A stretch of DNA of 64,000 nt from Sphingorhabdus sp. 109 (GTDB lineage: Bacteria; Pseudomonadota; Alphaproteobacteria; Sphingomonadales; Sphingomonadaceae): the NCBI RefSeq assembly GCF_902506555.1, contig NZ_LR732707.1:2441290-2505289 (forward strand), in the 5' to 3' direction. The position numbers and the translations under genes are program-made. Shown here in pieces: positions 1-64,000 of this stretch. The notes beneath the pieces are model-generated. The model had not been told where the DNA came from, searched no databases, and worked only from the letters and a program-made list of their open reading frames with translations. Within the stretch, counting starts at the first letter, position 1; every line of letters begins with the position of its first letter.

Positions 1-1491
1 TTCCGGATTGCCAAGCCGCTGGTTGCCGATACGGAAGGAATGATCATCCATCGGCCCCGAGGGCGGCACTCCGACTGACCAGAGACCGATGCGGCCCGGC
101 CAGTCCTGAACCGTGGTTGCGGTGCCACCGGAAACCACCCGGATGCTGCGCGGATTATAGACGATCGTATCCAGCAATCTCGTCGCAACCTGTCCGGACA
201 TGAAACGATCATCGCGGACGACGGCGCGCAGCCAGCGAAGGTTGGACTCAAGACCGTCCACCCGGCTTTCGTCGAGCGCGGCCTGCATTGCGGCAATGGC
301 TTCCTCTCTTGTATCGGCGTGAACAATAAGTTTTGCGATCATCGGATCATACCAGGCGCTGATCGCGCTGCCGGCCGTACACCATGTTTCGGCACGAAGA
401 GATTCAGGAAAATCGATGGCGGTGATGGTGCCGCTGGTCGGCCGATAATCCAGTGCAGGATCTTCGGCATATAGACGGACTTGTATAGAATGGCCCGTTG
501 CCACCGGTGGCTCGCGATCCAGAAATGAAAAGTCTCCTGCCGCCCCGCGGATCATCCACTCGACAAGATCAATGCCCATCACCTCTTCGGTGACGCCGTG
601 TTCGACCTGTAGCCGAGTATTCATTTCCAGGAAGAAGAATTCCTGGCGATCGGCATCAAAGAGGAACTCGACCGTACCGGCGGAGAGATAGCGCGCGGCC
701 GCACCTAGGCGCACCGCTGCGGCGATGAGTTCGCGGCGCACCTCATCGTCAAGATCCGGTGCCGGCGACTCTTCGACAACCTTCTGGTTCCGCCTTTGCA
801 ACGAACAGTCCCGTTCGCCGAGCGGCATCACCCGCCCGGTGCCGTCGCCAAATATCTGCACCTCAATATGCCGGGCGCGGGCGATATAGCGCTCCAGAAA
901 CACGCCGGCGTCGCCGAAATTGCCGGCACCCAGACGAGCGACGCTGTCCCAGTTCTTGCGTACGGCCGACTCATCCTCGCAAATCTGCATGCCGATGCCG
1001 CCGCCGCCCGCCGTGGCTTTCAGAATGACCGGATAGCCAATTTCGTTGGCTGCGCGTGCGGCGTCATCCTCGTTGTCGAGAAGCCCGGTGCCGGGCGCAA
1101 GCGGCAAGCCATGCTCTTCCGCCAGCGCACGGGCGCTGTGCTTCAGACCGAAGGTTCGCATATCGTCCGGCGTGGGGCCGATAAAGACAATATCGGCAGC
1201 GGCACATGCTTCTGCAAATTCGGCATTCTCGGCCAAGAAGCCGTAGCCGGGATGAATGAAGCGCGCGCCGGTTTCCCGCGCGGCCTCGATGATCGCGGCA
1301 ATATCGAGATAGCTCTCGGTGGCCGGCGCTGGCCCTATGCATATAGCCATATCCGCCTGCGATACATGCAGGGAGTCGGCATCGGCGTCGGAATAGACCG
1401 CAACCGATCGCAAGCCCATGCGACGTATCGTTCGAATAATTCTGGTAGCAATTGCTCCGCGGTTGGCAATAAGAACCGTATCAACGCTCAT
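1..1491 (-). CDS. Urea/guanidine carboxylase, N-terminal part (runs off window)
   Basis: This biotin-dependent carboxylase would carboxylate urea or guanidine with ATP and bicarbonate in the cytoplasm. The first ~450 of 497 visible residues form a biotin-carboxylase unit: an N-terminal ANRGAIATR motif, a glycine-rich ATP-grasp loop (AGGGGIGM, residues 161-168) and the EMNTRLQVEH segment near residue 290. The frame then enters the AHS2/KipA-like domain (motif VGVPPSGPMD), which marks urea/guanidine carboxylases rather than acetyl- or propionyl-CoA carboxylases. The C-terminal part and biotinyl domain lie beyond base 1. The start overlaps the upstream DUF1989 gene by ATGA, implying translational coupling. 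Neighbouring DUF1989 subunits are known from guanidine operons as carboxyguanidine deiminase subunits, so guanidine is at least as likely a substrate as urea. The residue that separates the two enzymes lies in the missing part. Confidence 0.9.
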   Translation of the reverse strand, partial: MSVDTVLIANRGAIATRIIRTIRRMGLRSVAVYSDADADSLHVSQADMAICIGPAPATESYLDIAAIIEAARETGARFIHPGYGFLAENAEFAEACAAADIVFIGPTPDDMRTFGLKHSARALAEEHGLPLAPGTGLLDNEDDAARAANEIGYPVILKATAGGGGIGMQICEDESAVRKNWDSVARLGAGNFGDAGVFLERYIARARHIEVQIFGDGTGRVMPLGERDCSLQRRNQKVVEESPAPDLDDEVRRELIAAAVRLGAAARYLSAGTVEFLFDADRQEFFFLEMNTRLQVEHGVTEEVMGIDLVEWMIRGAAGDFSFLDREPPVATGHSIQVRLYAEDPALDYRPTSGTITAIDFPESLRAETWCTAGSAISAWYDPMIAKLIVHADTREEAIAAMQAALDESRVDGLESNLRWLRAVVRDDRFMSGQVATRLLDTIVYNPRSIRVVSGGTATTVQDWPGRIGLWSVGVPPSGPMDDHSFRIGNQRLGNPE

Positions 1492-2123
1492 GCGGTAACG
1501 ATCATTCGCACCGGAGTGGGATTGAACCCGTTGCAAGGATTGTTGATCTGCGGGCAGTTCGACACAACCACGATCAGGTCCATTTCAGCGCGCAGGTCAA
1601 CGGTCAGCCCCGGGGCGGAAATACCATCGACAATGCCCAGCGTCCCGTCTTCTTCTACCGGCACGTTCATGAAAAAGTTGATATTAGAAACGATATCACG
1701 CTTGCCGCGCCCTTCGGTCAGATTGGCCTCGAGGAAATTCTCGACACAGGCATGCTGACTCTTGGTGTGATGCCCGTAACGCAGCGTGTTGGACTCGCAG
1801 GAACAGGCGCCGCCGATGGTGTCGTGATACTCCACCGACGTCGCCAGGATAGTCATCATCGGGCGCCCCTCGTTCGACCGCAGGACAGTACCAGCGCGAA
1901 GGAACAGATTGCCCTGCGCTGCGACGGTATCCTGTGCGCTATAGCGTTCGGAATCATCGGCAGCTGAATAGAGCAGAAAATCAACCGCCTGATTTCCTTC
2001 CGTGTCGACGATATGGAGGGTTTGACCGGCGGCGAGATGATGGAGCCAGGGGGCCCTGGCAGGCACGATTTCATCATGAACAACGGCACCGTCAAATTCG
2101 GGCATTTCTGGGGGAGTTGTCAT
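1488..2123 (-). CDS. Urea carboxylase-associated protein 2 (DUF1989; probable carboxyguanidine deiminase subunit)
   Basis: A 211-residue DUF1989 protein of the urea_degr_2 type. A Cys/His-rich stretch (CSCESNTLRYGHH, then HACVENF, residues ~108-130) looks like the metal site expected for this family. The C-terminal LRAEMDLIVVVSNCPQ segment is shared with the next gene, so the two are paralogues that probably form a heteromer. Family members of this pair have been shown to deiminate carboxyguanidine to allophanate, which an allophanate hydrolase then splits; no hydrolase is visible before the window edge. The gene overlaps the carboxylase start by 4 bases and follows its paralogue after 20 bases, so all are one transcript. 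Confidence 0.88.
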   Translation of the reverse strand: MTTPPEMPEFDGAVVHDEIVPARAPWLHHLAAGQTLHIVDTEGNQAVDFLLYSAADDSERYSAQDTVAAQGNLFLRAGTVLRSNEGRPMMTILATSVEYHDTIGGACSCESNTLRYGHHTKSQHACVENFLEANLTEGRGKRDIVSNINFFMNVPVEEDGTLGIVDGISAPGLTVDLRAEMDLIVVVSNCPQINNPCNGFNPTPVRMIVTA

Positions 2124-2143
2124 TTTGGAGATATTATCCCTTC

Positions 2144-2968
2144 CTAGCGACGGAAATAATCTTCGACATTCTGAAAGGCCCGCAAGCCCTCCGGCGTGGC
2201 ATTGCGAATATCGTCATCGTCCGGCGTCACCGCCCCGCGCCAAGCCGAAACACGCAGCGGGGTCACTGTCCATTTCTCGCGCGGGTCGAGAATATGGGGA
2301 CAATTGGCGATAACGACAATCACATCCATTTCGGCGCGCAGAACCAGTTCCCGTCCTGCATCAAAAGGACCGACAATTGGAGTGATGGTCCCGTCCGCCT
2401 CGATCTCCGTTCCTTTGAAAAAATTGACGCAGGGGTGAACATCGGGTCTTTGCAAACCATATTTGGCCGAGCCCAGCAAAAGACGGTCGCGGCCGTTGGG
2501 AACGGCACTGCTATTATGGCCTTCACCATATTTGGCAGTGTTCGTCGCAGCGTTGGATGTCCCGCAGAATGCATCATGCGTACCCGCATCATCCTGCAAG
2601 ATGCTCATCATAACCCGGCCCATGTCGGACAACAGCAACTTGCCGGCGCCGAGATAGGCATTCCACTGCACCTTTACCGTGTCCGCGACATTGAGCCGCT
2701 CGGTCGGCATTTCAGCGTTGAAGATCAACACCGAGGCACAGGCGTCGCCTTCAAGGTCTATGAGGCGCAGGCGCGAACCTCGTGCCAGCTTGCGGGTGGC
2801 ATAGCCGCCAGCGGCGACTGTCTCTTCCCACAGCAAATCGTCAGCGGCCACACCGGCGGGCAGATCGGCGGCGACCGGAGGCAGGACAGGCATGGCATCG
2901 ACCTTCGTACCAGCCATCGCACGTGCATGATCGCGTGCCGCCATGGGATCCGCCAATGGCTTGGTCAT
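2144..2968 (-). CDS. Urea carboxylase-associated protein 1 (DUF1989; probable carboxyguanidine deiminase subunit)
   Basis: A 274-residue DUF1989 protein of the urea_degr_1 type, longer at the N terminus than its partner. Shared family features are the DLEGDACASVLIFNA segment, the metal-site region (FCGTSNAATNTAKYGEGHN and HPCVNFF, about residues 134-185) and the LRAEMDVIVVIANCPH block. Its start overlaps the NikR-like regulator stop by ATGA, so the regulator and enzyme genes are translated as a unit. Role inferred from family and operon: the second subunit of a carboxyguanidine deiminase acting after the carboxylase. If the carboxylase uses urea instead, the role of this pair is less clear. 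Confidence 0.88.
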   Translation of the reverse strand: MTKPLADPMAARDHARAMAGTKVDAMPVLPPVAADLPAGVAADDLLWEETVAAGGYATRKLARGSRLRLIDLEGDACASVLIFNAEMPTERLNVADTVKVQWNAYLGAGKLLLSDMGRVMMSILQDDAGTHDAFCGTSNAATNTAKYGEGHNSSAVPNGRDRLLLGSAKYGLQRPDVHPCVNFFKGTEIEADGTITPIVGPFDAGRELVLRAEMDVIVVIANCPHILDPREKWTVTPLRVSAWRGAVTPDDDDIRNATPEGLRAFQNVEDYFRR

Positions 2969-3453
2969 GCCGCGGCGCTCCTGCTTTTCCCTTTCTTGTC
3001 GGTCACCTCGTCCTGTTCATGCAGCTGCGGCAGCAAGGCGGTGGTGGTGACGAGCCGCAGCTGATGTACACCACGAATGCGCCGCAAGGCATCGCACAGC
3101 CCCTCCAGCCGCACCGCTGGCCCCTGTACCAGCAACACTTCCAGAGACTGGTCGTCTTCGAGGAAGACATGTTGCGAGGAGATGACTTCTTTCAGATAAT
3201 GCAGCTGGGTGGTGGCGAGCTGTTGACGCACACCCGCGTGATCTCCGCGATAAACCAGCGTGATGGTCCCTGCGAGCATTTCTTCGGGCCGGGTCAGCGC
3301 TTCATGCTCTGCCAGCGCATGACGGATCAGCTCTGACATCAGCTGGGACCGCGACGGCAATCCGCGCTCCTCGACCATATTGTCGAGGTGAAGCAACAGG
3401 TCTGCAGGTAGGCTCATGCTGAGCCGGGCTAATTTGGTGGGTTCGGATATCAT
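2965..3453 (-). CDS. NikR/CopG-like ribbon-helix-helix regulator with degenerate nickel site
   Basis: A 162-residue NikR-fold regulator. Residues 8-50 form a ribbon-helix-helix DNA-binding domain (LARLSMSLPADLLLHLD...), followed by an ACT-like ligand-binding domain. I chose the ATG at 3453 over an upstream start because it has GAGGAG about 9 bases ahead and gives a normal NikR N terminus. Against E. coli NikR only the His87 equivalent (H95) is kept; His76, His89 and Cys95 correspond to L84, F97 and S103, so square-planar nickel binding is unlikely. It lies between the transporter and enzyme genes and overlaps the DUF1989 gene by 4 bases. It probably controls this operon in response to another ligand, perhaps the substrate. 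Confidence 0.82.
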   Translation of the reverse strand: MISEPTKLARLSMSLPADLLLHLDNMVEERGLPSRSQLMSELIRHALAEHEALTRPEEMLAGTITLVYRGDHAGVRQQLATTQLHYLKEVISSQHVFLEDDQSLEVLLVQGPAVRLEGLCDALRRIRGVHQLRLVTTTALLPQLHEQDEVTDKKGKSRSAAA

Positions 3454-3466
3454 GTCCTTGCTCCTC

Positions 3467-4285
3467 TCAATTATTATTAGTCTTGTCAACAGTAATACTG
3501 GCCATAATTTCGACACTGCAATCGCTCTTCACGCCAAGGTCGATATCTTCCGGCAGAACGTTCTTTTTCTCGATCGGAATATCGTATGCCACTGAGGCAC
3601 CATAGCGGTGCGGGGCGTGTGGATCGTGGCGCAATTTGTCCAGCGCCAACACCCTGGTCCCCAGCGTGAAAGCTTCGCGGATATCATGGGTAACCATGAT
3701 TATAGTCAGCGAATATTCCCTCCACAACCGCGTTATCAGCGCGTGCATATCCGACCGGATTCCGGGATCAAGTGCGCCAAAGGGTTCGTCAAGCAACAGA
3801 ATACGGGGTCGTTTTATGAGCGCCTGTGCGATCGCCAGCCGCTGTTGCATGCCACCTGACATCTGCGCCGGAAAAAGGTGTAGACTATCGCTCAAACCGA
3901 CCGCTGCCAGCATCTCTTCCGCTTCCGCAACCGCAGCTTTCCGTTGCGCCCCGAAGAGCCGCGCCGCAAGTGGCGCCTGCACACATTCAAGGCCGAACAA
4001 CACATTGCCGAGGACCGTCAGATGAGGAAATACCGAGTAGCGCTGGAACACGACTCCCCGGTCTGGTCCGCATTCGGAATTCAGCGGTTTACCGTCAAGC
4101 AGGATGGTCCCGGTGGTGGGCGCTTCCTGCCCAAGAACGACCCGGAGCAGGCTGCTCTTGCCGGCCCCCGAAGGCCCGATTATCGAGACAAAAGAACCTT
4201 CCTCAATCTCGAGATTGATGCGCTCCAGAACCACCTTGTCGCCATATTCGACCCACAGGTTTTGCAAACTCAGTGCGGCGCTCAA
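3467..4285 (-). CDS. NitT/TauT-type ABC transporter ATPase
   Basis: A 272-residue ABC ATPase that would power uptake across the inner membrane with the adjacent permease and binding protein. It has Walker A (GPSGAGKSS, about residues 37-45), the signature MSGGMQQR, Walker B (ILLLDEPFGALDP) and a switch histidine (VTHD). About 50 residues follow the NBD core, with no recognised domain. Its start overlaps the permease stop by ATGA. The position in a carboxylase/DUF1989 operon places it among the urea-carboxylase-region transporters, so urea or guanidine is the expected cargo. Confidence 0.9.
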   Translation of the reverse strand: MSAALSLQNLWVEYGDKVVLERINLEIEEGSFVSIIGPSGAGKSSLLRVVLGQEAPTTGTILLDGKPLNSECGPDRGVVFQRYSVFPHLTVLGNVLFGLECVQAPLAARLFGAQRKAAVAEAEEMLAAVGLSDSLHLFPAQMSGGMQQRLAIAQALIKRPRILLLDEPFGALDPGIRSDMHALITRLWREYSLTIIMVTHDIREAFTLGTRVLALDKLRHDPHAPHRYGASVAYDIPIEKKNVLPEDIDLGVKSDCSVEIMASITVDKTNNN

Positions 4286-5097
4286 TGGCTTGCTCCATGC
4301 GCCCAGGGAAAAAGACTGCGACTGGAGCGGGCGAGCAGAAAGTCAATTGCTACAGCGATCAAAGCGATCCAGGCAACATAAGGCAGAATGACATCCATTG
4401 CGAGATAGCGGCGGACGAGGAAAATCCGGTATCCGAGGCCGATATCCGACGCGATTGCCTCTGCAGAGATCAGGAACACCCAGGCCGGTCCGAGCGACAA
4501 TCGCACCGCCTGGATCAACCTTGGCATAGCCTGCGGCAGAGCGACCCGCAAAATCAGTTGCCAGGTGCTTGCCCCCAGAGTCTGGGCCTTGATGATCTGC
4601 TCCCGTGGCAAACTTCCGATATGGGCAGCAATGTCACGGATCATGAAGGGCGCGACGCCGATGACGATCAGCGCCACCTTGGCCGCCTCCCCGAGACCGA
4701 AGGCGATGAACAAAATAGGCAGCAATGCAATGGGCGGGATCACTGCTATCCCTGTCACCAGCATGCCGAATGTGGCCCGCACTGGCGGTAATATACCGAG
4801 CAATAATCCGACCAGTAGCGCCGACAGGGTCGATATACCCAGCCCTAGTCCGAGCCGCTGCAGGCTGGCGAACGTGTCGGCCCAGAAGAGAAGCCGGCCG
4901 GTGAGCTGATCGGGTTCAAACAGCAGCCCCCACATGGCCTGAACCATAGCGCCGGGTAGCGGAAGCAGCTTGTCGCTGGGATTGATCGAGTGACGCTCGG
5001 CAGCTGCCAAGAGATAGATTATTACCAGTATCAGGATCGGAATGGAGCCCAAGAGCAGATTATTGCCCCGACTAATGCGACGATTTACCCAGCGCAT
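4282..5097 (-). CDS. NitT/TauT-type ABC transporter permease
   Basis: A 271-residue inner-membrane permease with about six hydrophobic segments: one at residues 15-32, then a group from about 78 to 245. The coupling EAA-like loop reads AQTLGASTWQLILRVALPQAMP (residues ~171-192 region) and contacts the ATPase. It is coupled to the ATPase by a 4-base overlap and follows the binding-protein gene after 42 bases. Substrate is inferred from the operon (urea or guanidine); the permease sequence itself does not reveal it. Confidence 0.88.
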   Translation of the reverse strand: MRWVNRRISRGNNLLLGSIPILILVIIYLLAAAERHSINPSDKLLPLPGAMVQAMWGLLFEPDQLTGRLLFWADTFASLQRLGLGLGISTLSALLVGLLLGILPPVRATFGMLVTGIAVIPPIALLPILFIAFGLGEAAKVALIVIGVAPFMIRDIAAHIGSLPREQIIKAQTLGASTWQLILRVALPQAMPRLIQAVRLSLGPAWVFLISAEAIASDIGLGYRIFLVRRYLAMDVILPYVAWIALIAVAIDFLLARSSRSLFPWAHGASH

Positions 5098-5139
5098 ATT
5101 GCTCCTATCCCGATCTTGCCGTTTCCTTGTATCAGCAGA

Positions 5140-6225
5140 CTACAGCGCCCCATCGACGGCCATTTGCATATATGTCTCGTCGAAGCGCAAGGTAATATTG
5201 TTCGAATCCCCGAGCGTTTTGCCTCCCGGGAAAGCCATGCCCACAACATCCGCCGACTTTGCGCCTTGACCAAATAGCCCCTGCGAGAAGCTGAAGTCGC
5301 GCACCCGGGTCATTGTTTCGATCAAAGCCTCGTCCGACGTGGCCGCAACAGCAGATTGAGGATCCGCATAGAGAAAGGTGGTTGCAAGCTGATCATCGAA
5401 CATTTCGGGCGTCGTTCCCGCGAGCTCGGCCATTGCCGCCCGCGCCGCCTTGCCTTCGTCATCCTGCTTCTGCATCAATGCGGTCGTCTCGTACCAAATT
5501 CCGGAAAGCGCCTTGCCGAGATTGGGATTCGCCTTCAGCGTTGCGGTATCGACAACCAGGAGGTCGAGAATTTCGCCTGGAATATTGGCAGAACTGAACA
5601 CCATTTTTGCACCCGGCGCCTGCTTCATCGTCGACAGCTGAGGGTTCCAGGCCACCGCGGCAGTCACGTCCTGCGACAGGAAGGCGCCGGCTATGTCCGC
5701 GTCCGAAGTATTGACCGTGCTGACGTCGGTCATCGACAGGCCGACCGCATCCAGCGCGCGTGCCAGCAGATAATGTGAAACCGAAAGTTCCACGAGATTG
5801 ATTTTCTGTCCCTTGATCGCGTGAAGATCGCCGGTACCTTTCAAAAGCACGCCGTCATTGCCGTTCGAATAGTCGCCTACGATGATTGCGCTGGTGTCCT
5901 TGCCGCCTGCAGCGGGGATGGTGAGCGCGTCCATATTGGCGACGGTGACGCCGTCAAGTTGACCAGCGGTATACTGGTTCACGGATTCCACATAATCATT
6001 AACCTGAACGATATTGATCTTGATGCCGTATTTGTCTTCCCATTTCTTAACGATGCCGGCCTGTTCGGCATATGGCCAAGGCATCCAGCCGGCGTAGATA
6101 GACCAGCCGATATTGAATTCAGTGCGTGGCGCTGCCGTTTCCTCGGCCGTTGGCGAACACGATGTTATAATGAATGCACATGCCAGCATTGCCAATGCCC
6201 CCGCGCGACGTATCCCTTTGATCAT
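5140..6225 (-). CDS. Lipoprotein substrate-binding protein, urea carboxylase-region ABC transporter
   Basis: A 361-residue periplasmic binding protein and first gene of the minus-strand operon. The N terminus is a lipoprotein signal (hydrophobic residues 10-22, lipobox ITSC, Cys23), so it should be anchored on the outer face of the inner membrane. The mature part opens with NIGWSIYAGWMPWPYAE, typical of the NitT/TauT-like binding proteins in urea-carboxylase operons. AAAGGA lies about 9 bases before the ATG. The upstream region is shared with a divergent MBL-fold gene and carries a 26-bp palindrome. No guanidine riboswitch is visible in the leader. Confidence 0.9.
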   Translation of the reverse strand: MIKGIRRAGALAMLACAFIITSCSPTAEETAAPRTEFNIGWSIYAGWMPWPYAEQAGIVKKWEDKYGIKINIVQVNDYVESVNQYTAGQLDGVTVANMDALTIPAAGGKDTSAIIVGDYSNGNDGVLLKGTGDLHAIKGQKINLVELSVSHYLLARALDAVGLSMTDVSTVNTSDADIAGAFLSQDVTAAVAWNPQLSTMKQAPGAKMVFSSANIPGEILDLLVVDTATLKANPNLGKALSGIWYETTALMQKQDDEGKAARAAMAELAGTTPEMFDDQLATTFLYADPQSAVAATSDEALIETMTRVRDFSFSQGLFGQGAKSADVVGMAFPGGKTLGDSNNITLRFDETYMQMAVDGAL

Positions 6226-6437
6226 GATTCGATTTCCTTTCGCAGTTGCAGCATTGCGCTAAAACGACTCGTTGTCCATCTAAATTTATTACCATTGATA
6301 TATTTAGTAATATCCGTATGTTTCCCAGATACACATGCCGAATCAACCGGAAAACGGGAAAAAGGCTGTGCCTCGGGGGAGTATGCATCGAAAGCAGCCG
6401 GTTAACGCCGCGCTGGAACCTTGGTCAGGAGTATTCG
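6226..6437. promoter_or_regulatory. Divergent intergenic regulatory region
   Basis: This 212-base A+T-rich gap separates the transporter/carboxylase operon (minus) from the MBL-fold operon (plus). It holds the palindrome and plus-strand promoter described separately, a minus-strand ribosome site next to 6226, and a plus-strand ribosome site (CAGGAG) at about 6426. A minus-strand promoter could not be placed with confidence. The conserved core of a guanidine-I riboswitch is not recognisable on either strand. Confidence 0.6.
6287..6322 (+). promoter_or_regulatory. 26-bp palindrome TATTAC-N14-GTAATA with overlapping promoter
   Basis: Perfect 6-base arms TATTAC (6287-6292) and GTAATA (6307-6312) flank a 14-base spacer. 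Inside the spacer is a -35-like TTGATA (6295-6300), followed 16 bases later by a -10-like TATGTT (6317-6322). The palindrome thus brackets the -35 box, a typical repressor position. The same arms, spacing and embedded TTGA recur at 9697-9722. The geometry resembles NikR operators (two half-sites two turns apart), and a NikR-like gene sits in the adjacent operon, so that protein is a candidate binder (inference). Confidence 0.6.
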
Positions 6438-7499
6438 ATGCCGCAAACGTCCGCACCAGCCCTTAATCCCACCGCCTCCGGCAATGGCAATGCCGCGTTG
6501 GGGTATAATCCGCCCGGGGTCCGCAATACTGATTCAGCGGTGCCGCTACATCCCTCGGAACCAGTGGTCCATGATTATAACAGCGACGGTCCGGCACCCG
6601 GCAGACTTGCCTTTCGCTGGACCTACGGCTCCAATGTCGCTGCCAAGAACCGCGATCCGCGTGTGCAGGTCGTTCAATATAATGAGGACAGTTTTGTCCT
6701 GCGGCAAAATGTCTGTGTCCATTGGGAAGCCCCCTTCACCTATCTGCTGTTTGGCAATCAGGGCGCTTTGCTGATCGACAGCGGCGCGACTGCCAACGCA
6801 AAACATTATCCGCTGCGCGAGACAGTCGATGCGATTATCACGCGTTGGGGTCAGGCAAGAGGGCGAAGCAAGGTACCACTGACCATTGCTTTGACTTCAG
6901 GTGAAGATATCGCGCAAAATCAGGGTCTGGTGCAATTCGCCGGACGGCCCGATACGAATATTGTGCCCACGCCGCTTGATGTGATGAAGCAACATTATGG
7001 GTTCCGGAGCAGCTGGCCCTCCGGCACCGGCGCAATCGATCTTGGCGACCGCGTGATCGAGGTCATCCCGACGCCCGGAACCCATAAGGATGGCGTCGCA
7101 TTTTATGATCCCTATTGCCAGATTCTGTTCACCGGAGACTTTCTGTATCCCGGCAAGATCAATATCAGCAATGACCGCGACTTCGTGACATCGCTCGAAC
7201 GACTGAAGACTTTCGCAGCGGACCGTTCGCCAAAATGGATTCTTGGTGGCCATATCGAGATGATGTTCGTTCCCGGCAGATATTACCCCCGCTTCGCCAC
7301 CTACAAGCCTTACGAGCGGATCTTGCAACTGGCACCGGACGTGATCAATGAAGTGTTGCAATATGCACGCGAAATCCAGGGCAAGGACATGTTGCTCATT
7401 CGTCCGGATTTTGTCCTTTTCAACGGAGTCAGCCCGGACCAGCGGACACCGGTTTGGCCCGAGGGCGTGCCCCAGATCAACCCGCCCCGGCCGTTCTAG
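6438..7499 (+). CDS. MBL-fold protein with lost HxHxDH motif (probable pseudoenzyme)
   Basis: A 353-residue cytoplasmic-looking MBL-fold protein, clearly related to the next gene. I chose the ATG at 6438 because CAGGAG precedes it; an in-frame upstream start would run through the promoter. The late metal-site positions are kept: PGTH (H216), TGD (D234) and GGH (H272). The main HxHxDH motif, expected around residues 153-160, reads TSGEDIAQNQ. Without these ligands normal zinc hydrolase activity is unlikely. It may be a non-catalytic partner of the downstream paralogue, which starts 18 bases after its stop. No function can be assigned. Confidence 0.75.
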   Translation: MPQTSAPALNPTASGNGNAALGYNPPGVRNTDSAVPLHPSEPVVHDYNSDGPAPGRLAFRWTYGSNVAAKNRDPRVQVVQYNEDSFVLRQNVCVHWEAPFTYLLFGNQGALLIDSGATANAKHYPLRETVDAIITRWGQARGRSKVPLTIALTSGEDIAQNQGLVQFAGRPDTNIVPTPLDVMKQHYGFRSSWPSGTGAIDLGDRVIEVIPTPGTHKDGVAFYDPYCQILFTGDFLYPGKINISNDRDFVTSLERLKTFAADRSPKWILGGHIEMMFVPGRYYPRFATYKPYERILQLAPDVINEVLQYAREIQGKDMLLIRPDFVLFNGVSPDQRTPVWPEGVPQINPPRPF

Positions 7500-7516
7500 A
7501 ATCAGAGAGAATTTTC

Positions 7517-8524
7517 ATGGATCGTCGTACGTTCATTTCCTACAATGCCGCCGCAACAGTAGCGCTCACTGGCAATGCGCTGACTACATTCGGTAACTCG
7601 GCAGTGGCTGCCACGCGCCCGGCGCCAATCGATTTCCAAAGCAATCTACCCGCGCCGGGCGGTTTTCCCAAACGCTGGATATCCGGTTCGTCTTCCTGCA
7701 TGGACAACACCGACCCACCGGTGCAAGTCCACTGGTATAATGCGCACACTGCAATTCTGCGCCAGAACAAGGCCTACAGTTTCGAGGCACCGTTCACGCC
7801 GCTGTATTTTGGCAATGATCGGGTTTTGCTGCTTGACGAAGGCTTCACCACGCTACGCAATGACTGGGATTTGCGCGGCGTAATCGACGAGTGTATCGCG
7901 GACTGGTGTTCGCGGAACGGTCGCGACCCGGCGAGTCTGGAACTGCTGGTTGCCTTCAGTCATCTTCACTCGGACCATTATGCTGCAGTCAACCAGTTCG
8001 CCGACCGGCCGAACACCCGCTACATGGGCCTGACTCATGAAGAAATGCTCGGTTTCTGGGGCATGACCAATTATCCGGAAGAAAGCGTGACGCTCGATCT
8101 GGGCGGACGCGAGATCGAGATCTGGGGCTCGCCCGGCCACGTGGTGTCAGAATTTGCCTATTATGACAATTACACCCAGATTCTTTACACAGGCGATATG
8201 TTCTATCGCGGGCGGTGCTACATCACCTACTGGGAGCCCTGGTTTGCCAGCATGAAGCGGCTTATCGACTTTGTTGACACGCACCCCGTAACCCACGTCA
8301 TGGGTTGCCATGTCGAGATCAGCAAGGATGGTACGGACTATCCCTATGGGCTGACCCACCAGCCAGACGAAGCCCCGGTGCAGATGACGGTACAGCAACT
8401 TCGTGAGACATTCGCTTTTGCAAAAACGATCACCGAGCCCGGGATCTATTTCACCGGCACAGTTTTCCTCTGCAACCAGACGCGCAGCACGACCACCATC
8501 GATTCCAATCCTTATCGTTACTAA
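7517..8524 (+). CDS. MBL-fold metallohydrolase, exported
   Basis: A 335-residue MBL-fold hydrolase with an intact metal site: HLHSDH (residues 149-154), PGH (H208), TGD (D227) and GCH (H265). The N terminus DRRTF followed by an alanine-rich stretch to about residue 32 looks like a Tat-type export signal, so it probably folds with metal before export. Such enzymes hydrolyse lactones, thioesters or similar esters; the substrate is not evident. It is paired with the degenerate paralogue upstream and a lipoprotein 34 bases downstream, probably one transcript from the 6287-6322 promoter. GAGAG lies near -12 of the ATG. Confidence 0.8.
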   Translation: MDRRTFISYNAAATVALTGNALTTFGNSAVAATRPAPIDFQSNLPAPGGFPKRWISGSSSCMDNTDPPVQVHWYNAHTAILRQNKAYSFEAPFTPLYFGNDRVLLLDEGFTTLRNDWDLRGVIDECIADWCSRNGRDPASLELLVAFSHLHSDHYAAVNQFADRPNTRYMGLTHEEMLGFWGMTNYPEESVTLDLGGREIEIWGSPGHVVSEFAYYDNYTQILYTGDMFYRGRCYITYWEPWFASMKRLIDFVDTHPVTHVMGCHVEISKDGTDYPYGLTHQPDEAPVQMTVQQLRETFAFAKTITEPGIYFTGTVFLCNQTRSTTTIDSNPYRY

Positions 8525-8558
8525 CATGCCGTTACCGGCACTTCGTTGGAGTATTTAC

Positions 8559-9521
8559 ATGAAACGTTCGATCGCCCTGATACTATTTGTTACCGCGGCC
8601 TGCTCTCCGGCAGATCAGGAGCCAGCCGACTCTCCAAGCCTGATGCAAGCGGTGGATCTGAAAGAACAGATGATCGAAGTGCCTGACTTCGCGGATTTTC
8701 TGGCGGTCGATGGTGCCACAGTGTGGGCCACCAATCGAGGCCGGGTCGAACAATGGTCGACCGAAGGCATGCTGGCGTCAGTCGAGATTCCCCGCCCATG
8801 CGGCACGATGGCCATATTCGCTGATTCGTTATGGGTAGCCAATTGCGAAGATGCCAACCTCTATCGAATCAACCTCGAAACCGGGGAAGTGGAAGCGATG
8901 ATCGCCACCGGCATCGCCAACCCGAAAGGCGAAACGAATGTCGTCGCCGGAGCAGGATCGATCTGGGTACCAAGTGATGCGGCAGGCAAAGTCTCTCGCA
9001 TCGATCCAGAAACCAATGAAGTGGTCGCTACCGTCGATGTCGCGCCGCAGACATTTTTCCTTGCTTATGGTCTAGACGCCTTGTGGGCGGTCTCTAGCGA
9101 TGAGCGGTCCATTCAGCGGATCGACCCGTTGACCAACAAAGTGACCGGTGAAACCGAACTCGGCAAACAACCCGGTTTTCTGGCCGCCGGAGAAGGAAGC
9201 GTCTGGGTACAGGAACAGGGTGACGGCACGGTTGCGCGGATCGATCCCGACACCGTCACGGTTACTGGCCGGACCAAAGTCGGCGATAGCTTGCTTTATG
9301 GTGATATTGACACCGGTGGCGGCATAGTCTGGCTGCGGACAACCGACGACCAGACCTTCGTTGCCATTGATGCGGCAACTCTGGAGATCCTTGCCCGGCC
9401 GGGTGCTGCCGCAGGTAGCGGCGCCATACGCTATACGCCCGATGGCATCTGGACAAGCGCGCATGACGTACACTCAATTTCCTGGTGGAGCAGCGCCGGG
9501 GTAGAAGCCGAACAAGAATAA
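8559..9521 (+). CDS. Beta-propeller (YncE/virginiamycin-B-lyase-like) lipoprotein
   Basis: A 320-residue lipoprotein. The signal ends in the lipobox TAAC (Cys15). The mature protein carries repeated blades of the form GSIWVPSDAAGKVSRIDPETNEVV and GSVWVQEQGDGTVARIDPDTVTV, typical of YncE or virginiamycin-B-lyase-like propellers. I chose the ATG at 8559 because it yields a clean signal peptide and lies 34 bases after the MBL gene. Propellers of this kind bind ligands or proteins more often than they catalyse, so a periplasmic sensing or scaffold role beside the exported MBL hydrolase is plausible but unproven. Confidence 0.72.
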   Translation: MKRSIALILFVTAACSPADQEPADSPSLMQAVDLKEQMIEVPDFADFLAVDGATVWATNRGRVEQWSTEGMLASVEIPRPCGTMAIFADSLWVANCEDANLYRINLETGEVEAMIATGIANPKGETNVVAGAGSIWVPSDAAGKVSRIDPETNEVVATVDVAPQTFFLAYGLDALWAVSSDERSIQRIDPLTNKVTGETELGKQPGFLAAGEGSVWVQEQGDGTVARIDPDTVTVTGRTKVGDSLLYGDIDTGGGIVWLRTTDDQTFVAIDAATLEILARPGAAAGSGAIRYTPDGIWTSAHDVHSISWWSSAGVEAEQE

Positions 9522-9819
9522 CATCCGGCTGTGGCCGCCTGTCCTGATTCGCCATCGTCTTTGCAGCTTCGTGAAAGCCGAAACCAACATAGTCACGAGA
9601 CATGCCTTGCGTGTCCGAGGGGACTGTCGAACACCAAAAAAGCAGAGTTTTCGGATGTTTGGCAAATTTATTGTGCACTTGCTAACAAACCATTGTTATT
9701 ACTCTTGACGCATTAGGTAATATCTTTATCGTAGGCAGCGTCGCGTTTGAGAACGGCATTCGTTGGGAGAAGAAAACCTGAGGCATTAGGCCGATTTCCG
9801 GTCTGGTAGGAGGTTTTCT
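9522..9819. promoter_or_regulatory. 298-base gap upstream of the hydroxylase gene
   Basis: The left half shows nothing recognisable. The right half becomes A+T-rich and contains the second copy of the 26-bp palindrome with its promoter (9697-9732), then an ~85-base leader and a strong AGGAGG ribosome site at about 9808. No conserved short protein or RNA was seen. Confidence 0.5.
9697..9732 (+). promoter_or_regulatory. Second 26-bp palindrome TATTAC-N14-GTAATA with promoter
   Basis: Arms TATTAC (9697-9702) and GTAATA (9717-9722) have the same 14-base spacing as the copy at 6287-6312. The spacer holds -35-like TTGACG (9705-9710), then 16 bases, then -10-like TATCGT (9727-9732). By eye, 19 of 26 bases match the first copy, and matches continue just downstream (TC, TAT). 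The duplication of half-sites, spacing and -35 position argues for one regulator controlling both promoters. Confidence 0.6.
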
Positions 9820-10833
9820 ATGGGTCGAACATCAGCTCGCGAAACTGCTGCAGAGGCGAAGCCGGTCGGCGTCGCAACTGTTCGCTCCTGCACAATATCC
9901 AGATCTGAACCAACCGAAAGCCCGGTCAGGCAGACACTGATCAATCTCGTTCCTCCTGCAACCTTGGTCGCCGTCGTGCTGTTCTGGATGTTTGCGCCAA
10001 CGTCGGTCACCGAGAATCCATGGTCGATCGTCGTAGCCGGCCTCGCCGTGAGCTTTTTTGTTCTGGGTCTGGAACAGATTCTCGAACGCCACGAGGGTTG
10101 GCGCCTGGCTCGCAAGGAGTTCGCCACCGATCTTTTCTATCTGGCACTCCAATATACCGCGATCGGATGGGCAACAGAGACGCTGGCGGACCAACCATTG
10201 GCCTCGTTCAAGGAATCGGTTGGAATCAGCACGGAATGGGCCATGCAGATGCCGTTCCTGCTGCAGGTCGCTCTGGTGATCTTTCTATATGAATTCGGCC
10301 AATACTGGATGCACAGGCTGATGCATGACTGGTACCCCGCCTGGCTCACCCACGCGCCGCACCATCACATTACGCAGCTCAATGCCATGAAAGGATCCGT
10401 CGGCAATCCGATCGAACTGTTCCTGATCAGCCTCAGCGTGATCGCGATCTTTGATCTCGACACGGCTGCGCTGTTCTGCGGCTTCAACGTGCTCACCGTA
10501 GTGTCCACCTTCGCCCATGCCAATGTGCGTTCGAACCCGCCCCTCTTCTATTCCTATTTCTTCACCACCATCCGCCATCACAGTCTCCATCACACCGCGT
10601 TAAGCTATGAAGATACGCGCTGCAACTATGGGAATTCCTTGATCCTGCTCGACCGGATTTTCGGCACGTTTCGGGACGGGGAATCCGAAGAGGTAGGACA
10701 GGATGACCGCAAACGCCTGTCGATTTACGAACAGTTCGTCTTCCCGTTTCAACCCTTGATCAACAAATTCGGTACCACGCGCGCCGACGTATCGGCAGCC
10801 ACCACTCAAGGAGGAGAGCACTTGGAAAAATAA
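9820..10833 (+). CDS. Sterol desaturase/fatty acid hydroxylase family membrane protein
   Basis: A 337-residue integral membrane di-iron enzyme. Histidine motifs expected for the superfamily are present: HRLMH (about residue 166), HAPHHH (~179-184), HANV (~236) and HHSLHH (~253-258). About four hydrophobic segments precede or separate them (near residues 45-65, 68-85, 140-160 and 200-230). Family members oxygenate lipid, sterol or carotenoid carbons using oxygen; the substrate here is unknown. The gene has its own regulated promoter and strong ribosome site, and appears monocistronic. Sharing the palindrome with the MBL operon suggests a common inducer. Confidence 0.85.
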   Translation: MGRTSARETAAEAKPVGVATVRSCTISRSEPTESPVRQTLINLVPPATLVAVVLFWMFAPTSVTENPWSIVVAGLAVSFFVLGLEQILERHEGWRLARKEFATDLFYLALQYTAIGWATETLADQPLASFKESVGISTEWAMQMPFLLQVALVIFLYEFGQYWMHRLMHDWYPAWLTHAPHHHITQLNAMKGSVGNPIELFLISLSVIAIFDLDTAALFCGFNVLTVVSTFAHANVRSNPPLFYSYFFTTIRHHSLHHTALSYEDTRCNYGNSLILLDRIFGTFRDGESEEVGQDDRKRLSIYEQFVFPFQPLINKFGTTRADVSAATTQGGEHLEK

Positions 10834-11000
10834 GTTCGGGAACGCAAAAATTGGGCGGAATCATAACCGCAATTTCAGAAGCGCCAGCTTGAAAGCCGAA
10901 AAACGGTAAGCCGGCGAACTGAAAAATCCTCAAGACAAAGTCGCAGGATGAACGACGAACGTCTGGCCCACGGGGGCATTTAAAATGAGGGATAAGAAAA

Positions 11001-13415
11001 ATGATAAAGGACGCAAGATTCAAGCTAGGCCTGCTTTCAGCGACAATATTGTCCGGCACTATGGTCGCCACACCTGTTCTGGCTCAAGACATGTCGGAAG
11101 ACATTGCGGCTGAAGAAGCCGGCAGCGACAATATGATCGTTGTTACCGCAACGCGGCGGGCCACGACACTTATGGAGACGCCAGTCAACATCTCGGTTGC
11201 CAGCGCCGAAGACATTGAACGGAACCGCATCGACGACGTGCGCGATCTCGCCGATTTCACGCCAGGACTAACGATTTCGGATACGGGCCCGGGCTCTACC
11301 GGTACGATCGTTCTGCGGGGCCTCAATGCCTCGGGAGTAGGTGATGCCGGTGCAACCTATGACGACGCGCTGGGCGTCTATCTCGGAGAGGTTCCGCTTT
11401 ATTACGATTTCAAACTGATCGATATTGAACGTGTCGAGACCCTGCTCGGGCCACAAGGGACGCTTTATGGCCTCGGTACATTGGCCGGCGCGATCCGCTA
11501 TATCCCCAACCGGCCCAAAGTGAACGAAGTCGAAGGAGAGGCACACGGCCGCGTCTACGCCAAGTCTCACAGCGACTCCTTCGGTGTCCAGGTCGACGGA
11601 ATGATCAACATTCCGATCGTAGAGGATCACGTCGCATTCCGTTCTGCCACCGGCTATTATTTTGATCCCGGCTTCATCGATTATACGACATTGGTACAAG
11701 AGCCCGGCGTGTCCCTTCCGCAACCGGACGGTCCCGACAGCATTTCTGCCGACGGCTATGCCGAAAATCTCACCAGAGAGAAGGATCTCAACTACGAGCG
11801 GACCTTCACCACACGCAACCAGCTGCTGTTGCAGACCAGCGAAGATCTCAAGCTGACTTTGACTTATGCCTATCAGCAGACCAAGACCGGCGGCGCACAA
11901 TCGAACAGCGCCGGTGTTCTGGGTACGGGCCGTTACGAAAATGCAAGCCGCTTCACGGAACCGGTCAAACGCCATGCTCATCTTGTTAGCGCCGAAGTCA
12001 ATGCCAATGTCGCGGATATCTTCGATATCGTTGCGACCGGCGCCTATACCGAGGTCAAATATCGGGGCGAGAGCGACGTTACCGACCTGCTGCTCGATCT
12101 GGATTATGATTATGAACTCTTCCCCGCTTTCGCAGCCTGGAATGAATCGGATACCACCCGCAAACAGAAAAACGCCGAGATTCGTTTGGTATCACGGCAC
12201 GGTGGTCCGTTTAGCTGGGTCGTGGGCGGCTTCTACAACGAGATTAAATATCAGAGCGATTATGCGGAGCATATACCGAACCACCCCTGGGTAGATGCGG
12301 TTACCAATCCGGAAGCGCTTGAATATGTAAGCTATATCAGTTCGAAGGTAACCGAGAAGGCAATCTTCGGCGAAGGTACATTCGAGATCACGCCTGAATG
12401 GCAAGTCACTGCTGGTGCGCGATATTTCGATTATAGCTCCACTATCGCTGGTGCCGCTGCGCTGCCGGTACTTGGCGACCCGCTCAGTCCATACGATCTT
12501 CCTGTCAATGGCGGTGATGCGGGAGAGGACGGCTGGGTGTGGAAGTTGAACACTTCCTATAATTTCACCCCCAACCTGATGGCCTATTTTACCTACAGCA
12601 AGGGCTATCGTATTGGCGGTCCAAACCGTGTTGCGCCCTGCCCGGACAATATTACACCCGGCCAGCAGATAATCTGTGCCCTGCCTGACGAACTGCAATA
12701 TGGGCCGGACACAACCAAGAATCTCGAACTTGGTATGCGTGCGCAATTGTTTGAGAATATATTGTCGTTCAACTTCAATGTCTTCCAGGTCAAATGGAAC
12801 GGTATTCAGGTCAATTCCTCTACGCTTTATGGTGCGACCGGAATTACCGTAAACGGTGGCTCAGCGGAATCGAAAGGGTTCGAAACCTCGTTCCAGTTCA
12901 AGCCGACGCCGGAACTGACGCTTCAGGGAACATATTCCTATACGGATGCCAAACTGACAGAGGATGTGCCGGGGATTATCACCATTCGCGAGACACCTGG
13001 AGACTATTCCAACCGGTTCGTACAACTCGATGCATTGGCCGGCGATCGCCTTCCGGGTTCGGCCAAGAACACCGCCAGCCTGGGTGTCACTTATGTCAAG
13101 CCGGTCATGGAGGGCGATCTGATCGCAAACTGGACCGCGACCTATCGCGGCAATGTCGTGTCGCGGATTGGTTGGGATCGCGCCTATGGCGATAAGATCC
13201 CAAGCTATATCCTGAACCGGGCATCCGTCTCCTACAACACCGAACGGTTCACGGTTGGCCTGTTTGTCGACAATATTTTCGACAAATATGCAGTGGTGTC
13301 GGTCGCCAATGATCGCTCACGAATTGGCGTCAATGATGGTGTCACCGTACGCTATTATCGCCAGGCCGTTGTCAATCCGCGCACCGTCGGCATAGAGGGG
13401 CGGATCAAGTTCTGA
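11001..13415 (+). CDS. TonB-dependent receptor
   Basis: An 804-residue outer-membrane receptor. It has a signal peptide ending near VLAQD (residues ~28-30), a TonB-box-like IVVTATRR (about 46-53), a plug domain (VRDLADFTPGLTI, IERVETLLGPQGTLYG) and a beta-barrel ending in a terminal aromatic residue (GRIKF). It imports a bulky or scarce substrate with TonB energy; barrel sequence does not reveal which. The gene stands alone, about 170 bases after the hydroxylase gene, and converges on the sulfotransferase gene. A GAAA-loop hairpin follows its stop. Confidence 0.92.
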   Translation: MIKDARFKLGLLSATILSGTMVATPVLAQDMSEDIAAEEAGSDNMIVVTATRRATTLMETPVNISVASAEDIERNRIDDVRDLADFTPGLTISDTGPGSTGTIVLRGLNASGVGDAGATYDDALGVYLGEVPLYYDFKLIDIERVETLLGPQGTLYGLGTLAGAIRYIPNRPKVNEVEGEAHGRVYAKSHSDSFGVQVDGMINIPIVEDHVAFRSATGYYFDPGFIDYTTLVQEPGVSLPQPDGPDSISADGYAENLTREKDLNYERTFTTRNQLLLQTSEDLKLTLTYAYQQTKTGGAQSNSAGVLGTGRYENASRFTEPVKRHAHLVSAEVNANVADIFDIVATGAYTEVKYRGESDVTDLLLDLDYDYELFPAFAAWNESDTTRKQKNAEIRLVSRHGGPFSWVVGGFYNEIKYQSDYAEHIPNHPWVDAVTNPEALEYVSYISSKVTEKAIFGEGTFEITPEWQVTAGARYFDYSSTIAGAAALPVLGDPLSPYDLPVNGGDAGEDGWVWKLNTSYNFTPNLMAYFTYSKGYRIGGPNRVAPCPDNITPGQQIICALPDELQYGPDTTKNLELGMRAQLFENILSFNFNVFQVKWNGIQVNSSTLYGATGITVNGGSAESKGFETSFQFKPTPELTLQGTYSYTDAKLTEDVPGIITIRETPGDYSNRFVQLDALAGDRLPGSAKNTASLGVTYVKPVMEGDLIANWTATYRGNVVSRIGWDRAYGDKIPSYILNRASVSYNTERFTVGLFVDNIFDKYAVVSVANDRSRIGVNDGVTVRYYRQAVVNPRTVGIEGRIKF

Positions 13416-13443
13416 TCCTCTAAAATGACGATCGAGGAAGAAG

Positions 13444-13473
13444 GGGGCATCGGCTGGAAACAGCAGGTGCCCC
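13444..13473. terminator. GAAA-loop hairpin between convergent genes
   Basis: A 13-position stem with one mismatch and one G-U pair closes on a GAAA tetraloop (13457-13460). It lies 29 bases after the receptor stop and before the converging sulfotransferase end. The minus-strand side is followed by a pyrimidine-rich run; no clean U tract follows on the plus side. Probably a bidirectional terminator or transcript-stabilising hairpin. Confidence 0.5.
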
Positions 13474-13522
13474 TGGCCTATTCTCGACGTGTTTCCTTGT
13501 GGCCGCGCCAGCGCAACATGCC

Positions 13523-15106
13523 CTATCTGATCGGAATAGCCTGTTTCTCGAAAAAAGCCCGTGCGGGCTGTAGTGCCGCTTCGTGCGTGCGCCATTTGCC
13601 CACTGCGTCAGCATTGATGGGGCGGCGAACCTGCGCGGCGCTCGGCGTAGCCACAGCCGCACTATTTTCGTGAAAAGTCAGGCAGGCTTCGTCCCAGTCA
13701 AGAGCGCAATGTTCCAGCAGACACCGGGTCTGCACTTCCTGGTCCGCGACCAGTTGTTCGTAAGATAGCTGCAGCACCTGACCGGGGAACAGTTTCTCCC
13801 ACATTGCCATCAACTTATCGAAGCGCGCATAATAGCGCGCCGTGTCCAGCAAATCGTAAGAATAAGCATAATAGGCAGACTGGCTGGCGAAGAGATTTTT
13901 ATAGTTGCTCCAGACCGTATCCATCGGATTGCGGCGCAGGCAGATGATTTTTGCCTGAGGCAGAGCGCGCGCGATATGGCCTATATAGAGAAAATTGGCT
14001 GGTAATTTGTCGGTAAACCGGGCGGCGCCCTCATGCCTATGGTGTTCGGCCTGGGCGAGATAGGCGTCACCAATCCTCGCCGGATCAATATTGCCGCTCG
14101 CCAGGATTGTCTCCGGGTCGATCACGGTACGCGATGATGTCCCCGCCAGTCGTTTGACCGCAAGCGGCATCGCCTGCAGTTCCCCCGCCGAGACCACATC
14201 GGGGTGGGAAGAAAGAATGCGATCAACCAGCGTGGTCCCCGTGCGGGGCATGCCGACCACGAATATCGGTGATTTGTCGGATCGTCCTGATCCTGCGTGA
14301 AGGCTTTGGCTGCGCTCGGAAAACAAAGCTTCGATCGCGTCGAATATAGCCGCGTCCTGCGCGAAATCATATCGAAGGGAACGCTTGTGCTCATCATTGG
14401 CCGTCGAAAGATGGCGGAATGATTCCGGGTCGCCAATATCTTCCAGTTCCTTCGCCAGCGCATAACGGATACGCAACCCGTCGCCAGGCTTTTTTGCGTT
14501 TGCAAGGGCTGCTTTCAGTCTCGGCACATGGTTGGATTCTGGTGTCTGGCGGGCGGCTATGGCAAGGGCGTAGTGAGCGCGCGCATTGCCGGGGTCTGCA
14601 GCGATGATGGCTTCATAATGGGCCAGGGCATCCTCGACCCGGCCGGTGAAGCCGCTCGCCGCCGCGAGATTGTAGCGATAGTCGATATTATCCGGTTCGG
14701 CCGCGACCGCCGATTGAAAAGGTTCGACCGCCCCCTCATGATCACCAAGCCGGGTGAAAACGCATCCGATCGTATCGAACGTGCGCGCGTCGCTCGGTGC
14801 CAGCGCCATCGCTTCTCGCGCGGCCTCCGCTGCATCGCCATCGCGGCGCAGCAGGATAAGCAGCTTCGCCAGCTGTGCCAGATGTTCCGCTTCGGGCCCG
14901 CGCGCGACTGCAGCCTCGACCAGGGGCACGGCTTTACCGATCTGGCCGGCTTCCGCTGCAGCAATACCGAGCAGAAAATATCCTGCAGGCTGGTTCTCGT
15001 CTGCCGATATCATGGCTCTGGCGGAAGCCGCCGCGGCCGGTATGTCACCGCGCTTCAACGCTTCCCTCGCTTGTGCTTCCAGCGTCAAAACGGAATCGCG
15101 ATCCAC
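13523..15106 (-). CDS. TPR-containing sulfotransferase family protein
   Basis: A 527-residue protein with two parts. Residues 1-230 are tetratricopeptide-like repeats (AAASARAMISADENQPAGY, ALAHYEAIIAADPGNARAHY). Residues ~265-500 are a sulfotransferase domain whose FVVGMPRTGTTLVDRILSSH loop matches the 5'-phosphosulfate-binding motif of PAPS enzymes, with ICLRRNPMDTVWS as the second PAPS-contact region. Such TPR-sulfotransferases are common in sphingomonads, but acceptors are mostly unknown. No signal peptide is visible. It is transcribed toward the first TonB receptor and away from the molybdenum hydroxylase genes. Confidence 0.85.
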   Translation of the reverse strand: MDRDSVLTLEAQAREALKRGDIPAAAASARAMISADENQPAGYFLLGIAAAEAGQIGKAVPLVEAAVARGPEAEHLAQLAKLLILLRRDGDAAEAAREAMALAPSDARTFDTIGCVFTRLGDHEGAVEPFQSAVAAEPDNIDYRYNLAAASGFTGRVEDALAHYEAIIAADPGNARAHYALAIAARQTPESNHVPRLKAALANAKKPGDGLRIRYALAKELEDIGDPESFRHLSTANDEHKRSLRYDFAQDAAIFDAIEALFSERSQSLHAGSGRSDKSPIFVVGMPRTGTTLVDRILSSHPDVVSAGELQAMPLAVKRLAGTSSRTVIDPETILASGNIDPARIGDAYLAQAEHHRHEGAARFTDKLPANFLYIGHIARALPQAKIICLRRNPMDTVWSNYKNLFASQSAYYAYSYDLLDTARYYARFDKLMAMWEKLFPGQVLQLSYEQLVADQEVQTRCLLEHCALDWDEACLTFHENSAAVATPSAAQVRRPINADAVGKWRTHEAALQPARAFFEKQAIPIR

Positions 15107-15245
15107 CGGATGTCGGCAATCAGCACTGACTCTGAATATCTCGATCGGGAATGCGCTGCGGAATGGTCCATTGGCTTATCTTATTAACCGCTAATCGGGC
15201 GCTGTCAAAGCGAACGGGCCGGTCAATCATCAAATCAAAGGTCTA

Positions 15246-15285
15246 TCGTAATATATTTCCTTCTTTTCGTAATAAATTGTGTTAG
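15246..15285 (+). promoter_or_regulatory. TCGTAATA direct repeats upstream of the molybdenum hydroxylase
   Basis: Two copies of TCGTAATA lie exactly 21 bases apart (15246 and 15267), two helical turns. The right copy, with TAATAT at 15249-15254 and a 14-base spacer, forms a degenerate version of the palindrome seen at 6287 and 9697. No convincing -35/-10 pair was found inside. This may be a weaker third site of the same regulator. Confidence 0.35.
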
Positions 15286-15351
15286 ATTGATTCTGCGTGC
15301 CGCACGGATCGTGAAGCACCGGTTTTATTGCCACGATTGAAGAGGTTTGAG

Positions 15352-17733
15352 ATGTTCTTGGAAGATATTGGAATCATTCCCTCTCGTAAGAAAGATCGGG
15401 TACCGGCCGATCGGCCCGCTTCCATTGTCAATCTCACGCGTCGCGGATTTGTTACCGGAACCGGTCTTTTCGTTGTCGCCGTAACGCTCGCAGGATGTTC
15501 CAACACGGAACCGACGATCGATGCTTCGACTATGAAGATTCCCAAAGCAGGTCCCAGCCCGCTGACCGAAGTGGAGGGCGGGGATGCGACACCGTCATTG
15601 TGGATTGCGATCGAGAAAGACGGGACGGTCAAGATTACCTGCCATCGCTCGGAAATGGGTCAGCAAGTCTGGACCTCTATGGCGCAGATAATTGCTGATG
15701 AACTGGAAGCTGACTGGGAAAACGTCGAAATCGTTCAGGCTGAGGGTCATGAGCGTTACGGCGACCAGAACACGGACGGATCGCGTTCGGTTCGCTACAA
15801 TTTTCACCGGCTGCGCCTTGCTGGCGCGGCGATGCGGCAGATGCTTGTGGCTGCTGCTGCCCTTTATTGGAAAATGGATCCGTCCCGATGTAGCGCCGAG
15901 ATGGGAAAGGTCTCGAACAGCGAGAATGGCGATACCCTGTCTTACGGCAATCTGGCCGAGCTTGCCGCCAAACTGCAGGTTCCAGCAGAATCCGAGATTG
16001 TTTTGAAGAAGCCAGAGGACTGGCGCTTCATAAACAAGGAAATTCCTTCGGTCACTGTTCCGAAAATCACCAGAGGAGAGGGCACTTACGGCATCGACGT
16101 CAATGTGCCCGACATGGTCTATGCCGTCATTGCCCGGCCGCCCCAAGTCTTCGGGCGAACCGGCGCGGTTACCGATGCCAAGGCACTGGCTGTTCCCGGA
16201 GTCATGCGAACTGTTAAACTTCCGGATGCAAAACCGCCTGCCCTGTTTCAGCCGCTCGGTGGAGTAGCGGTGGTAGGAGTTGATACCTGGGCTGCGATCC
16301 AGGGGCGCAATGCGCTCGAGGTTGAATGGATGGACGGACCCAATGCAGGCTATGACTCGGACAATTTTCGCAAGGCAATGGAAGCGAAGGCGAAACAGCC
16401 GGGCACTGTTCGCCGCAGCCGCGGCAATGTCGGTACCGCGCTGGCAACTGCTGACAAAACCGTCACTGCCGAATATTATACGCCGCATCTCTCGCAATCG
16501 CCGATGGAGCCTCCTGCGGCGACCGCTCGCTGGACCGGTGACCAGCTTGAATGCTGGGCCTGTGTTCAGGACCCGCAGGCAACCCGGCAAACGCTGTCCG
16601 ACCTGCTCGACGTCGACAAGGAGAATATCACCGTCCACGCTACCTGGCTAGGCGGTGCGTTCGGGCGAAAGTCCAAACCGGATTTCGTTGTCGAGGCGGC
16701 TCTAGTGGCACGAGAGGTGGGCAAGCCGGTCAAGGTGACATGGACCAGAGAGGATGAGATACGGCACGGTTTCTATCATTCCACGAGCGCACAGCGGCTC
16801 GAAGCGGGGCTGGACAGTGAAGGCAAATGTACCGCTTACCGTCATCGTTCCGTTTTCCCGCCTATCGGCTCGACTTTCAACGCCGCCACGGACGCGCCAT
16901 CCGACGGTGAAATGGGCATGGGCGCAACCGATGTGCCCTTTGCCATCCCCAATTTGCAGGTGGAATCAGGTACGGCCAAGGGCCATTTGCGTATTGGCTG
17001 GCTGCGGTCCGTTGCCAATATCTACCACGCTTTTGCCGTCCAGAGCTTTGCTGCGGAATTAGCGAATGCCGCTGGCCGTGACCAAAAGGACTATCTGCTC
17101 GAACTGATCGGCGAACCGAGACTGGTCGACCCCAATGCAGAGCAGGCAAGCTATGGGAATTATGGTGGTTCGGCCGAAGACTATCCAGTCGATACCGCTC
17201 GGCTTGCGAATGTGGGCAGGCGAGCAGCCGAGATGGCCGAATGGGGGAGAGAGCTTCCCGATGGCCATGGCCTCGGCATTGCGGTTCACCGTTCATTCTT
17301 GACCTATGTAGCGACCGTGATCGAAGTGAAGGTTGCCGCGGATGGAGCTCTGACTATCCCGGGCATATGGCTCGCGGCGGATGCCGGTACGGTGATCAAC
17401 CCGCGTCATACAAAAGCACAAATGGAAGGCGGGACAATCTTTGGCCTGTCAAACGCCCTTTACGGCGAGATAAGCGCCAGGGACGGTGCAGTCGTGCAGG
17501 ATAATTTTCCGAGCTGGCGAGTCATGCGGATGAATGAGGCCCCGAAGATTTTCGAAGTAGAAATCATTGCATCGAATAGCCCGCCTGCAGGCGTTGGCGA
17601 GCCGCCCACGCCGCCTGCAGCGCCAGCACTGGCCAATGCAATTTTCAATGCTACCGGAAAGCGCTTCAGGACTTTGCCGCTGATGGGGGCCAATCGTGAC
17701 ACGCTGGATATACCAGCAATCTCGGCACGTTGA
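15352..17733 (+). CDS. Molybdopterin-binding subunit of an IorB-type molybdenum hydroxylase (Tat lipoprotein)
   Basis: A 793-residue xanthine dehydrogenase-family large subunit of the isoquinoline 1-oxidoreductase/aldehyde dehydrogenase branch. These enzymes hydroxylate N-heteroaromatics or oxidise aldehydes using water as oxygen source. ATG 15352 was preferred to an in-frame TTG at 15328 because AGAGG precedes it. The N terminus has a twin-arginine signal (LTRRGFVTG, residues ~28-36) ending in a lipobox LAGC, so the cofactor-loaded enzyme should be exported and lipid-anchored. MoCo-binding segments follow (HLSQSPMEPP, LGGAFGRK) and the catalytic glutamate sits in GVGEPP (about E750). There is no FAD subunit, so electrons probably pass through the 2Fe-2S subunit to a cytochrome. 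Confidence 0.88.
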   Translation: MFLEDIGIIPSRKKDRVPADRPASIVNLTRRGFVTGTGLFVVAVTLAGCSNTEPTIDASTMKIPKAGPSPLTEVEGGDATPSLWIAIEKDGTVKITCHRSEMGQQVWTSMAQIIADELEADWENVEIVQAEGHERYGDQNTDGSRSVRYNFHRLRLAGAAMRQMLVAAAALYWKMDPSRCSAEMGKVSNSENGDTLSYGNLAELAAKLQVPAESEIVLKKPEDWRFINKEIPSVTVPKITRGEGTYGIDVNVPDMVYAVIARPPQVFGRTGAVTDAKALAVPGVMRTVKLPDAKPPALFQPLGGVAVVGVDTWAAIQGRNALEVEWMDGPNAGYDSDNFRKAMEAKAKQPGTVRRSRGNVGTALATADKTVTAEYYTPHLSQSPMEPPAATARWTGDQLECWACVQDPQATRQTLSDLLDVDKENITVHATWLGGAFGRKSKPDFVVEAALVAREVGKPVKVTWTREDEIRHGFYHSTSAQRLEAGLDSEGKCTAYRHRSVFPPIGSTFNAATDAPSDGEMGMGATDVPFAIPNLQVESGTAKGHLRIGWLRSVANIYHAFAVQSFAAELANAAGRDQKDYLLELIGEPRLVDPNAEQASYGNYGGSAEDYPVDTARLANVGRRAAEMAEWGRELPDGHGLGIAVHRSFLTYVATVIEVKVAADGALTIPGIWLAADAGTVINPRHTKAQMEGGTIFGLSNALYGEISARDGAVVQDNFPSWRVMRMNEAPKIFEVEIIASNSPPAGVGEPPTPPAAPALANAIFNATGKRFRTLPLMGANRDTLDIPAISAR

Positions 17734-17747
17734 TTGAGGAGCATTTC

Positions 17748-18203
17748 ATGGCGACGACACTGAACATAAATGGCAAAGACGAAACAGTCGAGGCGGCAGC
17801 GGGGACGCCCCTGCTCTGGGTACTTCGTGACCATCTGAAAATGACCGGCACCAAATTCGGATGCGGTATCGCGCAATGCGGCGCTTGCACCGTGCATGTG
17901 GATGGCACGCCAACCCGTGCCTGTATCACGCCTCACGACAGCCTCGACAAGGCCAAGATCACGACGATCGAGGGATTGTCGGGAGCCGCCGCCGATGTGA
18001 TCCGTGATACATGGGTAGAGAATGATGTGCCCCAATGCGGCTATTGCCAGTCCGGCCAGATACTCGCCGCCACCGCATTGCTTAGCGAAAAGCCCAGTCC
18101 CACCGACGGGGATATTGATGCGGCAATGAGCGGCAATATCTGTCGTTGCGCAACCTACATGAGCATCAGGCGTGCGATCAAGCAAGCGGCAGGGAAGCTC
18201 TGA
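17748..18203 (+). CDS. 2Fe-2S subunit of the molybdenum hydroxylase (IorA-type)
   Basis: A 151-residue small subunit with both iron-sulfur sites: the plant-ferredoxin motif GCGIAQCGACTVHVDG (around residues 40-56) and the helical-domain motif CGYCQSGQ...CRC (around 99-137). TGAGGAG lies about 6 bases before the ATG, and the gene starts 14 bases after the large subunit, so the two are made together. No signal peptide is seen; it is probably co-exported with the Tat-tagged large subunit. No cytochrome subunit follows, although many relatives have one. Confidence 0.9.
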   Translation: MATTLNINGKDETVEAAAGTPLLWVLRDHLKMTGTKFGCGIAQCGACTVHVDGTPTRACITPHDSLDKAKITTIEGLSGAAADVIRDTWVENDVPQCGYCQSGQILAATALLSEKPSPTDGDIDAAMSGNICRCATYMSIRRAIKQAAGKL

Positions 18204-18344
18204 TCGGCCTATTTTTTGCCGGGCGTATCTTCAAGGCAGCGCCGCATATTTCCACATTTCCTCAATATTCATTCGTTCAGAGCTTGTGACCTCGCGCAGG
18301 CTCACGAATGGCGGGTGCCGCCTTGAATTGTTGAATTCACAACA

Positions 18345-19211
18345 TCATGGAATTTTTGGCAGCGCTATGGCTTTCACCAGACCCAGTTTGCGATCAACCG
18401 CATAGATTGTCCGGCTGTTGTCTGGCGCAAAGGAAAAGGCCTGCCCCTCTATTTCGAGCGAGATGGTCGCAATATGCGCCAGATATGGCCCGCGGGCGGG
18501 TGCTTCCAGCACATAGATTTCGGGCCGGTCGTGGCCGGATATATATAGTCTGCCATCGGGACCGATGGCGCCACCGGATGCGGCATAGGGTGCCATGCGA
18601 CCGGTTACCGCTTCAGGAAACAGCCAGCCGCCCGTGCGCCGCCACTGCTTGTCGAAGGTCACAACGCTGGAGTAGCGATGGTCCTTATAGGGGACTCCAC
18701 GCCGGTCATAGTGGGCAAAGGACGCTAGAAAGCCGGTATCGGTCGCTGCAAACCAGGTCAGCGAACCTTCCTCCATCATGCCGAGACTGCGGGTAGTGCG
18801 GTGCTCCATGGTTTTGGTATCAAAAATTTCGATGGACGAGCCCATCGGGACGGCGGGATAGTTGGAATTGGCACACCAGAGAAGCGCCGCATCGACATAG
18901 CAACTGTTGAGATGTTCGATGGCGGGCGTAGGCAGATCGCTCCACCGGGCGACAGCCGCCCCATCGGCCAACCGATATTTGCCGATCATGCTGTTGTCGA
19001 TGGCGTAAAAATGCTCCGCATCTGCAGCCGCCCCCTGGTCGGCTTCAGGGGCTTCATAGACCGCCAGCGTCTTCGCATCGAGCATCAGCGGGACGGGAAC
19101 AGTATCACCCTCATGCTGGCGCAGCACCGGCTCGCTGGCCATGGGCGGAGTAGCATCGACGGGAACAGACAATAAGACAAACAGCATTGAGAATTGCCAG
19201 GCCTTGATCAC
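18345..19211 (-). CDS. Secreted propeller-like protein of unknown function
   Basis: A 288-residue protein with an N-terminal signal (hydrophobic residues 6-20). The remainder contains short strand-rich repeats such as LYISGHDRPEIYVLE and TIYAVDRKLGLVKAI, suggesting a beta-propeller; no catalytic motif is evident. Two cysteines (CYVDAALLWC) may form a disulfide. It lies 100 bases downstream of the second TonB receptor in the same direction, separated by a strong terminator hairpin, so it is probably read at lower level or from its own promoter. A periplasmic ligand-binding role connected with that receptor is possible. Confidence 0.55.
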   Translation of the reverse strand: MIKAWQFSMLFVLLSVPVDATPPMASEPVLRQHEGDTVPVPLMLDAKTLAVYEAPEADQGAAADAEHFYAIDNSMIGKYRLADGAAVARWSDLPTPAIEHLNSCYVDAALLWCANSNYPAVPMGSSIEIFDTKTMEHRTTRSLGMMEEGSLTWFAATDTGFLASFAHYDRRGVPYKDHRYSSVVTFDKQWRRTGGWLFPEAVTGRMAPYAASGGAIGPDGRLYISGHDRPEIYVLEAPARGPYLAHIATISLEIEGQAFSFAPDNSRTIYAVDRKLGLVKAIALPKIP

Positions 19212-19256
19212 ACCATCATCCTTTGCTTAGAGAAACGGAGTTGTCCTCCGGGAAAA

Positions 19257-19284
19257 GGCGAGCGATCATTTTTGACCGCTCGCC
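19257..19284 (-). terminator. Rho-independent terminator after the second TonB receptor
   Basis: Perfect 8-base arms GGCGAGCG and CGCTCGCC enclose a 12-base loop. In the minus-strand direction the stem is followed by a TTTTCC tract. It lies 27 bases beyond the receptor stop and fits an intrinsic terminator reading leftward. Confidence 0.78.
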
Positions 19285-19311
19285 CTGTATATCATGCATG
19301 GTCCCGAAGGA

Positions 19312-22101
19312 TCAGAAACTGGCGCTGAAACCGAAATCGACATTGATGCCATAGGCTTCCCGTGCCGATATCTGACTGCTTACCGCCTGATAGGCGATCG
19401 AAGGTTCCTCGGTGATATTGGAAACAGAGCCGAAAAGCTCCACGCCCTTCATGAGACGGTAAGAGAGACGCGCATCCAGCACGGTCCGCCCGGCCGAATA
19501 GCCATCGCTCGCACTCGTGGAACCGACAGAAGTGAGATAGGCATCGCGGTAGCTCAAGGCCACCCGCGCCTCGATCGGCCCCTTCTCGTAGAAGAGCGCG
19601 CCACCGGCAATCCATTTTGACTGCCGGAAGAAAGGCAGGTCATCGGCTCGGTCCGGTACATTCACATTGCTGTCGACAAAGGTCACGTTGGCCGAGATGC
19701 CGAGACCGTCGAGCGGCGCGGGCAGGAATGTCAACCTTCTCACCGCGTTGGCTTCTATGCCGAACAATTCTCCATCGCTGGCATTTTGCGGCTGCGAAAG
19801 GCCGAGCAGGTCGATCCCCGCAAAGCTCGTGTCAACCAGACGCTGCGTGTAAACCGGATTCTTGATATTTTTGTAGAACATGGCGAGCGAGAATATGCTC
19901 TCGGCATCCGGATAATATTCGGCCGAAACATCAAGTCCCATGGAGGTATAGGGTTCCAGACCCGGATTCCCTGCCTCGCCTTCACCATCCTCTTCCTCGA
20001 ATGTCGGTACGACATCGCTATAATTGGGACGGCCTATGGTATTGGTCCACGCTGCCCGGATCGCTACATCTGGCCGCGGGCGGTAGTTGAGCGACAGGCT
20101 TGGCAGGACATGGGTATAGTTCTGGTCGAAACTCAATGGTGCGATATCCGAGACCGTTATCGAGCCGTCGCCGTCGGTATCGCGGATGGCAAAGGCATCA
20201 TAGGTGCCTTCGGTCCGCTCGATCCGCACGCCGCCAATGGCGGTCAGATCGCCCAGCTCCAGACTGGCCATGACATAGCCGGCATATATTTTTTCGCTGA
20301 CGCGATAGTCGGAGGCGCTGTCATTGAAGCCGGTTGTTTCCTCGTCTAGGACGAGCAATCCCGGGTTCTGGCCGAAAAAATAATCGAGCGTGGCGGCATA
20401 ATCCATCGCCGGTCCGAAGCGGTAATCGCCGTCATAAAAATTGGCGATTTCTGCAAGCGCTGTTCCGCTATCGGCAAAGGTAACGTCGGTGACCGGTTCC
20501 CAAAGCTCCTGATAATTGTCGCGGTCCTTGGTCCGGTCGGTATATTTCGCGCCAAATTTGACGAAACTGTCGCTAACGTCGGCAAAGCTGATTTTTACGT
20601 CGGCCTTGATCGCATGAAGATCCTCATCAATCGTCTCCCGCCGCAGACGAATGCGGCGCAGCGGAAAGGATGCCGGATCGAACAGGACTTCATCGACATC
20701 AACGAACGTGGGCATTTCGCCTTCGACAAGAATGGTCGAGACCGCGACGCTCCCCGAGCGATATTCGATATCGTCGCGCACCGGTGTATGTTCCTGCGCG
20801 TGCGCATAGGTATAGTTCAGGGCAAGATCGACATTGCCGAAGCTGAAGTCCGCACCCGGCGAGATATTGTACAGCTTCTGGGTCTGTTCGTTCTGGCGAA
20901 ACTCACGGGTTGCCCGGCCCGATGAATAGGTGACCTGGTTGGGGGCCGGAAATGTGATGTCGCCGCGCGCCATGTCATAATCAAACTGGTCGCGTCCTTC
21001 CACGTCGGTAAATTCATTGTAGATATTGCGAACATAGAGGTGGACATTATCGCTGGGCCGCCAGTCCAGGTTCAGGATAGCGCCAATGCGTTCCCGCATG
21101 ATCGAATAATCAAAATAGCGCATGCCAGTAGGGGCAAAAAATCCGTCCGCAACTTCGGTCCAGCCTAGCGGATCGACCAGCTGGCTGTCGATGAACCGTT
21201 TGGAATAGCTGATGCCGGCGACGATGCCGAAGCTCTCGTCCGGTCCGATCCTTTGGCCGTGCATCGCGCTGCCGGCGAAGCCCAGCTTGTCCGAAGCCCC
21301 GCTGTAGATACCGCGGCCGGAAATATAGGTGAACGGCTTGTTCTGGTCGAATGCCGTCGGCGTGACGATATTGATCGAACCGCCGATGGCATTGGCGTCA
21401 TAATCGGGGGTTACGGTTTTCACGACCTCGATGGCGGCGACCAGGTCCGAAGGGATGGTATCAAGAGCCACGCGCCGGCCCTCGGCCTCCGGAATGCCGA
21501 CAATATTGCCGTCTATGGTCACCTGATTGAGATTGGGGTCGACACCGCGAATGACAACATAGCGCGGTTCGCCCTGATCGATCTCGACTGAGATACCCGG
21601 CAGCCGCTGCAGGGCTTCCGCAGTATTATAGTCGGGCAGCTTGCCGATGCCGTCGGATGAGACGATGTCGGAAATGACCGGCAGCGAACGCTTGCGTTCG
21701 ATCGCCAGCAGACGCGACGTGCGGGCACCGGTTACAACGATCGCACCGTCCGCGGCATTGCCCGCTAGTTCGATGCTGGCATCCGCGGTTACCGAACCTT
21801 GCTGCGGCACCGTGACTTCCATCCTCTGCTCAGTGTAGCCCGGCTGCAGAATGACCAGCGTATAGGTGCCAGCCTCGAGGCCGAGCATCGCATAGCGGCC
21901 ATTTTGATCGGTGCCGACCGACTGGCCGGTTTCCTCAACCATCACGGTCACTCCGCGCGCTGGTCGATCCAGCGATGCGCTACTGATCGTCCCGACAACA
22001 TCGCCGGCAATTGCCGTACCGGGCATGACCACAGAAGCCAGAATGGCGGCACGAAGCCAGCGCGTGCGGCTGCCTTTACGGTTAAGAAATTCACGACCCA
22101 T
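19312..22101 (-). CDS. TonB-dependent receptor with N-terminal carboxypeptidase-regulatory-like domain
   Basis: A 929-residue outer-membrane receptor. After a signal (to about residue 32) a carboxypeptidase D regulatory-like domain (GDVVGTISSASLDRP...YTLVILQPGYTEQRM, residues ~33-110) precedes the plug (IVVTGARTSRLLAIERKR, LQRLPGISVEI, DYDANAIGGSINIVTP) and barrel, ending in GFSASF. This layout is frequent in receptors for carbohydrates, peptides or phosphorylated organics. The gene diverges from a PhoD-type phosphatase across 165 bases and is followed by a secreted propeller-like gene, which hints at uptake linked to phosphate-ester hydrolysis. Confidence 0.92.
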   Translation of the reverse strand: MGREFLNRKGSRTRWLRAAILASVVMPGTAIAGDVVGTISSASLDRPARGVTVMVEETGQSVGTDQNGRYAMLGLEAGTYTLVILQPGYTEQRMEVTVPQQGSVTADASIELAGNAADGAIVVTGARTSRLLAIERKRSLPVISDIVSSDGIGKLPDYNTAEALQRLPGISVEIDQGEPRYVVIRGVDPNLNQVTIDGNIVGIPEAEGRRVALDTIPSDLVAAIEVVKTVTPDYDANAIGGSINIVTPTAFDQNKPFTYISGRGIYSGASDKLGFAGSAMHGQRIGPDESFGIVAGISYSKRFIDSQLVDPLGWTEVADGFFAPTGMRYFDYSIMRERIGAILNLDWRPSDNVHLYVRNIYNEFTDVEGRDQFDYDMARGDITFPAPNQVTYSSGRATREFRQNEQTQKLYNISPGADFSFGNVDLALNYTYAHAQEHTPVRDDIEYRSGSVAVSTILVEGEMPTFVDVDEVLFDPASFPLRRIRLRRETIDEDLHAIKADVKISFADVSDSFVKFGAKYTDRTKDRDNYQELWEPVTDVTFADSGTALAEIANFYDGDYRFGPAMDYAATLDYFFGQNPGLLVLDEETTGFNDSASDYRVSEKIYAGYVMASLELGDLTAIGGVRIERTEGTYDAFAIRDTDGDGSITVSDIAPLSFDQNYTHVLPSLSLNYRPRPDVAIRAAWTNTIGRPNYSDVVPTFEEEDGEGEAGNPGLEPYTSMGLDVSAEYYPDAESIFSLAMFYKNIKNPVYTQRLVDTSFAGIDLLGLSQPQNASDGELFGIEANAVRRLTFLPAPLDGLGISANVTFVDSNVNVPDRADDLPFFRQSKWIAGGALFYEKGPIEARVALSYRDAYLTSVGSTSASDGYSAGRTVLDARLSYRLMKGVELFGSVSNITEEPSIAYQAVSSQISAREAYGINVDFGFSASF

Positions 22102-22266
22102 TTTATTATCCCCAATTTTGAGTGAACCATTTACGGGGCGTCAGCTAGCGGTCGTGCATGACGGCCTGATTGCTGCAACATGTAGTAAATGTGAAAGTTA
22201 TTGGTCGGTTTTTAATAGTTCGGGTCGTTTAATTAATGTGTCACGACAAGACGTTAGCCCGCCACC

Positions 22267-23937
22267 ATGACCGAGAAAAAATGCGCGCCGCCATCCCCGA
22301 CATTTCCACCGCTGTCACGGCGTTCGCTCCTCCGGGCCTCTGCTATCGGCCCCACCCTGTTGATGTCCGGTTCGCTAGATGCAGCCCCCCGGGCGACATT
22401 CACCCACTCGGTCGCCAGTGGCGATCCGGAACAGCGAAGTGTTACCTTGTGGACCCGCTATGTATCGCCTGACGCTGCAGCGGTCTGGCTGCAAGTCGAG
22501 GTCGCTGAAGACGAGCAGTTCGAACGGATTGTTTTCCGCTCGTCCGCCCTGTCATCGCCGGACCGGGATTTTTGCGTTCATACCCGGCCGGAGAAGCTGA
22601 AGCCTGGGACATATTATTACTACCGGTTCCGGGCCGCCAATGGCGACGTGTCACCCACGGGCCGCACCCGCACCTTGCCGGAAGGTCGACTGGAGCGGTT
22701 CCGGATCGGTGTCTTTTCCTGCGCCAACGCAACATCGGGCTGGTTCAACGCCTATGCCCATGCTGCGGCCCGCGATGATCTCGACCTGCTGGTACACCTC
22801 GGCGACTATATCTATGAATCCAAGCTCAGCCGTTCCGATGCGCTCGAGGGGATGGCTGAGCTGCGCGGAATCGAGCCCCCGCACGAGGTGGTTAGCCTTT
22901 CCGATTACCGCAAGCGCTATGCCAGCTATCGTGCCGACCCGGCTTTGCAGGAGTTGCACCGGCGTTTTCCGGCTATTGTCATGTGGGACGACCATGAAAC
23001 CGTGAATAACAGCTGGACAAACGGAGCGGCCAATCATGATCCCGCCAGCGAAGGGCGCTGGACGGACAGGATGGCAGCGGGTGTGCAGGCCTTCTACGAG
23101 TGGCTGCCAATGCGGGAAAAGCCATATTCCGAATATCAGCTAGGCGATCTGGCGACGCTCTTTCGCCTGGAAACCCGGCTAACCGGACGCACGGAGCAGC
23201 TGGATTTGAAAGAGGCCATCAATGACCATGGTGAAGATATCGCTGCCGCGGCAATGAGTTTCCGCGATGGGCCGCTCAACGATCCGACTCGCTCCATGAT
23301 GGGGGCCGGACAGGAACAGTGGCTCGCCGAATCGCTCGCTACCTCCACTGCATCGGGGACAAAATGGCAAATACTGGCCCAGCAGGTAATCATGGGACGA
23401 TCCCGGATGCCGGAAGATTTTGAAGCCTTCTTTGGCCCCGGGGACAGGCCGAGCAACCGGAAGCTTGCAGAGATGGAGCGGGCGGCGCGCCTCGCGGCCA
23501 TCGGGGTACCGATCCATATGGATCGTTGGGAAGGCTATCCCGCGGCTCGGCGCCGCTTGCTGCAAGCGTCACAAAATGCCGAAGCCGATCTCGTCGTACT
23601 GAGCGGCGACAGCCATAATGCCTGGGCGTTTAACCTCGACCATAACGATCAGCCGGTCGGTGTCGAACTGGCGGTACAGGGTGTATCATCGCTTGGCATG
23701 GACAAGCGCTATCATGGCGATCCGGCTACCATAGCCAAGCGCTTTGTCGACGCCAATCCTGATCTTGTCTGGTGTGATACCAGCCAGCGGGGCTATATGG
23801 TGCTGGACATAGAGGCGGAAAGGATTGTCAATGAATGGCTCTTCATCCCCTCGCGCTTTGCCCGCACGGCAGAGGTCAGCGCCACCCATCGCATGCAGGT
23901 TACCCGGGGAAGCCGCAGGCTTTCGTTTAGCGAATGA
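22267..23937 (+). CDS. PhoD-family alkaline phosphatase/phosphodiesterase, Tat-exported
   Basis: A 556-residue phosphatase of the PhoD type. A twin-arginine signal (LSRRSLLRASA, residues ~16-26) marks folded export to the periplasm. A PhoD N-terminal fibronectin-like domain follows (FTHSVASGDPEQRSVTLWTRY). The metallophosphatase core has NATSGW, HLGDYIYE, MWDDHE (VMWDDHETVNNSW) and LSGDSHNAW, which supply metal ligands. PhoD enzymes release phosphate from mono- and diesters using calcium and iron. No PHO box was recognised upstream. The gene is divergent from the second TonB receptor. Confidence 0.9.
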   Translation: MTEKKCAPPSPTFPPLSRRSLLRASAIGPTLLMSGSLDAAPRATFTHSVASGDPEQRSVTLWTRYVSPDAAAVWLQVEVAEDEQFERIVFRSSALSSPDRDFCVHTRPEKLKPGTYYYYRFRAANGDVSPTGRTRTLPEGRLERFRIGVFSCANATSGWFNAYAHAAARDDLDLLVHLGDYIYESKLSRSDALEGMAELRGIEPPHEVVSLSDYRKRYASYRADPALQELHRRFPAIVMWDDHETVNNSWTNGAANHDPASEGRWTDRMAAGVQAFYEWLPMREKPYSEYQLGDLATLFRLETRLTGRTEQLDLKEAINDHGEDIAAAAMSFRDGPLNDPTRSMMGAGQEQWLAESLATSTASGTKWQILAQQVIMGRSRMPEDFEAFFGPGDRPSNRKLAEMERAARLAAIGVPIHMDRWEGYPAARRRLLQASQNAEADLVVLSGDSHNAWAFNLDHNDQPVGVELAVQGVSSLGMDKRYHGDPATIAKRFVDANPDLVWCDTSQRGYMVLDIEAERIVNEWLFIPSRFARTAEVSATHRMQVTRGSRRLSFSE

Positions 23938-24061
23938 TTCAATTCGAAACCGAGGCCGCCCCCGGCGGAGGGACGGCGCAATAGGAACCCCAGATATGAT
24001 TGCCCGGCCACTGTCCGCACAGTGAGCAGATTGACTCAATAGCGTTCTTGGATCAGTCGAG

Positions 24062-25006
24062 ATGTTTCAGTCGTTGGCCATGAGTACAAACATCTCTCCA
24101 AATCACCATGCCGTCGAGATCGTTGAAGTCGGGCCGCGCGATGGTCTGCAGAACGAGCAGGCTATCGTCAGTACTGCGGACAAGGTTCGGCTGATTGAAA
24201 AATCGATCGATGCCGGCAGTCGGCGTATCGAGGTGGCAAGCTTTGTCAATCCCAGACGCGTACCGCAAATGGCTGACGCAGACGAGGTATGCGCCGCTCT
24301 GCCCGGCCGGGATGATGTCACCTATATCGGTCTGGTCATGAATTTGCGCGGTGCCGAACGGGCCGCGGAGACCGGACGCAATCTGCAACTGGGCGCGGTT
24401 GCCGTCTCCACCGACCAATTTGCGATGGCCAACCAGGGACAGACCAGCGACGGTTCGGTCGAATCGGCCAAAGCCATAATCACCTATGCACAATCCCGGG
24501 GGCTGAGCGCCCAGTGCACCATTGGTGCCTCGTTCGGCTGTCCGTTTGAAGGCGAAGTTGAACAGGATCGTGTCGTGGCGATGGCCAAATCTATTGCCGC
24601 AGCCGGACCGGTAGAAATTGCACTGGCGGACACCATCGGCGTTGCCAATCCGGCCCATGTCGAGCAATTGGTCAAGCGGGTGCGCGACGCGATAGACCCG
24701 CTTCCGGTGCGAGTGCATTTCCATAATACGCGCGGTACCGGCCTCGCCAATGTCTGGGCGGCAGTCCGGGCAGGCGCACAAACGGTGGACACTGCGCTGG
24801 GTGGCCTTGGCGGCTGCCCCTTTGCGAAGGGATCAGCGGGCAATGTTTCCAGCGAAGACGTCATCTACATGCTGGAGCGTGCCGGAATTTCAACAGGAAT
24901 GAACCTCGACGCGTTAATCGCTGCGAACAGCTGGTTATCCGGGGTCATGAACAAGAAACTGCCTGGGTTGGTGGCAATCGCACCCGCCTTTCCACAGCAA
25001 GCATAA
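24062..25006 (+). CDS. HMG-CoA lyase family protein
   Basis: A 314-residue TIM-barrel lyase of the DRE-TIM/HMG-CoA lyase family. It has the N-terminal VGPRDGLQNE motif (catalytic Arg), a metal-site HFHNTRG segment and the signature GGLGGCPFAKGSAGN with catalytic cysteine. The usual reaction splits 3-hydroxy-3-methylglutaryl-CoA to acetyl-CoA and acetoacetate in leucine catabolism; relatives cleave other 3-hydroxy-3-methylacyl-CoAs. An alternative start at 24080 is equally possible, as neither ATG has a strong ribosome site. It lies 13 bases before the hydantoinase A gene, in an operon ending in a CoA transferase, so a specialised substrate is likely. Confidence 0.88.
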   Translation: MFQSLAMSTNISPNHHAVEIVEVGPRDGLQNEQAIVSTADKVRLIEKSIDAGSRRIEVASFVNPRRVPQMADADEVCAALPGRDDVTYIGLVMNLRGAERAAETGRNLQLGAVAVSTDQFAMANQGQTSDGSVESAKAIITYAQSRGLSAQCTIGASFGCPFEGEVEQDRVVAMAKSIAAAGPVEIALADTIGVANPAHVEQLVKRVRDAIDPLPVRVHFHNTRGTGLANVWAAVRAGAQTVDTALGGLGGCPFAKGSAGNVSSEDVIYMLERAGISTGMNLDALIAANSWLSGVMNKKLPGLVAIAPAFPQQA

Positions 25007-25019
25007 TAAAGGATAGTAT

Positions 25020-27077
25020 ATGGGTTATCGTTTGGGCGTTGATGTAGGCGGAACATTTACCGATCTATTGTTGTTTGATGTCGAAAGTGGCGCTTTCTGG
25101 CGGCATAAAACGCCGTCCACTCCGCACGACAGTTCCGAAGGTATTCTGACCGGCGTGACCGCGATATGTGCAAAGGCGGAAGTCGATGCCCGGGAAATTG
25201 AATATTTCCTGCATGGCACCACGGTCGCCACCAATGCCGTTCTTGAAGGCAAGGGCGCGAAAGTCGGGCTGATCACCTCAGAGGGCTATCGCGACATCAT
25301 GCAAATTGCCCGCAGTCTGGTGCCGGGCGGCCTGGCCGCATGGATCGTGTGGCCCAAGCCGCAACCGCTGGCCGCACTCGAAAACACGGTCACGGTCGAT
25401 GGCCGCATGGACGCTCGCGGTCAGGAGCTGCGGCCGCTCAGCGAGACAAGCATCACAAGCGCGCTCACGACGCTCAAGCAACAAGGCGTCGAAGCGGTTA
25501 CGGTGTCGCTGGTCAATGCCTATACCAATGGCTTGCACGAAAAGCGGATCGGAGAAATGGTGCAGGATTTCCTGCCCGGCATTCCGGTGTCGCTCAGCCA
25601 CGAAGTCCTGCCTGAAATGCAGGAATATGAACGCACCTTGACGACCGTTGCCAACGCGGCGGTAAGGCCCGTCGTCAGCCGCTATATCTCGAGTTTGCGT
25701 ACCAAGCTCGCAGACCAAGGTCTGGACGGAAATCTGTCCTTGTTGCGATCCGACGGCGGTTTGATGTCATCCCAGAAGGCCGAGGAACATCCCGTCGACA
25801 TTCTGATGTCCGGACCCGCAGGCGGCGTCACCGGAGCGATCTGGGTGGGCCGCAATGCCGGGCTGCAGAATATTCTGACGCTTGATGTCGGAGGCACATC
25901 AACCGACGTCGCGCTGATCGAGAATCTCGAACCGCGGCGGGTGCGAACCACCGATGTCGGCCATTTGTCCGTACGGGCATCCTCCCTCGATGTAAAAACC
26001 GTCGGGGCCGGCGGTGGCTCCATTGCCTATGTGCCGGAACTGACCAAGGCGCTCCGGGTCGGGCCACAGTCGGCCGGAGCGGTACCTGGCCCCGTGGCTT
26101 ACGGCAAAGGCGGTGAAGAACCGACCGTGACGGATGCCAATGTGGTATTGGGATATCTTCCGGAAAATCTGCTCGGCGGCAGCTTCAAGCTTGATCGCGA
26201 AGGCGCGACCAAATCGGTACAGAAAATTGCCGATGCTCTGGGCATCGGGTTGATGGAAGCGGCCCGCGGCATCATCGATATCGTGAATGAAAATATGTTC
26301 GGCGCGTTGCGCATGATCTCGGTCCAGCAAGGATATGATCCACGGCATTTCGCGCTCATGGGCTTTGGCGGCGCAGGACCATTGCACGTCAATGCCGTTG
26401 CAAAGCTGACTGGCAGCTGGCCCGCAGTGTCTCCGATGTCGCCCGGCGTATTGTGCGCTCTCGGCGATGCCACGACCCGGATGCGGACGGAAACCGCGCG
26501 ATCATTTTCAAAATTTGCGTCTGAAACCGAAACCAGCGAACTCATTGACCTGCTGTCGGAAATGGCGACGCAAACCCGCGCCGAACTGCTCAGTGACGGA
26601 GTGGACGACGCCGATATCAGCAGCGAATTCGAGATTGATGTCCGCTATGCCGGACAAGCGTTCGAAGTATCCTTGACCATAACGCCCGAAATGCTCGAAC
26701 AGGGTGGGATACAGGGCATATTGGATCGCTTTGACGAGGAGCATAACCGCCTTTTCACGTTCAACATGGATTCGCCGCACGAAATTGTGAATTTGCGTGC
26801 CGTTGCGCTTGGCCGTTCACTCGATCTGCCTTCCTCCACGCTACCGAAAGGCAATGGCGACCCGTCTGCGGCGAAAATACGCGATCACAAATTGTGGATG
26901 GATGGCAAGGAGCAGGATGGTGTGATCTACGACCGCTCCAAACTGGCGCAGGGAGATATAATTCCCGGCCCTGCCATTGTCGTCGAAATGGACTCCACGA
27001 CGCTCATCGAATCCGATTGCGTAGCAACGGTCGACGCCGTCGGGAATATTCTGATTAATCCGGCGGAAGGGGAATAA
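25020..27077 (+). CDS. Hydantoinase A/oxoprolinase family subunit
   Basis: A 685-residue HyuA-type subunit with the actin-like ATP-binding motifs of the family: GVDVGGTFTD (residues 6-15), HGTTVATNAV and LDVGGTSTDVAL. HyuA/HyuB pairs use ATP to open lactam or hydantoin rings (oxoproline, N-methylhydantoin, caprolactam), or, in acetone/acetophenone carboxylases, to carboxylate ketones. Length matches the N-methylhydantoinase A class. The HyuB gene begins one base after the stop, so the two are coupled. The flanking HMG-CoA-lyase-type and CoA-transferase genes could fit either lactam opening or ketone carboxylation followed by CoA activation. Confidence 0.9.
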   Translation: MGYRLGVDVGGTFTDLLLFDVESGAFWRHKTPSTPHDSSEGILTGVTAICAKAEVDAREIEYFLHGTTVATNAVLEGKGAKVGLITSEGYRDIMQIARSLVPGGLAAWIVWPKPQPLAALENTVTVDGRMDARGQELRPLSETSITSALTTLKQQGVEAVTVSLVNAYTNGLHEKRIGEMVQDFLPGIPVSLSHEVLPEMQEYERTLTTVANAAVRPVVSRYISSLRTKLADQGLDGNLSLLRSDGGLMSSQKAEEHPVDILMSGPAGGVTGAIWVGRNAGLQNILTLDVGGTSTDVALIENLEPRRVRTTDVGHLSVRASSLDVKTVGAGGGSIAYVPELTKALRVGPQSAGAVPGPVAYGKGGEEPTVTDANVVLGYLPENLLGGSFKLDREGATKSVQKIADALGIGLMEAARGIIDIVNENMFGALRMISVQQGYDPRHFALMGFGGAGPLHVNAVAKLTGSWPAVSPMSPGVLCALGDATTRMRTETARSFSKFASETETSELIDLLSEMATQTRAELLSDGVDDADISSEFEIDVRYAGQAFEVSLTITPEMLEQGGIQGILDRFDEEHNRLFTFNMDSPHEIVNLRAVALGRSLDLPSSTLPKGNGDPSAAKIRDHKLWMDGKEQDGVIYDRSKLAQGDIIPGPAIVVEMDSTTLIESDCVATVDAVGNILINPAEGE

Positions 27078-27078
27078 A

Positions 27079-28953
27079 ATGCCTGCAACGATCATTGAAA
27101 CAAACAATACCCCATTTGCCAAAAAAGATATCGATCCGGTCACCCTCGATATCATCGAGAATGCCCTGCGCAACGCCCGTATCGAGATGGACGCAACACT
27201 GGTGCGCACGGCAATGTCACCGGGGATACGGGAACAGGGCGATGCGTTCCCGCTGATCGCAGACCATAACGGCAAGATGATCGTCGGCCAGTTCGGCAGC
27301 TTTATCGACGGTTTCCTGCGGCAGTTTGATGGCACGCTGGAAGACGGCGACATGGTTCTGCTTTCAGACCCCTATAGTTGTGAAGGCGCGGTCAGCCATA
27401 ATAATGACTGGCTGGTGCTGCTTCCTGTTTTCAAAGAAGGTCGCCTGATCGCCTATACCGCGATGTTCGGACATCAATCCGATATCGGCGGCAAGGTCGT
27501 CGGCTCCATGCCGATCAACGCCAAGTCTGTTTTTGAAGAAGGCGTCCGTATCCCACCCGTCAAAATCTGGCGGAAAGGCGAGTATAATGATGATCTGATG
27601 AAACTGGTCATGCACCAGACTCGCATGCCTGATTGGTGCCAGGCGGATCTGAACGCCATCGTGGCCTCTTGCCGCGTGGCAGCCCGGCGCGTCATCGAGA
27701 TGACGGAACGTTTCGGCGACGATATTTACATCAGCGCCACCCAAGAACTGCTGGCCCGCAATCATCGCGCGATGAAACAGTTGATCGGAATGGCGATTGG
27801 CGAGGAGAAGGTCAGCTTCGAAGATTATATCTGCGATGACGGCATGGGCTACGGTCCCTACAAGATCAAATGCACGATGTGGCGCGACGGCGAAAAGGTG
27901 ATCCTCGATTTCGATGGTACAGACCCGCAAAGCCAGGCCTCGATAAACTTCTTGCTCAATGAAAATATGTTCAAGATGTTCTTCGGCATCTACATGATCA
28001 TGGTCTTTGATCCGCAAATCCTGTTCAATGACGGATTCTACGACCTGATTGAAGTCCGCATCCCCGAAGGTTCATTGCTGAAACCGAAATTCCCCGCGGC
28101 CCTCTCCGGGCGCACGCATGCTCTGGGACGTATTTTTGACATATTGGGTGGTCTCCTGGGCCAGAAGACGCCGGAGTTCCTGAACGGAGCGGGATTCAGC
28201 TCTTCTCCCCATCTCTTTTATTCCGGCTATGACAAGGAAGGAGAATGGTTCCAGCTCTTCCAGATCGGCTTTGGCGGCATACCCGGCAGACCGCTGGGCG
28301 ACGGCCCCGATGGCCACTCCCTCTGGCCCGGATTTACCAACGTTCCGAACGAGTTTCTCGAACGCTATTTCCCGCTTGTGATCGAACGCTATGAAACGGC
28401 GGCCGATAGCGGCGGCGCGGGCTTGCACCGTGGCGGCAACGGTATCCACATGACCTACCGTTTCCTGAGTGAGGGAACGATATCGATCCATGACGATCGC
28501 TGGTTCGTACCGCCATGGGGTGTCAATGGCGGCCGTCCGGGCAAACGCGCCCGCAAGATATTGGAAAAGGCCGACGGCACCCGGGAAATTGTCGGCAACA
28601 AGGTCGAGGAGTTCCACGTAGACGAAAACGACCAGCTGCACTTCATCACCTGGGGCGGAGGCGGCTGGGGCGACCCCCTCGAACGCGATCCGGAACTGAT
28701 CGGCAAGGAGATTGTTCAGGGGCTGGTGACCGTCAGCGGCGCGCTTGAATATGGTGTGGTCGTCGACGAGCAGGGTATCGTCGATGTAGATGCAACCGAG
28801 AAACTCCGCGCATCGATCAGGGCGGAACGTCCGGATCTTCCGACCTTCGATTTCGGACCGGATATCGAAACACTCCGGGCAAATTGTGAAGAGGAAACCG
28901 GACTGCCGGCACCGATCCAGCCAGTCTGGCAGACTATGAAAGAAGCGAAATGA
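27079..28953 (+). CDS. Hydantoinase B/oxoprolinase family subunit
   Basis: A 624-residue HyuB-type catalytic subunit. Family landmarks include DPVTLDIIENALRNARIEMDATLVRTAMSP at the N terminus, DMVLLSDPY, a GHQSDIGG segment that supplies metal ligands, and the C-terminal GGGGWGDPLERDPE. It is the partner of the preceding gene and overlaps the CoA transferase start by ATGA. The product should act in the cytoplasm as an A/B complex. The substrate is not evident from sequence; sequence-based families in this group are often misannotated between hydantoin, oxoproline and ketone carboxylation activities. Confidence 0.9.
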   Translation: MPATIIETNNTPFAKKDIDPVTLDIIENALRNARIEMDATLVRTAMSPGIREQGDAFPLIADHNGKMIVGQFGSFIDGFLRQFDGTLEDGDMVLLSDPYSCEGAVSHNNDWLVLLPVFKEGRLIAYTAMFGHQSDIGGKVVGSMPINAKSVFEEGVRIPPVKIWRKGEYNDDLMKLVMHQTRMPDWCQADLNAIVASCRVAARRVIEMTERFGDDIYISATQELLARNHRAMKQLIGMAIGEEKVSFEDYICDDGMGYGPYKIKCTMWRDGEKVILDFDGTDPQSQASINFLLNENMFKMFFGIYMIMVFDPQILFNDGFYDLIEVRIPEGSLLKPKFPAALSGRTHALGRIFDILGGLLGQKTPEFLNGAGFSSSPHLFYSGYDKEGEWFQLFQIGFGGIPGRPLGDGPDGHSLWPGFTNVPNEFLERYFPLVIERYETAADSGGAGLHRGGNGIHMTYRFLSEGTISIHDDRWFVPPWGVNGGRPGKRARKILEKADGTREIVGNKVEEFHVDENDQLHFITWGGGGWGDPLERDPELIGKEIVQGLVTVSGALEYGVVVDEQGIVDVDATEKLRASIRAERPDLPTFDFGPDIETLRANCEEETGLPAPIQPVWQTMKEAK

Positions 28954-30161
28954 CTGAGGAAAACACAGGCGCATTGAAAGATATCCGCGTTATCGAAATG
29001 GGGCAACTGATCGCCGGACCGTTTTGCGGCCAGCTGTTGGGCGATATGGGTGCGGAAGTCATCAAGGTCGAACCACCCGTGGTTGACGGCAAGGGCGGCG
29101 GCGATCCCATGCGCAACTGGGGTCGCGGTGACGACAAGCTCTGGTGGGAAGTAGTCTCACGAAACAAAAAGGCGGTGTCAGCCAATCTTCGCGTTCCGGA
29201 AGGACAGGAACTCGTTCGCAAGCTTGCCGCCACCGCTGACATCCTGATCGAAAATTTCAAACCGGGCACCATGGAGAAATGGGGCCTGGGTCCGGATGTC
29301 CTGCACGAAATTAACCCGCGCCTGATCATTGTAAGGGTTTCCGGATATGGGCAGACAGGGCCCTATTCCTCCCGCGCAGGCTTTGGCGGAATCGGCGAAG
29401 CCATGGGCGGATGGCGCTATATCGTCGGCGATCCGGATCGTGCGCCGAGCCGGATGGGCATCTCCATTGGTGATACGATGGCCGCCAGCTACGGCTGCAT
29501 GGGCGCGCTTGCAGCGCTGCATTCGCGCGAAACCACCGGCAAGGGCCAGGTCGTGGATAGCGCCCTTTACGAGGCCGTACTGCAGGTCATGGAAAGCGTC
29601 GTGCCCGAATACGACTATTCCGGCTATATCCGTGAACGCTCCGGTTCGGTATTGCCCGGCATAGCCCCGTCAAACGTCTATAAATGCGCGGATGGGGAAT
29701 ATCTGATCGGCGCTAATCAGGACGCGGTATTTGCCAGGCTCTGCAAGGCCATGGAACGGCCCGAACTGGCGTCAGATCCACGATATGTCAACCATGTGGC
29801 GCGTGGCACCAATCAGATCGAGCTGGACGAACTCATCGAAGCATGGACCCGAACGCTCACAGTTGACGAACTGGAAGCCCTGATGATCGAACATTCCATT
29901 CCCGCGGGGAAAATGTATCGCGCACCGGAAATGATGGACGACCCCCATTTCGCCGCACGGGAAGCGATTATCGAACTGGAAACGCCTCGCTGGGGCCCAC
30001 TGAAAATGCAGAATGCTTTTCCCAAATTATCAGGCACCCCAAGCGCGGTACGCACCCCGGCTCCCGATCGCATCGGGCAGCATAATGCGGAAATCTACGG
30101 CCAGTTGCCGGACATCGACGAGCAGGAGCTGGACCGGTTGGCGGCGCAAGGCGTAATCTAG
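28950..30161 (+). CDS. CaiB/BaiF family CoA transferase
   Basis: A 403-residue class III CoA transferase. It shows the family start VIEMGQLIAGPFCGQLLGDMGAEVIKVE, the VSGYGQTGPYSSRAG segment and the catalytic aspartate region (GISIGDTMAASYG, about D173). These enzymes move CoA between carboxylates. As the last gene of the operon it would activate the acid formed by HyuAB, giving an acyl-CoA that the HMG-CoA-lyase-type protein might cleave. Start overlaps HyuB by 4 bases. A GC-rich hairpin follows the stop. Confidence 0.9.
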   Translation: MTEENTGALKDIRVIEMGQLIAGPFCGQLLGDMGAEVIKVEPPVVDGKGGGDPMRNWGRGDDKLWWEVVSRNKKAVSANLRVPEGQELVRKLAATADILIENFKPGTMEKWGLGPDVLHEINPRLIIVRVSGYGQTGPYSSRAGFGGIGEAMGGWRYIVGDPDRAPSRMGISIGDTMAASYGCMGALAALHSRETTGKGQVVDSALYEAVLQVMESVVPEYDYSGYIRERSGSVLPGIAPSNVYKCADGEYLIGANQDAVFARLCKAMERPELASDPRYVNHVARGTNQIELDELIEAWTRTLTVDELEALMIEHSIPAGKMYRAPEMMDDPHFAAREAIIELETPRWGPLKMQNAFPKLSGTPSAVRTPAPDRIGQHNAEIYGQLPDIDEQELDRLAAQGVI

Positions 30162-30180
30162 CGACGGACAGCAACCAAGG

Positions 30181-30216
30181 GGCGGGTAAATGTCGCGCAG
30201 GCGCGCATTACCCGCC
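30181..30216. terminator. Hairpin between convergent genes
   Basis: Arms GGCGGGTAAATG and CATTACCCGCC pair with one bulged A and extend into a smaller GCGC stem in the loop. The hairpin lies 19 bases after the CoA transferase stop and faces the converging aldehyde dehydrogenase. There is no U tract, so termination strength is uncertain. Confidence 0.45.
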
Positions 30217-30386
30217 AGCTTCAAAAAGCCATGATCCGGGGCGCTTTCGCTTTAACTCGAATGCAATTGATGAGTTCGCAGTCCGCCAGCCAATCCGGAT
30301 AGCCAGACTGACCCGACGGTGAATTACCTACGAGCCGACATGGTTCTGTTCTGGACTATTTCTAACCACGTCCCGCCGCTATCTGG

Positions 30387-31901
30387 TCATACCACCGCGC
30401 AAACGGTTTTCAGTTCGAGATAATTTGCGAGCGCCGCCTGGCCGCTATCACGGCCGAAACCGGATTGTTTGGTACCGCCGATAGGCAGCGCAGCATCGAA
30501 CATCAAATGGCTGTTGATCCAGACAGTACCGGCCTGCAGGCGATTGGCGAGCCGCGTCGCATTGGACAAGCCCTCGGTCCAGATGCCGGCAGCCAGCCCG
30601 AAGCTGCTGTCATTGGCAGCGGCCAGCACTTCATCGACGTCGTCAAAAGGCGACGCGACCAGAACCGGACCGAATATTTCCTCGCACACCACATTCATGT
30701 CGGCCTTGACATCGGTAAGAACCGTTGGCTGCACAAAGCTTTGATTCGGGCCCAGAGTTTCGCCGCCGCATAATCTGGTCGCTCCAGCCTTGATGCCATC
30801 TTCGATATAGCCGGCCACGGTCGCCGCATGTTTTCTCGACACCAAGGGGCCTAGCTGTGTGGCCGGATTGAGGCCATGTCCCATCGCCATTTTGCCGGCA
30901 GTATCGACAATGCCCTCGATGACCTTGTCAAAAACCGACCTGTGCGCATAAAGGCGCGACCCGGCAACACAGACCTGTCCGCCATTGAAAAAGATCGCAT
31001 TGGCAGAGCCGGCAGCCGCCGCTGCAATATCTGCGTCCGCCATAACAATGACCGGAGATTTTCCACCCAGTTCCAAGGTAACCCGTTTGAGATTGCCTTT
31101 CGAGGCTTCCAATATGGCCCGCCCGGTGTTTGTCGAACCGGTAAATGCGATTTTGTTAACTTGTGGATGCTCGGCCAAGCGGGCACCTGCTTCACTACCC
31201 AGTCCGGTCACCAGATTGATCACGCCGTCCGGCAATCCCGCTTCCGCTATCAATTCGCACAATCGGACAGCGGTCAGGGACGTGTCTTCTGCCGGCTTCA
31301 GCACGATTGTGCAGCCTGCCGCCAAGGCCGGCGCCAGTTTCATCACCGTCAATACTAGTGGACTGTTCCAAGGGACAATTGCGCCGACCACGCCCACAGG
31401 TTCTTTCAAGGTATAAGCAAATATCTCTTTGCCTTCAGGCTGATAATTGATCGAAGTCGGAATGGTCCTTCCTTCAATCGCCAGCGCAAGACCGGCAAAA
31501 TATCTGAATTGCGCAATGGCACCGGGAATTTCGGCCCAGCGCCCGACATATAATGGTTTTCCCTGGTCGAGGGTCTCCAGTTCCGCCAGCTCGTCTATAT
31601 TGGATTCCATAAGATCCGCGATCTTGTTCAAGATCCCGGATCGCTCCATTGGCGTCATTGTCCGCCAGGGACCGCTGTCAAAAGCCCTTCGCGCTGCGGA
31701 AACGGCCAGGTCGACATCTTCGGCCGCCGCCCGGGCGATCTGACCGATCACCGCACCGGTAGCCGGATCACGAGTATCGAATGTTCCGGACGATTGCGCA
31801 TCAACCCATTGTCCATCGAGGAAAAGCTGATATTTTCCACGATCAACAAAGGCCTGCGCAGCTGAGGATAGCGCGGGAGCGCCAATATCTATCTCGGCCA
31901 T
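30387..31901 (-). CDS. NAD(P)-dependent aldehyde dehydrogenase
   Basis: A 504-residue aldehyde dehydrogenase oxidising an aldehyde to a carboxylate. The catalytic glutamate lies in LELGGKSP and the nucleophilic cysteine in NGGQVCVAGSR; FTGSTNTG supplies the cofactor loop, and EEIFGPV is the usual C-terminal motif. It is the betaine/phenylacetaldehyde-dehydrogenase size class. The start overlaps the upstream PuuE-like gene by one base (TAATG), indicating coupling. The aldehyde may derive from the cyclic-amide substrate of that neighbour (inference). Confidence 0.92.
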   Translation of the reverse strand: MAEIDIGAPALSSAAQAFVDRGKYQLFLDGQWVDAQSSGTFDTRDPATGAVIGQIARAAAEDVDLAVSAARRAFDSGPWRTMTPMERSGILNKIADLMESNIDELAELETLDQGKPLYVGRWAEIPGAIAQFRYFAGLALAIEGRTIPTSINYQPEGKEIFAYTLKEPVGVVGAIVPWNSPLVLTVMKLAPALAAGCTIVLKPAEDTSLTAVRLCELIAEAGLPDGVINLVTGLGSEAGARLAEHPQVNKIAFTGSTNTGRAILEASKGNLKRVTLELGGKSPVIVMADADIAAAAAGSANAIFFNGGQVCVAGSRLYAHRSVFDKVIEGIVDTAGKMAMGHGLNPATQLGPLVSRKHAATVAGYIEDGIKAGATRLCGGETLGPNQSFVQPTVLTDVKADMNVVCEEIFGPVLVASPFDDVDEVLAAANDSSFGLAAGIWTEGLSNATRLANRLQAGTVWINSHLMFDAALPIGGTKQSGFGRDSGQAALANYLELKTVCAVV

Positions 31902-32833
31902 TATTTCAATCCTCCGCCGGTCAATTGACCCGGGATATGATCCCCCTGATGTTCGACATAATAGTCAGCGATTTCTTCGCGTGTTGCCCACCAGATGCCA
32001 TCGAGCTCCTTGGCGAATTCGATAAACTCCCGCACCGCACGAATCGTATGGGCACGACCGGTAACATGGGGATGGAAGCCGACATTCATGATCCGGGCCT
32101 GCTGTTCCCCTTCCCGATGCAAGACCGACAGTTCCTCGATCAGGAGGTCGCGATATTCGTCGGTGGTCCGCATGTTCCGCGTCAATATGGTAAAGTCGTT
32201 GATCACGTTGGAATAAGGGGTGGCAACGATCGGTCCCTGGTCGGTCCGTATCATATAAGGTTGATCGTCGTTCATAATGTCGCAGTAGAATTTGAACCCC
32301 TCTTCCGCGAGAATCGACGGCGTGTTCAGCGTCCCGCGCAGAGAGGATGACAACCAGCCGACCGGTCGCTTGCCAACATGTTTCTCGTAAATCTCGATGG
32401 AGCGCTGGATAATCTCGCGCTCGGCGGCGGGGTCGTCGTGAAAGTCGGTCAGCAACTCGCCCTGCTCATAATTATGTGCGATCAATTCCCAGCCACGTTC
32501 CAGACATGCATCGGTCATCGCCTTGCGTCGTTCGAACGTCACAGCGTTGGTGGTGCAGCTTGCCTTGACGCCCAGCTCATCAAACAGGTCGAACATACGC
32601 CAGATGCCCACTCGCTGACCATATTCGCGCCAGCTATAGTTCGGATAGTCGGGGATGCGACCTGCCAGGGCATTGGGTAGCAACGCCGGACCACCGGCAT
32701 AATATGGGAGATCCGTGTCTTTCGTCAGATCCCAGGTTTCCAGATTGAACGTCAGGATCAATGCGACCTTTGCACCATTGGGCCACTTCAGTTGGCCGCG
32801 CTGCGGCATCGGCACATAATCATATTCAAACAT
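31901..32833 (-). CDS. PuuE/cyclic-imidase-like NodB-fold hydrolase (copy 1)
   Basis: A 310-residue polysaccharide-deacetylase-fold protein of the PuuE allantoinase branch, not a sugar deacetylase. The usual TFDD motif is replaced by FNLE (E32), as in PuuE. One histidine of motif 2 is kept (IAHN, H120), the NDDQPY motif is present (residues 188-193), and GFHPHVTGR supplies the late histidine (H254). Relatives open cyclic ureides or imides (allantoin, succinimide, maleimide). There is no signal peptide. It is the first gene of a two-gene operon with the aldehyde dehydrogenase. Two further members of this family lie at the right end of the window. Confidence 0.82.
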   Translation of the reverse strand: MFEYDYVPMPQRGQLKWPNGAKVALILTFNLETWDLTKDTDLPYYAGGPALLPNALAGRIPDYPNYSWREYGQRVGIWRMFDLFDELGVKASCTTNAVTFERRKAMTDACLERGWELIAHNYEQGELLTDFHDDPAAEREIIQRSIEIYEKHVGKRPVGWLSSSLRGTLNTPSILAEEGFKFYCDIMNDDQPYMIRTDQGPIVATPYSNVINDFTILTRNMRTTDEYRDLLIEELSVLHREGEQQARIMNVGFHPHVTGRAHTIRAVREFIEFAKELDGIWWATREEIADYYVEHQGDHIPGQLTGGGLK

Positions 32834-33078
32834 CGGGTTGTGCTCCTTGATATTGACGTTCCCAGCTTAGTGCCACCAACGCCCGATCGAATAAACCGTT
32901 TGTGAACGTGAACGCGGATCGAGCGTACCCAAGAACCGGCTGCTAATCGACAGGCGAATAACGACGCTGTCGACAGCACCCGGTTGAATGATCCAGCCTC
33001 TACCGGGCCTGATCTGCGGCCAGCTTGAGCCCGGGGCGCCGCCTGCTGGCGCATCTCGTCCGTCGGCTGGCTATAGCG

Positions 33079-34272
33079 CTAGGCTGGTAGCGAGGTACGA
33101 TCGCTTGGCAACATCGATTGGCGGATCATATAGCTGCGGCGCTTGACCGGATCATCGACCAGTTTGCGCATTGCGTCCTTGCGTAGTCGATGCTGCTCGC
33201 TGTCACCCTCTTTCATGAATTCCATATTCTGGATGGTTTGCGCCTGAACCAGTTCTATGGTCGCGCTCAACCGTTCATCATTAAATTGATTCAATAGCGC
33301 GTCCGCATCTCCCCGGCCGTGCAGAATTTCGATCATTTTGGGGCACAGGTTGAACGCATCATGGATGCCGCTATTCATCCCCAGCCCGCCAAGCGGATTG
33401 TTCAGATGTGCCGCATCACCGATGATCATCACGCGATTGTCACGCAAATTCTTTGCAACTCGCTGATGCACCCGATAAATTGTCCGGTGTTCGGTCGTCA
33501 CATCTGGCTTGCCGATCAATCCCGAGAATACCTTTTCTTTTTTGGCATCGGAAACAAGATAGCTGTCCGCCTCGCTCTCGGTCGCCGGAACGAGCACTCG
33601 CCACAGCGAGGGAACCCGCAGCAACACAAGCCATTCCATGGGGTCCGACACATAATTCACATAATCAAGGCCGGGGATATGATCTTCCAGCGGTTCGGCA
33701 CTGGTCAGGCAGAGAAATTTTTCGGGATAGGTAAAGCCTTCAAACTCGGCTCCCATAAGCTTGCGAACAACACTGTTCGCTCCGTCCGCACCAAACACAT
33801 ATTGCGCCTCGATATTCAGAATATCATACGGCGTTTCTATGCTGACTTCGACGCTATTCTCGTTCTGGCGATAACCGAGCATCCGGTGATTGAACAGCAC
33901 GGTTGCTTTCGGCTCTGCCTCGATCCGTTCGGCCAGCATGCGCGCCAGATGATATTGCTCGCATTGTATGCGGAACGGGAATCGGGTGATGTCCGCGAGT
34001 TCGGATAAATCGAAACGGAAGGCTTCACCACCGCTGCGCTCGCGCCACTGGAAAACAGGGGCTTTCAAACCCATCTCTATCAGTTCGTCTGCGATACCAA
34101 GCGTATCCAGCATCTCGAGCGTTGACGGATGGAAAGTCGAAGCTCGCAGATCCTGGGTCCCGGCGTCTCCGGCATCAATCACGGTGACCTCAACACCCCT
34201 CCGCGCCAAATAGTAGCCCGCCACACAACCCACAGGTCCAGCGCCAACTATAACGACATCTGTTTTCTTCAT
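33079..34272 (-). CDS. FAD-dependent aromatic/heterocyclic monooxygenase
   Basis: A 397-residue class A flavin monooxygenase. It has the N-terminal FAD motif VIVGAGPVGCVAGYYLARRG (residues ~6-25), the FGADGANSVVRK DG motif (about 158-169) and the IIGDAAHLNNPLGGLGMN second FAD motif. Such enzymes hydroxylate phenols, hydroxypyridines or pyrroles with NAD(P)H and oxygen, sometimes opening the ring. It stands alone, divergent from the isochorismatase-type gene over a 421-base gap. Given the N-ring-opening neighbours, an N-heterocycle is a reasonable substrate guess, but that is inference. Confidence 0.88.
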   Translation of the reverse strand: MKKTDVVIVGAGPVGCVAGYYLARRGVEVTVIDAGDAGTQDLRASTFHPSTLEMLDTLGIADELIEMGLKAPVFQWRERSGGEAFRFDLSELADITRFPFRIQCEQYHLARMLAERIEAEPKATVLFNHRMLGYRQNENSVEVSIETPYDILNIEAQYVFGADGANSVVRKLMGAEFEGFTYPEKFLCLTSAEPLEDHIPGLDYVNYVSDPMEWLVLLRVPSLWRVLVPATESEADSYLVSDAKKEKVFSGLIGKPDVTTEHRTIYRVHQRVAKNLRDNRVMIIGDAAHLNNPLGGLGMNSGIHDAFNLCPKMIEILHGRGDADALLNQFNDERLSATIELVQAQTIQNMEFMKEGDSEQHRLRKDAMRKLVDDPVKRRSYMIRQSMLPSDRTSLPA

Positions 34273-34693
34273 TTATCATGTCCGTTTTTCATTGCTTGAA
34301 CGGCGGTCATGCGCGAGCAGAGAAAAGAGCGCGAGATGTTCCCGATATTTAACCGCCTGTCGGTACAATTAGTGAGTTGGCACGGTCAGTGGCGGGACAA
34401 CATGGCCCCGCAGGAGGGAGCCGCAACGGGAAATCCGCTGCCCGGAAAACCGGGCCGGTCAGTCTGTCCATGATTTGCATGACGGAGGGGACCAAGCTGC
34501 TTCCCAGTCGAAGCAACCGCAGCCAGAAACCGCGCGCTACCCGCTCTGCGATTATGTTGGCAGCTTCACTTGCCGCTTTTACCGCTATTGCAGAAACAGT
34601 GTTCCATTCCGTTTCATGGCATCTGACGGCAGCCCCGTTGCAGCCCGCAATGAAAACACCAATCCCGAGCAGGGAAAAAACAAGGATTTGGCG
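34273..34693. other. 421-base intergenic region, divergent
   Basis: This gap separates the flavin monooxygenase (minus) and the first amidase gene (plus). Several small open frames cross it but none has a convincing start, signal or family motif. A short imperfect inverted element (ACCG-N5-CGGT near 34350) resembles the better palindrome at 37785. AAGGA at about 34682 is the ribosome site for the plus-strand gene. The length would allow a long leader or a small lost gene; I see no evidence for either. Confidence 0.4.
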
Positions 34694-35374
34694 ATGACAC
34701 TGATTGGCACAAAAATGGTTGAGGACGGCCGGACGGCTCGTGAAATTTTCGAACAGCTTATCAGTAATCCGGCACGTAACAAATTTGGATTCGGCGACAA
34801 GCTGGCCATCGTCAATGTAGATGTACAACAGGCCTATACCCGCACCGACATGTTCAAGACCGCTTATGAAACGGATCCGCATCAAATCGACTATATCAAT
34901 CGCATATCTTCCCTCGCCCGGTCGCACGAAATGCCGGTAATCTGGAGCCGCGTAGCCTATAAGGAAGATGCTGCTGATGCCGGTGTCTGGGGGACCCGGA
35001 CCGATACGGAAGATTCCCTTCAGAACATAAAATATGACAGCGAGCGGCATAAACTGGACCCCCGCTGCGAGGTCGCGCCGAATGACCTCCAATATACAAA
35101 ACGCATGCCCAGCGCCTTCTTCGAAACCTCTTTGGCAAGTTATCTGACCTGGCACAAAGTCGATACAGTCGTGGTCACCGGCGGCTCCACGTCCGGCTGT
35201 GTACGCGCGACGGCGGTTGATGCATTAAGCCATGGCTACCGCACCATCGTCCCGATCGAAACCTGCGCTGACAAGCACGAGAGTTATCATTTTGCCAATC
35301 TGACGGATCTGCAGATCAAATATGCCGATGTCGAACCGGTGCAGACCGTAATCGACTGGCTGGAAGCGCAATAG
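34694..35374 (+). CDS. Isochorismatase-family amidohydrolase (copy 1)
   Basis: A 226-residue cysteine hydrolase. The expected triad is visible: D43 (VNVDVQQ), K136 (YTKRMPSAF) and nucleophile C169 in GGSTSGCVRATAVDA. The SGCVRAT context matches N-carbamoylsarcosine and maleamate amidohydrolases more than true isochorismatases. It would release ammonia from a carbamoyl or half-amide group. I used the ATG at 34694 with AAGGA 8 bases upstream; an in-frame start at 34475 gives an unlikely N terminus. The next genes (AMDase-like, second amidase) follow in the same direction after 54 and 124 bases. Confidence 0.87.
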   Translation: MTLIGTKMVEDGRTAREIFEQLISNPARNKFGFGDKLAIVNVDVQQAYTRTDMFKTAYETDPHQIDYINRISSLARSHEMPVIWSRVAYKEDAADAGVWGTRTDTEDSLQNIKYDSERHKLDPRCEVAPNDLQYTKRMPSAFFETSLASYLTWHKVDTVVVTGGSTSGCVRATAVDALSHGYRTIVPIETCADKHESYHFANLTDLQIKYADVEPVQTVIDWLEAQ

Positions 35375-35428
35375 ATAGTTCTGGGGACTGTAAAGTCCGC
35401 TCCCCAGCGATACCAATTGGAGGATATT

Positions 35429-36196
35429 ATGTCTTTGAAACCGCGCCCAAACCCCGACGCCCTCGGCCACAGAAAACTGTTCGGCGTGCTCGGCCCCTCG
35501 ACCAATACCGTGGTGCAGCCTGACTTCGACGATATGCGCGTATATGGCGTCACCAACCATTATAGCAGGATCGTGGTCGAGGACGCGCAAGCGATCTCCG
35601 ACGAAACCTTCATGGCGGGGACGCTTGAGATATCGAACAATACGCTCGACGCCGTACGCGGCGTTCTGACCTGCAACCCCGACTATCTGGTGATGGGCAT
35701 GTCCGCCGTCACATTCTATGGTGGTGCAAGGGGCGCGGAACAATGGCGTGAAAATATCGAAGCCGAGGCCGGTCTTCAACTGTGCACGGGTTCGCAGTCG
35801 TTGATCGAAGCATTTAACGCCTATGGCGGCGTGAAAAAAATTGCTGTGATTTCACCCTATTATCCGTCGGCCAACCGACAGGTTGCAAATTTCATGTCGG
35901 ATTACGGTATTGAAACCGTTCGTGATATTTGTCTGCGTTGCCCGAGCTGGACCTCCATTGCCCAGGTTTCGACAGAAATATTGCGCGAAAAGCTAAAGGA
36001 ACTCGACGGCGATGATGTCGATGCCTTGGTGCAGGTTGGCACCAATCTGTCGATGACCCGGCTTGCCGCGGCTGCAGAGACCTATCTTGGCAAGCCGGTT
36101 ATCGCTATCAACACCGCCACCTACTGGAACGCCTTGCGGCAGAATGAAATTGATGATCGGGTGGTCGGGTTCGGCAGATTGCTCGAGGAATTTTAG
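35429..36196 (+). CDS. Arylmalonate decarboxylase/maleate isomerase-like protein lacking both catalytic cysteines
   Basis: A 255-residue Asp/Glu-racemase-fold protein most like arylmalonate decarboxylase: the segment VMGMSAVTFYGG (88-99) aligns with the oxyanion loop of that enzyme. The first catalytic position is G90-M91, as in the decarboxylase. The second, normally cysteine (Cys188 in the Bordetella enzyme, Cys194 in maleate isomerase), falls at VQVGTNLS with V203 where Cys is expected. Racemases and isomerases of this fold need two cysteines and the decarboxylase one, so another chemistry or a binding role is implied. It sits between two half-amidase-like genes. GGAGG precedes the ATG. 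Confidence 0.75.
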   Translation: MSLKPRPNPDALGHRKLFGVLGPSTNTVVQPDFDDMRVYGVTNHYSRIVVEDAQAISDETFMAGTLEISNNTLDAVRGVLTCNPDYLVMGMSAVTFYGGARGAEQWRENIEAEAGLQLCTGSQSLIEAFNAYGGVKKIAVISPYYPSANRQVANFMSDYGIETVRDICLRCPSWTSIAQVSTEILREKLKELDGDDVDALVQVGTNLSMTRLAAAAETYLGKPVIAINTATYWNALRQNEIDDRVVGFGRLLEEF

Positions 36197-36320
36197 CAGC
36201 AGGAAACAAAAGGCCCAGAGGTCTGACATTTTGATCATGTCGGCATATCTGCAAAAAAATGGATGCACGCTGGATGCATCGGGTGAAGATAAGGCCGGGC
36301 GCGATTTTCAGGAGGCTTGA

Positions 36321-36944
36321 ATGAGTGAATTGGAAGACAATTATCAAACGGCAGGCTTTTGCGGCAAGCTGGAACTTGGCAACCGTCCGGCCCTGGTGCT
36401 GATCGATCTGGCCCGCGCCTACATCGACTCCGCATCGCCGCTTTATCTGGGTGACGAAAGCGCGTTTCTTGCCAATATTGAACTGACCAAGGCCGCCCGC
36501 GACGCTGGCATTCCTGTTATTTTCACCCGTGTGGAATATATGCCCGGCGGCGGCGATGGCGGTCTGTTCTACAAGAAAGTCGCGGCGCTGTCCCTGTTCC
36601 AGAAAGGTGAACCGATGGCAGAATTTGATCCGCGGCTGCAACCCGAAGCAGGGGATGTCATTGTCACCAAGCAGTATCCCAGCGCCTTTTTCGGGACATC
36701 TCTGGCCGCCACATTAACCGCCATGGGTGTGGACAGTTGCATCGTTTCCGGCTTCTCGACCTCAGGCTGTGTCCGCGCCAGCGCACTGGATGCATTGCAG
36801 AATGGCTTCGTTCCAATAGTCGTCAGCGAAGCTTGCGGAGACCGCGATCCTGCTGTTCAAAAAGCCAATCTGTTCGATATCGGCGCAAAATATGCCGAGA
36901 TTCTGTCTCTTGATGACGCAAAAGGCTATTTATCCTCAATCTGA
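36321..36944 (+). CDS. Isochorismatase-family amidohydrolase (copy 2)
   Basis: A 207-residue paralogue of the amidase gene 1 kb upstream. Triad residues are D29 (LVLIDLARAY), K117 (VTKQYPSAFFGT) and C150 (STSGCVRASALDA). Shared YPSAFF/MPSAFF and SGCVRA segments place both in the maleamate/N-carbamoylsarcosine amidase group. A strong AGGAGG site lies 7 bases before the ATG. Its 3' end overlaps the converging IclR gene by 19 bases. Two such enzymes around one racemase-fold gene suggest sequential or stereospecific amide cleavage. Confidence 0.87.
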   Translation: MSELEDNYQTAGFCGKLELGNRPALVLIDLARAYIDSASPLYLGDESAFLANIELTKAARDAGIPVIFTRVEYMPGGGDGGLFYKKVAALSLFQKGEPMAEFDPRLQPEAGDVIVTKQYPSAFFGTSLAATLTAMGVDSCIVSGFSTSGCVRASALDALQNGFVPIVVSEACGDRDPAVQKANLFDIGAKYAEILSLDDAKGYLSSI

Positions 36945-37732
36945 GCGAGATCCCGGGCGATATTGGCGGCCGTGGCCTGAAGATCGCTCAGGAACAACTC
37001 GGCCGCTTTGCTGGCATTCATCGCGGAGGCAAAATAGATCAGGCCGATTGAACCGGCAATTGTCCCGTTTTCCTGCATGATCGGAACGGCAATAGAGGAT
37101 GTCTTCCCATCATCGGCCGTATAGGTGTTGCGATTATGAATGGCATAGCCGTTTTGGCGAATCTCGCCGAGAATGGAATCATCGCGAACCAGCAAAAGAC
37201 CCACTTTGGACGTGTCATTGTCGGTCATTTTCCACCCCTCGATGATCGCGTCCCGCTCCTCGTCATCGCAGTGAGCAATATAGGCCTTGCCCGTCGCGCA
37301 TTCGGATATCGGCAGCGTATATCCAGGATAATAGTTGGTAAATGTCAGCGAGGTCAGCCCATGGGTCGAATCGCGCACCATCATACTGGTACCGACGCGC
37401 GTCGCTAGCGAAATCGGCCAGTTTAACTTATCCGTCAGCGCGACAATATGTTTGCGGGCCACCGTGACCAGTTCATCTTCCGATTGGAAGCCCGTGGACA
37501 GGGTTTGCACGAGCCCCGTCACCCGGTACCGCTTGCGCGCGGGTTCTCGCTCGATAAAGCCTTCGTGGATCAGGGTCTGCACGATCCGGCAGGCCGTCGG
37601 ATAAGGGATATTCGCGGCTCGCGAAATTTCCATCATAGAAATCGGACCGATGCGGTTCGTAGCCTGAATAACGGCGAGCCCCCTGCTGATCGCCCTAATC
37701 GGCACGCCGCGATCAAAAGTCTGTTTTGCCAT
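36926..37732 (-). CDS. IclR-family transcriptional regulator
   Basis: A 268-residue IclR regulator: a winged helix (IRAISRGLAVIQATNRIGPIS...AANIPYPTACRIVQTL, residues ~11-60) and a C-terminal effector domain (LPISECATGKAYIAH, SIAVPI). I chose the ATG at 37732 because it gives the usual short IclR N terminus; a longer frame extends to 37903. It diverges from the crotonase gene over about 300 bases that contain a perfect 15-base palindrome. It converges with the second amidase gene, overlapping it by 19 bases. It probably controls the flanking catabolic genes in response to an aromatic or carboxylic-acid inducer. Confidence 0.9.
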   Translation of the reverse strand: MAKQTFDRGVPIRAISRGLAVIQATNRIGPISMMEISRAANIPYPTACRIVQTLIHEGFIEREPARKRYRVTGLVQTLSTGFQSEDELVTVARKHIVALTDKLNWPISLATRVGTSMMVRDSTHGLTSLTFTNYYPGYTLPISECATGKAYIAHCDDEERDAIIEGWKMTDNDTSKVGLLLVRDDSILGEIRQNGYAIHNRNTYTADDGKTSSIAVPIMQENGTIAGSIGLIYFASAMNASKAAELFLSDLQATAANIARDLAQIEDK

Positions 37733-37784
37733 ATCTGCTGTTCCTGTTCTGAATCCATATCTAGCCAAATGCCTGCCAAAAGCA

Positions 37785-37799
37785 ATCCGCTGTGCGGAT
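37785..37799. promoter_or_regulatory. IclR-type palindrome ATCCGC-TGT-GCGGAT
   Basis: Perfect 6-base arms with a 3-base spacer lie 53 bases upstream of the IclR start and about 230 before the crotonase start. IclR proteins bind pseudo-palindromes of this length near their own genes, so this is the best operator candidate. CTATCCGC, one arm plus flank, recurs at about 41773 upstream of the divergent alpha/beta-hydrolase and methyltransferase genes. Confidence 0.5.
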
Positions 37800-38030
37800 A
37801 GATGAGAGACACTGGGCTTTTCCGGCACGATAGCGCGTGAATAGAGACGCAAGTCCGGAGAACGGAGCCATGACCTTATTAGCCTGAATACAGAACCTCT
37901 CAAATCCGGTTTGGCGGCGCTTGTGCGCCATCATCGGCAGGACAGTCGAGGATCGAGAAGAGGTGCACCTCGACGTGAAAACAAGACGTCGCGAGAGCGC
38001 GACATTGCTCAACATATGAAGGAAGTTGAA

Positions 38031-38828
38031 ATGCCATTATTGAAAATCGAACGCCGTGACCATATTGCCATTCTCACACTCGATCGAGCTGCGACGATGA
38101 ATGCTCTCGGCGTGGACGGCGATGGTACCGCGTTCCGCGAAGCCTGCGATTCCATCAATATGGACCAATCGATCCGTTGCGTCATTCTGACCGGCGGGGG
38201 AAAGGCGTTTTCCGCGGGTGGCGATGTGAAGGCGATGCTTGCCCGCGAGGGCAATTTTGCCGGCGATGGTACCCAGATCCGACAAGGCTATCGCGGCAAT
38301 ATTCATTTGATCCTGCGGGCGCTCGAAACGCTGGATGTTCCGGTCATTGCAGCAGTCAATGGCCCGGCCATCGGTCTGGGCTGCGATCTTGCCTGCCTTG
38401 CCGACATCCGGATTGCATCGGAAAAGGCAAAATTCGGCGTCACCTTCCTCAAGATAGGCATCATCCCCGGCGATGGCGGCGCGTGGCTATTGCCCCGCAT
38501 CATCGGTATGAGCCGTGCCGCCGAGCTTTTCTATACCGGCGATGTCATCGATGCCGGGACGGCGCTGGATTGGGGGCTGGTCAGCCGCATCACGCCGGAT
38601 GAGGAATTGCTCGATAGCGCGATCGCTCTGGGCCAGAAAATTGCCAGCCAGCCTCCCCATGCGCTGCGCATGACGAAAATGCTGCTTCGACAAGGGCGCA
38701 AGGTCGACTATGATACGATGCTGGAAATGAGCGCCGCAACCCAAGCCCTGTCCCACCTGACCGACGATCATATCGAAGGAGTCTCGGCGCTTATCGAAAA
38801 GCGAACCGCCAAATTTGCCGGAGCTTAG
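38031..38828 (+). CDS. Enoyl-CoA hydratase/isomerase (crotonase) family protein
   Basis: A 265-residue crotonase-fold protein. The oxyanion-hole motifs are present (GGGKAFSAGGDVKAM and NGPAIGLGCDLA). Of the two glutamates that catalyse hydration in classical enzymes, the second is kept (AAELFYTGD) but the first is replaced within FLKIGIIPGDGG, where an aspartate appears instead. This favours an isomerase, hydrolase or other crotonase reaction over simple hydration. I used the ATG at 38031, preceded by AAGGAAG; 38016 is an alternative. Divergent from IclR and so likely under its control. Confidence 0.88.
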   Translation: MPLLKIERRDHIAILTLDRAATMNALGVDGDGTAFREACDSINMDQSIRCVILTGGGKAFSAGGDVKAMLAREGNFAGDGTQIRQGYRGNIHLILRALETLDVPVIAAVNGPAIGLGCDLACLADIRIASEKAKFGVTFLKIGIIPGDGGAWLLPRIIGMSRAAELFYTGDVIDAGTALDWGLVSRITPDEELLDSAIALGQKIASQPPHALRMTKMLLRQGRKVDYDTMLEMSAATQALSHLTDDHIEGVSALIEKRTAKFAGA

Positions 38829-39001
38829 CCGCTGGAGCACCCGTCGATATTTTCGCGCGTTTCCGGATTGATCGCCAGTCGAAGAGTTGATGGCCTGCGC
38901 TTTGCGGACGGTGTCAACCCAATCTAGCCTGACACCGACGAAGGCTCTGCGCCATATCCTGCAAGATTCTATCTGTGTGCCCAGCAACGATCGGACTCAA
39001 T

Positions 39002-40651
39002 ATGCCAACCCACCATAATCGTCGAAACATCCTGCGCGGCATTGCTGTTGGCGGAGGTGTCACTGCGCTGGGCACGTCTCCAAGCTATGCCATGCACACG
39101 GACACCGACATATCAGAAAACTGGGACTATATCGTCATCGGTGCCGGCTCGGCAGGATGCGTGCTCGCCAACCGCCTGTCCGCCAATCCGGAGCACCGTG
39201 TCCTGCTGCTCGAAGCCGGTCAGAGAGTTTCGGACGCAGAAGTCTCCTTTCCTCCAGCCTGGCCGGGATTGGCCGGCGGAGCTTATGATTGGGATTATCA
39301 GTCTACCACCCAGTCCGGCCTGAACGGCCGGTCGGTAGCCCAGCCTCGCGGCAAGGGCCTGGGCGGTTCGACATTGATCAATGCCATGGGATTTCAGCGG
39401 GGTCCCGCCCAGGCGTATGATCAATGGGCACAGCAGACAGGCGATCAGCGCTGGGCCTTCGCATCGATGCTCAAATATTTCCGGAAACTGGAAACTGCAT
39501 CGAGCGGAGCAAGCGAATATCGCGGCGGCGACGGGCCTCTCAGCGTACTCGAACTGGGCCGCGTTGAAAACACAACAGCGCTGGCACAGGCCATTTTTGC
39601 GGCCGGGGTTGCAGCCGGACATCCTGCCAATCCCGACTGGAACGGCGCGCGGGCCGACGGAAGCGTCTGGTCGCAACTGAGCATCAAGGATGGGATGCGG
39701 CACACCGCGTCATCCGCCTATCTCGACCCGGTGTCGGATCGCAGGAACCTCACGGTGGTTACCGGCGCGATGGTGAACAAGCTGCAGGTGGTCAAGGGTT
39801 GCTGCGAGGCCGTGGCGGTTACCATTTCCGGCCAGCACAAGATTTTGACGGCAAGGCGGGAAACGATCCTCAGCGCAGGAGCCTTTGATTCACCACGGTT
39901 GCTATTGCTCTCTGGCATCGGCGACAAGGGCCAGCTTGCAGAAGCCGGCGTTCCGGTCGTCCATCATCTGCCCGGAGTGGGCCAGAATCTTGCGGACCAT
40001 CTGCTTGCGCCGGGCTTGCTGTTTCAGTCGGACAGGCCACTTCCAGCATCCGCCCACAACCACTGCGAGTCGATGGTGGTCGCACAGAGCCGGCAATCTC
40101 CGGGCTGGTCCGATCTAATGATCATGGGCCTCAGCATCCCCTTTGTCAGTCCGGATTTTGGCCCCCCGCCACCCGATAGCTTCGCCTTCGTGCCGGCCAT
40201 GACCCATCCGAAAAGCAGGGGCAGTATATCCATTACCAGCGCGGACACGAGGGACCCGGCCAGGATTGACCCGGGCTATTTGACCCATGAAGCCGATGTC
40301 GAAGCGCTGGTTGACGGATTTGAAATCGCGCGCGAAATCGCTGCTGCAAGGCCATTGCACGGCTGGATTTCGAAAGAATTATACCCCGGCCCCGAGGTTA
40401 CGGATCGCAAGGGCCTTGCAGCTCATGTCCGCAGGGTTGCGTCTCCATTTTTTCACCCGGTTTCCACTTGTGCGATGGGGCGGGCCAGCGATGAAATGGC
40501 GGTGCTTGACAGCGCTTGCAGGGTACATGGTATCGATCGCCTACGGGTGGTCGACGCTTCCGCTTTCCCGTCCATACCGCAGGCAATGACAAATGCTGCC
40601 GTGATGGCTCTCGCCGAATGCGCCTCGGATATCATAATGGAGAAAATCTGA
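39002..40651 (+). CDS. GMC-family FAD oxidoreductase, Tat-exported
   Basis: A 549-residue GMC oxidoreductase (choline/alcohol dehydrogenase type). A twin-arginine signal (HNRRNILRGIAVGGG, residues 5-19) indicates periplasmic location. FAD binding is shown by YIVIGAGSAGCVLANRLS (43-60) and the GMC signature by GGSTLINAMGFQRG. Active-site histidine is likely in FFHPVSTCAMG and asparagine in AMTNAAVMA. GMC enzymes oxidise alcohols to aldehydes with a quinone, cytochrome or oxygen as acceptor. I chose ATG 39002 over GTG 38975 because the signal then begins normally. It converges with the next gene after only 39 bases. Confidence 0.88.
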   Translation: MPTHHNRRNILRGIAVGGGVTALGTSPSYAMHTDTDISENWDYIVIGAGSAGCVLANRLSANPEHRVLLLEAGQRVSDAEVSFPPAWPGLAGGAYDWDYQSTTQSGLNGRSVAQPRGKGLGGSTLINAMGFQRGPAQAYDQWAQQTGDQRWAFASMLKYFRKLETASSGASEYRGGDGPLSVLELGRVENTTALAQAIFAAGVAAGHPANPDWNGARADGSVWSQLSIKDGMRHTASSAYLDPVSDRRNLTVVTGAMVNKLQVVKGCCEAVAVTISGQHKILTARRETILSAGAFDSPRLLLLSGIGDKGQLAEAGVPVVHHLPGVGQNLADHLLAPGLLFQSDRPLPASAHNHCESMVVAQSRQSPGWSDLMIMGLSIPFVSPDFGPPPPDSFAFVPAMTHPKSRGSISITSADTRDPARIDPGYLTHEADVEALVDGFEIAREIAAARPLHGWISKELYPGPEVTDRKGLAAHVRRVASPFFHPVSTCAMGRASDEMAVLDSACRVHGIDRLRVVDASAFPSIPQAMTNAAVMALAECASDIIMEKI

Positions 40652-40690
40652 CCTTTCGCGATTTCTTCGTCTGCCGATCTATTGCCAAGC

Positions 40691-41632
40691 TTATTGTGCC
40701 TGCGCGCTCCAATAGGCGAGGACAAATTTTGCCAGCTCATCATTGAAGGCGTCGGGCTGTTCCGCGAACGGGGAATGACCGGCATTTTCGAAAGCGCGGG
40801 ACTTTACGGTCGGAGCGCTTTGCAAAAGGGCCGCCAGCGCGGCAGGAGAGACGGACGGATCCTCACTGCCGTGCAGTATCAGTGCCGGCATTTCCCCGAG
40901 CAGCGGAACGAGGTCGATATTGTCGGATGGATGTTTGCGAAGCGCCCCTTGCGCATAAGCCGGCACCATCATGCCCAGAATTCGGGCTTCTTCAATCCAG
41001 TCTGCTGGCGGCTCGTTCGCCGTCAACATCGGCATGAACAGCTCAACTGCGGCAAGCTGGTCTTCGAAGGCATCGCTTTTCCGCAGCTCCTGTAATTTCA
41101 TCAATTGGGCGAGAAGCTCGGGATCGGGACCACCAGCGGGTGGCGAAAACGGAATGAATCCGCCCAATGCTCCTATCATTACCAGACCCGAGATATTTCC
41201 ACGCCCATATTCGCGCAGATAGTCGGCAGCGACCAAGGTCCCGTAAGACCATCCCACTATTACGGGTCTGTGAAGCTTCGTGGCTTTGATCACTTTCTCG
41301 ATATCCGCAGCCCATATCTTGGGATCGGTATAAGCTTCGGCCTGCCACGGTTTACCCGACATACCATGACCACGAAGATCGAAAGCGACCATTCGAAAAC
41401 GCTCGGCAAGACTGGATTCAAACTGGGGTGTAAAGCTCGCGGTTCCCATGCCAAGCCCGTGCAGGAAAATTATGGCGGGTCCATCCTCCGGCCCTGTGAC
41501 CGTAACCGCCAGCGGCACGCCCCCTTCGCCCTCAACATAGAGCGTTTCGGCAGATGCGGCCGCGAGCGGAATTTGTATGATAGCGAGCGTACAGGCCATC
41601 GCAATAATTCTGAATAGATTTACCAGCTTCAT
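40691..41632 (-). CDS. Secreted alpha/beta hydrolase
   Basis: A 313-residue alpha/beta hydrolase with a cleavable signal (hydrophobic 8-25, AAASA). The oxyanion motif HGLGMG, nucleophile elbow GWSYG, acid HGSEDPSV and catalytic histidine NAGHSPF are all visible, so it should be active as an esterase, lactonase or amidase in the periplasm. It diverges from the first methyltransferase gene over a 299-base gap. No substrate is evident; E-2-acetamidomethylenesuccinate-type or formylamide hydrolases belong to the same fold. Confidence 0.85.
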   Translation of the reverse strand: MKLVNLFRIIAMACTLAIIQIPLAAASAETLYVEGEGGVPLAVTVTGPEDGPAIIFLHGLGMGTASFTPQFESSLAERFRMVAFDLRGHGMSGKPWQAEAYTDPKIWAADIEKVIKATKLHRPVIVGWSYGTLVAADYLREYGRGNISGLVMIGALGGFIPFSPPAGGPDPELLAQLMKLQELRKSDAFEDQLAAVELFMPMLTANEPPADWIEEARILGMMVPAYAQGALRKHPSDNIDLVPLLGEMPALILHGSEDPSVSPAALAALLQSAPTVKSRAFENAGHSPFAEQPDAFNDELAKFVLAYWSAQAQ

Positions 41633-41931
41633 TTCGATCGCTCCTGTCTGCAGGGCCTGTAAACATCAGGCTATATGTCTGTCCACCAGACTGAAATAGC
41701 TGTCGTTCCTGCCTTTATCGGGACCAGAGCCGATGAAAGGGCAAGCACAAGAGACAATCCATAAGTTTCTTTCTATCCGCTGATAGCTATTTTGGATTTG
41801 AGCCGGCAGCCCATCCCGTATCTTTATGATCAACGTAATCATGATAATTGTTCTGCCTGCGCCGAACCTATCGTGAAAGTCATCGTCATCGATCAGTCTT
41901 GTCTGATCTCCAAATATTGTGGACCCTTATT
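41633..41931. promoter_or_regulatory. 299-base divergent promoter region
   Basis: The gap lies between the exported hydrolase and the first methyltransferase. It contains a CTATC-CGCT-GATAG inverted repeat (about 41773-41786), whose CTATCCGC core matches the candidate IclR site at 37785, and an imperfect palindrome near 41835 (GTAATCATGATAAT). No open frame with family support was seen. Confidence 0.4.
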
Positions 41932-43101
41932 ATGTCAGAAAATACTTTACTGTGCGGCCAGCATGAAATGATGCCTCAGACGACACATGACGAGGCCTCG
42001 GCGCTGGGTTACGTTCGCAGCCTGCGGCGGTTGATCACCTCGCAACTGACACCGGGCCACAAGCTGGTTTACGATGCGCGGATTTCCAGAGAGATTGAAA
42101 AAGATCTCGGACGCCCGGCGGAACATCGCAACGAAGTGAAACCCTATCTGGAAAAGGACGGCTATCACCAGATGTGGTCGGCGATGCTGCGCACGACCCA
42201 GGAGTTGATGTGGAACGCCGTATACCGCTGCGTCGATCGTCAGGCAGAGGAACTGAACAGCAAGTTCCAGCAGTTCAAAAAGACACAGGGACCCGGTTCC
42301 CTGGCCATCGATCCTGACTTTGAAATTCCGCCCTATAGCGACCGGGTGGACAATCACACCCAGCCTGGCGGCTATCACACGGAAATAGTCGAGGATGATG
42401 TCACGGCCGGTGCTGCCTACGAGCAGAGTATCCATGTCTATATGATGGGCGGTATGGGCCGCTACAATGACGATGTCGGCAAGATGCTCGGCCATTATGT
42501 CGAGTGGAAATATCCTGATTTCAAACCGCTCAGAATCCTCGATATCGGCTGCTCGGTCGGGCACAGCACATTGCCCTATACTGAACTCTTCCCCGACGCG
42601 GAAATCCACGCTATTGACCTTAGTGCTCCGCTGGTCCGCTATGGGCACGCCCGCGCAAAATCCATGGGCAAGGCCGTCCATTTCGCTCAGCAAAATGCCG
42701 AACGCACCAATTTTGAAGACGAAAGCTTCGACCTGATTGTTTCCCATATCATGATACACGAAACGTCGACCAAGGCGCTCACCAATATCATGACGGAATG
42801 CCGGCGGTTGCTGAAGCCGGGCGGCCTGACCGTCCATCTCGAGATGTTGCCATTTTCGAAGAAAACCCCGCTGCAGCAATATCTGACCGACTGGGACAGC
42901 GTGAACAATCACGAACCGTTCATCGGCAAGATGAACGATCTGGACATGAACGAGGTGCTGCGCGACGCCGGCTTCAGCGAAGCGGAACGGTTCGTCGAAT
43001 TCGTGCCGATCGGTTTTGACAAGCCGGAAACCGGCTCGCTCGATTACACCCATCTGATCGGTACGGAGCGCCATATCTTCGGAGCGAAGAAAGCGAGCTA
43101 G
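41932..43101 (+). CDS. Class I SAM-dependent methyltransferase with long N-terminal extension (copy 1)
   Basis: A 389-residue methyltransferase. The SAM motif I is ILDIGCSVGHS (202-212), followed by IHAIDLS and DLIVSHIMIHE; the ~195-residue N-terminal region is unusual and shared with the paralogue at 44660-45814 (RTTQELMWNAV versus RTSQEMMYHTV, and GGYHTE versus GGYHTK). The extension could bind the acceptor or mediate dimerisation. I used ATG 41932, which aligns with the paralogue's length, although its ribosome site is weak. The acceptor is unknown. Downstream in the same direction is a DUF1330-MDR fusion gene. Confidence 0.82.
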   Translation: MSENTLLCGQHEMMPQTTHDEASALGYVRSLRRLITSQLTPGHKLVYDARISREIEKDLGRPAEHRNEVKPYLEKDGYHQMWSAMLRTTQELMWNAVYRCVDRQAEELNSKFQQFKKTQGPGSLAIDPDFEIPPYSDRVDNHTQPGGYHTEIVEDDVTAGAAYEQSIHVYMMGGMGRYNDDVGKMLGHYVEWKYPDFKPLRILDIGCSVGHSTLPYTELFPDAEIHAIDLSAPLVRYGHARAKSMGKAVHFAQQNAERTNFEDESFDLIVSHIMIHETSTKALTNIMTECRRLLKPGGLTVHLEMLPFSKKTPLQQYLTDWDSVNNHEPFIGKMNDLDMNEVLRDAGFSEAERFVEFVPIGFDKPETGSLDYTHLIGTERHIFGAKKAS

Positions 43102-43150
43102 GCCGGTGAACGGCAGACTCTGTGATTAATCCGGCAAAGCACTGCACGCC

Positions 43151-43188
43151 CAGAATCGCGACCGCGCACAGATTCCCGCACGATTCTG
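43151..43188. promoter_or_regulatory. Inverted repeat CAGAATCG-N22-CGATTCTG
   Basis: Perfect 8-base arms lie 60-97 bases before the DUF1330-MDR start. The spacer contains CAGATTCCCG (43169-43178), a ten-base string that recurs at 45874-45883 in the divergent region of the second methyltransferase. It may be an operator or the site of a structured leader. Confidence 0.4.
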
Positions 43189-43247
43189 CGGAAATGAGTG
43201 GGACGAACCGCGAAGTATCGGGGCAATTATAGCCAAGGGACAGAAAC

Positions 43248-44447
43248 ATGGCCGCTTATTTCATTGCTACCATCGACGTAGAAGATTCAAAGACTTTCGA
43301 TCTTTACCGGTCGCTCAACCCTTCACTGGTGGAGGCGGCAGGCGGGAAATATTTAGTCAAAGGGCTGCCTCTCACGGCATTGGAAGGCGACGACCTGCGC
43401 AGCCGGTTCGTCATGATCGAATTTGCCAGTGAAGCGGCTTTGGAGCGTTTCTACAACTCCCCGGAATATGCAGCCCTGAAACCGCTCAGGCAACGCAGCG
43501 CAAAATCATCGATCGGCTATGTAAACACCGACAGCGCGACCAGCCATCGGACAGGCTACCAAATTCCCCGCTTCGGGGACGATGTCGTGCTGGAACCCGT
43601 AACTTCGGCGATGCCGGAGCTCGGGCCAGATGATCTGCGAATCCAGCCTACGCTGATTTCGCTTAACCCGGTCGACTGGAAAATCCAGGCTGGCATATTG
43701 GCTGCACTTCCTTTCGCCTTCCCCTACACACCCGGTGCCGAAGGCGTTGGTATCATTGAAGCGGTGGGCACTGATGTTGTGGGGTTTCGCCCCGGCCAGC
43801 GCGTGATGGCATTTTCCAGTCTGGTACGGGGTGGCTGGTTCGCGAACAAGGTGGATGTTTCTGCCAGCCAATGCGCTCTGGTACCCGATGCAATACCGGA
43901 CGAGCAGGCTGCAGCGTTCAATGTACCGCTGCTCACCGCCCATCAGGCTATCAAGCTTCATCCTGGCGCTGTTAAACGGGCATTGGTGATCGGCGCCTCC
44001 GGTAGCGTCGGATCGATCGCCACCAAGCTTCTGGGCCATATCGCAGAGAGCGTTGATGCCATTTGCTCGCCCGGCAACGCGGATCATGTCACCGCCTTGG
44101 GCGGGAATGTAGTCACTCCGCAAGAGGCAGCAGAAGGCCGGTATGACTTTGTGCTGGATGCGGCCGGCGGCCCGATAATCGAGACCGCTTATCGCAGTCT
44201 CGCCAAAGGAGCGACGCTGGTTTCGATCGTCCAGCCAGTTGATGAAGAGCGGGCTAGATCGGCCTCAGCGCAAGCCATTCGCTATTCCGCGCAACCCGAT
44301 GGCGGTCAGCTATCGGATCTGATGGCTCGACATCCGGATTTACCAGCGCCGCGCGTGGCCGCCACGCTGCCGTTAGCGGAAGTGAACACTGCCTTGCATC
44401 TGTTGAAATATGGGCGCGTCCGCGGCAAAATTTTCCTCAAACCCTGA
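43248..44447 (+). CDS. DUF1330 domain fused to a medium-chain dehydrogenase/quinone reductase
   Basis: A 399-residue fusion. Residues 1-95 match DUF1330 (AYFIATIDVEDSKTFDLYRS, FASEAALERFYNSPEYAALKPLR), a ferredoxin-like dimeric domain usually free-standing. Residues ~100-399 form an MDR reductase: LNPVDWKIQAG, GAEGVGIIEAVG, the NAD(P)-binding VIGASGSVGSIATKLLG and C-terminal GRVRGKIFL. The catalytic zinc cysteine is absent, as in quinone oxidoreductases. AAGGGA precedes the ATG. The fusion puts a possible substrate-binding or isomerase-like domain on a reductase. A bidirectional terminator lies between it and the second methyltransferase. Confidence 0.83.
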   Translation: MAAYFIATIDVEDSKTFDLYRSLNPSLVEAAGGKYLVKGLPLTALEGDDLRSRFVMIEFASEAALERFYNSPEYAALKPLRQRSAKSSIGYVNTDSATSHRTGYQIPRFGDDVVLEPVTSAMPELGPDDLRIQPTLISLNPVDWKIQAGILAALPFAFPYTPGAEGVGIIEAVGTDVVGFRPGQRVMAFSSLVRGGWFANKVDVSASQCALVPDAIPDEQAAAFNVPLLTAHQAIKLHPGAVKRALVIGASGSVGSIATKLLGHIAESVDAICSPGNADHVTALGGNVVTPQEAAEGRYDFVLDAAGGPIIETAYRSLAKGATLVSIVQPVDEERARSASAQAIRYSAQPDGGQLSDLMARHPDLPAPRVAATLPLAEVNTALHLLKYGRVRGKIFLKP

Positions 44448-44596
44448 ATAGATAGCGCCAGACTCCGTCACAATTGTCGGCGCCGCCTTGCGGCTGCGGG
44501 CTACTGCGTCCGTTCACTGACGGGATAATTGTGCCTGCCGCCGGCTGTCAGGTTTCTTGCATCGATCATTCTGCGTCTAGCCAGCGCACCGAAAAA

Positions 44597-44622
44597 CGGC
44601 CCGGACATTTCTGCCCGGGCCG
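44597..44622. terminator. Bidirectional rho-independent terminator
   Basis: Perfect 8-base arms CGGCCCGG and CCGGGCCG enclose a 10-base loop. CTTTT follows on the plus strand, and GAAAAA precedes it, giving a U tract in the other direction. It sits between the convergent DUF1330-MDR and second methyltransferase genes and would stop both transcripts. Confidence 0.85.
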
Positions 44623-44659
44623 CTTTTCCAGTCAATGGCCGGATCGTAAAAAGCAGAGT

Positions 44660-45814
44660 CTATTTCTGTGTGCCGACGATAGTGTAGTAACCGATACCGA
44701 TAACCACACCCTTGGCTTTTTTGGCCTTCATGATTTCCGGCATCGTCTTGGGCAAGTGAACGCTTTCGATCTGCTCCATGAAGAAATTCTGTTCGGGAAA
44801 ACCGGCGTCGGCATAAAGCCCGGCCAAATTTTCATCCTGCAGGCCGCCCATATAGGGTTCATTGTTATAATGCGCATTCCATTCGCACAGATACTGGCCG
44901 AACGGGTCGGTTGCGCCAACCACATCCATATGGATCATCACACCACCCGGCTTGAGAAGGCGATGGCATTCATCGACAATATTCTTGAGAGCCTTGTGGG
45001 ATGTCTCGTGCATCAGGATATGCGATACAACGAGATCGAAGGATGCGTCCGGGAAATTGGTCTTTTCCGCATTTTGCTGGGTAAAATGGACCGGCTTACC
45101 GAGCGATTTCGCACGATAATGACCATATTCGAGACAAGGCGCTGCCACATCCAGCGCGTGCATTTCAGCACCGGGGAAAATATCAAGATACGGCACAGAA
45201 CTGTGGCCGATGGTACAGCCCATATCCAGTATCGATTTGGGATGCAGGTCGGGGAAATTTTCTTTGATCCATGTCGCTAGGGAAAGCCCCATATCATCGG
45301 CAAGCGGACCGGTTTTGCCGTGAAAATAGACATTGACGGTCCGATCGAACTCCGCGCCAGCCAGGAAATCGCCGTCTTCCGTCTTTGTATGATAGCCACC
45401 GGGCTTGCAGTGAATGTCTGCATGCGTGTGATAATCAGGAATTTCCAGATCCGGATCCAGCGTCAGCGAACCAACCGCATTGTCGAGCCTGGCAGCTTTT
45501 TCCTTTAGCGCCGGCATTTGCCGCTCGATGCTTGGCCGGACCGTGTGATACATCATTTCCTGACTGGTCCGCATCAGCGAACTCCACATCTGGTTGAACG
45601 GCTGCTCGTTCAGTGCTTCGCGGACTTCCTTACGGGTTTCCGGCGGTCTGCCGAGCTCTTTTTCAAACTGTGGAACGATCTTCTCATGATAAAGAATGTC
45701 ATTGCCCGGCATCACTTTCTCGTAAAGATGTACCATGAAGCTGCGCAAGAAGGCTTGCTGCGATAGTTCATCATGATTGGCTTCGGGATACATGTCATGC
45801 ACTGGCTTGTTCAT
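44660..45814 (-). CDS. Class I SAM-dependent methyltransferase with long N-terminal extension (copy 2)
   Basis: A 384-residue paralogue of the protein at 41932-43101. SAM motif I is ILDMGCTIGHS (195-205), with MHALDVA and DLVVSHILMHE. The shared extension (KELGRPPETRKEV, QMWSSLMRTSQEM, LDPDLEIPDYH) covers residues ~1-190. The two genes flank the DUF1330-MDR gene and face each other, so they are probably an inverted duplication that has diverged. The acceptor is unknown. The upstream gap has a CAGATT/AATCTG palindrome. Confidence 0.82.
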   Translation of the reverse strand: MNKPVHDMYPEANHDELSQQAFLRSFMVHLYEKVMPGNDILYHEKIVPQFEKELGRPPETRKEVREALNEQPFNQMWSSLMRTSQEMMYHTVRPSIERQMPALKEKAARLDNAVGSLTLDPDLEIPDYHTHADIHCKPGGYHTKTEDGDFLAGAEFDRTVNVYFHGKTGPLADDMGLSLATWIKENFPDLHPKSILDMGCTIGHSSVPYLDIFPGAEMHALDVAAPCLEYGHYRAKSLGKPVHFTQQNAEKTNFPDASFDLVVSHILMHETSHKALKNIVDECHRLLKPGGVMIHMDVVGATDPFGQYLCEWNAHYNNEPYMGGLQDENLAGLYADAGFPEQNFFMEQIESVHLPKTMPEIMKAKKAKGVVIGIGYYTIVGTQK

Positions 45815-45861
45815 TTTTCACCTTCCGGTTCTGGCATCGCTAATGATCACTCTTACCGTCC

Positions 45862-45879
45862 AATCTGAACCCGCAGATT
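45862..45879. promoter_or_regulatory. Palindrome AATCTG-N6-CAGATT
   Basis: Perfect 6-base arms lie between the divergent second methyltransferase and second GMC genes. The right arm extends to CAGATTCCCG, also present at 43169. A further AAATCTGCG half-site lies at 45902. This looks like an operator for a regulator of the methyltransferase group. Confidence 0.45.
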
Positions 45880-46057
45880 CCCGACGAGTAAGCCACACAG
45901 CAAATCTGCGTTCTGATATATTTTATACGTCAGGATAAGGCGCTGGCCTATATGCAAATTACTATTGAGCAATTGAAGGGTTCGATTGGACAATACAGGG
46001 TCCCGATCCATAGCCTCGCTTATCTTGCAACCTATCTCGAAACGAGCGGAAGACGTC

Positions 46058-47668
46058 ATGAAAGCAACCGACGAATTTGACTACATCATAGTTGGTGCCG
46101 GCTCTGCCGGGTGTGTGCTCGCGGACAGGCTTTCACATAATGGCCGTTATACGGTGGCTGTAGTCGAAGCCGGTGGCCCTGACTCCTCTTTGATCGTGAA
46201 AATTCCGGCGGGCGCCATGAAAGCATCCGGCAATCCGGATTTCGACTGGTGCTACATGTCCGAGCCCGATCCGACCCGCGACCAACGCACTGATGCCTGG
46301 CCTCGCGGAAAAGTGGTCGGCGGCAGCAGCTCCACCAATGGCCAGCTGTGGGTCAGAGGGCAAGCGGAAGACTATGACGCCTGGGCGGCGCAGGGAAATG
46401 CCGGATGGTCCTATGACGACGTGCTGCCCTATTTCCGGGAACTTGAAAGTTACACCGGCGTTTCAGACGATGGTTTGCGGGGCGCGGACGGGCCGTTACA
46501 CGTAGAAGAGCTGCGCAAGCCGCATATTCTGAGCTCCGCTTTTGTTGCCGCCGCTTCCGAAACAGGTATTCCGGCCATAGCGGACTATAATGGCGCGAAC
46601 CAGGAAGGGGCGTCGATAGTACAGGTCACCCAGAAGCGGGGCTGGCGGCAAAGCGCGTCAAAAGCATTTCTGCGTCGAGCCCTGAAGCGAAAAAATGTCC
46701 ACCTGATCGTCAATGCGCTGGTCCGCAAGATCGATATCGAAGACAAGATCGCGCGCGGTATAACCTATTCCAGCAACGGGGCTACCAAGTCGCTGCGGGC
46801 ACGGCAGGAAGTGATCCTGAGTGCGGGAGCGATTGGATCGCCACAGTTGCTGATGTTATCGGGTATCGGTCCGGGCGACCATCTCCGGGAACGCGGCATC
46901 GATGTCGTCGAAAATCTTCCCAGTGTCGGCCAGAACCTGCAGGAGCATTCCGGAATCTGGGTCGTTCAGGAGGTCGTCGACACCGTACGCACCGTGAACC
47001 AGGACTATAATCTAATGGGAATCGTCCGGAACGGTCTGAGATTTCTGATCGACGGCACGGGTGCAGCGGCCAGCCCGCCGGCCCAGGCCACGGCGTTCAT
47101 CCGGTCCGGGCCGCAGGAAGCCACGCCGGATGTGCAGGTGCTGTTTACACCGCTCGGCTATTCCATCGAGGGGCAGGAGGTCGTGCCGATGGCCTCGCCG
47201 GCCATGATGTGTGTGCCGACGGTCTGTCATCCGGACAGTCGCGGGGAAATCAGACTGAAAAGCGCTTCAGCCACAGACGCACCTCTGATTTTCCCCAGGC
47301 TTTTGAGCGACGACCGGGATTCGGCACGTTTGCAAGCTGCATGCGAATGGGTACGGAAGCTGTTCGAGGCACCCTCGATGAAGCCATATGCAAAGGCGGA
47401 GCAGTTCCCCGGGCCACAAGTCGATAGCGATGCCGACTGGCGCGCGCTTTTCCGCGCAGCGGCCGGCCCGGTCTTTCACGTAACCAGCACGTGCGCGATG
47501 GGTTCCGGACCGGACAGCGTCGTGGACGCTGACCTGCGGGTTCGGGGAGTTGGCCGGCTCCGTGTGGCGGACGCTTCGATCATGCCGCGCATCACCAGCG
47601 GTAACACCAACGCACCAGCCATGATGATCGGGGCAAAAGCGGCGGATCTTATTTTGCGGAATGGCTGA
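46058..47668 (+). CDS. GMC-family FAD oxidoreductase (cytoplasmic)
   Basis: A 536-residue GMC oxidoreductase without a signal peptide. FAD binding is shown by YIIVGAGSAGCVLADRLS (about 8-25) and the signature by GGSSSTNGQLWVRG. The active-site histidine is in FHVTSTCAMG and the second polar residue in GNTNAPAMM. I chose ATG 46058, preceded by a GGAAGA-like site, rather than an in-frame upstream start. It would oxidise an alcohol; unlike the first GMC protein of the window it stays in the cytoplasm. It is divergent from methyltransferase copy 2 and converges with a secreted unknown. Confidence 0.87.
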   Translation: MKATDEFDYIIVGAGSAGCVLADRLSHNGRYTVAVVEAGGPDSSLIVKIPAGAMKASGNPDFDWCYMSEPDPTRDQRTDAWPRGKVVGGSSSTNGQLWVRGQAEDYDAWAAQGNAGWSYDDVLPYFRELESYTGVSDDGLRGADGPLHVEELRKPHILSSAFVAAASETGIPAIADYNGANQEGASIVQVTQKRGWRQSASKAFLRRALKRKNVHLIVNALVRKIDIEDKIARGITYSSNGATKSLRARQEVILSAGAIGSPQLLMLSGIGPGDHLRERGIDVVENLPSVGQNLQEHSGIWVVQEVVDTVRTVNQDYNLMGIVRNGLRFLIDGTGAAASPPAQATAFIRSGPQEATPDVQVLFTPLGYSIEGQEVVPMASPAMMCVPTVCHPDSRGEIRLKSASATDAPLIFPRLLSDDRDSARLQAACEWVRKLFEAPSMKPYAKAEQFPGPQVDSDADWRALFRAAAGPVFHVTSTCAMGSGPDSVVDADLRVRGVGRLRVADASIMPRITSGNTNAPAMMIGAKAADLILRNG

Positions 47669-47777
47669 CATAGTGCCCCGGCATGCCCCGGACGGGATAT
47701 ATTCCAGGCAGAACGCACCTGGATTGCCGGACAAATGGCGGAAATCCATCCCCGGATTTCCGATGGTATAGCGATTG

Positions 47778-48626
47778 TTATTTTGCTTCGGGTTTCGCTG
47801 TCTGAGTCGGGCCAAACGGCGTCACGTTCAACTCTGTCAGCTCATATCTGAGTGCCGGACCGGGACCGAAGCGGACATCGGCGCGGACCACGATCCGGCT
47901 GCCTTTGGTTAGCCAGACTTCCGAACCGCTTGCCATCCGGAAATGGTCCGTGGGAATCTCATAGCCCTGCGGCATTGCAATCGATTCCTCGCCGACCAGC
48001 GTGTAGGTCGTCGGCCGGAAACTTCCGGCCATGGTGCCGCCGAACGAGCCCCCCATCCAGAAGACTTCACGCGCTTGATCGCCCGCCGCGGCGATGTCAT
48101 AATTAAGAAAATGAGAGCCATCCGCGACAACCGGCCCTGTGCCGATCGACCGCTCTTTCAGGCTCTTGTCGGAAGACACAGAAGATAGTTCGATACCGTC
48201 CGTGGGGGTTTTCAGGGCCTCGGTTGCGTGAACGGCCTGATCCACACCCGCGTCGGTCTGCACTACATAGGCAGACCCCAGCGCCCCGCTCATAGACCGA
48301 TTGTGCATGAAGGCCTCACGGGCAATTCCATCCGCTTCGATGACGATCGTCGCATGCCGAACTTCGCCGGCTCTAGCTGTCTCAGATGCGACCTGAAGGA
48401 CTCGCGACCCGTCTTTTTGAACGAAAAGATTCCAGTAATCTGTGCCGCAATTCTTGCCGTCAGGCGCGGTACAGACGGTTGTGCCACGGTAAAGCCGCTG
48501 CAGATTTGCGCCCGAATCGGTCGCCTCATGCGTCTCTGCGGCCGCAGCAATGCCGCCGCCGAGAGCGGCAAGCAATGCTAGCGGAACATATCGGGTTGCG
48601 GCTTTCATGGTCAAAGATTTATGCAT
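47778..48626 (-). CDS. Secreted protein of unknown function
   Basis: A 282-residue exported protein. The signal spans about residues 12-33 (VPLALLAALGGGIAAAAE). A CTAPDGKNCG segment (about 53-62) suggests a disulfide. No catalytic motif was recognised; the C-terminal half is strand-rich. I used ATG 48626; 48608 is also possible. It lies 39 bases after the first flavin amine oxidase, so it is probably co-transcribed with it and with the third TonB receptor upstream. Confidence 0.6.
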   Translation of the reverse strand: MHKSLTMKAATRYVPLALLAALGGGIAAAAETHEATDSGANLQRLYRGTTVCTAPDGKNCGTDYWNLFVQKDGSRVLQVASETARAGEVRHATIVIEADGIAREAFMHNRSMSGALGSAYVVQTDAGVDQAVHATEALKTPTDGIELSSVSSDKSLKERSIGTGPVVADGSHFLNYDIAAAGDQAREVFWMGGSFGGTMAGSFRPTTYTLVGEESIAMPQGYEIPTDHFRMASGSEVWLTKGSRIVVRADVRFGPGPALRYELTELNVTPFGPTQTAKPEAK

Positions 48627-48665
48627 ATCCTGCTGTCCTTTCAAACGGAAACCGGGCAACCGGTG

Positions 48666-50135
48666 CTAGCTGCGGTCAAAAATTTCGAGGGCAGCGCGCT
48701 CGCCCGATTCCATGGCGGATTCCATGCCTACTTCAAGCCGCTTCGTATGCTCGCCGGCAAAATGAAGCCGGTCATGCGGTTTGACCAGGGCCTGCGCGTA
48801 TCGCAGCGTATTGCCAGCCGGCAGCGCTCCGCTGCAACCGGCGTTAAAGGGCTGCTCGGCCCAGGAGTGGATACCGCTGACTTCAAGCGCACCGACCGTC
48901 GAAGGGCGCAACCGCTCGATTTCGCGGATGACAAACTCGCCACGTTCTTTGTGCGGAAGCTGATCGAGCCGGTTTGCCTTCAGACCGGTCGACAAGGCGA
49001 CCAGCCTGTCCCGGGTGCCGTCATAGTCGAACGCTTGCCGGACCAGATTGATCGGTCCGTCGGTCCACAAAGAGGCGTCCATGCCGTCATCTTCCCAGAA
49101 CGGCCGGTTCACGTTCATGTAGATGAATGTGGTGTTGGCATAAGGAGTCATCATCACCGCTTCCCGCTGATCACCAGCGAGATGCGGATAGATCGAGATC
49201 CGGCGCAATACAGTCAGAGGGACAGCCGAAACAACAAAGCTCGACTCATAGCGCGTTCCGTCGAGACAGGTGACCTCGGCTTTCGTGCCGTTCATTTCGA
49301 TCCGCGCGACCGCCTTGTTGCGTTGAACGGAATCGCCAAGATACGCAGCCATGGCTTCTGGCAAACGCTGTGTGCCGCCGACCACGCGGGAGCTGACGAC
49401 GGCTGCCTGCTCATGGGAGTCGCCCTTTACGCTATCGCTGGTCTGCGCCTTAAATTCTGTAAAGTTGCGGGGAATGCCCTGCAACTGATCGAGTGCGGAG
49501 GCGCTCCACAGATCGGGTGCGATCAGTCCTTCACTGATCAACCGGATCGCCGCCGGGGAAGCACCGAAGCGCTGCAACCATTGTCCGAGGGAAATATCGT
49601 GAGCGCGGGCAGCCTGTTCCAGCCACTCGCTGCTATTGTGAAACGGATCGTTTTTGACGAGAAAACTGCTCATGAGCTGAGTCGGCAGCAATTCGCGTTC
49701 CGCCCCTACCGTCTTGTTCAGTTCGGATTGGGCCCAATCTTGGTTACGGACAAGTTTACCGCCGATGGAAAATGTGAATGGCGCATTCAAGTTCGCGCCA
49801 TGGCTGAGTTCAACGCCCAAGCGTCGGGCCATATCCCGCACACGGGCATATTGCGGGCCAATCTGATTGGCACCAAGCTCGGGACGGCCTTCGATATGAT
49901 CGCCGGTAAAGGCACGGCCGCCGATTCTGTCAGAAGCCTCCAGAACAGTGACATTATAGCCCGCATCTTTCAGCATTATAGCGGCGTTCAGACCGGAATA
50001 GCCGGCACCGATGACTACGACGTCGGCTTTTTCAGCAACCGATGCCATCGCGCTTTTGGGCAATGATGCAGCCTGTACAGTTGCAGCGGCGACAAATGCG
50101 GAGTTGGAAACAAATTGGCGACGGTTCAGTTTCAT
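48666..50135 (-). CDS. Flavin amine oxidase family protein, Tat-exported (copy 1)
   Basis: A 489-residue flavin amine oxidase/protoporphyrinogen-oxidase-fold protein. A Tat-type signal (LNRRQFVSNSA) precedes the FAD motif VVVIGAGYSGLNAAIMLKDAG and the GRAFTGD loop. The C-terminal FAD contact LHFAGEHTKRLEVGMESAMESGERAA is complete. Such enzymes oxidise amines or dehydrogenate C-C/C-N bonds in ring systems. It lies 93 bases after the TonB receptor, with a terminator hairpin in between, and is followed by a secreted unknown. A similar exported enzyme occurs at 53728-55194. Confidence 0.85.
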   Translation of the reverse strand: MKLNRRQFVSNSAFVAAATVQAASLPKSAMASVAEKADVVVIGAGYSGLNAAIMLKDAGYNVTVLEASDRIGGRAFTGDHIEGRPELGANQIGPQYARVRDMARRLGVELSHGANLNAPFTFSIGGKLVRNQDWAQSELNKTVGAERELLPTQLMSSFLVKNDPFHNSSEWLEQAARAHDISLGQWLQRFGASPAAIRLISEGLIAPDLWSASALDQLQGIPRNFTEFKAQTSDSVKGDSHEQAAVVSSRVVGGTQRLPEAMAAYLGDSVQRNKAVARIEMNGTKAEVTCLDGTRYESSFVVSAVPLTVLRRISIYPHLAGDQREAVMMTPYANTTFIYMNVNRPFWEDDGMDASLWTDGPINLVRQAFDYDGTRDRLVALSTGLKANRLDQLPHKERGEFVIREIERLRPSTVGALEVSGIHSWAEQPFNAGCSGALPAGNTLRYAQALVKPHDRLHFAGEHTKRLEVGMESAMESGERAALEIFDRS

Positions 50136-50186
50136 GGCTTGTTCTCGCTTCTTTCGCTGCCCGCAAGGCAGGCTATGGCAAAAGGA

Positions 50187-50213
50187 CAGGCGGCCAGAAG
50201 AACGGGCCGCCTG
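50187..50213 (-). terminator. Terminator hairpin after the third TonB receptor
   Basis: A GC-rich 9-pair stem with a 9-base loop lies 16 bases past the receptor stop. In the minus-strand direction a short TTTT run follows. It probably attenuates read-through into the amine oxidase gene rather than stopping all transcription. Confidence 0.65.
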
Positions 50214-50228
50214 CCTCTTGGGTCAGGT

Positions 50229-52700
50229 TTAGAAGTTGGCCATCAGCCTGAATCCAACTTCCCGCTTTTCGGGCAGGGTCGCAAAGGCCTTGCGGCCGGT
50301 ATTTGCCGCCCCGAAAGCGATGCCGGTGTTGCCGGCCGCGGACAGGGTTTTGTCCTGAAAGAGATTTTCCACAAATGCTTCCACCCGGAAATTTTCCGTT
50401 ACATCCGCACCGGCGCGCAGGTTCACTCTCCAGCTATCGTCAATCTTGTTATAGGCAAAATTGTCCTGATAGCGTTCTCCAAGATAGAGGGCATCAGCAC
50501 GAACGTAGAGATCACCAGTCGGGATCGGGAAAGCATATGAAGCACTGACAGCACCAGTCCATTCCGAGACATTTGCCGGTTGGTTACCGCCACCCGAAAT
50601 CGAAGAAGTCGTTGCGAAAGCCGTACAGATCGGTCCGTTTGTCAGAGCAGACGTACCAGGGCAGAGCACTTGCGTTGTTACACTGCCAGCGGCACCCAGT
50701 TCCTTCAGTTCGGCATCGACCCAGCCAACGCTACCCATGAGCTGGAACCCGTCGAACGGCTTCAGTGTGATTTCGAAATCAATACCCTTATATTCCGAAT
50801 TGCCATCCAGATTCAGCGTTGTGGCGCTGGTCGTGCTTAGCACAAACGAATTGGCGAAGGGCTGGTTGTCCCATTCCATATAATATGCGGCGATACTGTA
50901 GCTGAGCCAGTCAGCGAGACGTTGCTTGACGCCGAATTCATAGCTTGTGAGCCGCTGGATACCGGTAAAATCGCCAATGACAGATGGATCCGGCAGAAGG
51001 TCAAGACCGGCATCCTGAGTAATTCTCGAGAAGTCGGTGGCGTTGGTTGCAACCGAATTCAGGGAACTTTCCGACCAGCTGGCATAGATATTGAGATCGG
51101 AATGTGGGGAATAAGACAAAATCACCCTGGGCATGAAGTCATTATATGCATTCTGCGCGTCAATCGTAGCCAGCGCGTTCGGATTGCCGGCTGCGACACC
51201 AGGTGCACCGACATAAACCAGAGTCTGTTTGTCATCCACCCAGCGCCCTTCGGCCGAAATTGTCAGTTCCTCGGTTATGTCGAAATCGACAGTACCGAAA
51301 ATTCCGATGGCTTCATTGTCCTGAAAGTTGGTGCTGAAGGCATTGCCGTTGCGATATTTCTGCTCGTAATAGCTGACACCCAACTCGTAACGGAGCCTTT
51401 TTGCCCGATCAGAGGCAACGCGCGCTTCGAAGAATGTATCCTGCGTCCAGTTGCCGAGAGCCGAGGGGAAAATGAAAGTGGATTCCGCGGTTGGATCACC
51501 GGTTTCCCCGTAGAAGAAATCTTGGACGCCAACCAGTTCCGCTTCACCGCGCGACGCGAGGCCTTTGACAATATGGCCCGAGCCCAGTTCCCAGTCAAAG
51601 CTCAGATTGGCGCGCCAGGCGCCATATTCGTTGCCGAGACCGTCGGGCATCAGGCTGGTAAAGCCCGCCATATCCGGATTGAGTGAAACATTGCCGGTTT
51701 GGCCCGTCGCAGAAGCTTCGAACACGGACGCGTCAGGAATGCTTCCGCAGAAGATCGTTTGCGTACTCTGGCTCAGGTCCGTGGTGAAGGGGGTCAGCTC
51801 GCCGGTGAGCCCGTTGATGGAACTGCCGCTGTAAATCAGGTTACAATCACCGGGAGCAACCGTCGCGTTGACGCTCTGTGCGTTGGACGTATCTTCGGAA
51901 TCGACATAATAGCCTGTGGCTTTTACCCGGAATGTCGGTGTGACTTCGAATACGGCAGTGCCGAAGATGGCAAAATTATTCTCTTCGCCGTTCGGATCGC
52001 CGTTCACATACTGATAATCGGCGCCTTTCCGCTCATAGGTGGTGGCCACACGCAAGCCGATCGTATCGGTAACCGGACCGCCAATAGCCGCGACGCCACG
52101 ATAGCTGACCTGTTCGCCCCTGCCAGTGCCGATACCGATTTCAAGCTCGGTGTTCACTTCCAGTTCGTCGCCCGGTTCCTTTGGCACAAAGTTCACAGCG
52201 CCGGAAAAGGTGTTACGCGCAAAATAAGCATTTTGCGGTCCCTTGATGACCTCGACGCGTTCCAGATCAATCATCGGAATGAAGCCGATGCCCTGAGAAA
52301 CATAGGAGCCGTCATAGAAGACAGCACCGGTTCGGGAAGCGGCGCTATCTACCTGCTGCGAAATACCGCGAAACTGCAGCGCTGAACTCGAACGACCGCC
52401 GGCCTGACCGTCAGAATTCTGGAATTTGAAACCTGGCGTATAATCCGACATGTTCTGGATATCGCTCACACCTGCAGCATCCAGCTGATCTTGCGACAGA
52501 ACCGATATGGCAACCGGCACCTCGATCACGCTTTCTTCTCGACCGCGCGCGGTAACAACGATGACATCGTTAGCGTCCTGAGCTTCCACAGCTGTTTGCG
52601 CGAATGCGGGAACAATCGAAGTCACCGCAACCGCGGGGGTCAGCAATGTGATCAATGCAACGCTGTTGAGAAGGCTGGAACTCTTGGCTTGTTTTGGCAT
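50229..52700 (-). CDS. TonB-dependent receptor
   Basis: An 823-residue outer-membrane receptor. The signal ends near PAFAQ (residue ~35). The TonB-box region is VIVVTARGREE (46-56); the plug has IQNMSDYTPGFKF, ALQFRGI and VEVIKGPQNAYFARNTFSGAVNF, the last typical of siderophore-like and organic-ligand receptors in sphingomonads. The barrel ends in LMANF. It heads a minus-strand group with a flavin amine oxidase and a secreted protein, so its ligand may be the oxidase's substrate (inference). Confidence 0.93.
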   Translation of the reverse strand: MPKQAKSSSLLNSVALITLLTPAVAVTSIVPAFAQTAVEAQDANDVIVVTARGREESVIEVPVAISVLSQDQLDAAGVSDIQNMSDYTPGFKFQNSDGQAGGRSSSALQFRGISQQVDSAASRTGAVFYDGSYVSQGIGFIPMIDLERVEVIKGPQNAYFARNTFSGAVNFVPKEPGDELEVNTELEIGIGTGRGEQVSYRGVAAIGGPVTDTIGLRVATTYERKGADYQYVNGDPNGEENNFAIFGTAVFEVTPTFRVKATGYYVDSEDTSNAQSVNATVAPGDCNLIYSGSSINGLTGELTPFTTDLSQSTQTIFCGSIPDASVFEASATGQTGNVSLNPDMAGFTSLMPDGLGNEYGAWRANLSFDWELGSGHIVKGLASRGEAELVGVQDFFYGETGDPTAESTFIFPSALGNWTQDTFFEARVASDRAKRLRYELGVSYYEQKYRNGNAFSTNFQDNEAIGIFGTVDFDITEELTISAEGRWVDDKQTLVYVGAPGVAAGNPNALATIDAQNAYNDFMPRVILSYSPHSDLNIYASWSESSLNSVATNATDFSRITQDAGLDLLPDPSVIGDFTGIQRLTSYEFGVKQRLADWLSYSIAAYYMEWDNQPFANSFVLSTTSATTLNLDGNSEYKGIDFEITLKPFDGFQLMGSVGWVDAELKELGAAGSVTTQVLCPGTSALTNGPICTAFATTSSISGGGNQPANVSEWTGAVSASYAFPIPTGDLYVRADALYLGERYQDNFAYNKIDDSWRVNLRAGADVTENFRVEAFVENLFQDKTLSAAGNTGIAFGAANTGRKAFATLPEKREVGFRLMANF

Positions 52701-53065
52701 GTATAATTCCCCGTATTGTCCACACCGAAATTTTTTGCGGTATGGTTATTCCCTGGAGCGTTTTGACTGCCAAAGATGCCAGATTGTGGCAATTCCATTA
52801 CATCAATGGGTTGATAGGGATTGCCTATTTGCAGTTATTGGCGATTTTTATAACCGTGACCGAAGCATCTATTTGCAGAAGACCGGCACCAACCCATCCA
52901 GACGGAGAAAGCTGAGCCGACATCATTCACGCGCATTTTTAGCCTGGAAGTTAAAACGTAAGTTTTTCCATACTTTATGGCAGAAAATGCCTGCATTGCG
53001 AGGCTGATACCAGCGGACGGATTAAAACCGTGAACGCACATATAGAGCCATAGGAGTTATTACCC
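52701..53065. promoter_or_regulatory. 365-base divergent gap
   Basis: The region separates the third TonB receptor (minus) and the cytochrome c gene (plus). It is A+T-richer than its surroundings and has a small inverted repeat (GCCA-N5-TGGC near 52780). Short open frames cross it but lack family features. An AGGAG ribosome site precedes the cytochrome ATG. No clear promoter could be assigned. Confidence 0.4.
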
Positions 53066-53491
53066 ATGAAATTGACAAACCGGAAAACAAGGACAGTTGT
53101 CCGAGGAACATTGGTCGCCAGCATGGCAATTGCCCTGATCAGTTTTGGCGGTTTGGCCGCAGAGCGGTCAAATGCGGCTGCTCCAAAACTGAGCCAGGGT
53201 GACCGGCTCTGGTTTCAATGCCGAGCCTGCCACACGCTGAAAAAAAATGAGCCGCACAAGCTAGGACCAAATCTGCACGGATTCATAAATGCCAAGGCTG
53301 CCACCCGCCCGGGATTCAAATATTCAAAAGCCCTGACAACGTCAGGCATTGTCTGGAATGATGCCGAACTGGATCAATGGATCAAAAAACCGAATGACCT
53401 GCTCAAGGGGCACCGGATGAACTATGCCGGAATGACAGACGCCAGCAAGCGCGCGCTTCTGATCAAATATCTGAAAGAGAAAACCCGCTAG
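53066..53491 (+). CDS. Periplasmic class I cytochrome c
   Basis: A 141-residue cytochrome c. A signal peptide (hydrophobic ~18-32, cleavage near AAERSNAAA) precedes the haem-binding CRACH (about residues 53-57), the KLGPNLHG segment and the axial methionine in MNYAGM (about 117-122). It transfers electrons in the periplasm, and could accept them from the neighbouring exported flavin oxidoreductases or the Tat-lipoprotein molybdenum hydroxylase, which lacks its own cytochrome subunit. That link is inference. A bidirectional terminator lies downstream. Confidence 0.9.
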   Translation: MKLTNRKTRTVVRGTLVASMAIALISFGGLAAERSNAAAPKLSQGDRLWFQCRACHTLKKNEPHKLGPNLHGFINAKAATRPGFKYSKALTTSGIVWNDAELDQWIKKPNDLLKGHRMNYAGMTDASKRALLIKYLKEKTR

Positions 53492-53607
53492 CTGCCTGTC
53501 TGGCATTAGCGCGATCACTAGACACCTGCGATTTTAGATAAAACCGGACTTTGCTCCTGCCGCTGTTGCCGGATGATCGGAGCGCAATCCATGATATGAA
53601 ACGAATG

Positions 53608-53636
53608 AAGGCGGCGCTCCGCCGAGCGCCGCCTTT
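53608..53636. terminator. Bidirectional terminator hairpin
   Basis: Perfect arms AAGGCGGCGCT and AGCGCCGCCTT surround a 6-base loop, followed by TTATCTT. It lies between the convergent cytochrome c and second amine oxidase genes and should serve both. Confidence 0.82.
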
Positions 53637-53727
53637 ATCTTGATCACATTCCAGATTCCGCTTGCAACCATTTAGCAATCGTACCGGTCGGGACCGGCCA
53701 CCGCCAAAAGGTCGCTAGCACCCGCAG

Positions 53728-55194
53728 CTAGGCGAACAGATCCAGATAGGCCATCGCTTCGCGCAGCCCCGATGTGGCAGCAGCTTCCAGTCCCGCTTCA
53801 TAATCGCGTGTATGCTCGCCGGCAAAACGCAGACGGTCCATATAGGGTTCGGCCAGCCACGGATACATGTCCCGCGCGTCGCCGGGCCGCATGATATATT
53901 TATTGCCTTTGACAAATTTGTTCTGGCCCCAGCTATAGGCGCCAACAGGCATGATCGCACCTTTCATCGATGGACGCATCTTTTCCAGACGTGCCTGGGC
54001 AAAGGCCATCATTTCCTGTTCGGTCATGCTATCCATCGTGGCCGCCGCAGTACCATTCATCCAGACGTCCAGCCAGCTGACCTTGCCGTTTTCGTCATGG
54101 TTCGCCATGACCCGTTCGATCACATCATCGCTAACCAGTCCGGCCGGATGGCCATCATCTTCCCAATAGGGCTTGGTTGGAATGAAAAAGACATGGGTCG
54201 TGAGCGTATAAAGTGCATTATCGATCGCGGCTTTTTTGGGACCGGTCGGTGCTGGCGTAATCGCAATCGAGCGCAGGACCGAATAAGGCACCGTACAGAT
54301 GATGCTCTTGGCTCTCATTTTTGTGCCACTGGCCATGGTCACCGTTGCACCGTCTTTCTCGACATCGATAGCAACCACCGGATCACCGAGCATCGGCTCC
54401 GTTTTCAATAGGGTAGCGATCCGCTCGATCATGGTGAGCATCCCACCTTTGACATTATAGAAGCCGGCCGGACCGTTCGCCGCGTCATATACTTCCCGCA
54501 CCTTGTCTCCCTTTTTGGGCGTGTCAATGCCGGCAAATTCACGCATCTGGAAAAGCGCGGATGTCTGCCCGAGGCCCATGGTGTTGGAAGTGAGATCGAT
54601 AAGCCGCAGCGCTTCGTCAGACACGCCATTTTCCTTGAGATAGCGGTCCAGCGCGATATCGTAGTTCAGCATCTCTTCCGAGTTCCAGTTGGTCACGTCC
54701 TGGATCTTGTTGTTCTTCATTACGACCGGAAACTCGAGCTGTTCAGGCAATATGCCGCGTTCACTGCCGACAAGACGGTTGGCAGTCGATGTCTCCCAGG
54801 CATCGGGATGAACAAACTCGCCGTTGATATGGTAGCTGAATTTTTCTTTTCCCGGCGGCGCGATGAAGGGCACATCGGCTTCATGGGCGTAAGACAGGAT
54901 ATTGCCATAGTTCGGCCCGACGGTTGATGCACCGCAGTCAAACGTACCGTCAGCGGTCCGCAGGGTGAAGCACCGGCCGCCAAGCTGTTTGTCCGCTTCG
55001 ATCAGCTGGACATTCACACCTTCTGCCTCCAGCCGTAGCGCAGCCGAGATGCCGGCGATACCGCCGCCGATAACCAGGACATCCGTCTCCGTTACCGACC
55101 GGGCGTTTCGTGGTGCACAGCCCGCAATCAAGGCTGCTGACAGGCCGCCGATGATTACCTGGCGACGGTTTGTCATGAATGGGGGCTTTGACAT
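53728..55194 (-). CDS. Flavin amine oxidase family lipoprotein (copy 2)
   Basis: A 488-residue flavin amine oxidase-fold protein related to the one at 48666-50135. The N terminus has a twin arginine (TNRRQVIIGGLSAAL) and a lipobox IAGC (Cys26), so it is probably exported and lipid-anchored. The FAD motif is VLVIGGGIAGISAALRLEAEG, and the C-terminal FAD contact is LRFAGEHTRDYEAGLEAAATSG. It would dehydrogenate an amine or reduced ring. It begins a four-gene minus-strand stretch's downstream end: CoA transferase, secreted unknown, alpha/beta hydrolase, then this gene, with gaps of 31-88 bases. Confidence 0.85.
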   Translation of the reverse strand: MSKPPFMTNRRQVIIGGLSAALIAGCAPRNARSVTETDVLVIGGGIAGISAALRLEAEGVNVQLIEADKQLGGRCFTLRTADGTFDCGASTVGPNYGNILSYAHEADVPFIAPPGKEKFSYHINGEFVHPDAWETSTANRLVGSERGILPEQLEFPVVMKNNKIQDVTNWNSEEMLNYDIALDRYLKENGVSDEALRLIDLTSNTMGLGQTSALFQMREFAGIDTPKKGDKVREVYDAANGPAGFYNVKGGMLTMIERIATLLKTEPMLGDPVVAIDVEKDGATVTMASGTKMRAKSIICTVPYSVLRSIAITPAPTGPKKAAIDNALYTLTTHVFFIPTKPYWEDDGHPAGLVSDDVIERVMANHDENGKVSWLDVWMNGTAAATMDSMTEQEMMAFAQARLEKMRPSMKGAIMPVGAYSWGQNKFVKGNKYIMRPGDARDMYPWLAEPYMDRLRFAGEHTRDYEAGLEAAATSGLREAMAYLDLFA

Positions 55195-55257
55195 TGTCTT
55201 GGCTCTTTCGTTTGTGTGATTGATATAAATGGCAGAATATATACGGTTTTAGCGAGG

Positions 55258-56298
55258 TTACGGCGCGACTTTGACTCGCTGGGTCTGGCGCAATTCGTCA
55301 TCAAGCTTACCATCAAGGAAAGCGAGGATATCGCTCATCACCACATCTTCATTCTCGATATAGGGATAGTGCCCGAGCCCTTCATATTTGCGGATGGTCG
55401 TAGGTGCGCCCGTCATCCAGTGTTCAATGACATCAGCCTCGAGGTGCATGACGGTAGGATTGGACTGGCCCCAGAGGATGAGGGTGGGTGCGGTGATAGC
55501 GGCAAATATCGGCCGGGGATCGCCGGTTTTGAAATTATAGGCTCCCGGATCGGCATTCTCGGCCCTGCGATTGACATCATAGGCGAGGGTCACAAGCCAT
55601 TCGGGTGGCATATCGGGCGCGAAGAAATTTCGCGACAGCAGATTGGCCCAGAATTCGGGCGGCTTGATTTTCATTTTCGACCACTTGCGTTCTTCCGGTC
55701 GATCACGGTTGGGATCGCTTTGCACGGTTCGCGGCAAGCCTGCAGAGTTGATCAGAACCAAACGGCTGACGCGGTCGGGAAAATAGGAAGCGTAACGCGA
55801 TCCCGCGATCGCCCCGCTGGAAGTAGCTACGACATTCACCTTGTCGAGCTGCAGCTTTTCCAGCAATTTCGCGACCACTTCTGCGTTGCGGTTGAAAAAG
55901 TCTACACGCCCGCCGTTTAGGCTCTTTCCGTCGATACCGCTCAGCCCCAGGCTGGGAAAATCCGGCCGGATAACGCGATAATTATTCCTGACAAGCTCCG
56001 CAGCGACACCATCCCATGCCCGGAAATTCAAAAAAGAAGCATGCAACAGCACAACCGGTTCACCCTGCCCTTCGTCGGCATAATGTAGCGGAACGCCATC
56101 GACATCGAGATATCGCGAAGCGCTCGTTTCATATTTGGCCCGCAGATCGGCAAGACTGATCGATCCGGGCTCTGGTTTCGGCGAGGCGTAGGTGGCGGAT
56201 GATACTAATATCATCATCGCGAAAGCCAGCAACCGGAGTGCGTGCGGCAGCGACCGGGAACAGGAATTGTTTGCAGTCTTCAGTTTCGGGCCTGTCAT
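55258..56298 (-). CDS. Exported alpha/beta hydrolase
   Basis: A 346-residue alpha/beta hydrolase. A signal peptide (about residues 18-38, ATYASP) is followed by the HASFLNFRAW oxyanion region, the nucleophile elbow ATSSG (a variant of GxSxG), a likely acid in ILWGQSNPT or nearby, and the histidine GLGHYPYI. It resembles haloalkane dehalogenase or C-C hydrolase relatives in layout but I cannot assign a substrate. It lies 63 bases upstream of the flavin lipoprotein and 31 bases after the secreted unknown. Confidence 0.82.
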   Translation of the reverse strand: MTGPKLKTANNSCSRSLPHALRLLAFAMMILVSSATYASPKPEPGSISLADLRAKYETSASRYLDVDGVPLHYADEGQGEPVVLLHASFLNFRAWDGVAAELVRNNYRVIRPDFPSLGLSGIDGKSLNGGRVDFFNRNAEVVAKLLEKLQLDKVNVVATSSGAIAGSRYASYFPDRVSRLVLINSAGLPRTVQSDPNRDRPEERKWSKMKIKPPEFWANLLSRNFFAPDMPPEWLVTLAYDVNRRAENADPGAYNFKTGDPRPIFAAITAPTLILWGQSNPTVMHLEADVIEHWMTGAPTTIRKYEGLGHYPYIENEDVVMSDILAFLDGKLDDELRQTQRVKVAP

Positions 56299-56329
56299 TT
56301 GTCGCTCCTTGGTATTGACGGGAAATGGC

Positions 56330-56896
56330 TCAAGGTTGCCACTGCATTATAAGCTTGGCCGAGAGCGTCCATTTTCTGGAACTGTTGTGCGGTTTAACCT
56401 CCCTGATCATCGTCAGTTCGTTACCGTCACGTATATGGGTATAGCGTGATACAGGTGGGTTTTGGTCCAATCCGTGCGATGTATGCACCGCTTCACGGGC
56501 AGCAGTCCAATGCCGGTCATCCACAAATTCCAGACGCGTGGATTTGAAGAAATAGACTTTTTCCATTCCTCCGTAAAAATAGGACATCTGCATCTCGGCG
56601 GTCTGGCTGGCCGGGAAGATGACTTTCAGCGTTGAGAAGGCCGTGCCGTCATCCTGAACGAAAAGATTCGTTTCCATGAGAACATCATCATCGGGCTGAC
56701 ACTGAAAGCCCGCGTCGAACCGCGACGAGCGGAGAAGTCCGGTCTCGTTATATTGTTCGAACCGGCCAGTCCAATGGCCGGCCAGTGTACACATAGCGTC
56801 GATATATTCGGGTGCAGACTCCCCGGTATCGGCCGCGGAAAGCGGTGCGGCGGTCAGGGCTAGAGCGACAGACAATATGGCTTTCAAAGATTTCAT
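56330..56896 (-). CDS. Secreted protein of unknown function (DUF1579-like)
   Basis: A 188-residue exported protein with a signal to about residue 21 (PLSAAD). A conserved-looking opening LAGHWTGRFEQYNETG followed by alternating strands suggests a small beta-barrel of the lipocalin/DUF1579 type. Two cysteines (C36, C66) could pair. It sits between the CoA transferase and the alpha/beta hydrolase genes in one direction. No catalytic function is visible. Confidence 0.55.
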   Translation of the reverse strand: MKSLKAILSVALALTAAPLSAADTGESAPEYIDAMCTLAGHWTGRFEQYNETGLLRSSRFDAGFQCQPDDDVLMETNLFVQDDGTAFSTLKVIFPASQTAEMQMSYFYGGMEKVYFFKSTRLEFVDDRHWTAAREAVHTSHGLDQNPPVSRYTHIRDGNELTMIREVKPHNSSRKWTLSAKLIMQWQP

Positions 56897-56984
56897 ATTT
56901 CATTCCCGAAATCGCGAATTGCTCGGCCAGACCGGTCAAACCGGCCTCGGCCTGCTGTGCCAATGGCCGAAATTGCTATTCTGT

Positions 56985-58196
56985 TCATCCTATCACACCC
57001 TGCTTACGCAACGCCCTGACATCCGCTTCACCGTAGCCGAGATATTGCTGCAGGACGGTGTCGGTATGCGCGCCCAGCGAAGGTGGCGGCTCGACAGGTT
57101 GTCCGGCAAAGGGCACCGGTTGTCCGACCGTGCGAAGCCCGCGACCATGATCGATGAGCTGCGATCGCGCCTGCGTCTGGGTCGATTGCAGAGCATCACC
57201 GACCGAACGAATGGGACTATGGGGGATGCCCGCGCCATCGAATCTGTCTTCCCACTCTTCTGTCGACCGGGTCTTGAGGACCGGAATAATCTCTGCGAGC
57301 AGATTGTCGCGATCTTCAACCCGCCCCCGGTTGGTCTGCCACCGAACGGTCTGGCAAAGGTCAGGACGGCCCAGAGCCTGGCAGAAAGAATGAAACTGCT
57401 GATCATTGCCTACGGCAACAACAATATGACCGTTTGCCGTGTCAAAAACCTGATAGGGTACGATGCTGGGATGCGCGTTGCCCAACCGTTTTGGGGAGTC
57501 ACCGGTGGCAAGAAAATTCATCGCCTGATTGGCTAGTGTTGCCAGCTGACAGTCATGAAGAGCGACGTCCAGATGGGAACCGCTGCCAGTAGCTTCCGCT
57601 TTGCGCAACGCCGCTAGGATTGCGGTCGCGGCGTAGAGGCCGGTAAAAAGATCGGATACCGCCACCCCTACCTTCATAGGTTCATCGCCGGGACTGCCAG
57701 CTGGCTGACCGGTGATCGACATCAGGCCAGTCATCGCCTGTATAAGATAGTCATAGCCGGGCCGGTGACTATTCGGTCCAGTCTGCCCAAAACCGGTGAT
57801 CGAACAGTAGATTATCCGGGGATGCTCGGCGGAAACCGTCTCGTAGTCCAGTCCATATTTCGCGAGCCCGCCGACCTTGTAATTCTCGACTACGATATCG
57901 CACTGGCCAAGCAGCTTGCGGATCAGGCCGGCGCCCTCGGATGAGGCGATATTTATGGCGGCGGATTTCTTGTTGCGATTTGCCGTATGGAAATATGCGG
58001 CCTCGCCATCAACCGCGTATGGCGGCCCCCAGGAACGGGTATCGTCGCCCGAACCTGGCCGCTCCACCTTGATAACGTCTGCGCCATAATCAGCGAGCAA
58101 TTGTGTCGACCACGGACCCGCGAGAATCCTGGTCAGGTCCAGAACCTTCACACCGGCCAGAGGAAGTGACGCCGAATCATTCATGCGCTTGGTCAT
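56985..58196 (-). CDS. CaiB/BaiF family CoA transferase (second copy)
   Basis: A 403-residue class III CoA transferase. It shows VLDLTRILAGPWSTQLLADYGADVIKVERP, ITGFGQTGPNSHRPGYD and the catalytic aspartate segment GVAVSDLFTGLY (about D187). It diverges from the hydratase/lyase operon across 215 bases that hold an 18-base palindrome, so the two transcripts are probably co-regulated. Its acyl substrate may be a carboxylate released by the lyase, or succinate-type donor exchange; both are guesses. Confidence 0.9.
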   Translation of the reverse strand: MTKRMNDSASLPLAGVKVLDLTRILAGPWSTQLLADYGADVIKVERPGSGDDTRSWGPPYAVDGEAAYFHTANRNKKSAAINIASSEGAGLIRKLLGQCDIVVENYKVGGLAKYGLDYETVSAEHPRIIYCSITGFGQTGPNSHRPGYDYLIQAMTGLMSITGQPAGSPGDEPMKVGVAVSDLFTGLYAATAILAALRKAEATGSGSHLDVALHDCQLATLANQAMNFLATGDSPKRLGNAHPSIVPYQVFDTANGHIVVAVGNDQQFHSFCQALGRPDLCQTVRWQTNRGRVEDRDNLLAEIIPVLKTRSTEEWEDRFDGAGIPHSPIRSVGDALQSTQTQARSQLIDHGRGLRTVGQPVPFAGQPVEPPPSLGAHTDTVLQQYLGYGEADVRALRKQGVIG

Positions 58197-58411
58197 CTCT
58201 GAAAGTAAAATTCATCACTGATTCAAACCTTACCGAACCCACCATCAATCGCTGACGGCATTGAAATATATGTGCATTCTCCCCGCAACGCGGATGCAAG
58301 GATGTTGCAATCACCCAACATATGGTATATTAGTATACCATTATATTTTATATGGCCAGAAAAAATCGCGAGAGGTTTTGTCGGCCCGGAAATTTCTTTG
58401 TGAGGACATTA
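58197..58411. promoter_or_regulatory. Divergent region with 18-base GntR-like palindrome
   Basis: Arms TGGTATA (58323-58329) and TATACCA (58334-58340) with a 4-base spacer form a near-perfect palindrome in an A+T-rich patch, 72 bases before the large-subunit start. TNGTATACNA-like half-sites are usual for FCD-type GntR regulators. No GntR gene is in the window, so the regulator would be encoded elsewhere. TGAGGA before 58412 is the ribosome site. Confidence 0.5.
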
Positions 58412-59692
58412 ATGGCACAAACGCTGACACAGAAAATCATCGCCCGCGCATGTGGCCGCCCTTCGGTCAGCCCGGGCGAAATCGTGACGGTGAAAGTTGA
58501 CCTGCTAATGGGGCAAGACGCATCCGGTCCCCGGCGCTGGCGACCGCGGCTGGAGGAGCTTGGTGCCAAACTCTGGGATCCTTCAAAAGTCGTCGTGGTC
58601 TCAGACCATTATGTTCCGGCGGTCGATGCCCAATCGGCCGAAATACTCAGTATTTCCCGGCGCTTTGCACGGGACTATGGAGTGCAGAACTTCTTCGATA
58701 TGCAGGGCATCTCACACGCCATCATGCCCGAGCGCGGACTGCTGCGCCCTGGCATGTTCGTCGCGGGTGGTGACAGTCATACGCCCACCGCCGGTGCTTA
58801 CGGCTGCTATGCCGCCGGCTTCGGAGCAACCGACACAACAGCGATCGCGATAACCGGAGAAACCTGGACCACGGTACCCGAAACCATCAAGGTGCAGATA
58901 GACGGGGAGCTGGGCCCCGATATCACAGCCAAGGACGTCATGCTGTGGCTTTGCCGTGAAATGGGTATGGAAAACAGCTTCAAGTCGGTCGAATTCACAG
59001 GCTCGACGGTACGTGCAATGTCCATGTCGGAGCGGCTTGTCATGTCCAACATGGCTGCGGAGCTGGGTGCAGAAGCAGGTATTATCGCCGTCGACGACAT
59101 AACCATAGACGCTTTGAAATCGACCGGCGGAGATTATGAAGGTGCGGAAGCCTGGGTTGCAGATCCTGATGCCCGATATTGCGAGACCGTAACACTGGAC
59201 GCGAGCAGGCTTGGCCCACAGGTAGCAGCTCCCCATGCACCGGAGAACACGGATGACGTCGGAAAATTCGGCACGGTCAAAGTCGATCAATGCTATATCG
59301 GAGCCTGTGTCGGCGCCAAACTGGAGGACCTTCAGATGGCTGCCTCGATCTTGCGCGGTCAACGGGTGGCCCCCGATACGCGCCTGCTGGTCGCTCCTGC
59401 AACCGTCCGCGTGACGGAAAAAGCGGCGGCAGACGGAACGCTGGCGACGCTGACCGCCGCCGGCGCCATTTTACTACCATCGGGCTGCGGAGCCTGTGCT
59501 GGCATGGGGGCCGGAATCATTTCTGAAGGGGAAGTCTGCCTCTCCACCACCAATCGCAATTTCCAGGGGCGGATGGGCCACAAGGATGCCTCGGTATATC
59601 TCGCTTCGCCTTATACCGTCGCGGCATCGGCGGTGACCGGGCAGATAACCGATCCACGCGAATTACGCGCCAGCACAAGGAGCGCAGCATGA
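58412..59692 (+). CDS. Aconitase-type hydratase large subunit (isopropylmalate/dimethylmaleate/maleate hydratase-like)
   Basis: A 426-residue large subunit of a two-subunit aconitase-family hydro-lyase. The 4Fe-4S cysteines are C299 (YIGACVG), C359 and C362 (SGCGACAG), and the active-site GGDSHTPTAGAYG segment spans 119-131. Length and two-subunit form match LeuC/HACN-type enzymes, which include isopropylmalate isomerase, maleate hydratase and dimethylmaleate hydratase. I chose ATG 58412, with TGAGGA 6 bases upstream. Operon partners (small subunit, methylisocitrate/dimethylmalate lyase-type enzyme, cyclic amidases) speak against leucine biosynthesis and for hydration of a substituted maleate. 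Confidence 0.85.
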   Translation: MAQTLTQKIIARACGRPSVSPGEIVTVKVDLLMGQDASGPRRWRPRLEELGAKLWDPSKVVVVSDHYVPAVDAQSAEILSISRRFARDYGVQNFFDMQGISHAIMPERGLLRPGMFVAGGDSHTPTAGAYGCYAAGFGATDTTAIAITGETWTTVPETIKVQIDGELGPDITAKDVMLWLCREMGMENSFKSVEFTGSTVRAMSMSERLVMSNMAAELGAEAGIIAVDDITIDALKSTGGDYEGAEAWVADPDARYCETVTLDASRLGPQVAAPHAPENTDDVGKFGTVKVDQCYIGACVGAKLEDLQMAASILRGQRVAPDTRLLVAPATVRVTEKAAADGTLATLTAAGAILLPSGCGACAGMGAGIISEGEVCLSTTNRNFQGRMGHKDASVYLASPYTVAASAVTGQITDPRELRASTRSAA

Positions 59693-60177
59693 TCATCGCA
59701 GGGCGCGCCTGGGTTTTCGGCGACAAGATCGACACGGATGTACTGGCACCTGGCTATGCCATGAAATTGCCCCCCGAGGGACTGGCCCAGCACTGTCTGG
59801 AAGCCGTTGATCCCAATTTCGCGAAATCGGTACAGCCGGGAGACATCGTCGTAGCCGGTGCCAATTTCGGCCTCGGGTCCAGCCGCGAACAAGCGGCTAT
59901 TTCACTTGCAACCTTGGGCGTTGGCGCCGTGCTGGCAAAATCCTTTGCGCGGATATTTTACCGCAATGCGATCAATATCGGCCTGCCGGTTGTAACCATC
60001 GACCTGACGCAGGAAATTGCTGCGGGAGATCTGCTGAAACTTAACCTGGCGGCGGGCTCCATGACCCGCCTGAAAGATGGCTATCATCGAGATTTACAAC
60101 CGATGCCACCGCATATCATCGATATTCTCGAAGCTGGCGGCCTGATGGCGCAACTGAAACGGAAGAGAGGCCTCTAG
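59689..60177 (+). CDS. Aconitase-type hydratase small subunit
   Basis: A 162-residue swivel-domain subunit with the family motifs GDKIDTDVLAPG (near residue 11) and GANFGLGSSREQA (57-69), which provide substrate-binding residues. The length is that of LeuD/HACN small subunits. It overlaps the large subunit by ATGA and abuts the lyase gene. Together with the large subunit it should form the hydratase; specificity is set by a loop that I cannot interpret without alignment. Confidence 0.88.
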   Translation: MIIAGRAWVFGDKIDTDVLAPGYAMKLPPEGLAQHCLEAVDPNFAKSVQPGDIVVAGANFGLGSSREQAAISLATLGVGAVLAKSFARIFYRNAINIGLPVVTIDLTQEIAAGDLLKLNLAAGSMTRLKDGYHRDLQPMPPHIIDILEAGGLMAQLKRKRGL

Positions 60178-61068
60178 ATGGCTCTGATGCAGGCACTGCA
60201 AGGACCGGACGGGGTGATCGCCCCGGGTGTCTATGACGCGCTGACGGCGCTTCTGGCCGAGCAGGCCGGGTTCAGCGCCGCTTATATATCGGGTGCGTCA
60301 GTGTCCTACACGCTCCTCGGACGACCGGATCTCGGCTTTGTCTCTCTCTCGCAGCTGGCCGAAGCCGTCGAGCGCATGCGCCAGCGGGTCACAATCGACC
60401 TGATCGTCGATGCGGACACCGGTTTTGGCAACGCGCTGAATGTCATCCATACAACCCGGATGCTAGAGCGGGCCGGGGCCAGTGCCATCCAGCTCGAAGA
60501 TCAGAAAATGCCGAAACGATGCGGCCATCTAGGTGGCAAACAGCTGGTGACCGCAGCTGAAATGGTCGGCAAGGTGAAAGCCGCAACGGATGCCCGCACC
60601 AGCGAAGACACGCTGATAATCGCCCGCACCGATGGCATCGCTGTCGAGGGACTAAATGCCGCACTGGATCGGGCCATGGCTTACAAGGAGGCTGGCGCGG
60701 ACATATTGTTTGTCGAGGCCCCGCAATCCGCCGAGGATATGACCCTGATCGTGAAAACTTTTGATGGCACCATCCCGCTACTGGCAAATATGGTCGATGG
60801 CGGCGACCCCGCCGTGCATAACGCGTCGGCTTTGCACAAGGCAGGTTATTCTCTGGTCATCACGGCCGGCAGCCTGACCCGGGCGATGGCCTTTGCCGCC
60901 GACCAGCTGTTACATCAACTACGCAAAGCCGGAACCACCGCTGCCTGCAGCGAGAAGATGTTCAGCTTCGCCGGTCTCAACCAACGCATCGGCCTTCCCG
61001 AAATGCTCGCACGCAGCGTATCTTACGCGTCGGACGCAGTCGAAATTCAGGATCAGGAGAACAAATGA
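60178..61068 (+). CDS. Isocitrate lyase/PEP mutase family lyase (2,3-dimethylmalate or 2-methylisocitrate lyase-like)
   Basis: A 296-residue lyase of the ICL/PEPM superfamily. Metal-binding DADTGFG (78-84), EDQ (107-109) and the catalytic PKRCGH (C115) are intact, which marks C-C lyases of the methylisocitrate/dimethylmalate type rather than PEP mutases. It would split a 2-hydroxy dicarboxylate to a 2-oxo acid and a carboxylate. The gene directly follows the small subunit stop, and its own end overlaps the first PuuE-like gene by ATGA. The three-gene order hydratase large, small, lyase parallels the last steps of clostridial nicotinate fermentation. Confidence 0.85.
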   Translation: MALMQALQGPDGVIAPGVYDALTALLAEQAGFSAAYISGASVSYTLLGRPDLGFVSLSQLAEAVERMRQRVTIDLIVDADTGFGNALNVIHTTRMLERAGASAIQLEDQKMPKRCGHLGGKQLVTAAEMVGKVKAATDARTSEDTLIIARTDGIAVEGLNAALDRAMAYKEAGADILFVEAPQSAEDMTLIVKTFDGTIPLLANMVDGGDPAVHNASALHKAGYSLVITAGSLTRAMAFAADQLLHQLRKAGTTAACSEKMFSFAGLNQRIGLPEMLARSVSYASDAVEIQDQENK

Positions 61069-61985
61069 AAGACCCTCAAATATACGGCTACTGGCCCTAT
61101 CGCGATCGCCCCAGAATAAAATGGCCCGGCGATAAAAAATTGGCATTCTGGGTTGCGCCCAATATCGAATATTACGAGCTGCACCCGCCAAAAAATCCGC
61201 ACCGCAGTCCCTGGGCCAGACCGAACCCGGACATCGTCAACTATGCCTATCGGGATCATGGCAATCGGGTAGGAAACTGGCGTCTGATCGAGGCGATGGA
61301 AAAATATAGCATCCCCGGTACGGTGAGCCTGTCGGTGGCGATGTGCGATCATTTCCCCGAAATGATTGATACGGTAAATAACTTGGGATGGGAGTTCTTT
61401 TCCCACGGCGTTTACAATACCCGATACGCCTATGGCATGGATCGGGCGCAGGAACGCCAGATGCTCCAGTATACCGTCGACCGGATCAAGGCACAGACCG
61501 GCCAGCAGACGCGCGGCTATCTCGCGCCAGCGCTCACGCATACGGTTCACACGATCGAACTGTTGGCGGAACTGGGTTTCAACTATTCCTGCGACCTGTT
61601 CCAGGATGACCAGCCACAACCGCTGAATGTACCGGGCAACCCGCTTGTCTCGATGCCCTATTCGCTGGAAGTGAACGACCATTATGCCTTCAACGTATTC
61701 GGCCTGTCGCCACAACAATATACCGATGTGCTGAAACGACAGTTTGACACGTTGCTGGAAGAAGGCGGCACGTCTGGCACGGTAATGTGCATCCCGATCC
61801 ACGCCTATCTGGTTGGCCGGTCACACCGCATCAGCCCGTTTGAAGAAATCCTCCGCTACGCTGACGAACATAAGGATGACATCTGGATAACAAGGGCCGG
61901 TGATATCGCCGACCATTATCTGGCCAATCATTATGATGACGCCCGCACCCATATTGCCCAGTTTGGAGGTTCAGATGCCACTTGA
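61065..61985 (+). CDS. PuuE/cyclic-imidase-like NodB-fold hydrolase (copy 2)
   Basis: A 306-residue PuuE-branch protein. The usual NodB TFDD is NIE (E35), motif-2 histidine H114 (FSHG), QDDQP (180-184) and late histidine H246 (IPIHAYLVGRS) are all present, so it should be catalytically competent. Likely chemistry is opening of a cyclic imide or ureide. The gene is coupled upstream to the lyase gene (ATGA) and overlaps the next PuuE-like gene by 11 bases. No signal peptide. Confidence 0.82.
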   Translation: MKDPQIYGYWPYRDRPRIKWPGDKKLAFWVAPNIEYYELHPPKNPHRSPWARPNPDIVNYAYRDHGNRVGNWRLIEAMEKYSIPGTVSLSVAMCDHFPEMIDTVNNLGWEFFSHGVYNTRYAYGMDRAQERQMLQYTVDRIKAQTGQQTRGYLAPALTHTVHTIELLAELGFNYSCDLFQDDQPQPLNVPGNPLVSMPYSLEVNDHYAFNVFGLSPQQYTDVLKRQFDTLLEEGGTSGTVMCIPIHAYLVGRSHRISPFEEILRYADEHKDDIWITRAGDIADHYLANHYDDARTHIAQFGGSDAT

Positions 61986-62889
61986 TCCCAATTTCCTGCG
62001 TTACCCCATGCTTCGCAAAGGGATGGACCATGACCTCTATCCGGCAGCCAATATGTTCGAGCAGCCCGGAATCGCATGGCCCGACAGCAAACCGATAGCG
62101 CTCATGGTCACCGTAGCTGTCGAATTCTTTCCGCTGACCCCCAATGACGGTCCGTTCAGAGCGGCCGGGCATATGGCGACGCCTTTTCCTGATTTGCGGA
62201 CGTTCACCGCGCGCGACTACGGCAACCGGGTCGCGATATACCGGATAATGGATGCTCTGGCGGCCGCCGATATCGCCGCGACAGCGTTCGTCAGCAGCGC
62301 GCTGATCGACCGCACGCCGCAGCTTGTCCAGGATATCCGGACAGCTGGCTGGGAAATCGCGGCGCATGGCAAAGACATGAACTCCATACATTATGGTGAC
62401 ATGCCGCTGGATCTCGAACAGCACCAGATTGAGTCCTGTCTGGCGGCCTGGTCCGACTATGGTGTCACTCCGAAAGGCTGGATGTCTCCGGGCCGGGGAC
62501 AGAGCGAAGACACGCTTGGCCTGCTCAAACGTGCCGGCATTGAATGGACCGCAGACTGGGGCAATGACGATATGCCCTATGCGATGAACGATGGTCCGGT
62601 TGCCATGCCCTATACCGATGAGATGGAAGACCGGAAATGCATCACCATACTCGGCCAGAATGAAGAGGTGTGGTCCCGGCAGGTTGTGGGAGCGGCTGAT
62701 CTTCTGGCAAAAGAAGCCCAGTCCTACGGCGGCCGTATTTTGCATCTGGCTCTGACACCCTATATAATCGGACAGCCGTTCCGGATCAAATTCTTGCGGG
62801 ATCTACTAGCTGAATTGGCTGGGCGTGACGATATCTGGTCGGCGACCGCATCGGAAATCCATGGGTGCTGGCAGGGCCAGACTGCCTGA
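61975..62889 (+). CDS. PuuE-like NodB-fold protein lacking the late histidine (copy 3)
   Basis: A 304-residue PuuE-branch paralogue. It retains E50 (VTVAVE), H131 (AAHGKD) and NDDMPY (197-202), but the position of the late histidine reads LTPYIIGQP (T261). Start ATG 61975 follows GGAGG by 5 bases and overlaps the preceding gene, so the two subunits are made together. A heteromer with an active and a modified subunit, or a different substrate, is plausible. It ends the operon; the next gene is on the other strand. Confidence 0.8.
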   Translation: MPLDPNFLRYPMLRKGMDHDLYPAANMFEQPGIAWPDSKPIALMVTVAVEFFPLTPNDGPFRAAGHMATPFPDLRTFTARDYGNRVAIYRIMDALAAADIAATAFVSSALIDRTPQLVQDIRTAGWEIAAHGKDMNSIHYGDMPLDLEQHQIESCLAAWSDYGVTPKGWMSPGRGQSEDTLGLLKRAGIEWTADWGNDDMPYAMNDGPVAMPYTDEMEDRKCITILGQNEEVWSRQVVGAADLLAKEAQSYGGRILHLALTPYIIGQPFRIKFLRDLLAELAGRDDIWSATASEIHGCWQGQTA

Positions 62890-62966
62890 CACGCAAGCTT
62901 GTTGAGTCATCTGGGCACTGACGGGAAACCGGCACAGCAGCATAGTGGATTCCCGGGCTGAGAACC

Positions 62967-63013
62967 ACGGCCCGTCGATGGCTTCGAGATTATCGGAGAA
63001 ACCGGCGGGCCGT
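62967..63013. terminator. Weak hairpin between convergent genes
   Basis: Arms ACGGCCCG and CGGGCCGT pair around a 31-base loop, 78 bases after the last PuuE-like gene. The position between convergent transcripts fits a terminator but the loop is long and no U tract follows. Confidence 0.25.
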
Positions 63014-63063
63014 CTCCTGGCTATTACCAGCGCTCGGGGCTGCCAGCTCTGGGCAATCGGGAC

Positions 63064-64000
63064 TCAACCCACTCGGAGCCCTTCGGGTACGCCGTCGAGT
63101 AGAACCGTTTTGGGCTCGAGGAAGGCCTTCAGACCCGCAACACCGCCTTCGCGACCGAGGCCTGATTTCTTGAATCCGCCAAAGCCGATGGTGAAGTCGT
63201 TTCTGGGGCCATTTTGCCCCATGGTACCGGTCCGTACACTGCGGGCAACATGATAGGCTTTTTCAAGATCGTTGGTGAAAACGGCACCGGAAAGACCAAA
63301 ATCGGAATCATTGGCGATCGCGATCGCCTCATCCAGATCATCATAAGGGATCACGCAGATGACCGGGCCAAAAATCTCTTCCTGCGCGATGCGCATGTCA
63401 TTGCTGACATTGGCAAAGATTGTCGGTTCCATGAAATAGCCCTTGTCGAGATGCGCTGGCCGCTTGCCCCCGCTCACGAGATTTGCTCCTTCGGCCACCC
63501 CGGCAGCGATCAGGCCTTCGATACGTTCAAGCTGGCGCTTCATAGCGACCGGGCCGATAACCGTATCTTCGTCAAAGGCGTGGCCTATTTTTACCGCTTC
63601 GGCGATATCCTTCATCTTGCCGACAAGTTCGTCATGCCGCTTCCGACTGACCAGTACGCGGGACAATAATGCACAATTCTGCCCCGCGATCGAACAGATA
63701 CCGTCGATCAACATCTTGGCCACCATATCAAGATCATAATCGTCAAGGACAATCGCCGGTGACTTGCCGCCAAGTTCCAGCGAGCATCTTGCGATGCGTT
63801 CGCCGCAGACCGAAGCAATCCGCTGCCCTGCGGCAACGCTGCCGGTAAAACTGACCTTGTCGACATCGGACCGGCGGACCAGATAATCGGAAATCTCGCG
63901 ATGTGCGCAGACCAGATTCAGCACACCGGCCGGCAGCCCGATCTCGTCAGCGCATTGGGCTATGATATAGGCTTCAAGCGGCGTTTCGGGGGCGGGCTTC
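63064..64000 (-). CDS. Aldehyde dehydrogenase, C-terminal part (runs off window)
   Basis: The frame is open to the right edge, giving 312 residues of an aldehyde dehydrogenase with its N terminus outside. Visible are FTGSVAAG (cofactor loop), SLELGGKSP (catalytic Glu) and the cysteine site IAGQNCALLSR, then EEIFGPV and the C-terminal GRE-type GFGGFKKSGLGREGG. It converges with the hydratase/imidase operon. Which aldehyde it oxidises is unknown; it is the second such enzyme in the window and differs around the cysteine. Confidence 0.9.
   Translation of the reverse strand, partial: KPAPETPLEAYIIAQCADEIGLPAGVLNLVCAHREISDYLVRRSDVDKVSFTGSVAAGQRIASVCGERIARCSLELGGKSPAIVLDDYDLDMVAKMLIDGICSIAGQNCALLSRVLVSRKRHDELVGKMKDIAEAVKIGHAFDEDTVIGPVAMKRQLERIEGLIAAGVAEGANLVSGGKRPAHLDKGYFMEPTIFANVSNDMRIAQEEIFGPVICVIPYDDLDEAIAIANDSDFGLSGAVFTNDLEKAYHVARSVRTGTMGQNGPRNDFTIGFGGFKKSGLGREGGVAGLKAFLEPKTVLLDGVPEGLRVG

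Follow-up and report, generated by a model that had tools for sequence, protein, structure and literature searches.

A conserved gene cluster of Sphingorhabdus sp. 109 and other bacteria predicted to degrade unsaturated cyclic imides

The window analysed here, a stretch of 64,000 nucleotides of the Sphingorhabdus sp. 109 genome, contains five contiguous open reading frames on the plus strand (58412-62889, from ORF calling; Table 1) that rather probably encode the greater part of a route for breaking down small unsaturated cyclic imides, with mono- or dialkylmaleimides as the likeliest substrates. We infer each reaction and substrate from gene families and gene neighbourhoods. In the proposed route PuuE1, probably in complex with a catalytically dead PuuE2, would open the imide ring to a half-amide, an amidase of the isochorismatase family encoded elsewhere in the window would convert this to a substituted maleate and ammonia, the iron-sulphur hydratase HydL-HydS would add water to give a substituted malate, and a C-C lyase of the ICL/PEPM type would cleave the latter, yielding a 2-oxo acid and a carboxylate. 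The divergently oriented CoA-transferase may activate a diacid product, e.g. glutarate. The sequence-only reading of this DNA knew of no pathway with such a gene set; we likewise found no description of the five-gene set in the open-access literature, and the pathway is apparently widespread and undescribed.

Table 1. Features of the Sphingorhabdus sp. 109 window discussed in the text (functions are predictions)
Feature	Position	Strand	Basis
HMG-CoA-lyase-like, HyuA-like, HyuB-like, CaiB-like module	24062..30161	+	ORFs; HMGL-like Pfam
Molybdopterin hydroxylase pair	15328-18203		profile match
PuuE3, further single PuuE-type protein	31901..32833	-	TIGR03212 141 bits, below cut-off; no Pfam match at 0.001
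Isochorismatase-family amidase, likely half-amide hydrolase	34694..35374	+	76% identity to Sphingomonas JE1 protein adjoining PuuE1
Arylmalonate decarboxylase / EutA-like protein	35417..36196	+	Pfam Amdase; NCBIfam EutA, arylmalonate decarboxylase below cut-off
Second isochorismatase-family hydrolase	36321..36944	+	Pfam PF00857
CaiB/BaiF CoA-transferase, divergent from operon	56985..58196	-	resembles succinate-glutarate CoA-transferase
HydL, aconitase-superfamily hydratase large subunit (archaeal-IPMI/DmdA-like type)	58412..59692	+	426 aa; Pfam, NCBIfam
HydS, hydratase small subunit, LeuD/DmdB family	59689..60177	+	162 aa; TIGR02087 above cut-off
ICL/PEPM-superfamily C-C lyase with PKRCGH	60178..61068	+	296 aa; below PrpB equivalog cut-off
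PuuE1, NodB-fold cyclic-imide hydrolase candidate, catalytic subunit	61065..61985	+	306 aa; His114/His246; AlphaFold2 model
PuuE2, diverged PuuE paralogue, probable non-catalytic partner	61975..62889	+	304 aa; His246 position; AlphaFold2 and Foldseek

Successive frames of the operon overlap by 4, 0, 4 and 11 nt, and an alternative in-frame ATG for the first lies at 58352. All five exceeded their Pfam cut-offs (Aconitase 294, Aconitase_C 69, PEP_mutase 146 and Polysacc_deac_1 36 and 40 bits), and frames and profiles together confirm the coupled hydratase pair, ICL/PEPM lyase with PKRCGH and two PuuE-type genes seen earlier. HydL passed the cut-off of IPMI_arch TIGR02086 (461.9 bits; cut-off 410.15), a model at subfamily level that names no substrate, and those of two further NCBIfam subfamily models, and stayed below that of the LeuC equivalog TIGR00170 (227.9 bits; cut-off 560.25). 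HydS scored 178.4 bits with TIGR02087 ('LeuD/DmdB family', cut-off 108.95), and its nearest solved sequences are the small subunits of isopropylmalate/citramalate isomerase and homoaconitase. HydL keeps the cysteines of the GAC and CGAC motifs, to which we ascribe a presumed Fe-S role, reads GACVGAK at the place of GSCTN in LeuC-type proteins, and falls in a clade separate from the LeuC of the host genome. A housekeeping role in leucine biosynthesis or the TCA cycle was rejected, as the genome has, at other positions, an aconitase-like gene and a gene pair resembling LeuC (476 aa) and LeuD (197 aa).

For the lyase the best NCBIfam model was prpB (TIGR02317), and its score of 263.4 bits, under the cut-off of 354.4, led us to reject a role in the methylcitrate cycle. 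One of two further paralogues in the genome (C2:2512052-2512912 and C2:2518828-2519652) may have the PrpB role. C-C lyases of the ICL/PEPM superfamily carry the motif K(K/R)CGH; the operon lyase has PKRCGH, and PK(K/R)CGH is found in all eight of the commonest forms, which make up 15 of 24 rows. In the nicotinate fermentation of Eubacterium barkeri dimethylmaleate hydratase (DmdAB) is followed by 2,3-dimethylmalate lyase, and the operon resembles this arm in having a two-subunit hydratase of the aconitase superfamily followed by an ICL/PEPM-superfamily lyase, a likeness by family profile (TIGR02087) only. It differs in being tied to imide-opening and amidase genes, and in occurring in other bacteria.

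The conservation of the cluster was examined in 86 PuuE1 loci, i.e. the best 80 of at least 561 genome matches plus six plasmid loci picked among the matches listed. Nine of these 86, all from Caulobacter, Phenylobacterium and Brevundimonas, keep the five genes in the sequence seen in the window, from the large and small subunit through the lyase to PuuE1 and PuuE2. These genera belong to a different order of bacteria, so that the gene order is neither a chance arrangement nor confined to near relatives; L101 shows the same order as far as the contig end. No isochorismatase-family amidase was found in three of the nine (L064, L092, L105). Among the 86 best-match loci PuuE2 and an isochorismatase-family amidase were each present in 76, a hydratase in 55, an ICL-like lyase in 23 and an HMG-CoA-lyase-like protein (HMGL) in 37; within the sequence covered, 31 lacked a hydratase. 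The two lyase families follow the hydratase type: within this sample the ICL-like lyase occurred in 14/15 loci with a type-1 hydratase versus 9/71 without, and HMGL in 35/39 with a LeuCD-type hydratase versus 2/47 without. The sequence-only reading had argued that a lyase is needed only if the maleate is alkylated, and this argument has become stronger because a C-C lyase, from one or the other of two different families, accompanies the hydratase in 49 of the 55 hydratase-bearing loci of the sample; its hydratase-then-lyase logic is likewise supported. Counts refer to loci and not to independent events: L044 is a near-duplicate of L039, the Kordiimonas loci L048-L051 closely resemble one another, and all were kept in the 86. 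L044 was left out of the residue-conservation alignments of hydratase, lyase and amidase and of the hydratase tree, in which LeuCD-type loci were sampled every third. Absences in short loci are weak, since 26 of the 86 are shorter than 20 kb. As a control, 40 random 20-kb stretches were taken from 12 genomes of the family to which the window belongs, a narrower taxonomic range than that of the 86 loci. At 100 bits or more they gave no match to the PuuE, isochorismatase, lyase, HMGL or CaiB queries, one weak hydratase-like match (101 bits) and three matches to queries outside the core set, for acyl-CoA synthetase and alcohol dehydrogenase.

Parts of the cluster are exchanged between loci. The ring-opening genes are PuuE1/PuuE2 or HyuAB, those for hydration the operon-type hydratase, a LeuCD-type enzyme or perhaps PrpD, and those for cleavage the ICL-like lyase or CaiB with an HMG-CoA-lyase-like enzyme, so that elsewhere the first, last and perhaps the hydration step seem to be taken over by HyuAB, CaiB-HMGL and a PrpD-type protein, respectively. 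In the reverse test, 24 of 190 genomes matched the hydratase at 1e-60 and the 15 below 1e-140 (own included) were followed. Apart from the host, 14 genomes of the class thus have a close hydratase homologue; five of them have isochorismatase, PuuE1 and PuuE2 adjoining and six HyuB, HyuA and isochorismatase; no ring-opening gene was found at L176 and L181, which end at contig borders, or at L182, which holds only HydL-HydS-lyase. Of the remaining nine genomes G141 alone was examined, and its locus (L187) has PuuE1, PuuE2, the amidase, a 39% lyase and a diverged hydratase. The PuuE and HyuAB contexts are intermixed within one clade of the hydratase tree, and L183 and L177 carry different ring-opening modules in the same slot. 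The hydratase was also present on 13 plasmid records, of which four were examined (L041, L191, L192 and L195). Incomplete sets were seen in Cupriavidus metallidurans CH34 (HydL-HydS, none of the other queried enzymes), Cupriavidus EM10 (HydL-HydS-lyase, no ring-opening gene) and Tistrella (PrpD-lyase with tautomerase and racemase-family proteins, no imidase). Because the same functions recur with exchanged parts, the pathway chemistry (imide, half-amide, unsaturated diacid, hydroxydiacid, cleavage) is suggested to be conserved. The combination of LeuCD-type hydratase, CaiB and HMGL fits, by family assignment only, a route from citraconate via citramalate and citramalyl-CoA to pyruvate and acyl-CoA, for which (R)-citramalate CoA-transferase (EC 2.8.3.20) and (R)-citramalyl-CoA lyase (EC 4.1.3.46) are given in PMC8307300. 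This branch is found in the two additional imide cassettes of the host genome and not in the five genes.

The substrate could also be a six-membered glutaconimide such as citrazinate (2,6-dihydroxyisonicotinate), which PuuE would open to cis-aconitamide and the amidase convert to cis-aconitate, the hydratase and ICL-like lyase then acting on an aconitate- or isocitrate-type acid, with no alkylmaleimide involved; we consider this unlikely. It would agree with the similarity of the lyase to methylisocitrate lyases, with the activity of the hydratase superfamily on 2-substituted maleates including aconitates, and with the molybdopterin hydroxylase pair in the window, which we take to be of the kind that includes N-heterocycle hydroxylases. 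Moreover, a six-membered imide is the ring opened by HxnM, a fungal relative of PuuE (PMC9304392). However, homologues of the hydroxylase pair (at least 100 bits) were found in none of the 86 best-match PuuE1 loci and none of the 15 hydratase loci, and the link to an N-heterocycle hydroxylase was rejected. Furthermore, cis-aconitate enters the TCA cycle directly, and as the genome has aconitase-like and isocitrate-lyase-like genes, there would be no need for a special hydratase or for lyases from two alternative families. A hydantoin or ureide, with PuuE1 or HyuAB opening the ring, the isochorismatase-family enzyme acting on a carbamoyl amide and hydratase and lyase on the carbon skeleton, is still less likely. 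PuuE is an allantoinase, HyuAB belongs to the hydantoinase/oxoprolinase family and solved relatives of the isochorismatase protein include N-carbamoylsarcosine amidohydrolases, but hydantoins yield amino acids and not maleate-type acids, which would leave no task for the hydratase or the C-C lyase, and PuuE1 and PuuE2 (123.6 and 94.2 bits) score far under the cut-off of allantoinase PuuE TIGR03212 (424.6), for which reason we rejected an identity as allantoinase for both. Equally improbable is that the hydratase-lyase and PuuE pairs are independent adjoining units, such as a methylcitrate/citramalate module next to an allantoinase-like one: the 31 of 86 sampled PuuE1 loci without hydratase and the nine of 14 other genomes without PuuE1 adjoining the hydratase would fit this, but six of those nine carry the alternative ring-opening and amidase set, the intact order recurs in nine loci of another bacterial order, and nothing comparable was seen in the 40 random stretches.

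Within the imide pathway that we favour, the two PuuE proteins appear to have different roles. Their AlphaFold2 models (mean pLDDT 82-83) have the NodB fold and are closest to PuuE structures, Foldseek against the PDB giving 1z7a as top hit and PuuE 3cl6 at rank 3 (TM 0.75-0.79). In the PuuE1 family His114 and His246 are kept in 87/87 aligned rows. In the PuuE2 family the first-motif histidine position holds His in 55/77 rows and several acidic residues are conserved, and the position matching His246 is Thr in 60/77 and His in 1/77. Because of this loss of the catalytic histidine PuuE2 is probably not an amidase but a non-catalytic partner of PuuE1. That PuuE2 is itself an active enzyme, hydrolysing the half-amide, would be in line with the first-motif histidine and the acidic residues, but is highly doubtful given the loss of the second histidine and the separate amidase family beside PuuE1 in 76 of the 86 best-match loci. 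PuuE1 with the amidase and without PuuE2 was found in four Bacteroidota loci (L071, L091, L097, L103) and in L121 and L123, so the partner is not always required. Of the earlier view that both proteins are cyclic amidases, the imide opening by PuuE1 is supported, with a precedent in the nicotinate route of Aspergillus, in which a cyclic imide hydrolase related to PuuE precedes an amidase (PMC9304392); an activity of PuuE2 is improbable. PuuE1 resembles PuuE allantoinase, the Pseudomonas putida cyclic imide hydrolase and Aspergillus HxnM (PMC9304392) in its NodB fold and catalytic histidine positions. It differs in its score far under the allantoinase cut-off, in its link to hydratase and lyase, and in the diverged PuuE2 that accompanies it in 76 of the 86 sampled loci.

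Contrary to the earlier reading, the half-amide is probably hydrolysed by an amidase of the isochorismatase family, which is not among the five genes. In the window its gene lies some 23 kb from the operon, and the family is present in 76 of the 86 best-match loci. Asp36, Lys129 and Cys162, which we take to be the catalytic residues, are conserved in at least 95% of 76 rows. In the aerobic catabolism of nicotinate and nicotine (NicF, NicE) an isochorismatase-family amidase acts on the half-amide of maleate, as predicted here for that of a substituted maleate, and the product is isomerised to fumarate; unlike that route, the operon has a hydratase and a C-C lyase next.

The divergent CaiB protein matched NF052585 (succinate-glutarate CoA-transferase) best among NCBIfam models (445.5 bits, below the cut-off of 750); its first solved match is an unassigned CaiB/BaiF protein and the second succinate-hydroxymethylglutarate CoA-transferase (335.8 bits). 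L116 carries a 55% homologue upstream of its five-gene set, at a distance of a few kb. Homologues of PuuE3 (69-73%) were found near imide cassettes in L066 and L110. The HMGL-HyuA-HyuB-CaiB module, of which the genome has a further copy (C2:2530971-2537089), is linked to imide cassettes in some loci, and HyuA homologues occur in six of the 86 sampled PuuE1 loci.

Tetrapyrrole-derived alkylmaleimides are plausible, though hypothetical, substrates. No tetrapyrrole-specific gene was found at the locus. An OYE/FadH-type reductase near the second cassette was not counted as such, since its 223 bits with 'bilirubin reductase, long form' and the higher 429 bits with mycofactocin OYE are both below cut-off. 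More specifically, but only tentatively, we propose a modular pathway in Pseudomonadota and partly in Bacteroidota that mineralises alkylmaleimides from chlorophyll and heme (methylvinyl- and ethylmethylmaleimide, hematinic acid), with separate cassettes per substituent in one genome and a heteromeric imidase that pairs an active subunit with a dead one. The products from hematinic acid would then be 2-oxoglutarate and propionate, or pyruvate and glutarate, the latter of which would explain the divergent glutarate-type CoA-transferase. We know of no description of bacteria or enzymes that finish maleimide and hematinic acid fragments, and found none in the open-access literature. PMC7318184 puts chlorophyll turnover on a scale of 10^12 kg a year and reports maleimides and hematinic acid in senescent leaves and lake sediments.

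If correct, the proposed pathway would describe from end to end, and in a form open to testing, how substituted cyclic imides are degraded; such imides arise from tetrapyrroles and are also present in chemicals and drugs. The filling of a single operon slot by enzymes from different families would be a clear case of conserved pathway logic with non-homologous parts. Functions would be assigned to hundreds of genes (at least 561 PuuE1 relatives) now named polysaccharide deacetylase, 3-isopropylmalate dehydratase, hydroxymethylglutaryl-CoA lyase or isochorismatase and, if the substrates are chlorophyll and heme fragments, the finding would show how bacteria complete the breakdown of these pigments.

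The five-gene set reported by the sequence-only reading was found as described, contiguous and on the forward strand, with coordinates and families in agreement and successive overlaps of 4, 0, 4 and 11 nt. The genes encode the large and small subunits of an aconitase-type hydratase (HydL and HydS), an ICL/PEPM lyase with the motif PKRCGH, and two polysaccharide-deacetylase-family proteins nearest to PuuE (PuuE1 and PuuE2). No single-function (equivalog) model was matched above its cut-off by any of the five proteins; both hydratase subunits reached subfamily models, IPMI_arch and LeuD/DmdB among them.

Named genomes scanned with an alignment of PuuE1 homologues yielded at least 561 relatives, and the best 80 of these together with six plasmid loci made up a sample of 86 loci. 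In this sample we found PuuE2 and an isochorismatase-family amidase in 76 loci each, a hydratase of some type in 55, an ICL-like lyase in 23, an HMG-CoA-lyase-like protein (HMGL) in 37 and CaiB in 36. The exact gene order of the window, whose conservation the earlier reading had proposed to check, was intact in nine of the 86 loci (Caulobacter, Phenylobacterium and Brevundimonas), which belong to another taxonomic order. One further locus (L101) keeps this order as far as the contig end, and the contig of an Altererythrobacter MAG (L045) begins with the small subunit, followed by the lyase, PuuE1 and PuuE2. As a control, 40 stretches of 20 kb taken at random from genomes of the window's family gave no matches to the PuuE, isochorismatase, lyase, HMGL and CaiB queries, one weak hydratase-like match and three matches to non-core queries.

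The 86 loci contain two hydratase-lyase branches. The ICL-like lyase was present in 14 of 15 loci with the archaeal-type hydratase versus 9 of 71 without it, and HMGL in 35 of 39 loci with a LeuCD-type hydratase versus 2 of 47 without; a C-C lyase of either family accompanied 49 of the 55 hydratase-bearing loci. A substituted malate has no direct entry into the TCA cycle. That two different families of C-C lyase would act after hydration is the strongest argument for reading the hydrated acid as a substituted malate. For the LeuCD/CaiB/HMGL branch a known counterpart is described, namely (R)-citramalate CoA-transferase with (R)-citramalyl-CoA lyase (PMC8307300).

A search starting from the hydratase covered 190 genomes of the window's class, of which 15, the window's own included, had a hydratase below 1e-140; PuuE1 was found at 1e-60 in 19 of the same 190. 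Near the hydratase, five of the 14 other genomes carry isochorismatase, PuuE1 and PuuE2, and six carry instead HyuB, HyuA and another isochorismatase-family protein; of the remaining three, two loci are cut short by a contig border, and L182 has hydratase and lyase only. The exchange is seen between L183 and L177, which share a GntR-type regulator, LIV-type ABC transporter genes, HydL, HydS and lyase, followed by isochorismatase-PuuE1-PuuE2 in one and HyuB-HyuA-isochorismatase in the other; after this exchangeable ring-opening slot both carry the same kind of FAD oxidoreductase. In the hydratase tree PuuE and Hyu contexts are intermixed within one clade of 30 members separate from LeuC (support 0.999; support of inner nodes varies and is weak at some), and all 14 other-genome hydratases have GAC(V/T)GAK. 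Paraburkholderia has hydratase, HyuB, HyuA, isochorismatase-family protein and, in last place, the lyase. In Roseomonas a transporter, a PrpD-family gene and the lyase are followed by HyuB, HyuA, a cysteine hydrolase and an FAD oxidoreductase; since a divergent gene annotated leuC lies at the edge of the stretch, a hydratase other than PrpD may also be encoded there. Counterexamples are C. metallidurans CH34 (hydratase alone), Cupriavidus EM10 (hydratase and lyase) and Tistrella mobilis pTM1 (L194), where a PrpD-lyase unit occurs with a tautomerase and two Asp/Glu-racemase-family proteins. The GntR regulator and LIV transporter that frame L183 and L177 also frame this unit, and the lyase may accept other inputs as well.

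The predicted fold of both PuuE1 and PuuE2 is that of PuuE. When the two were aligned together, all 87 PuuE1 rows had His114 and His246; at the first of these positions 55 of 77 PuuE2 rows have His, at the second 1 of 77. By position, His246 should be equivalent to HpPgdA His247, described as holding the water at the metal (PMC3084791); given this match and the near-constant loss of the residue, PuuE2 is probably a non-catalytic partner. It is not always needed, as it was not found in L121, L123 and four Bacteroidota loci (L071, L091, L097 and L103), all six of which have PuuE1 and the amidase. The half-amide step, previously given to PuuE2, appears better assigned to the isochorismatase-family protein. 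Its Asp36, Lys129 and Cys162 are conserved in 95% or more of 76 rows, and N-carbamoylsarcosine amidohydrolases are among its solved relatives.

The simplest substrate requiring every step is an alkylated maleimide. Its origin from tetrapyrroles is still a hypothesis, as no tetrapyrrole-specific gene was found in the cassettes. The main rival is a six-membered imide such as citrazinate: the molybdopterin hydroxylase of the window could point to an N-heterocycle, but no counterpart was found in the 86 PuuE1 loci or the 15 hydratase loci. The enzyme families are individually known. Cyclic imidase followed by amidase is described for a fungal nicotinate route (PMC9304392); among the open-access papers searched, we found no description of these two steps joined to a maleate-type hydratase plus C-C lyase.

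Features of the window, of C2 of its own genome (G000) and of numbered loci (L)
Feature	Location	Remarks
Five-gene operon	window 58412-62889 (+)	
Isochorismatase-family amidase homologue	window 34694-35374	76% identity to Sphingomonas JE1 protein
Second catabolic block	window 30387-36944	ALDH, PuuE3, FAD monooxygenase, two isochorismatases, arylmalonate-decarboxylase-like protein
Molybdopterin hydroxylase large subunit and [2Fe-2S] subunit	window 15328-18203	
Further imide cassette, CaiB/HMGL type	G000 C2:2225918-2233953	L126/L127 and L129 cover both cassettes
Further imide cassette, CaiB/HMGL type	G000 C2:2390928-2397677	
Island	G000 C2:2199710-2214210	PrpD-family proteins, AMP ligase, amidase-like protein, single PuuE, RipB/RipC-like hydratase and lyase
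~400-aa methyltransferase-domain protein	window 44660-45814; L126:10218-11450; L129:7999-9129; L132:8512-9711	
OYE/FadH-type reductase	L129:13602-15587	beside ~102-aa protein, near second cassette

The methyltransferase-domain protein recurs in all three imide islands and is directly adjoined in L126 and L132 by a ~120-aa protein (no match, one library each). The OYE/FadH-type reductase matches bilirubin reductase weakly, at 223 bits and below cut-off, and a mycofactocin OYE better. Parts of the second catabolic block are found again near the imide cassettes of L066 and L110. Succinate-glutarate CoA-transferases are the closest family to the CoA-transferase that lies divergent from the operon, whose score is nevertheless below the curated cut-off; such an enzyme would agree with glutarate being formed from hematinic acid. 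Both further cassettes contain isochorismatase, PuuE1, PuuE2, LeuCD-type hydratase, HMGL and CaiB. The island, with RipB- and RipC-like proteins of itaconate type (at ~2212-2214 kb, below cut-off), is perhaps another substituted-diacid route. With these extra imide cassettes and the RipB/RipC-like module, the organism seems specialised in substituted C4 to C5 diacids.
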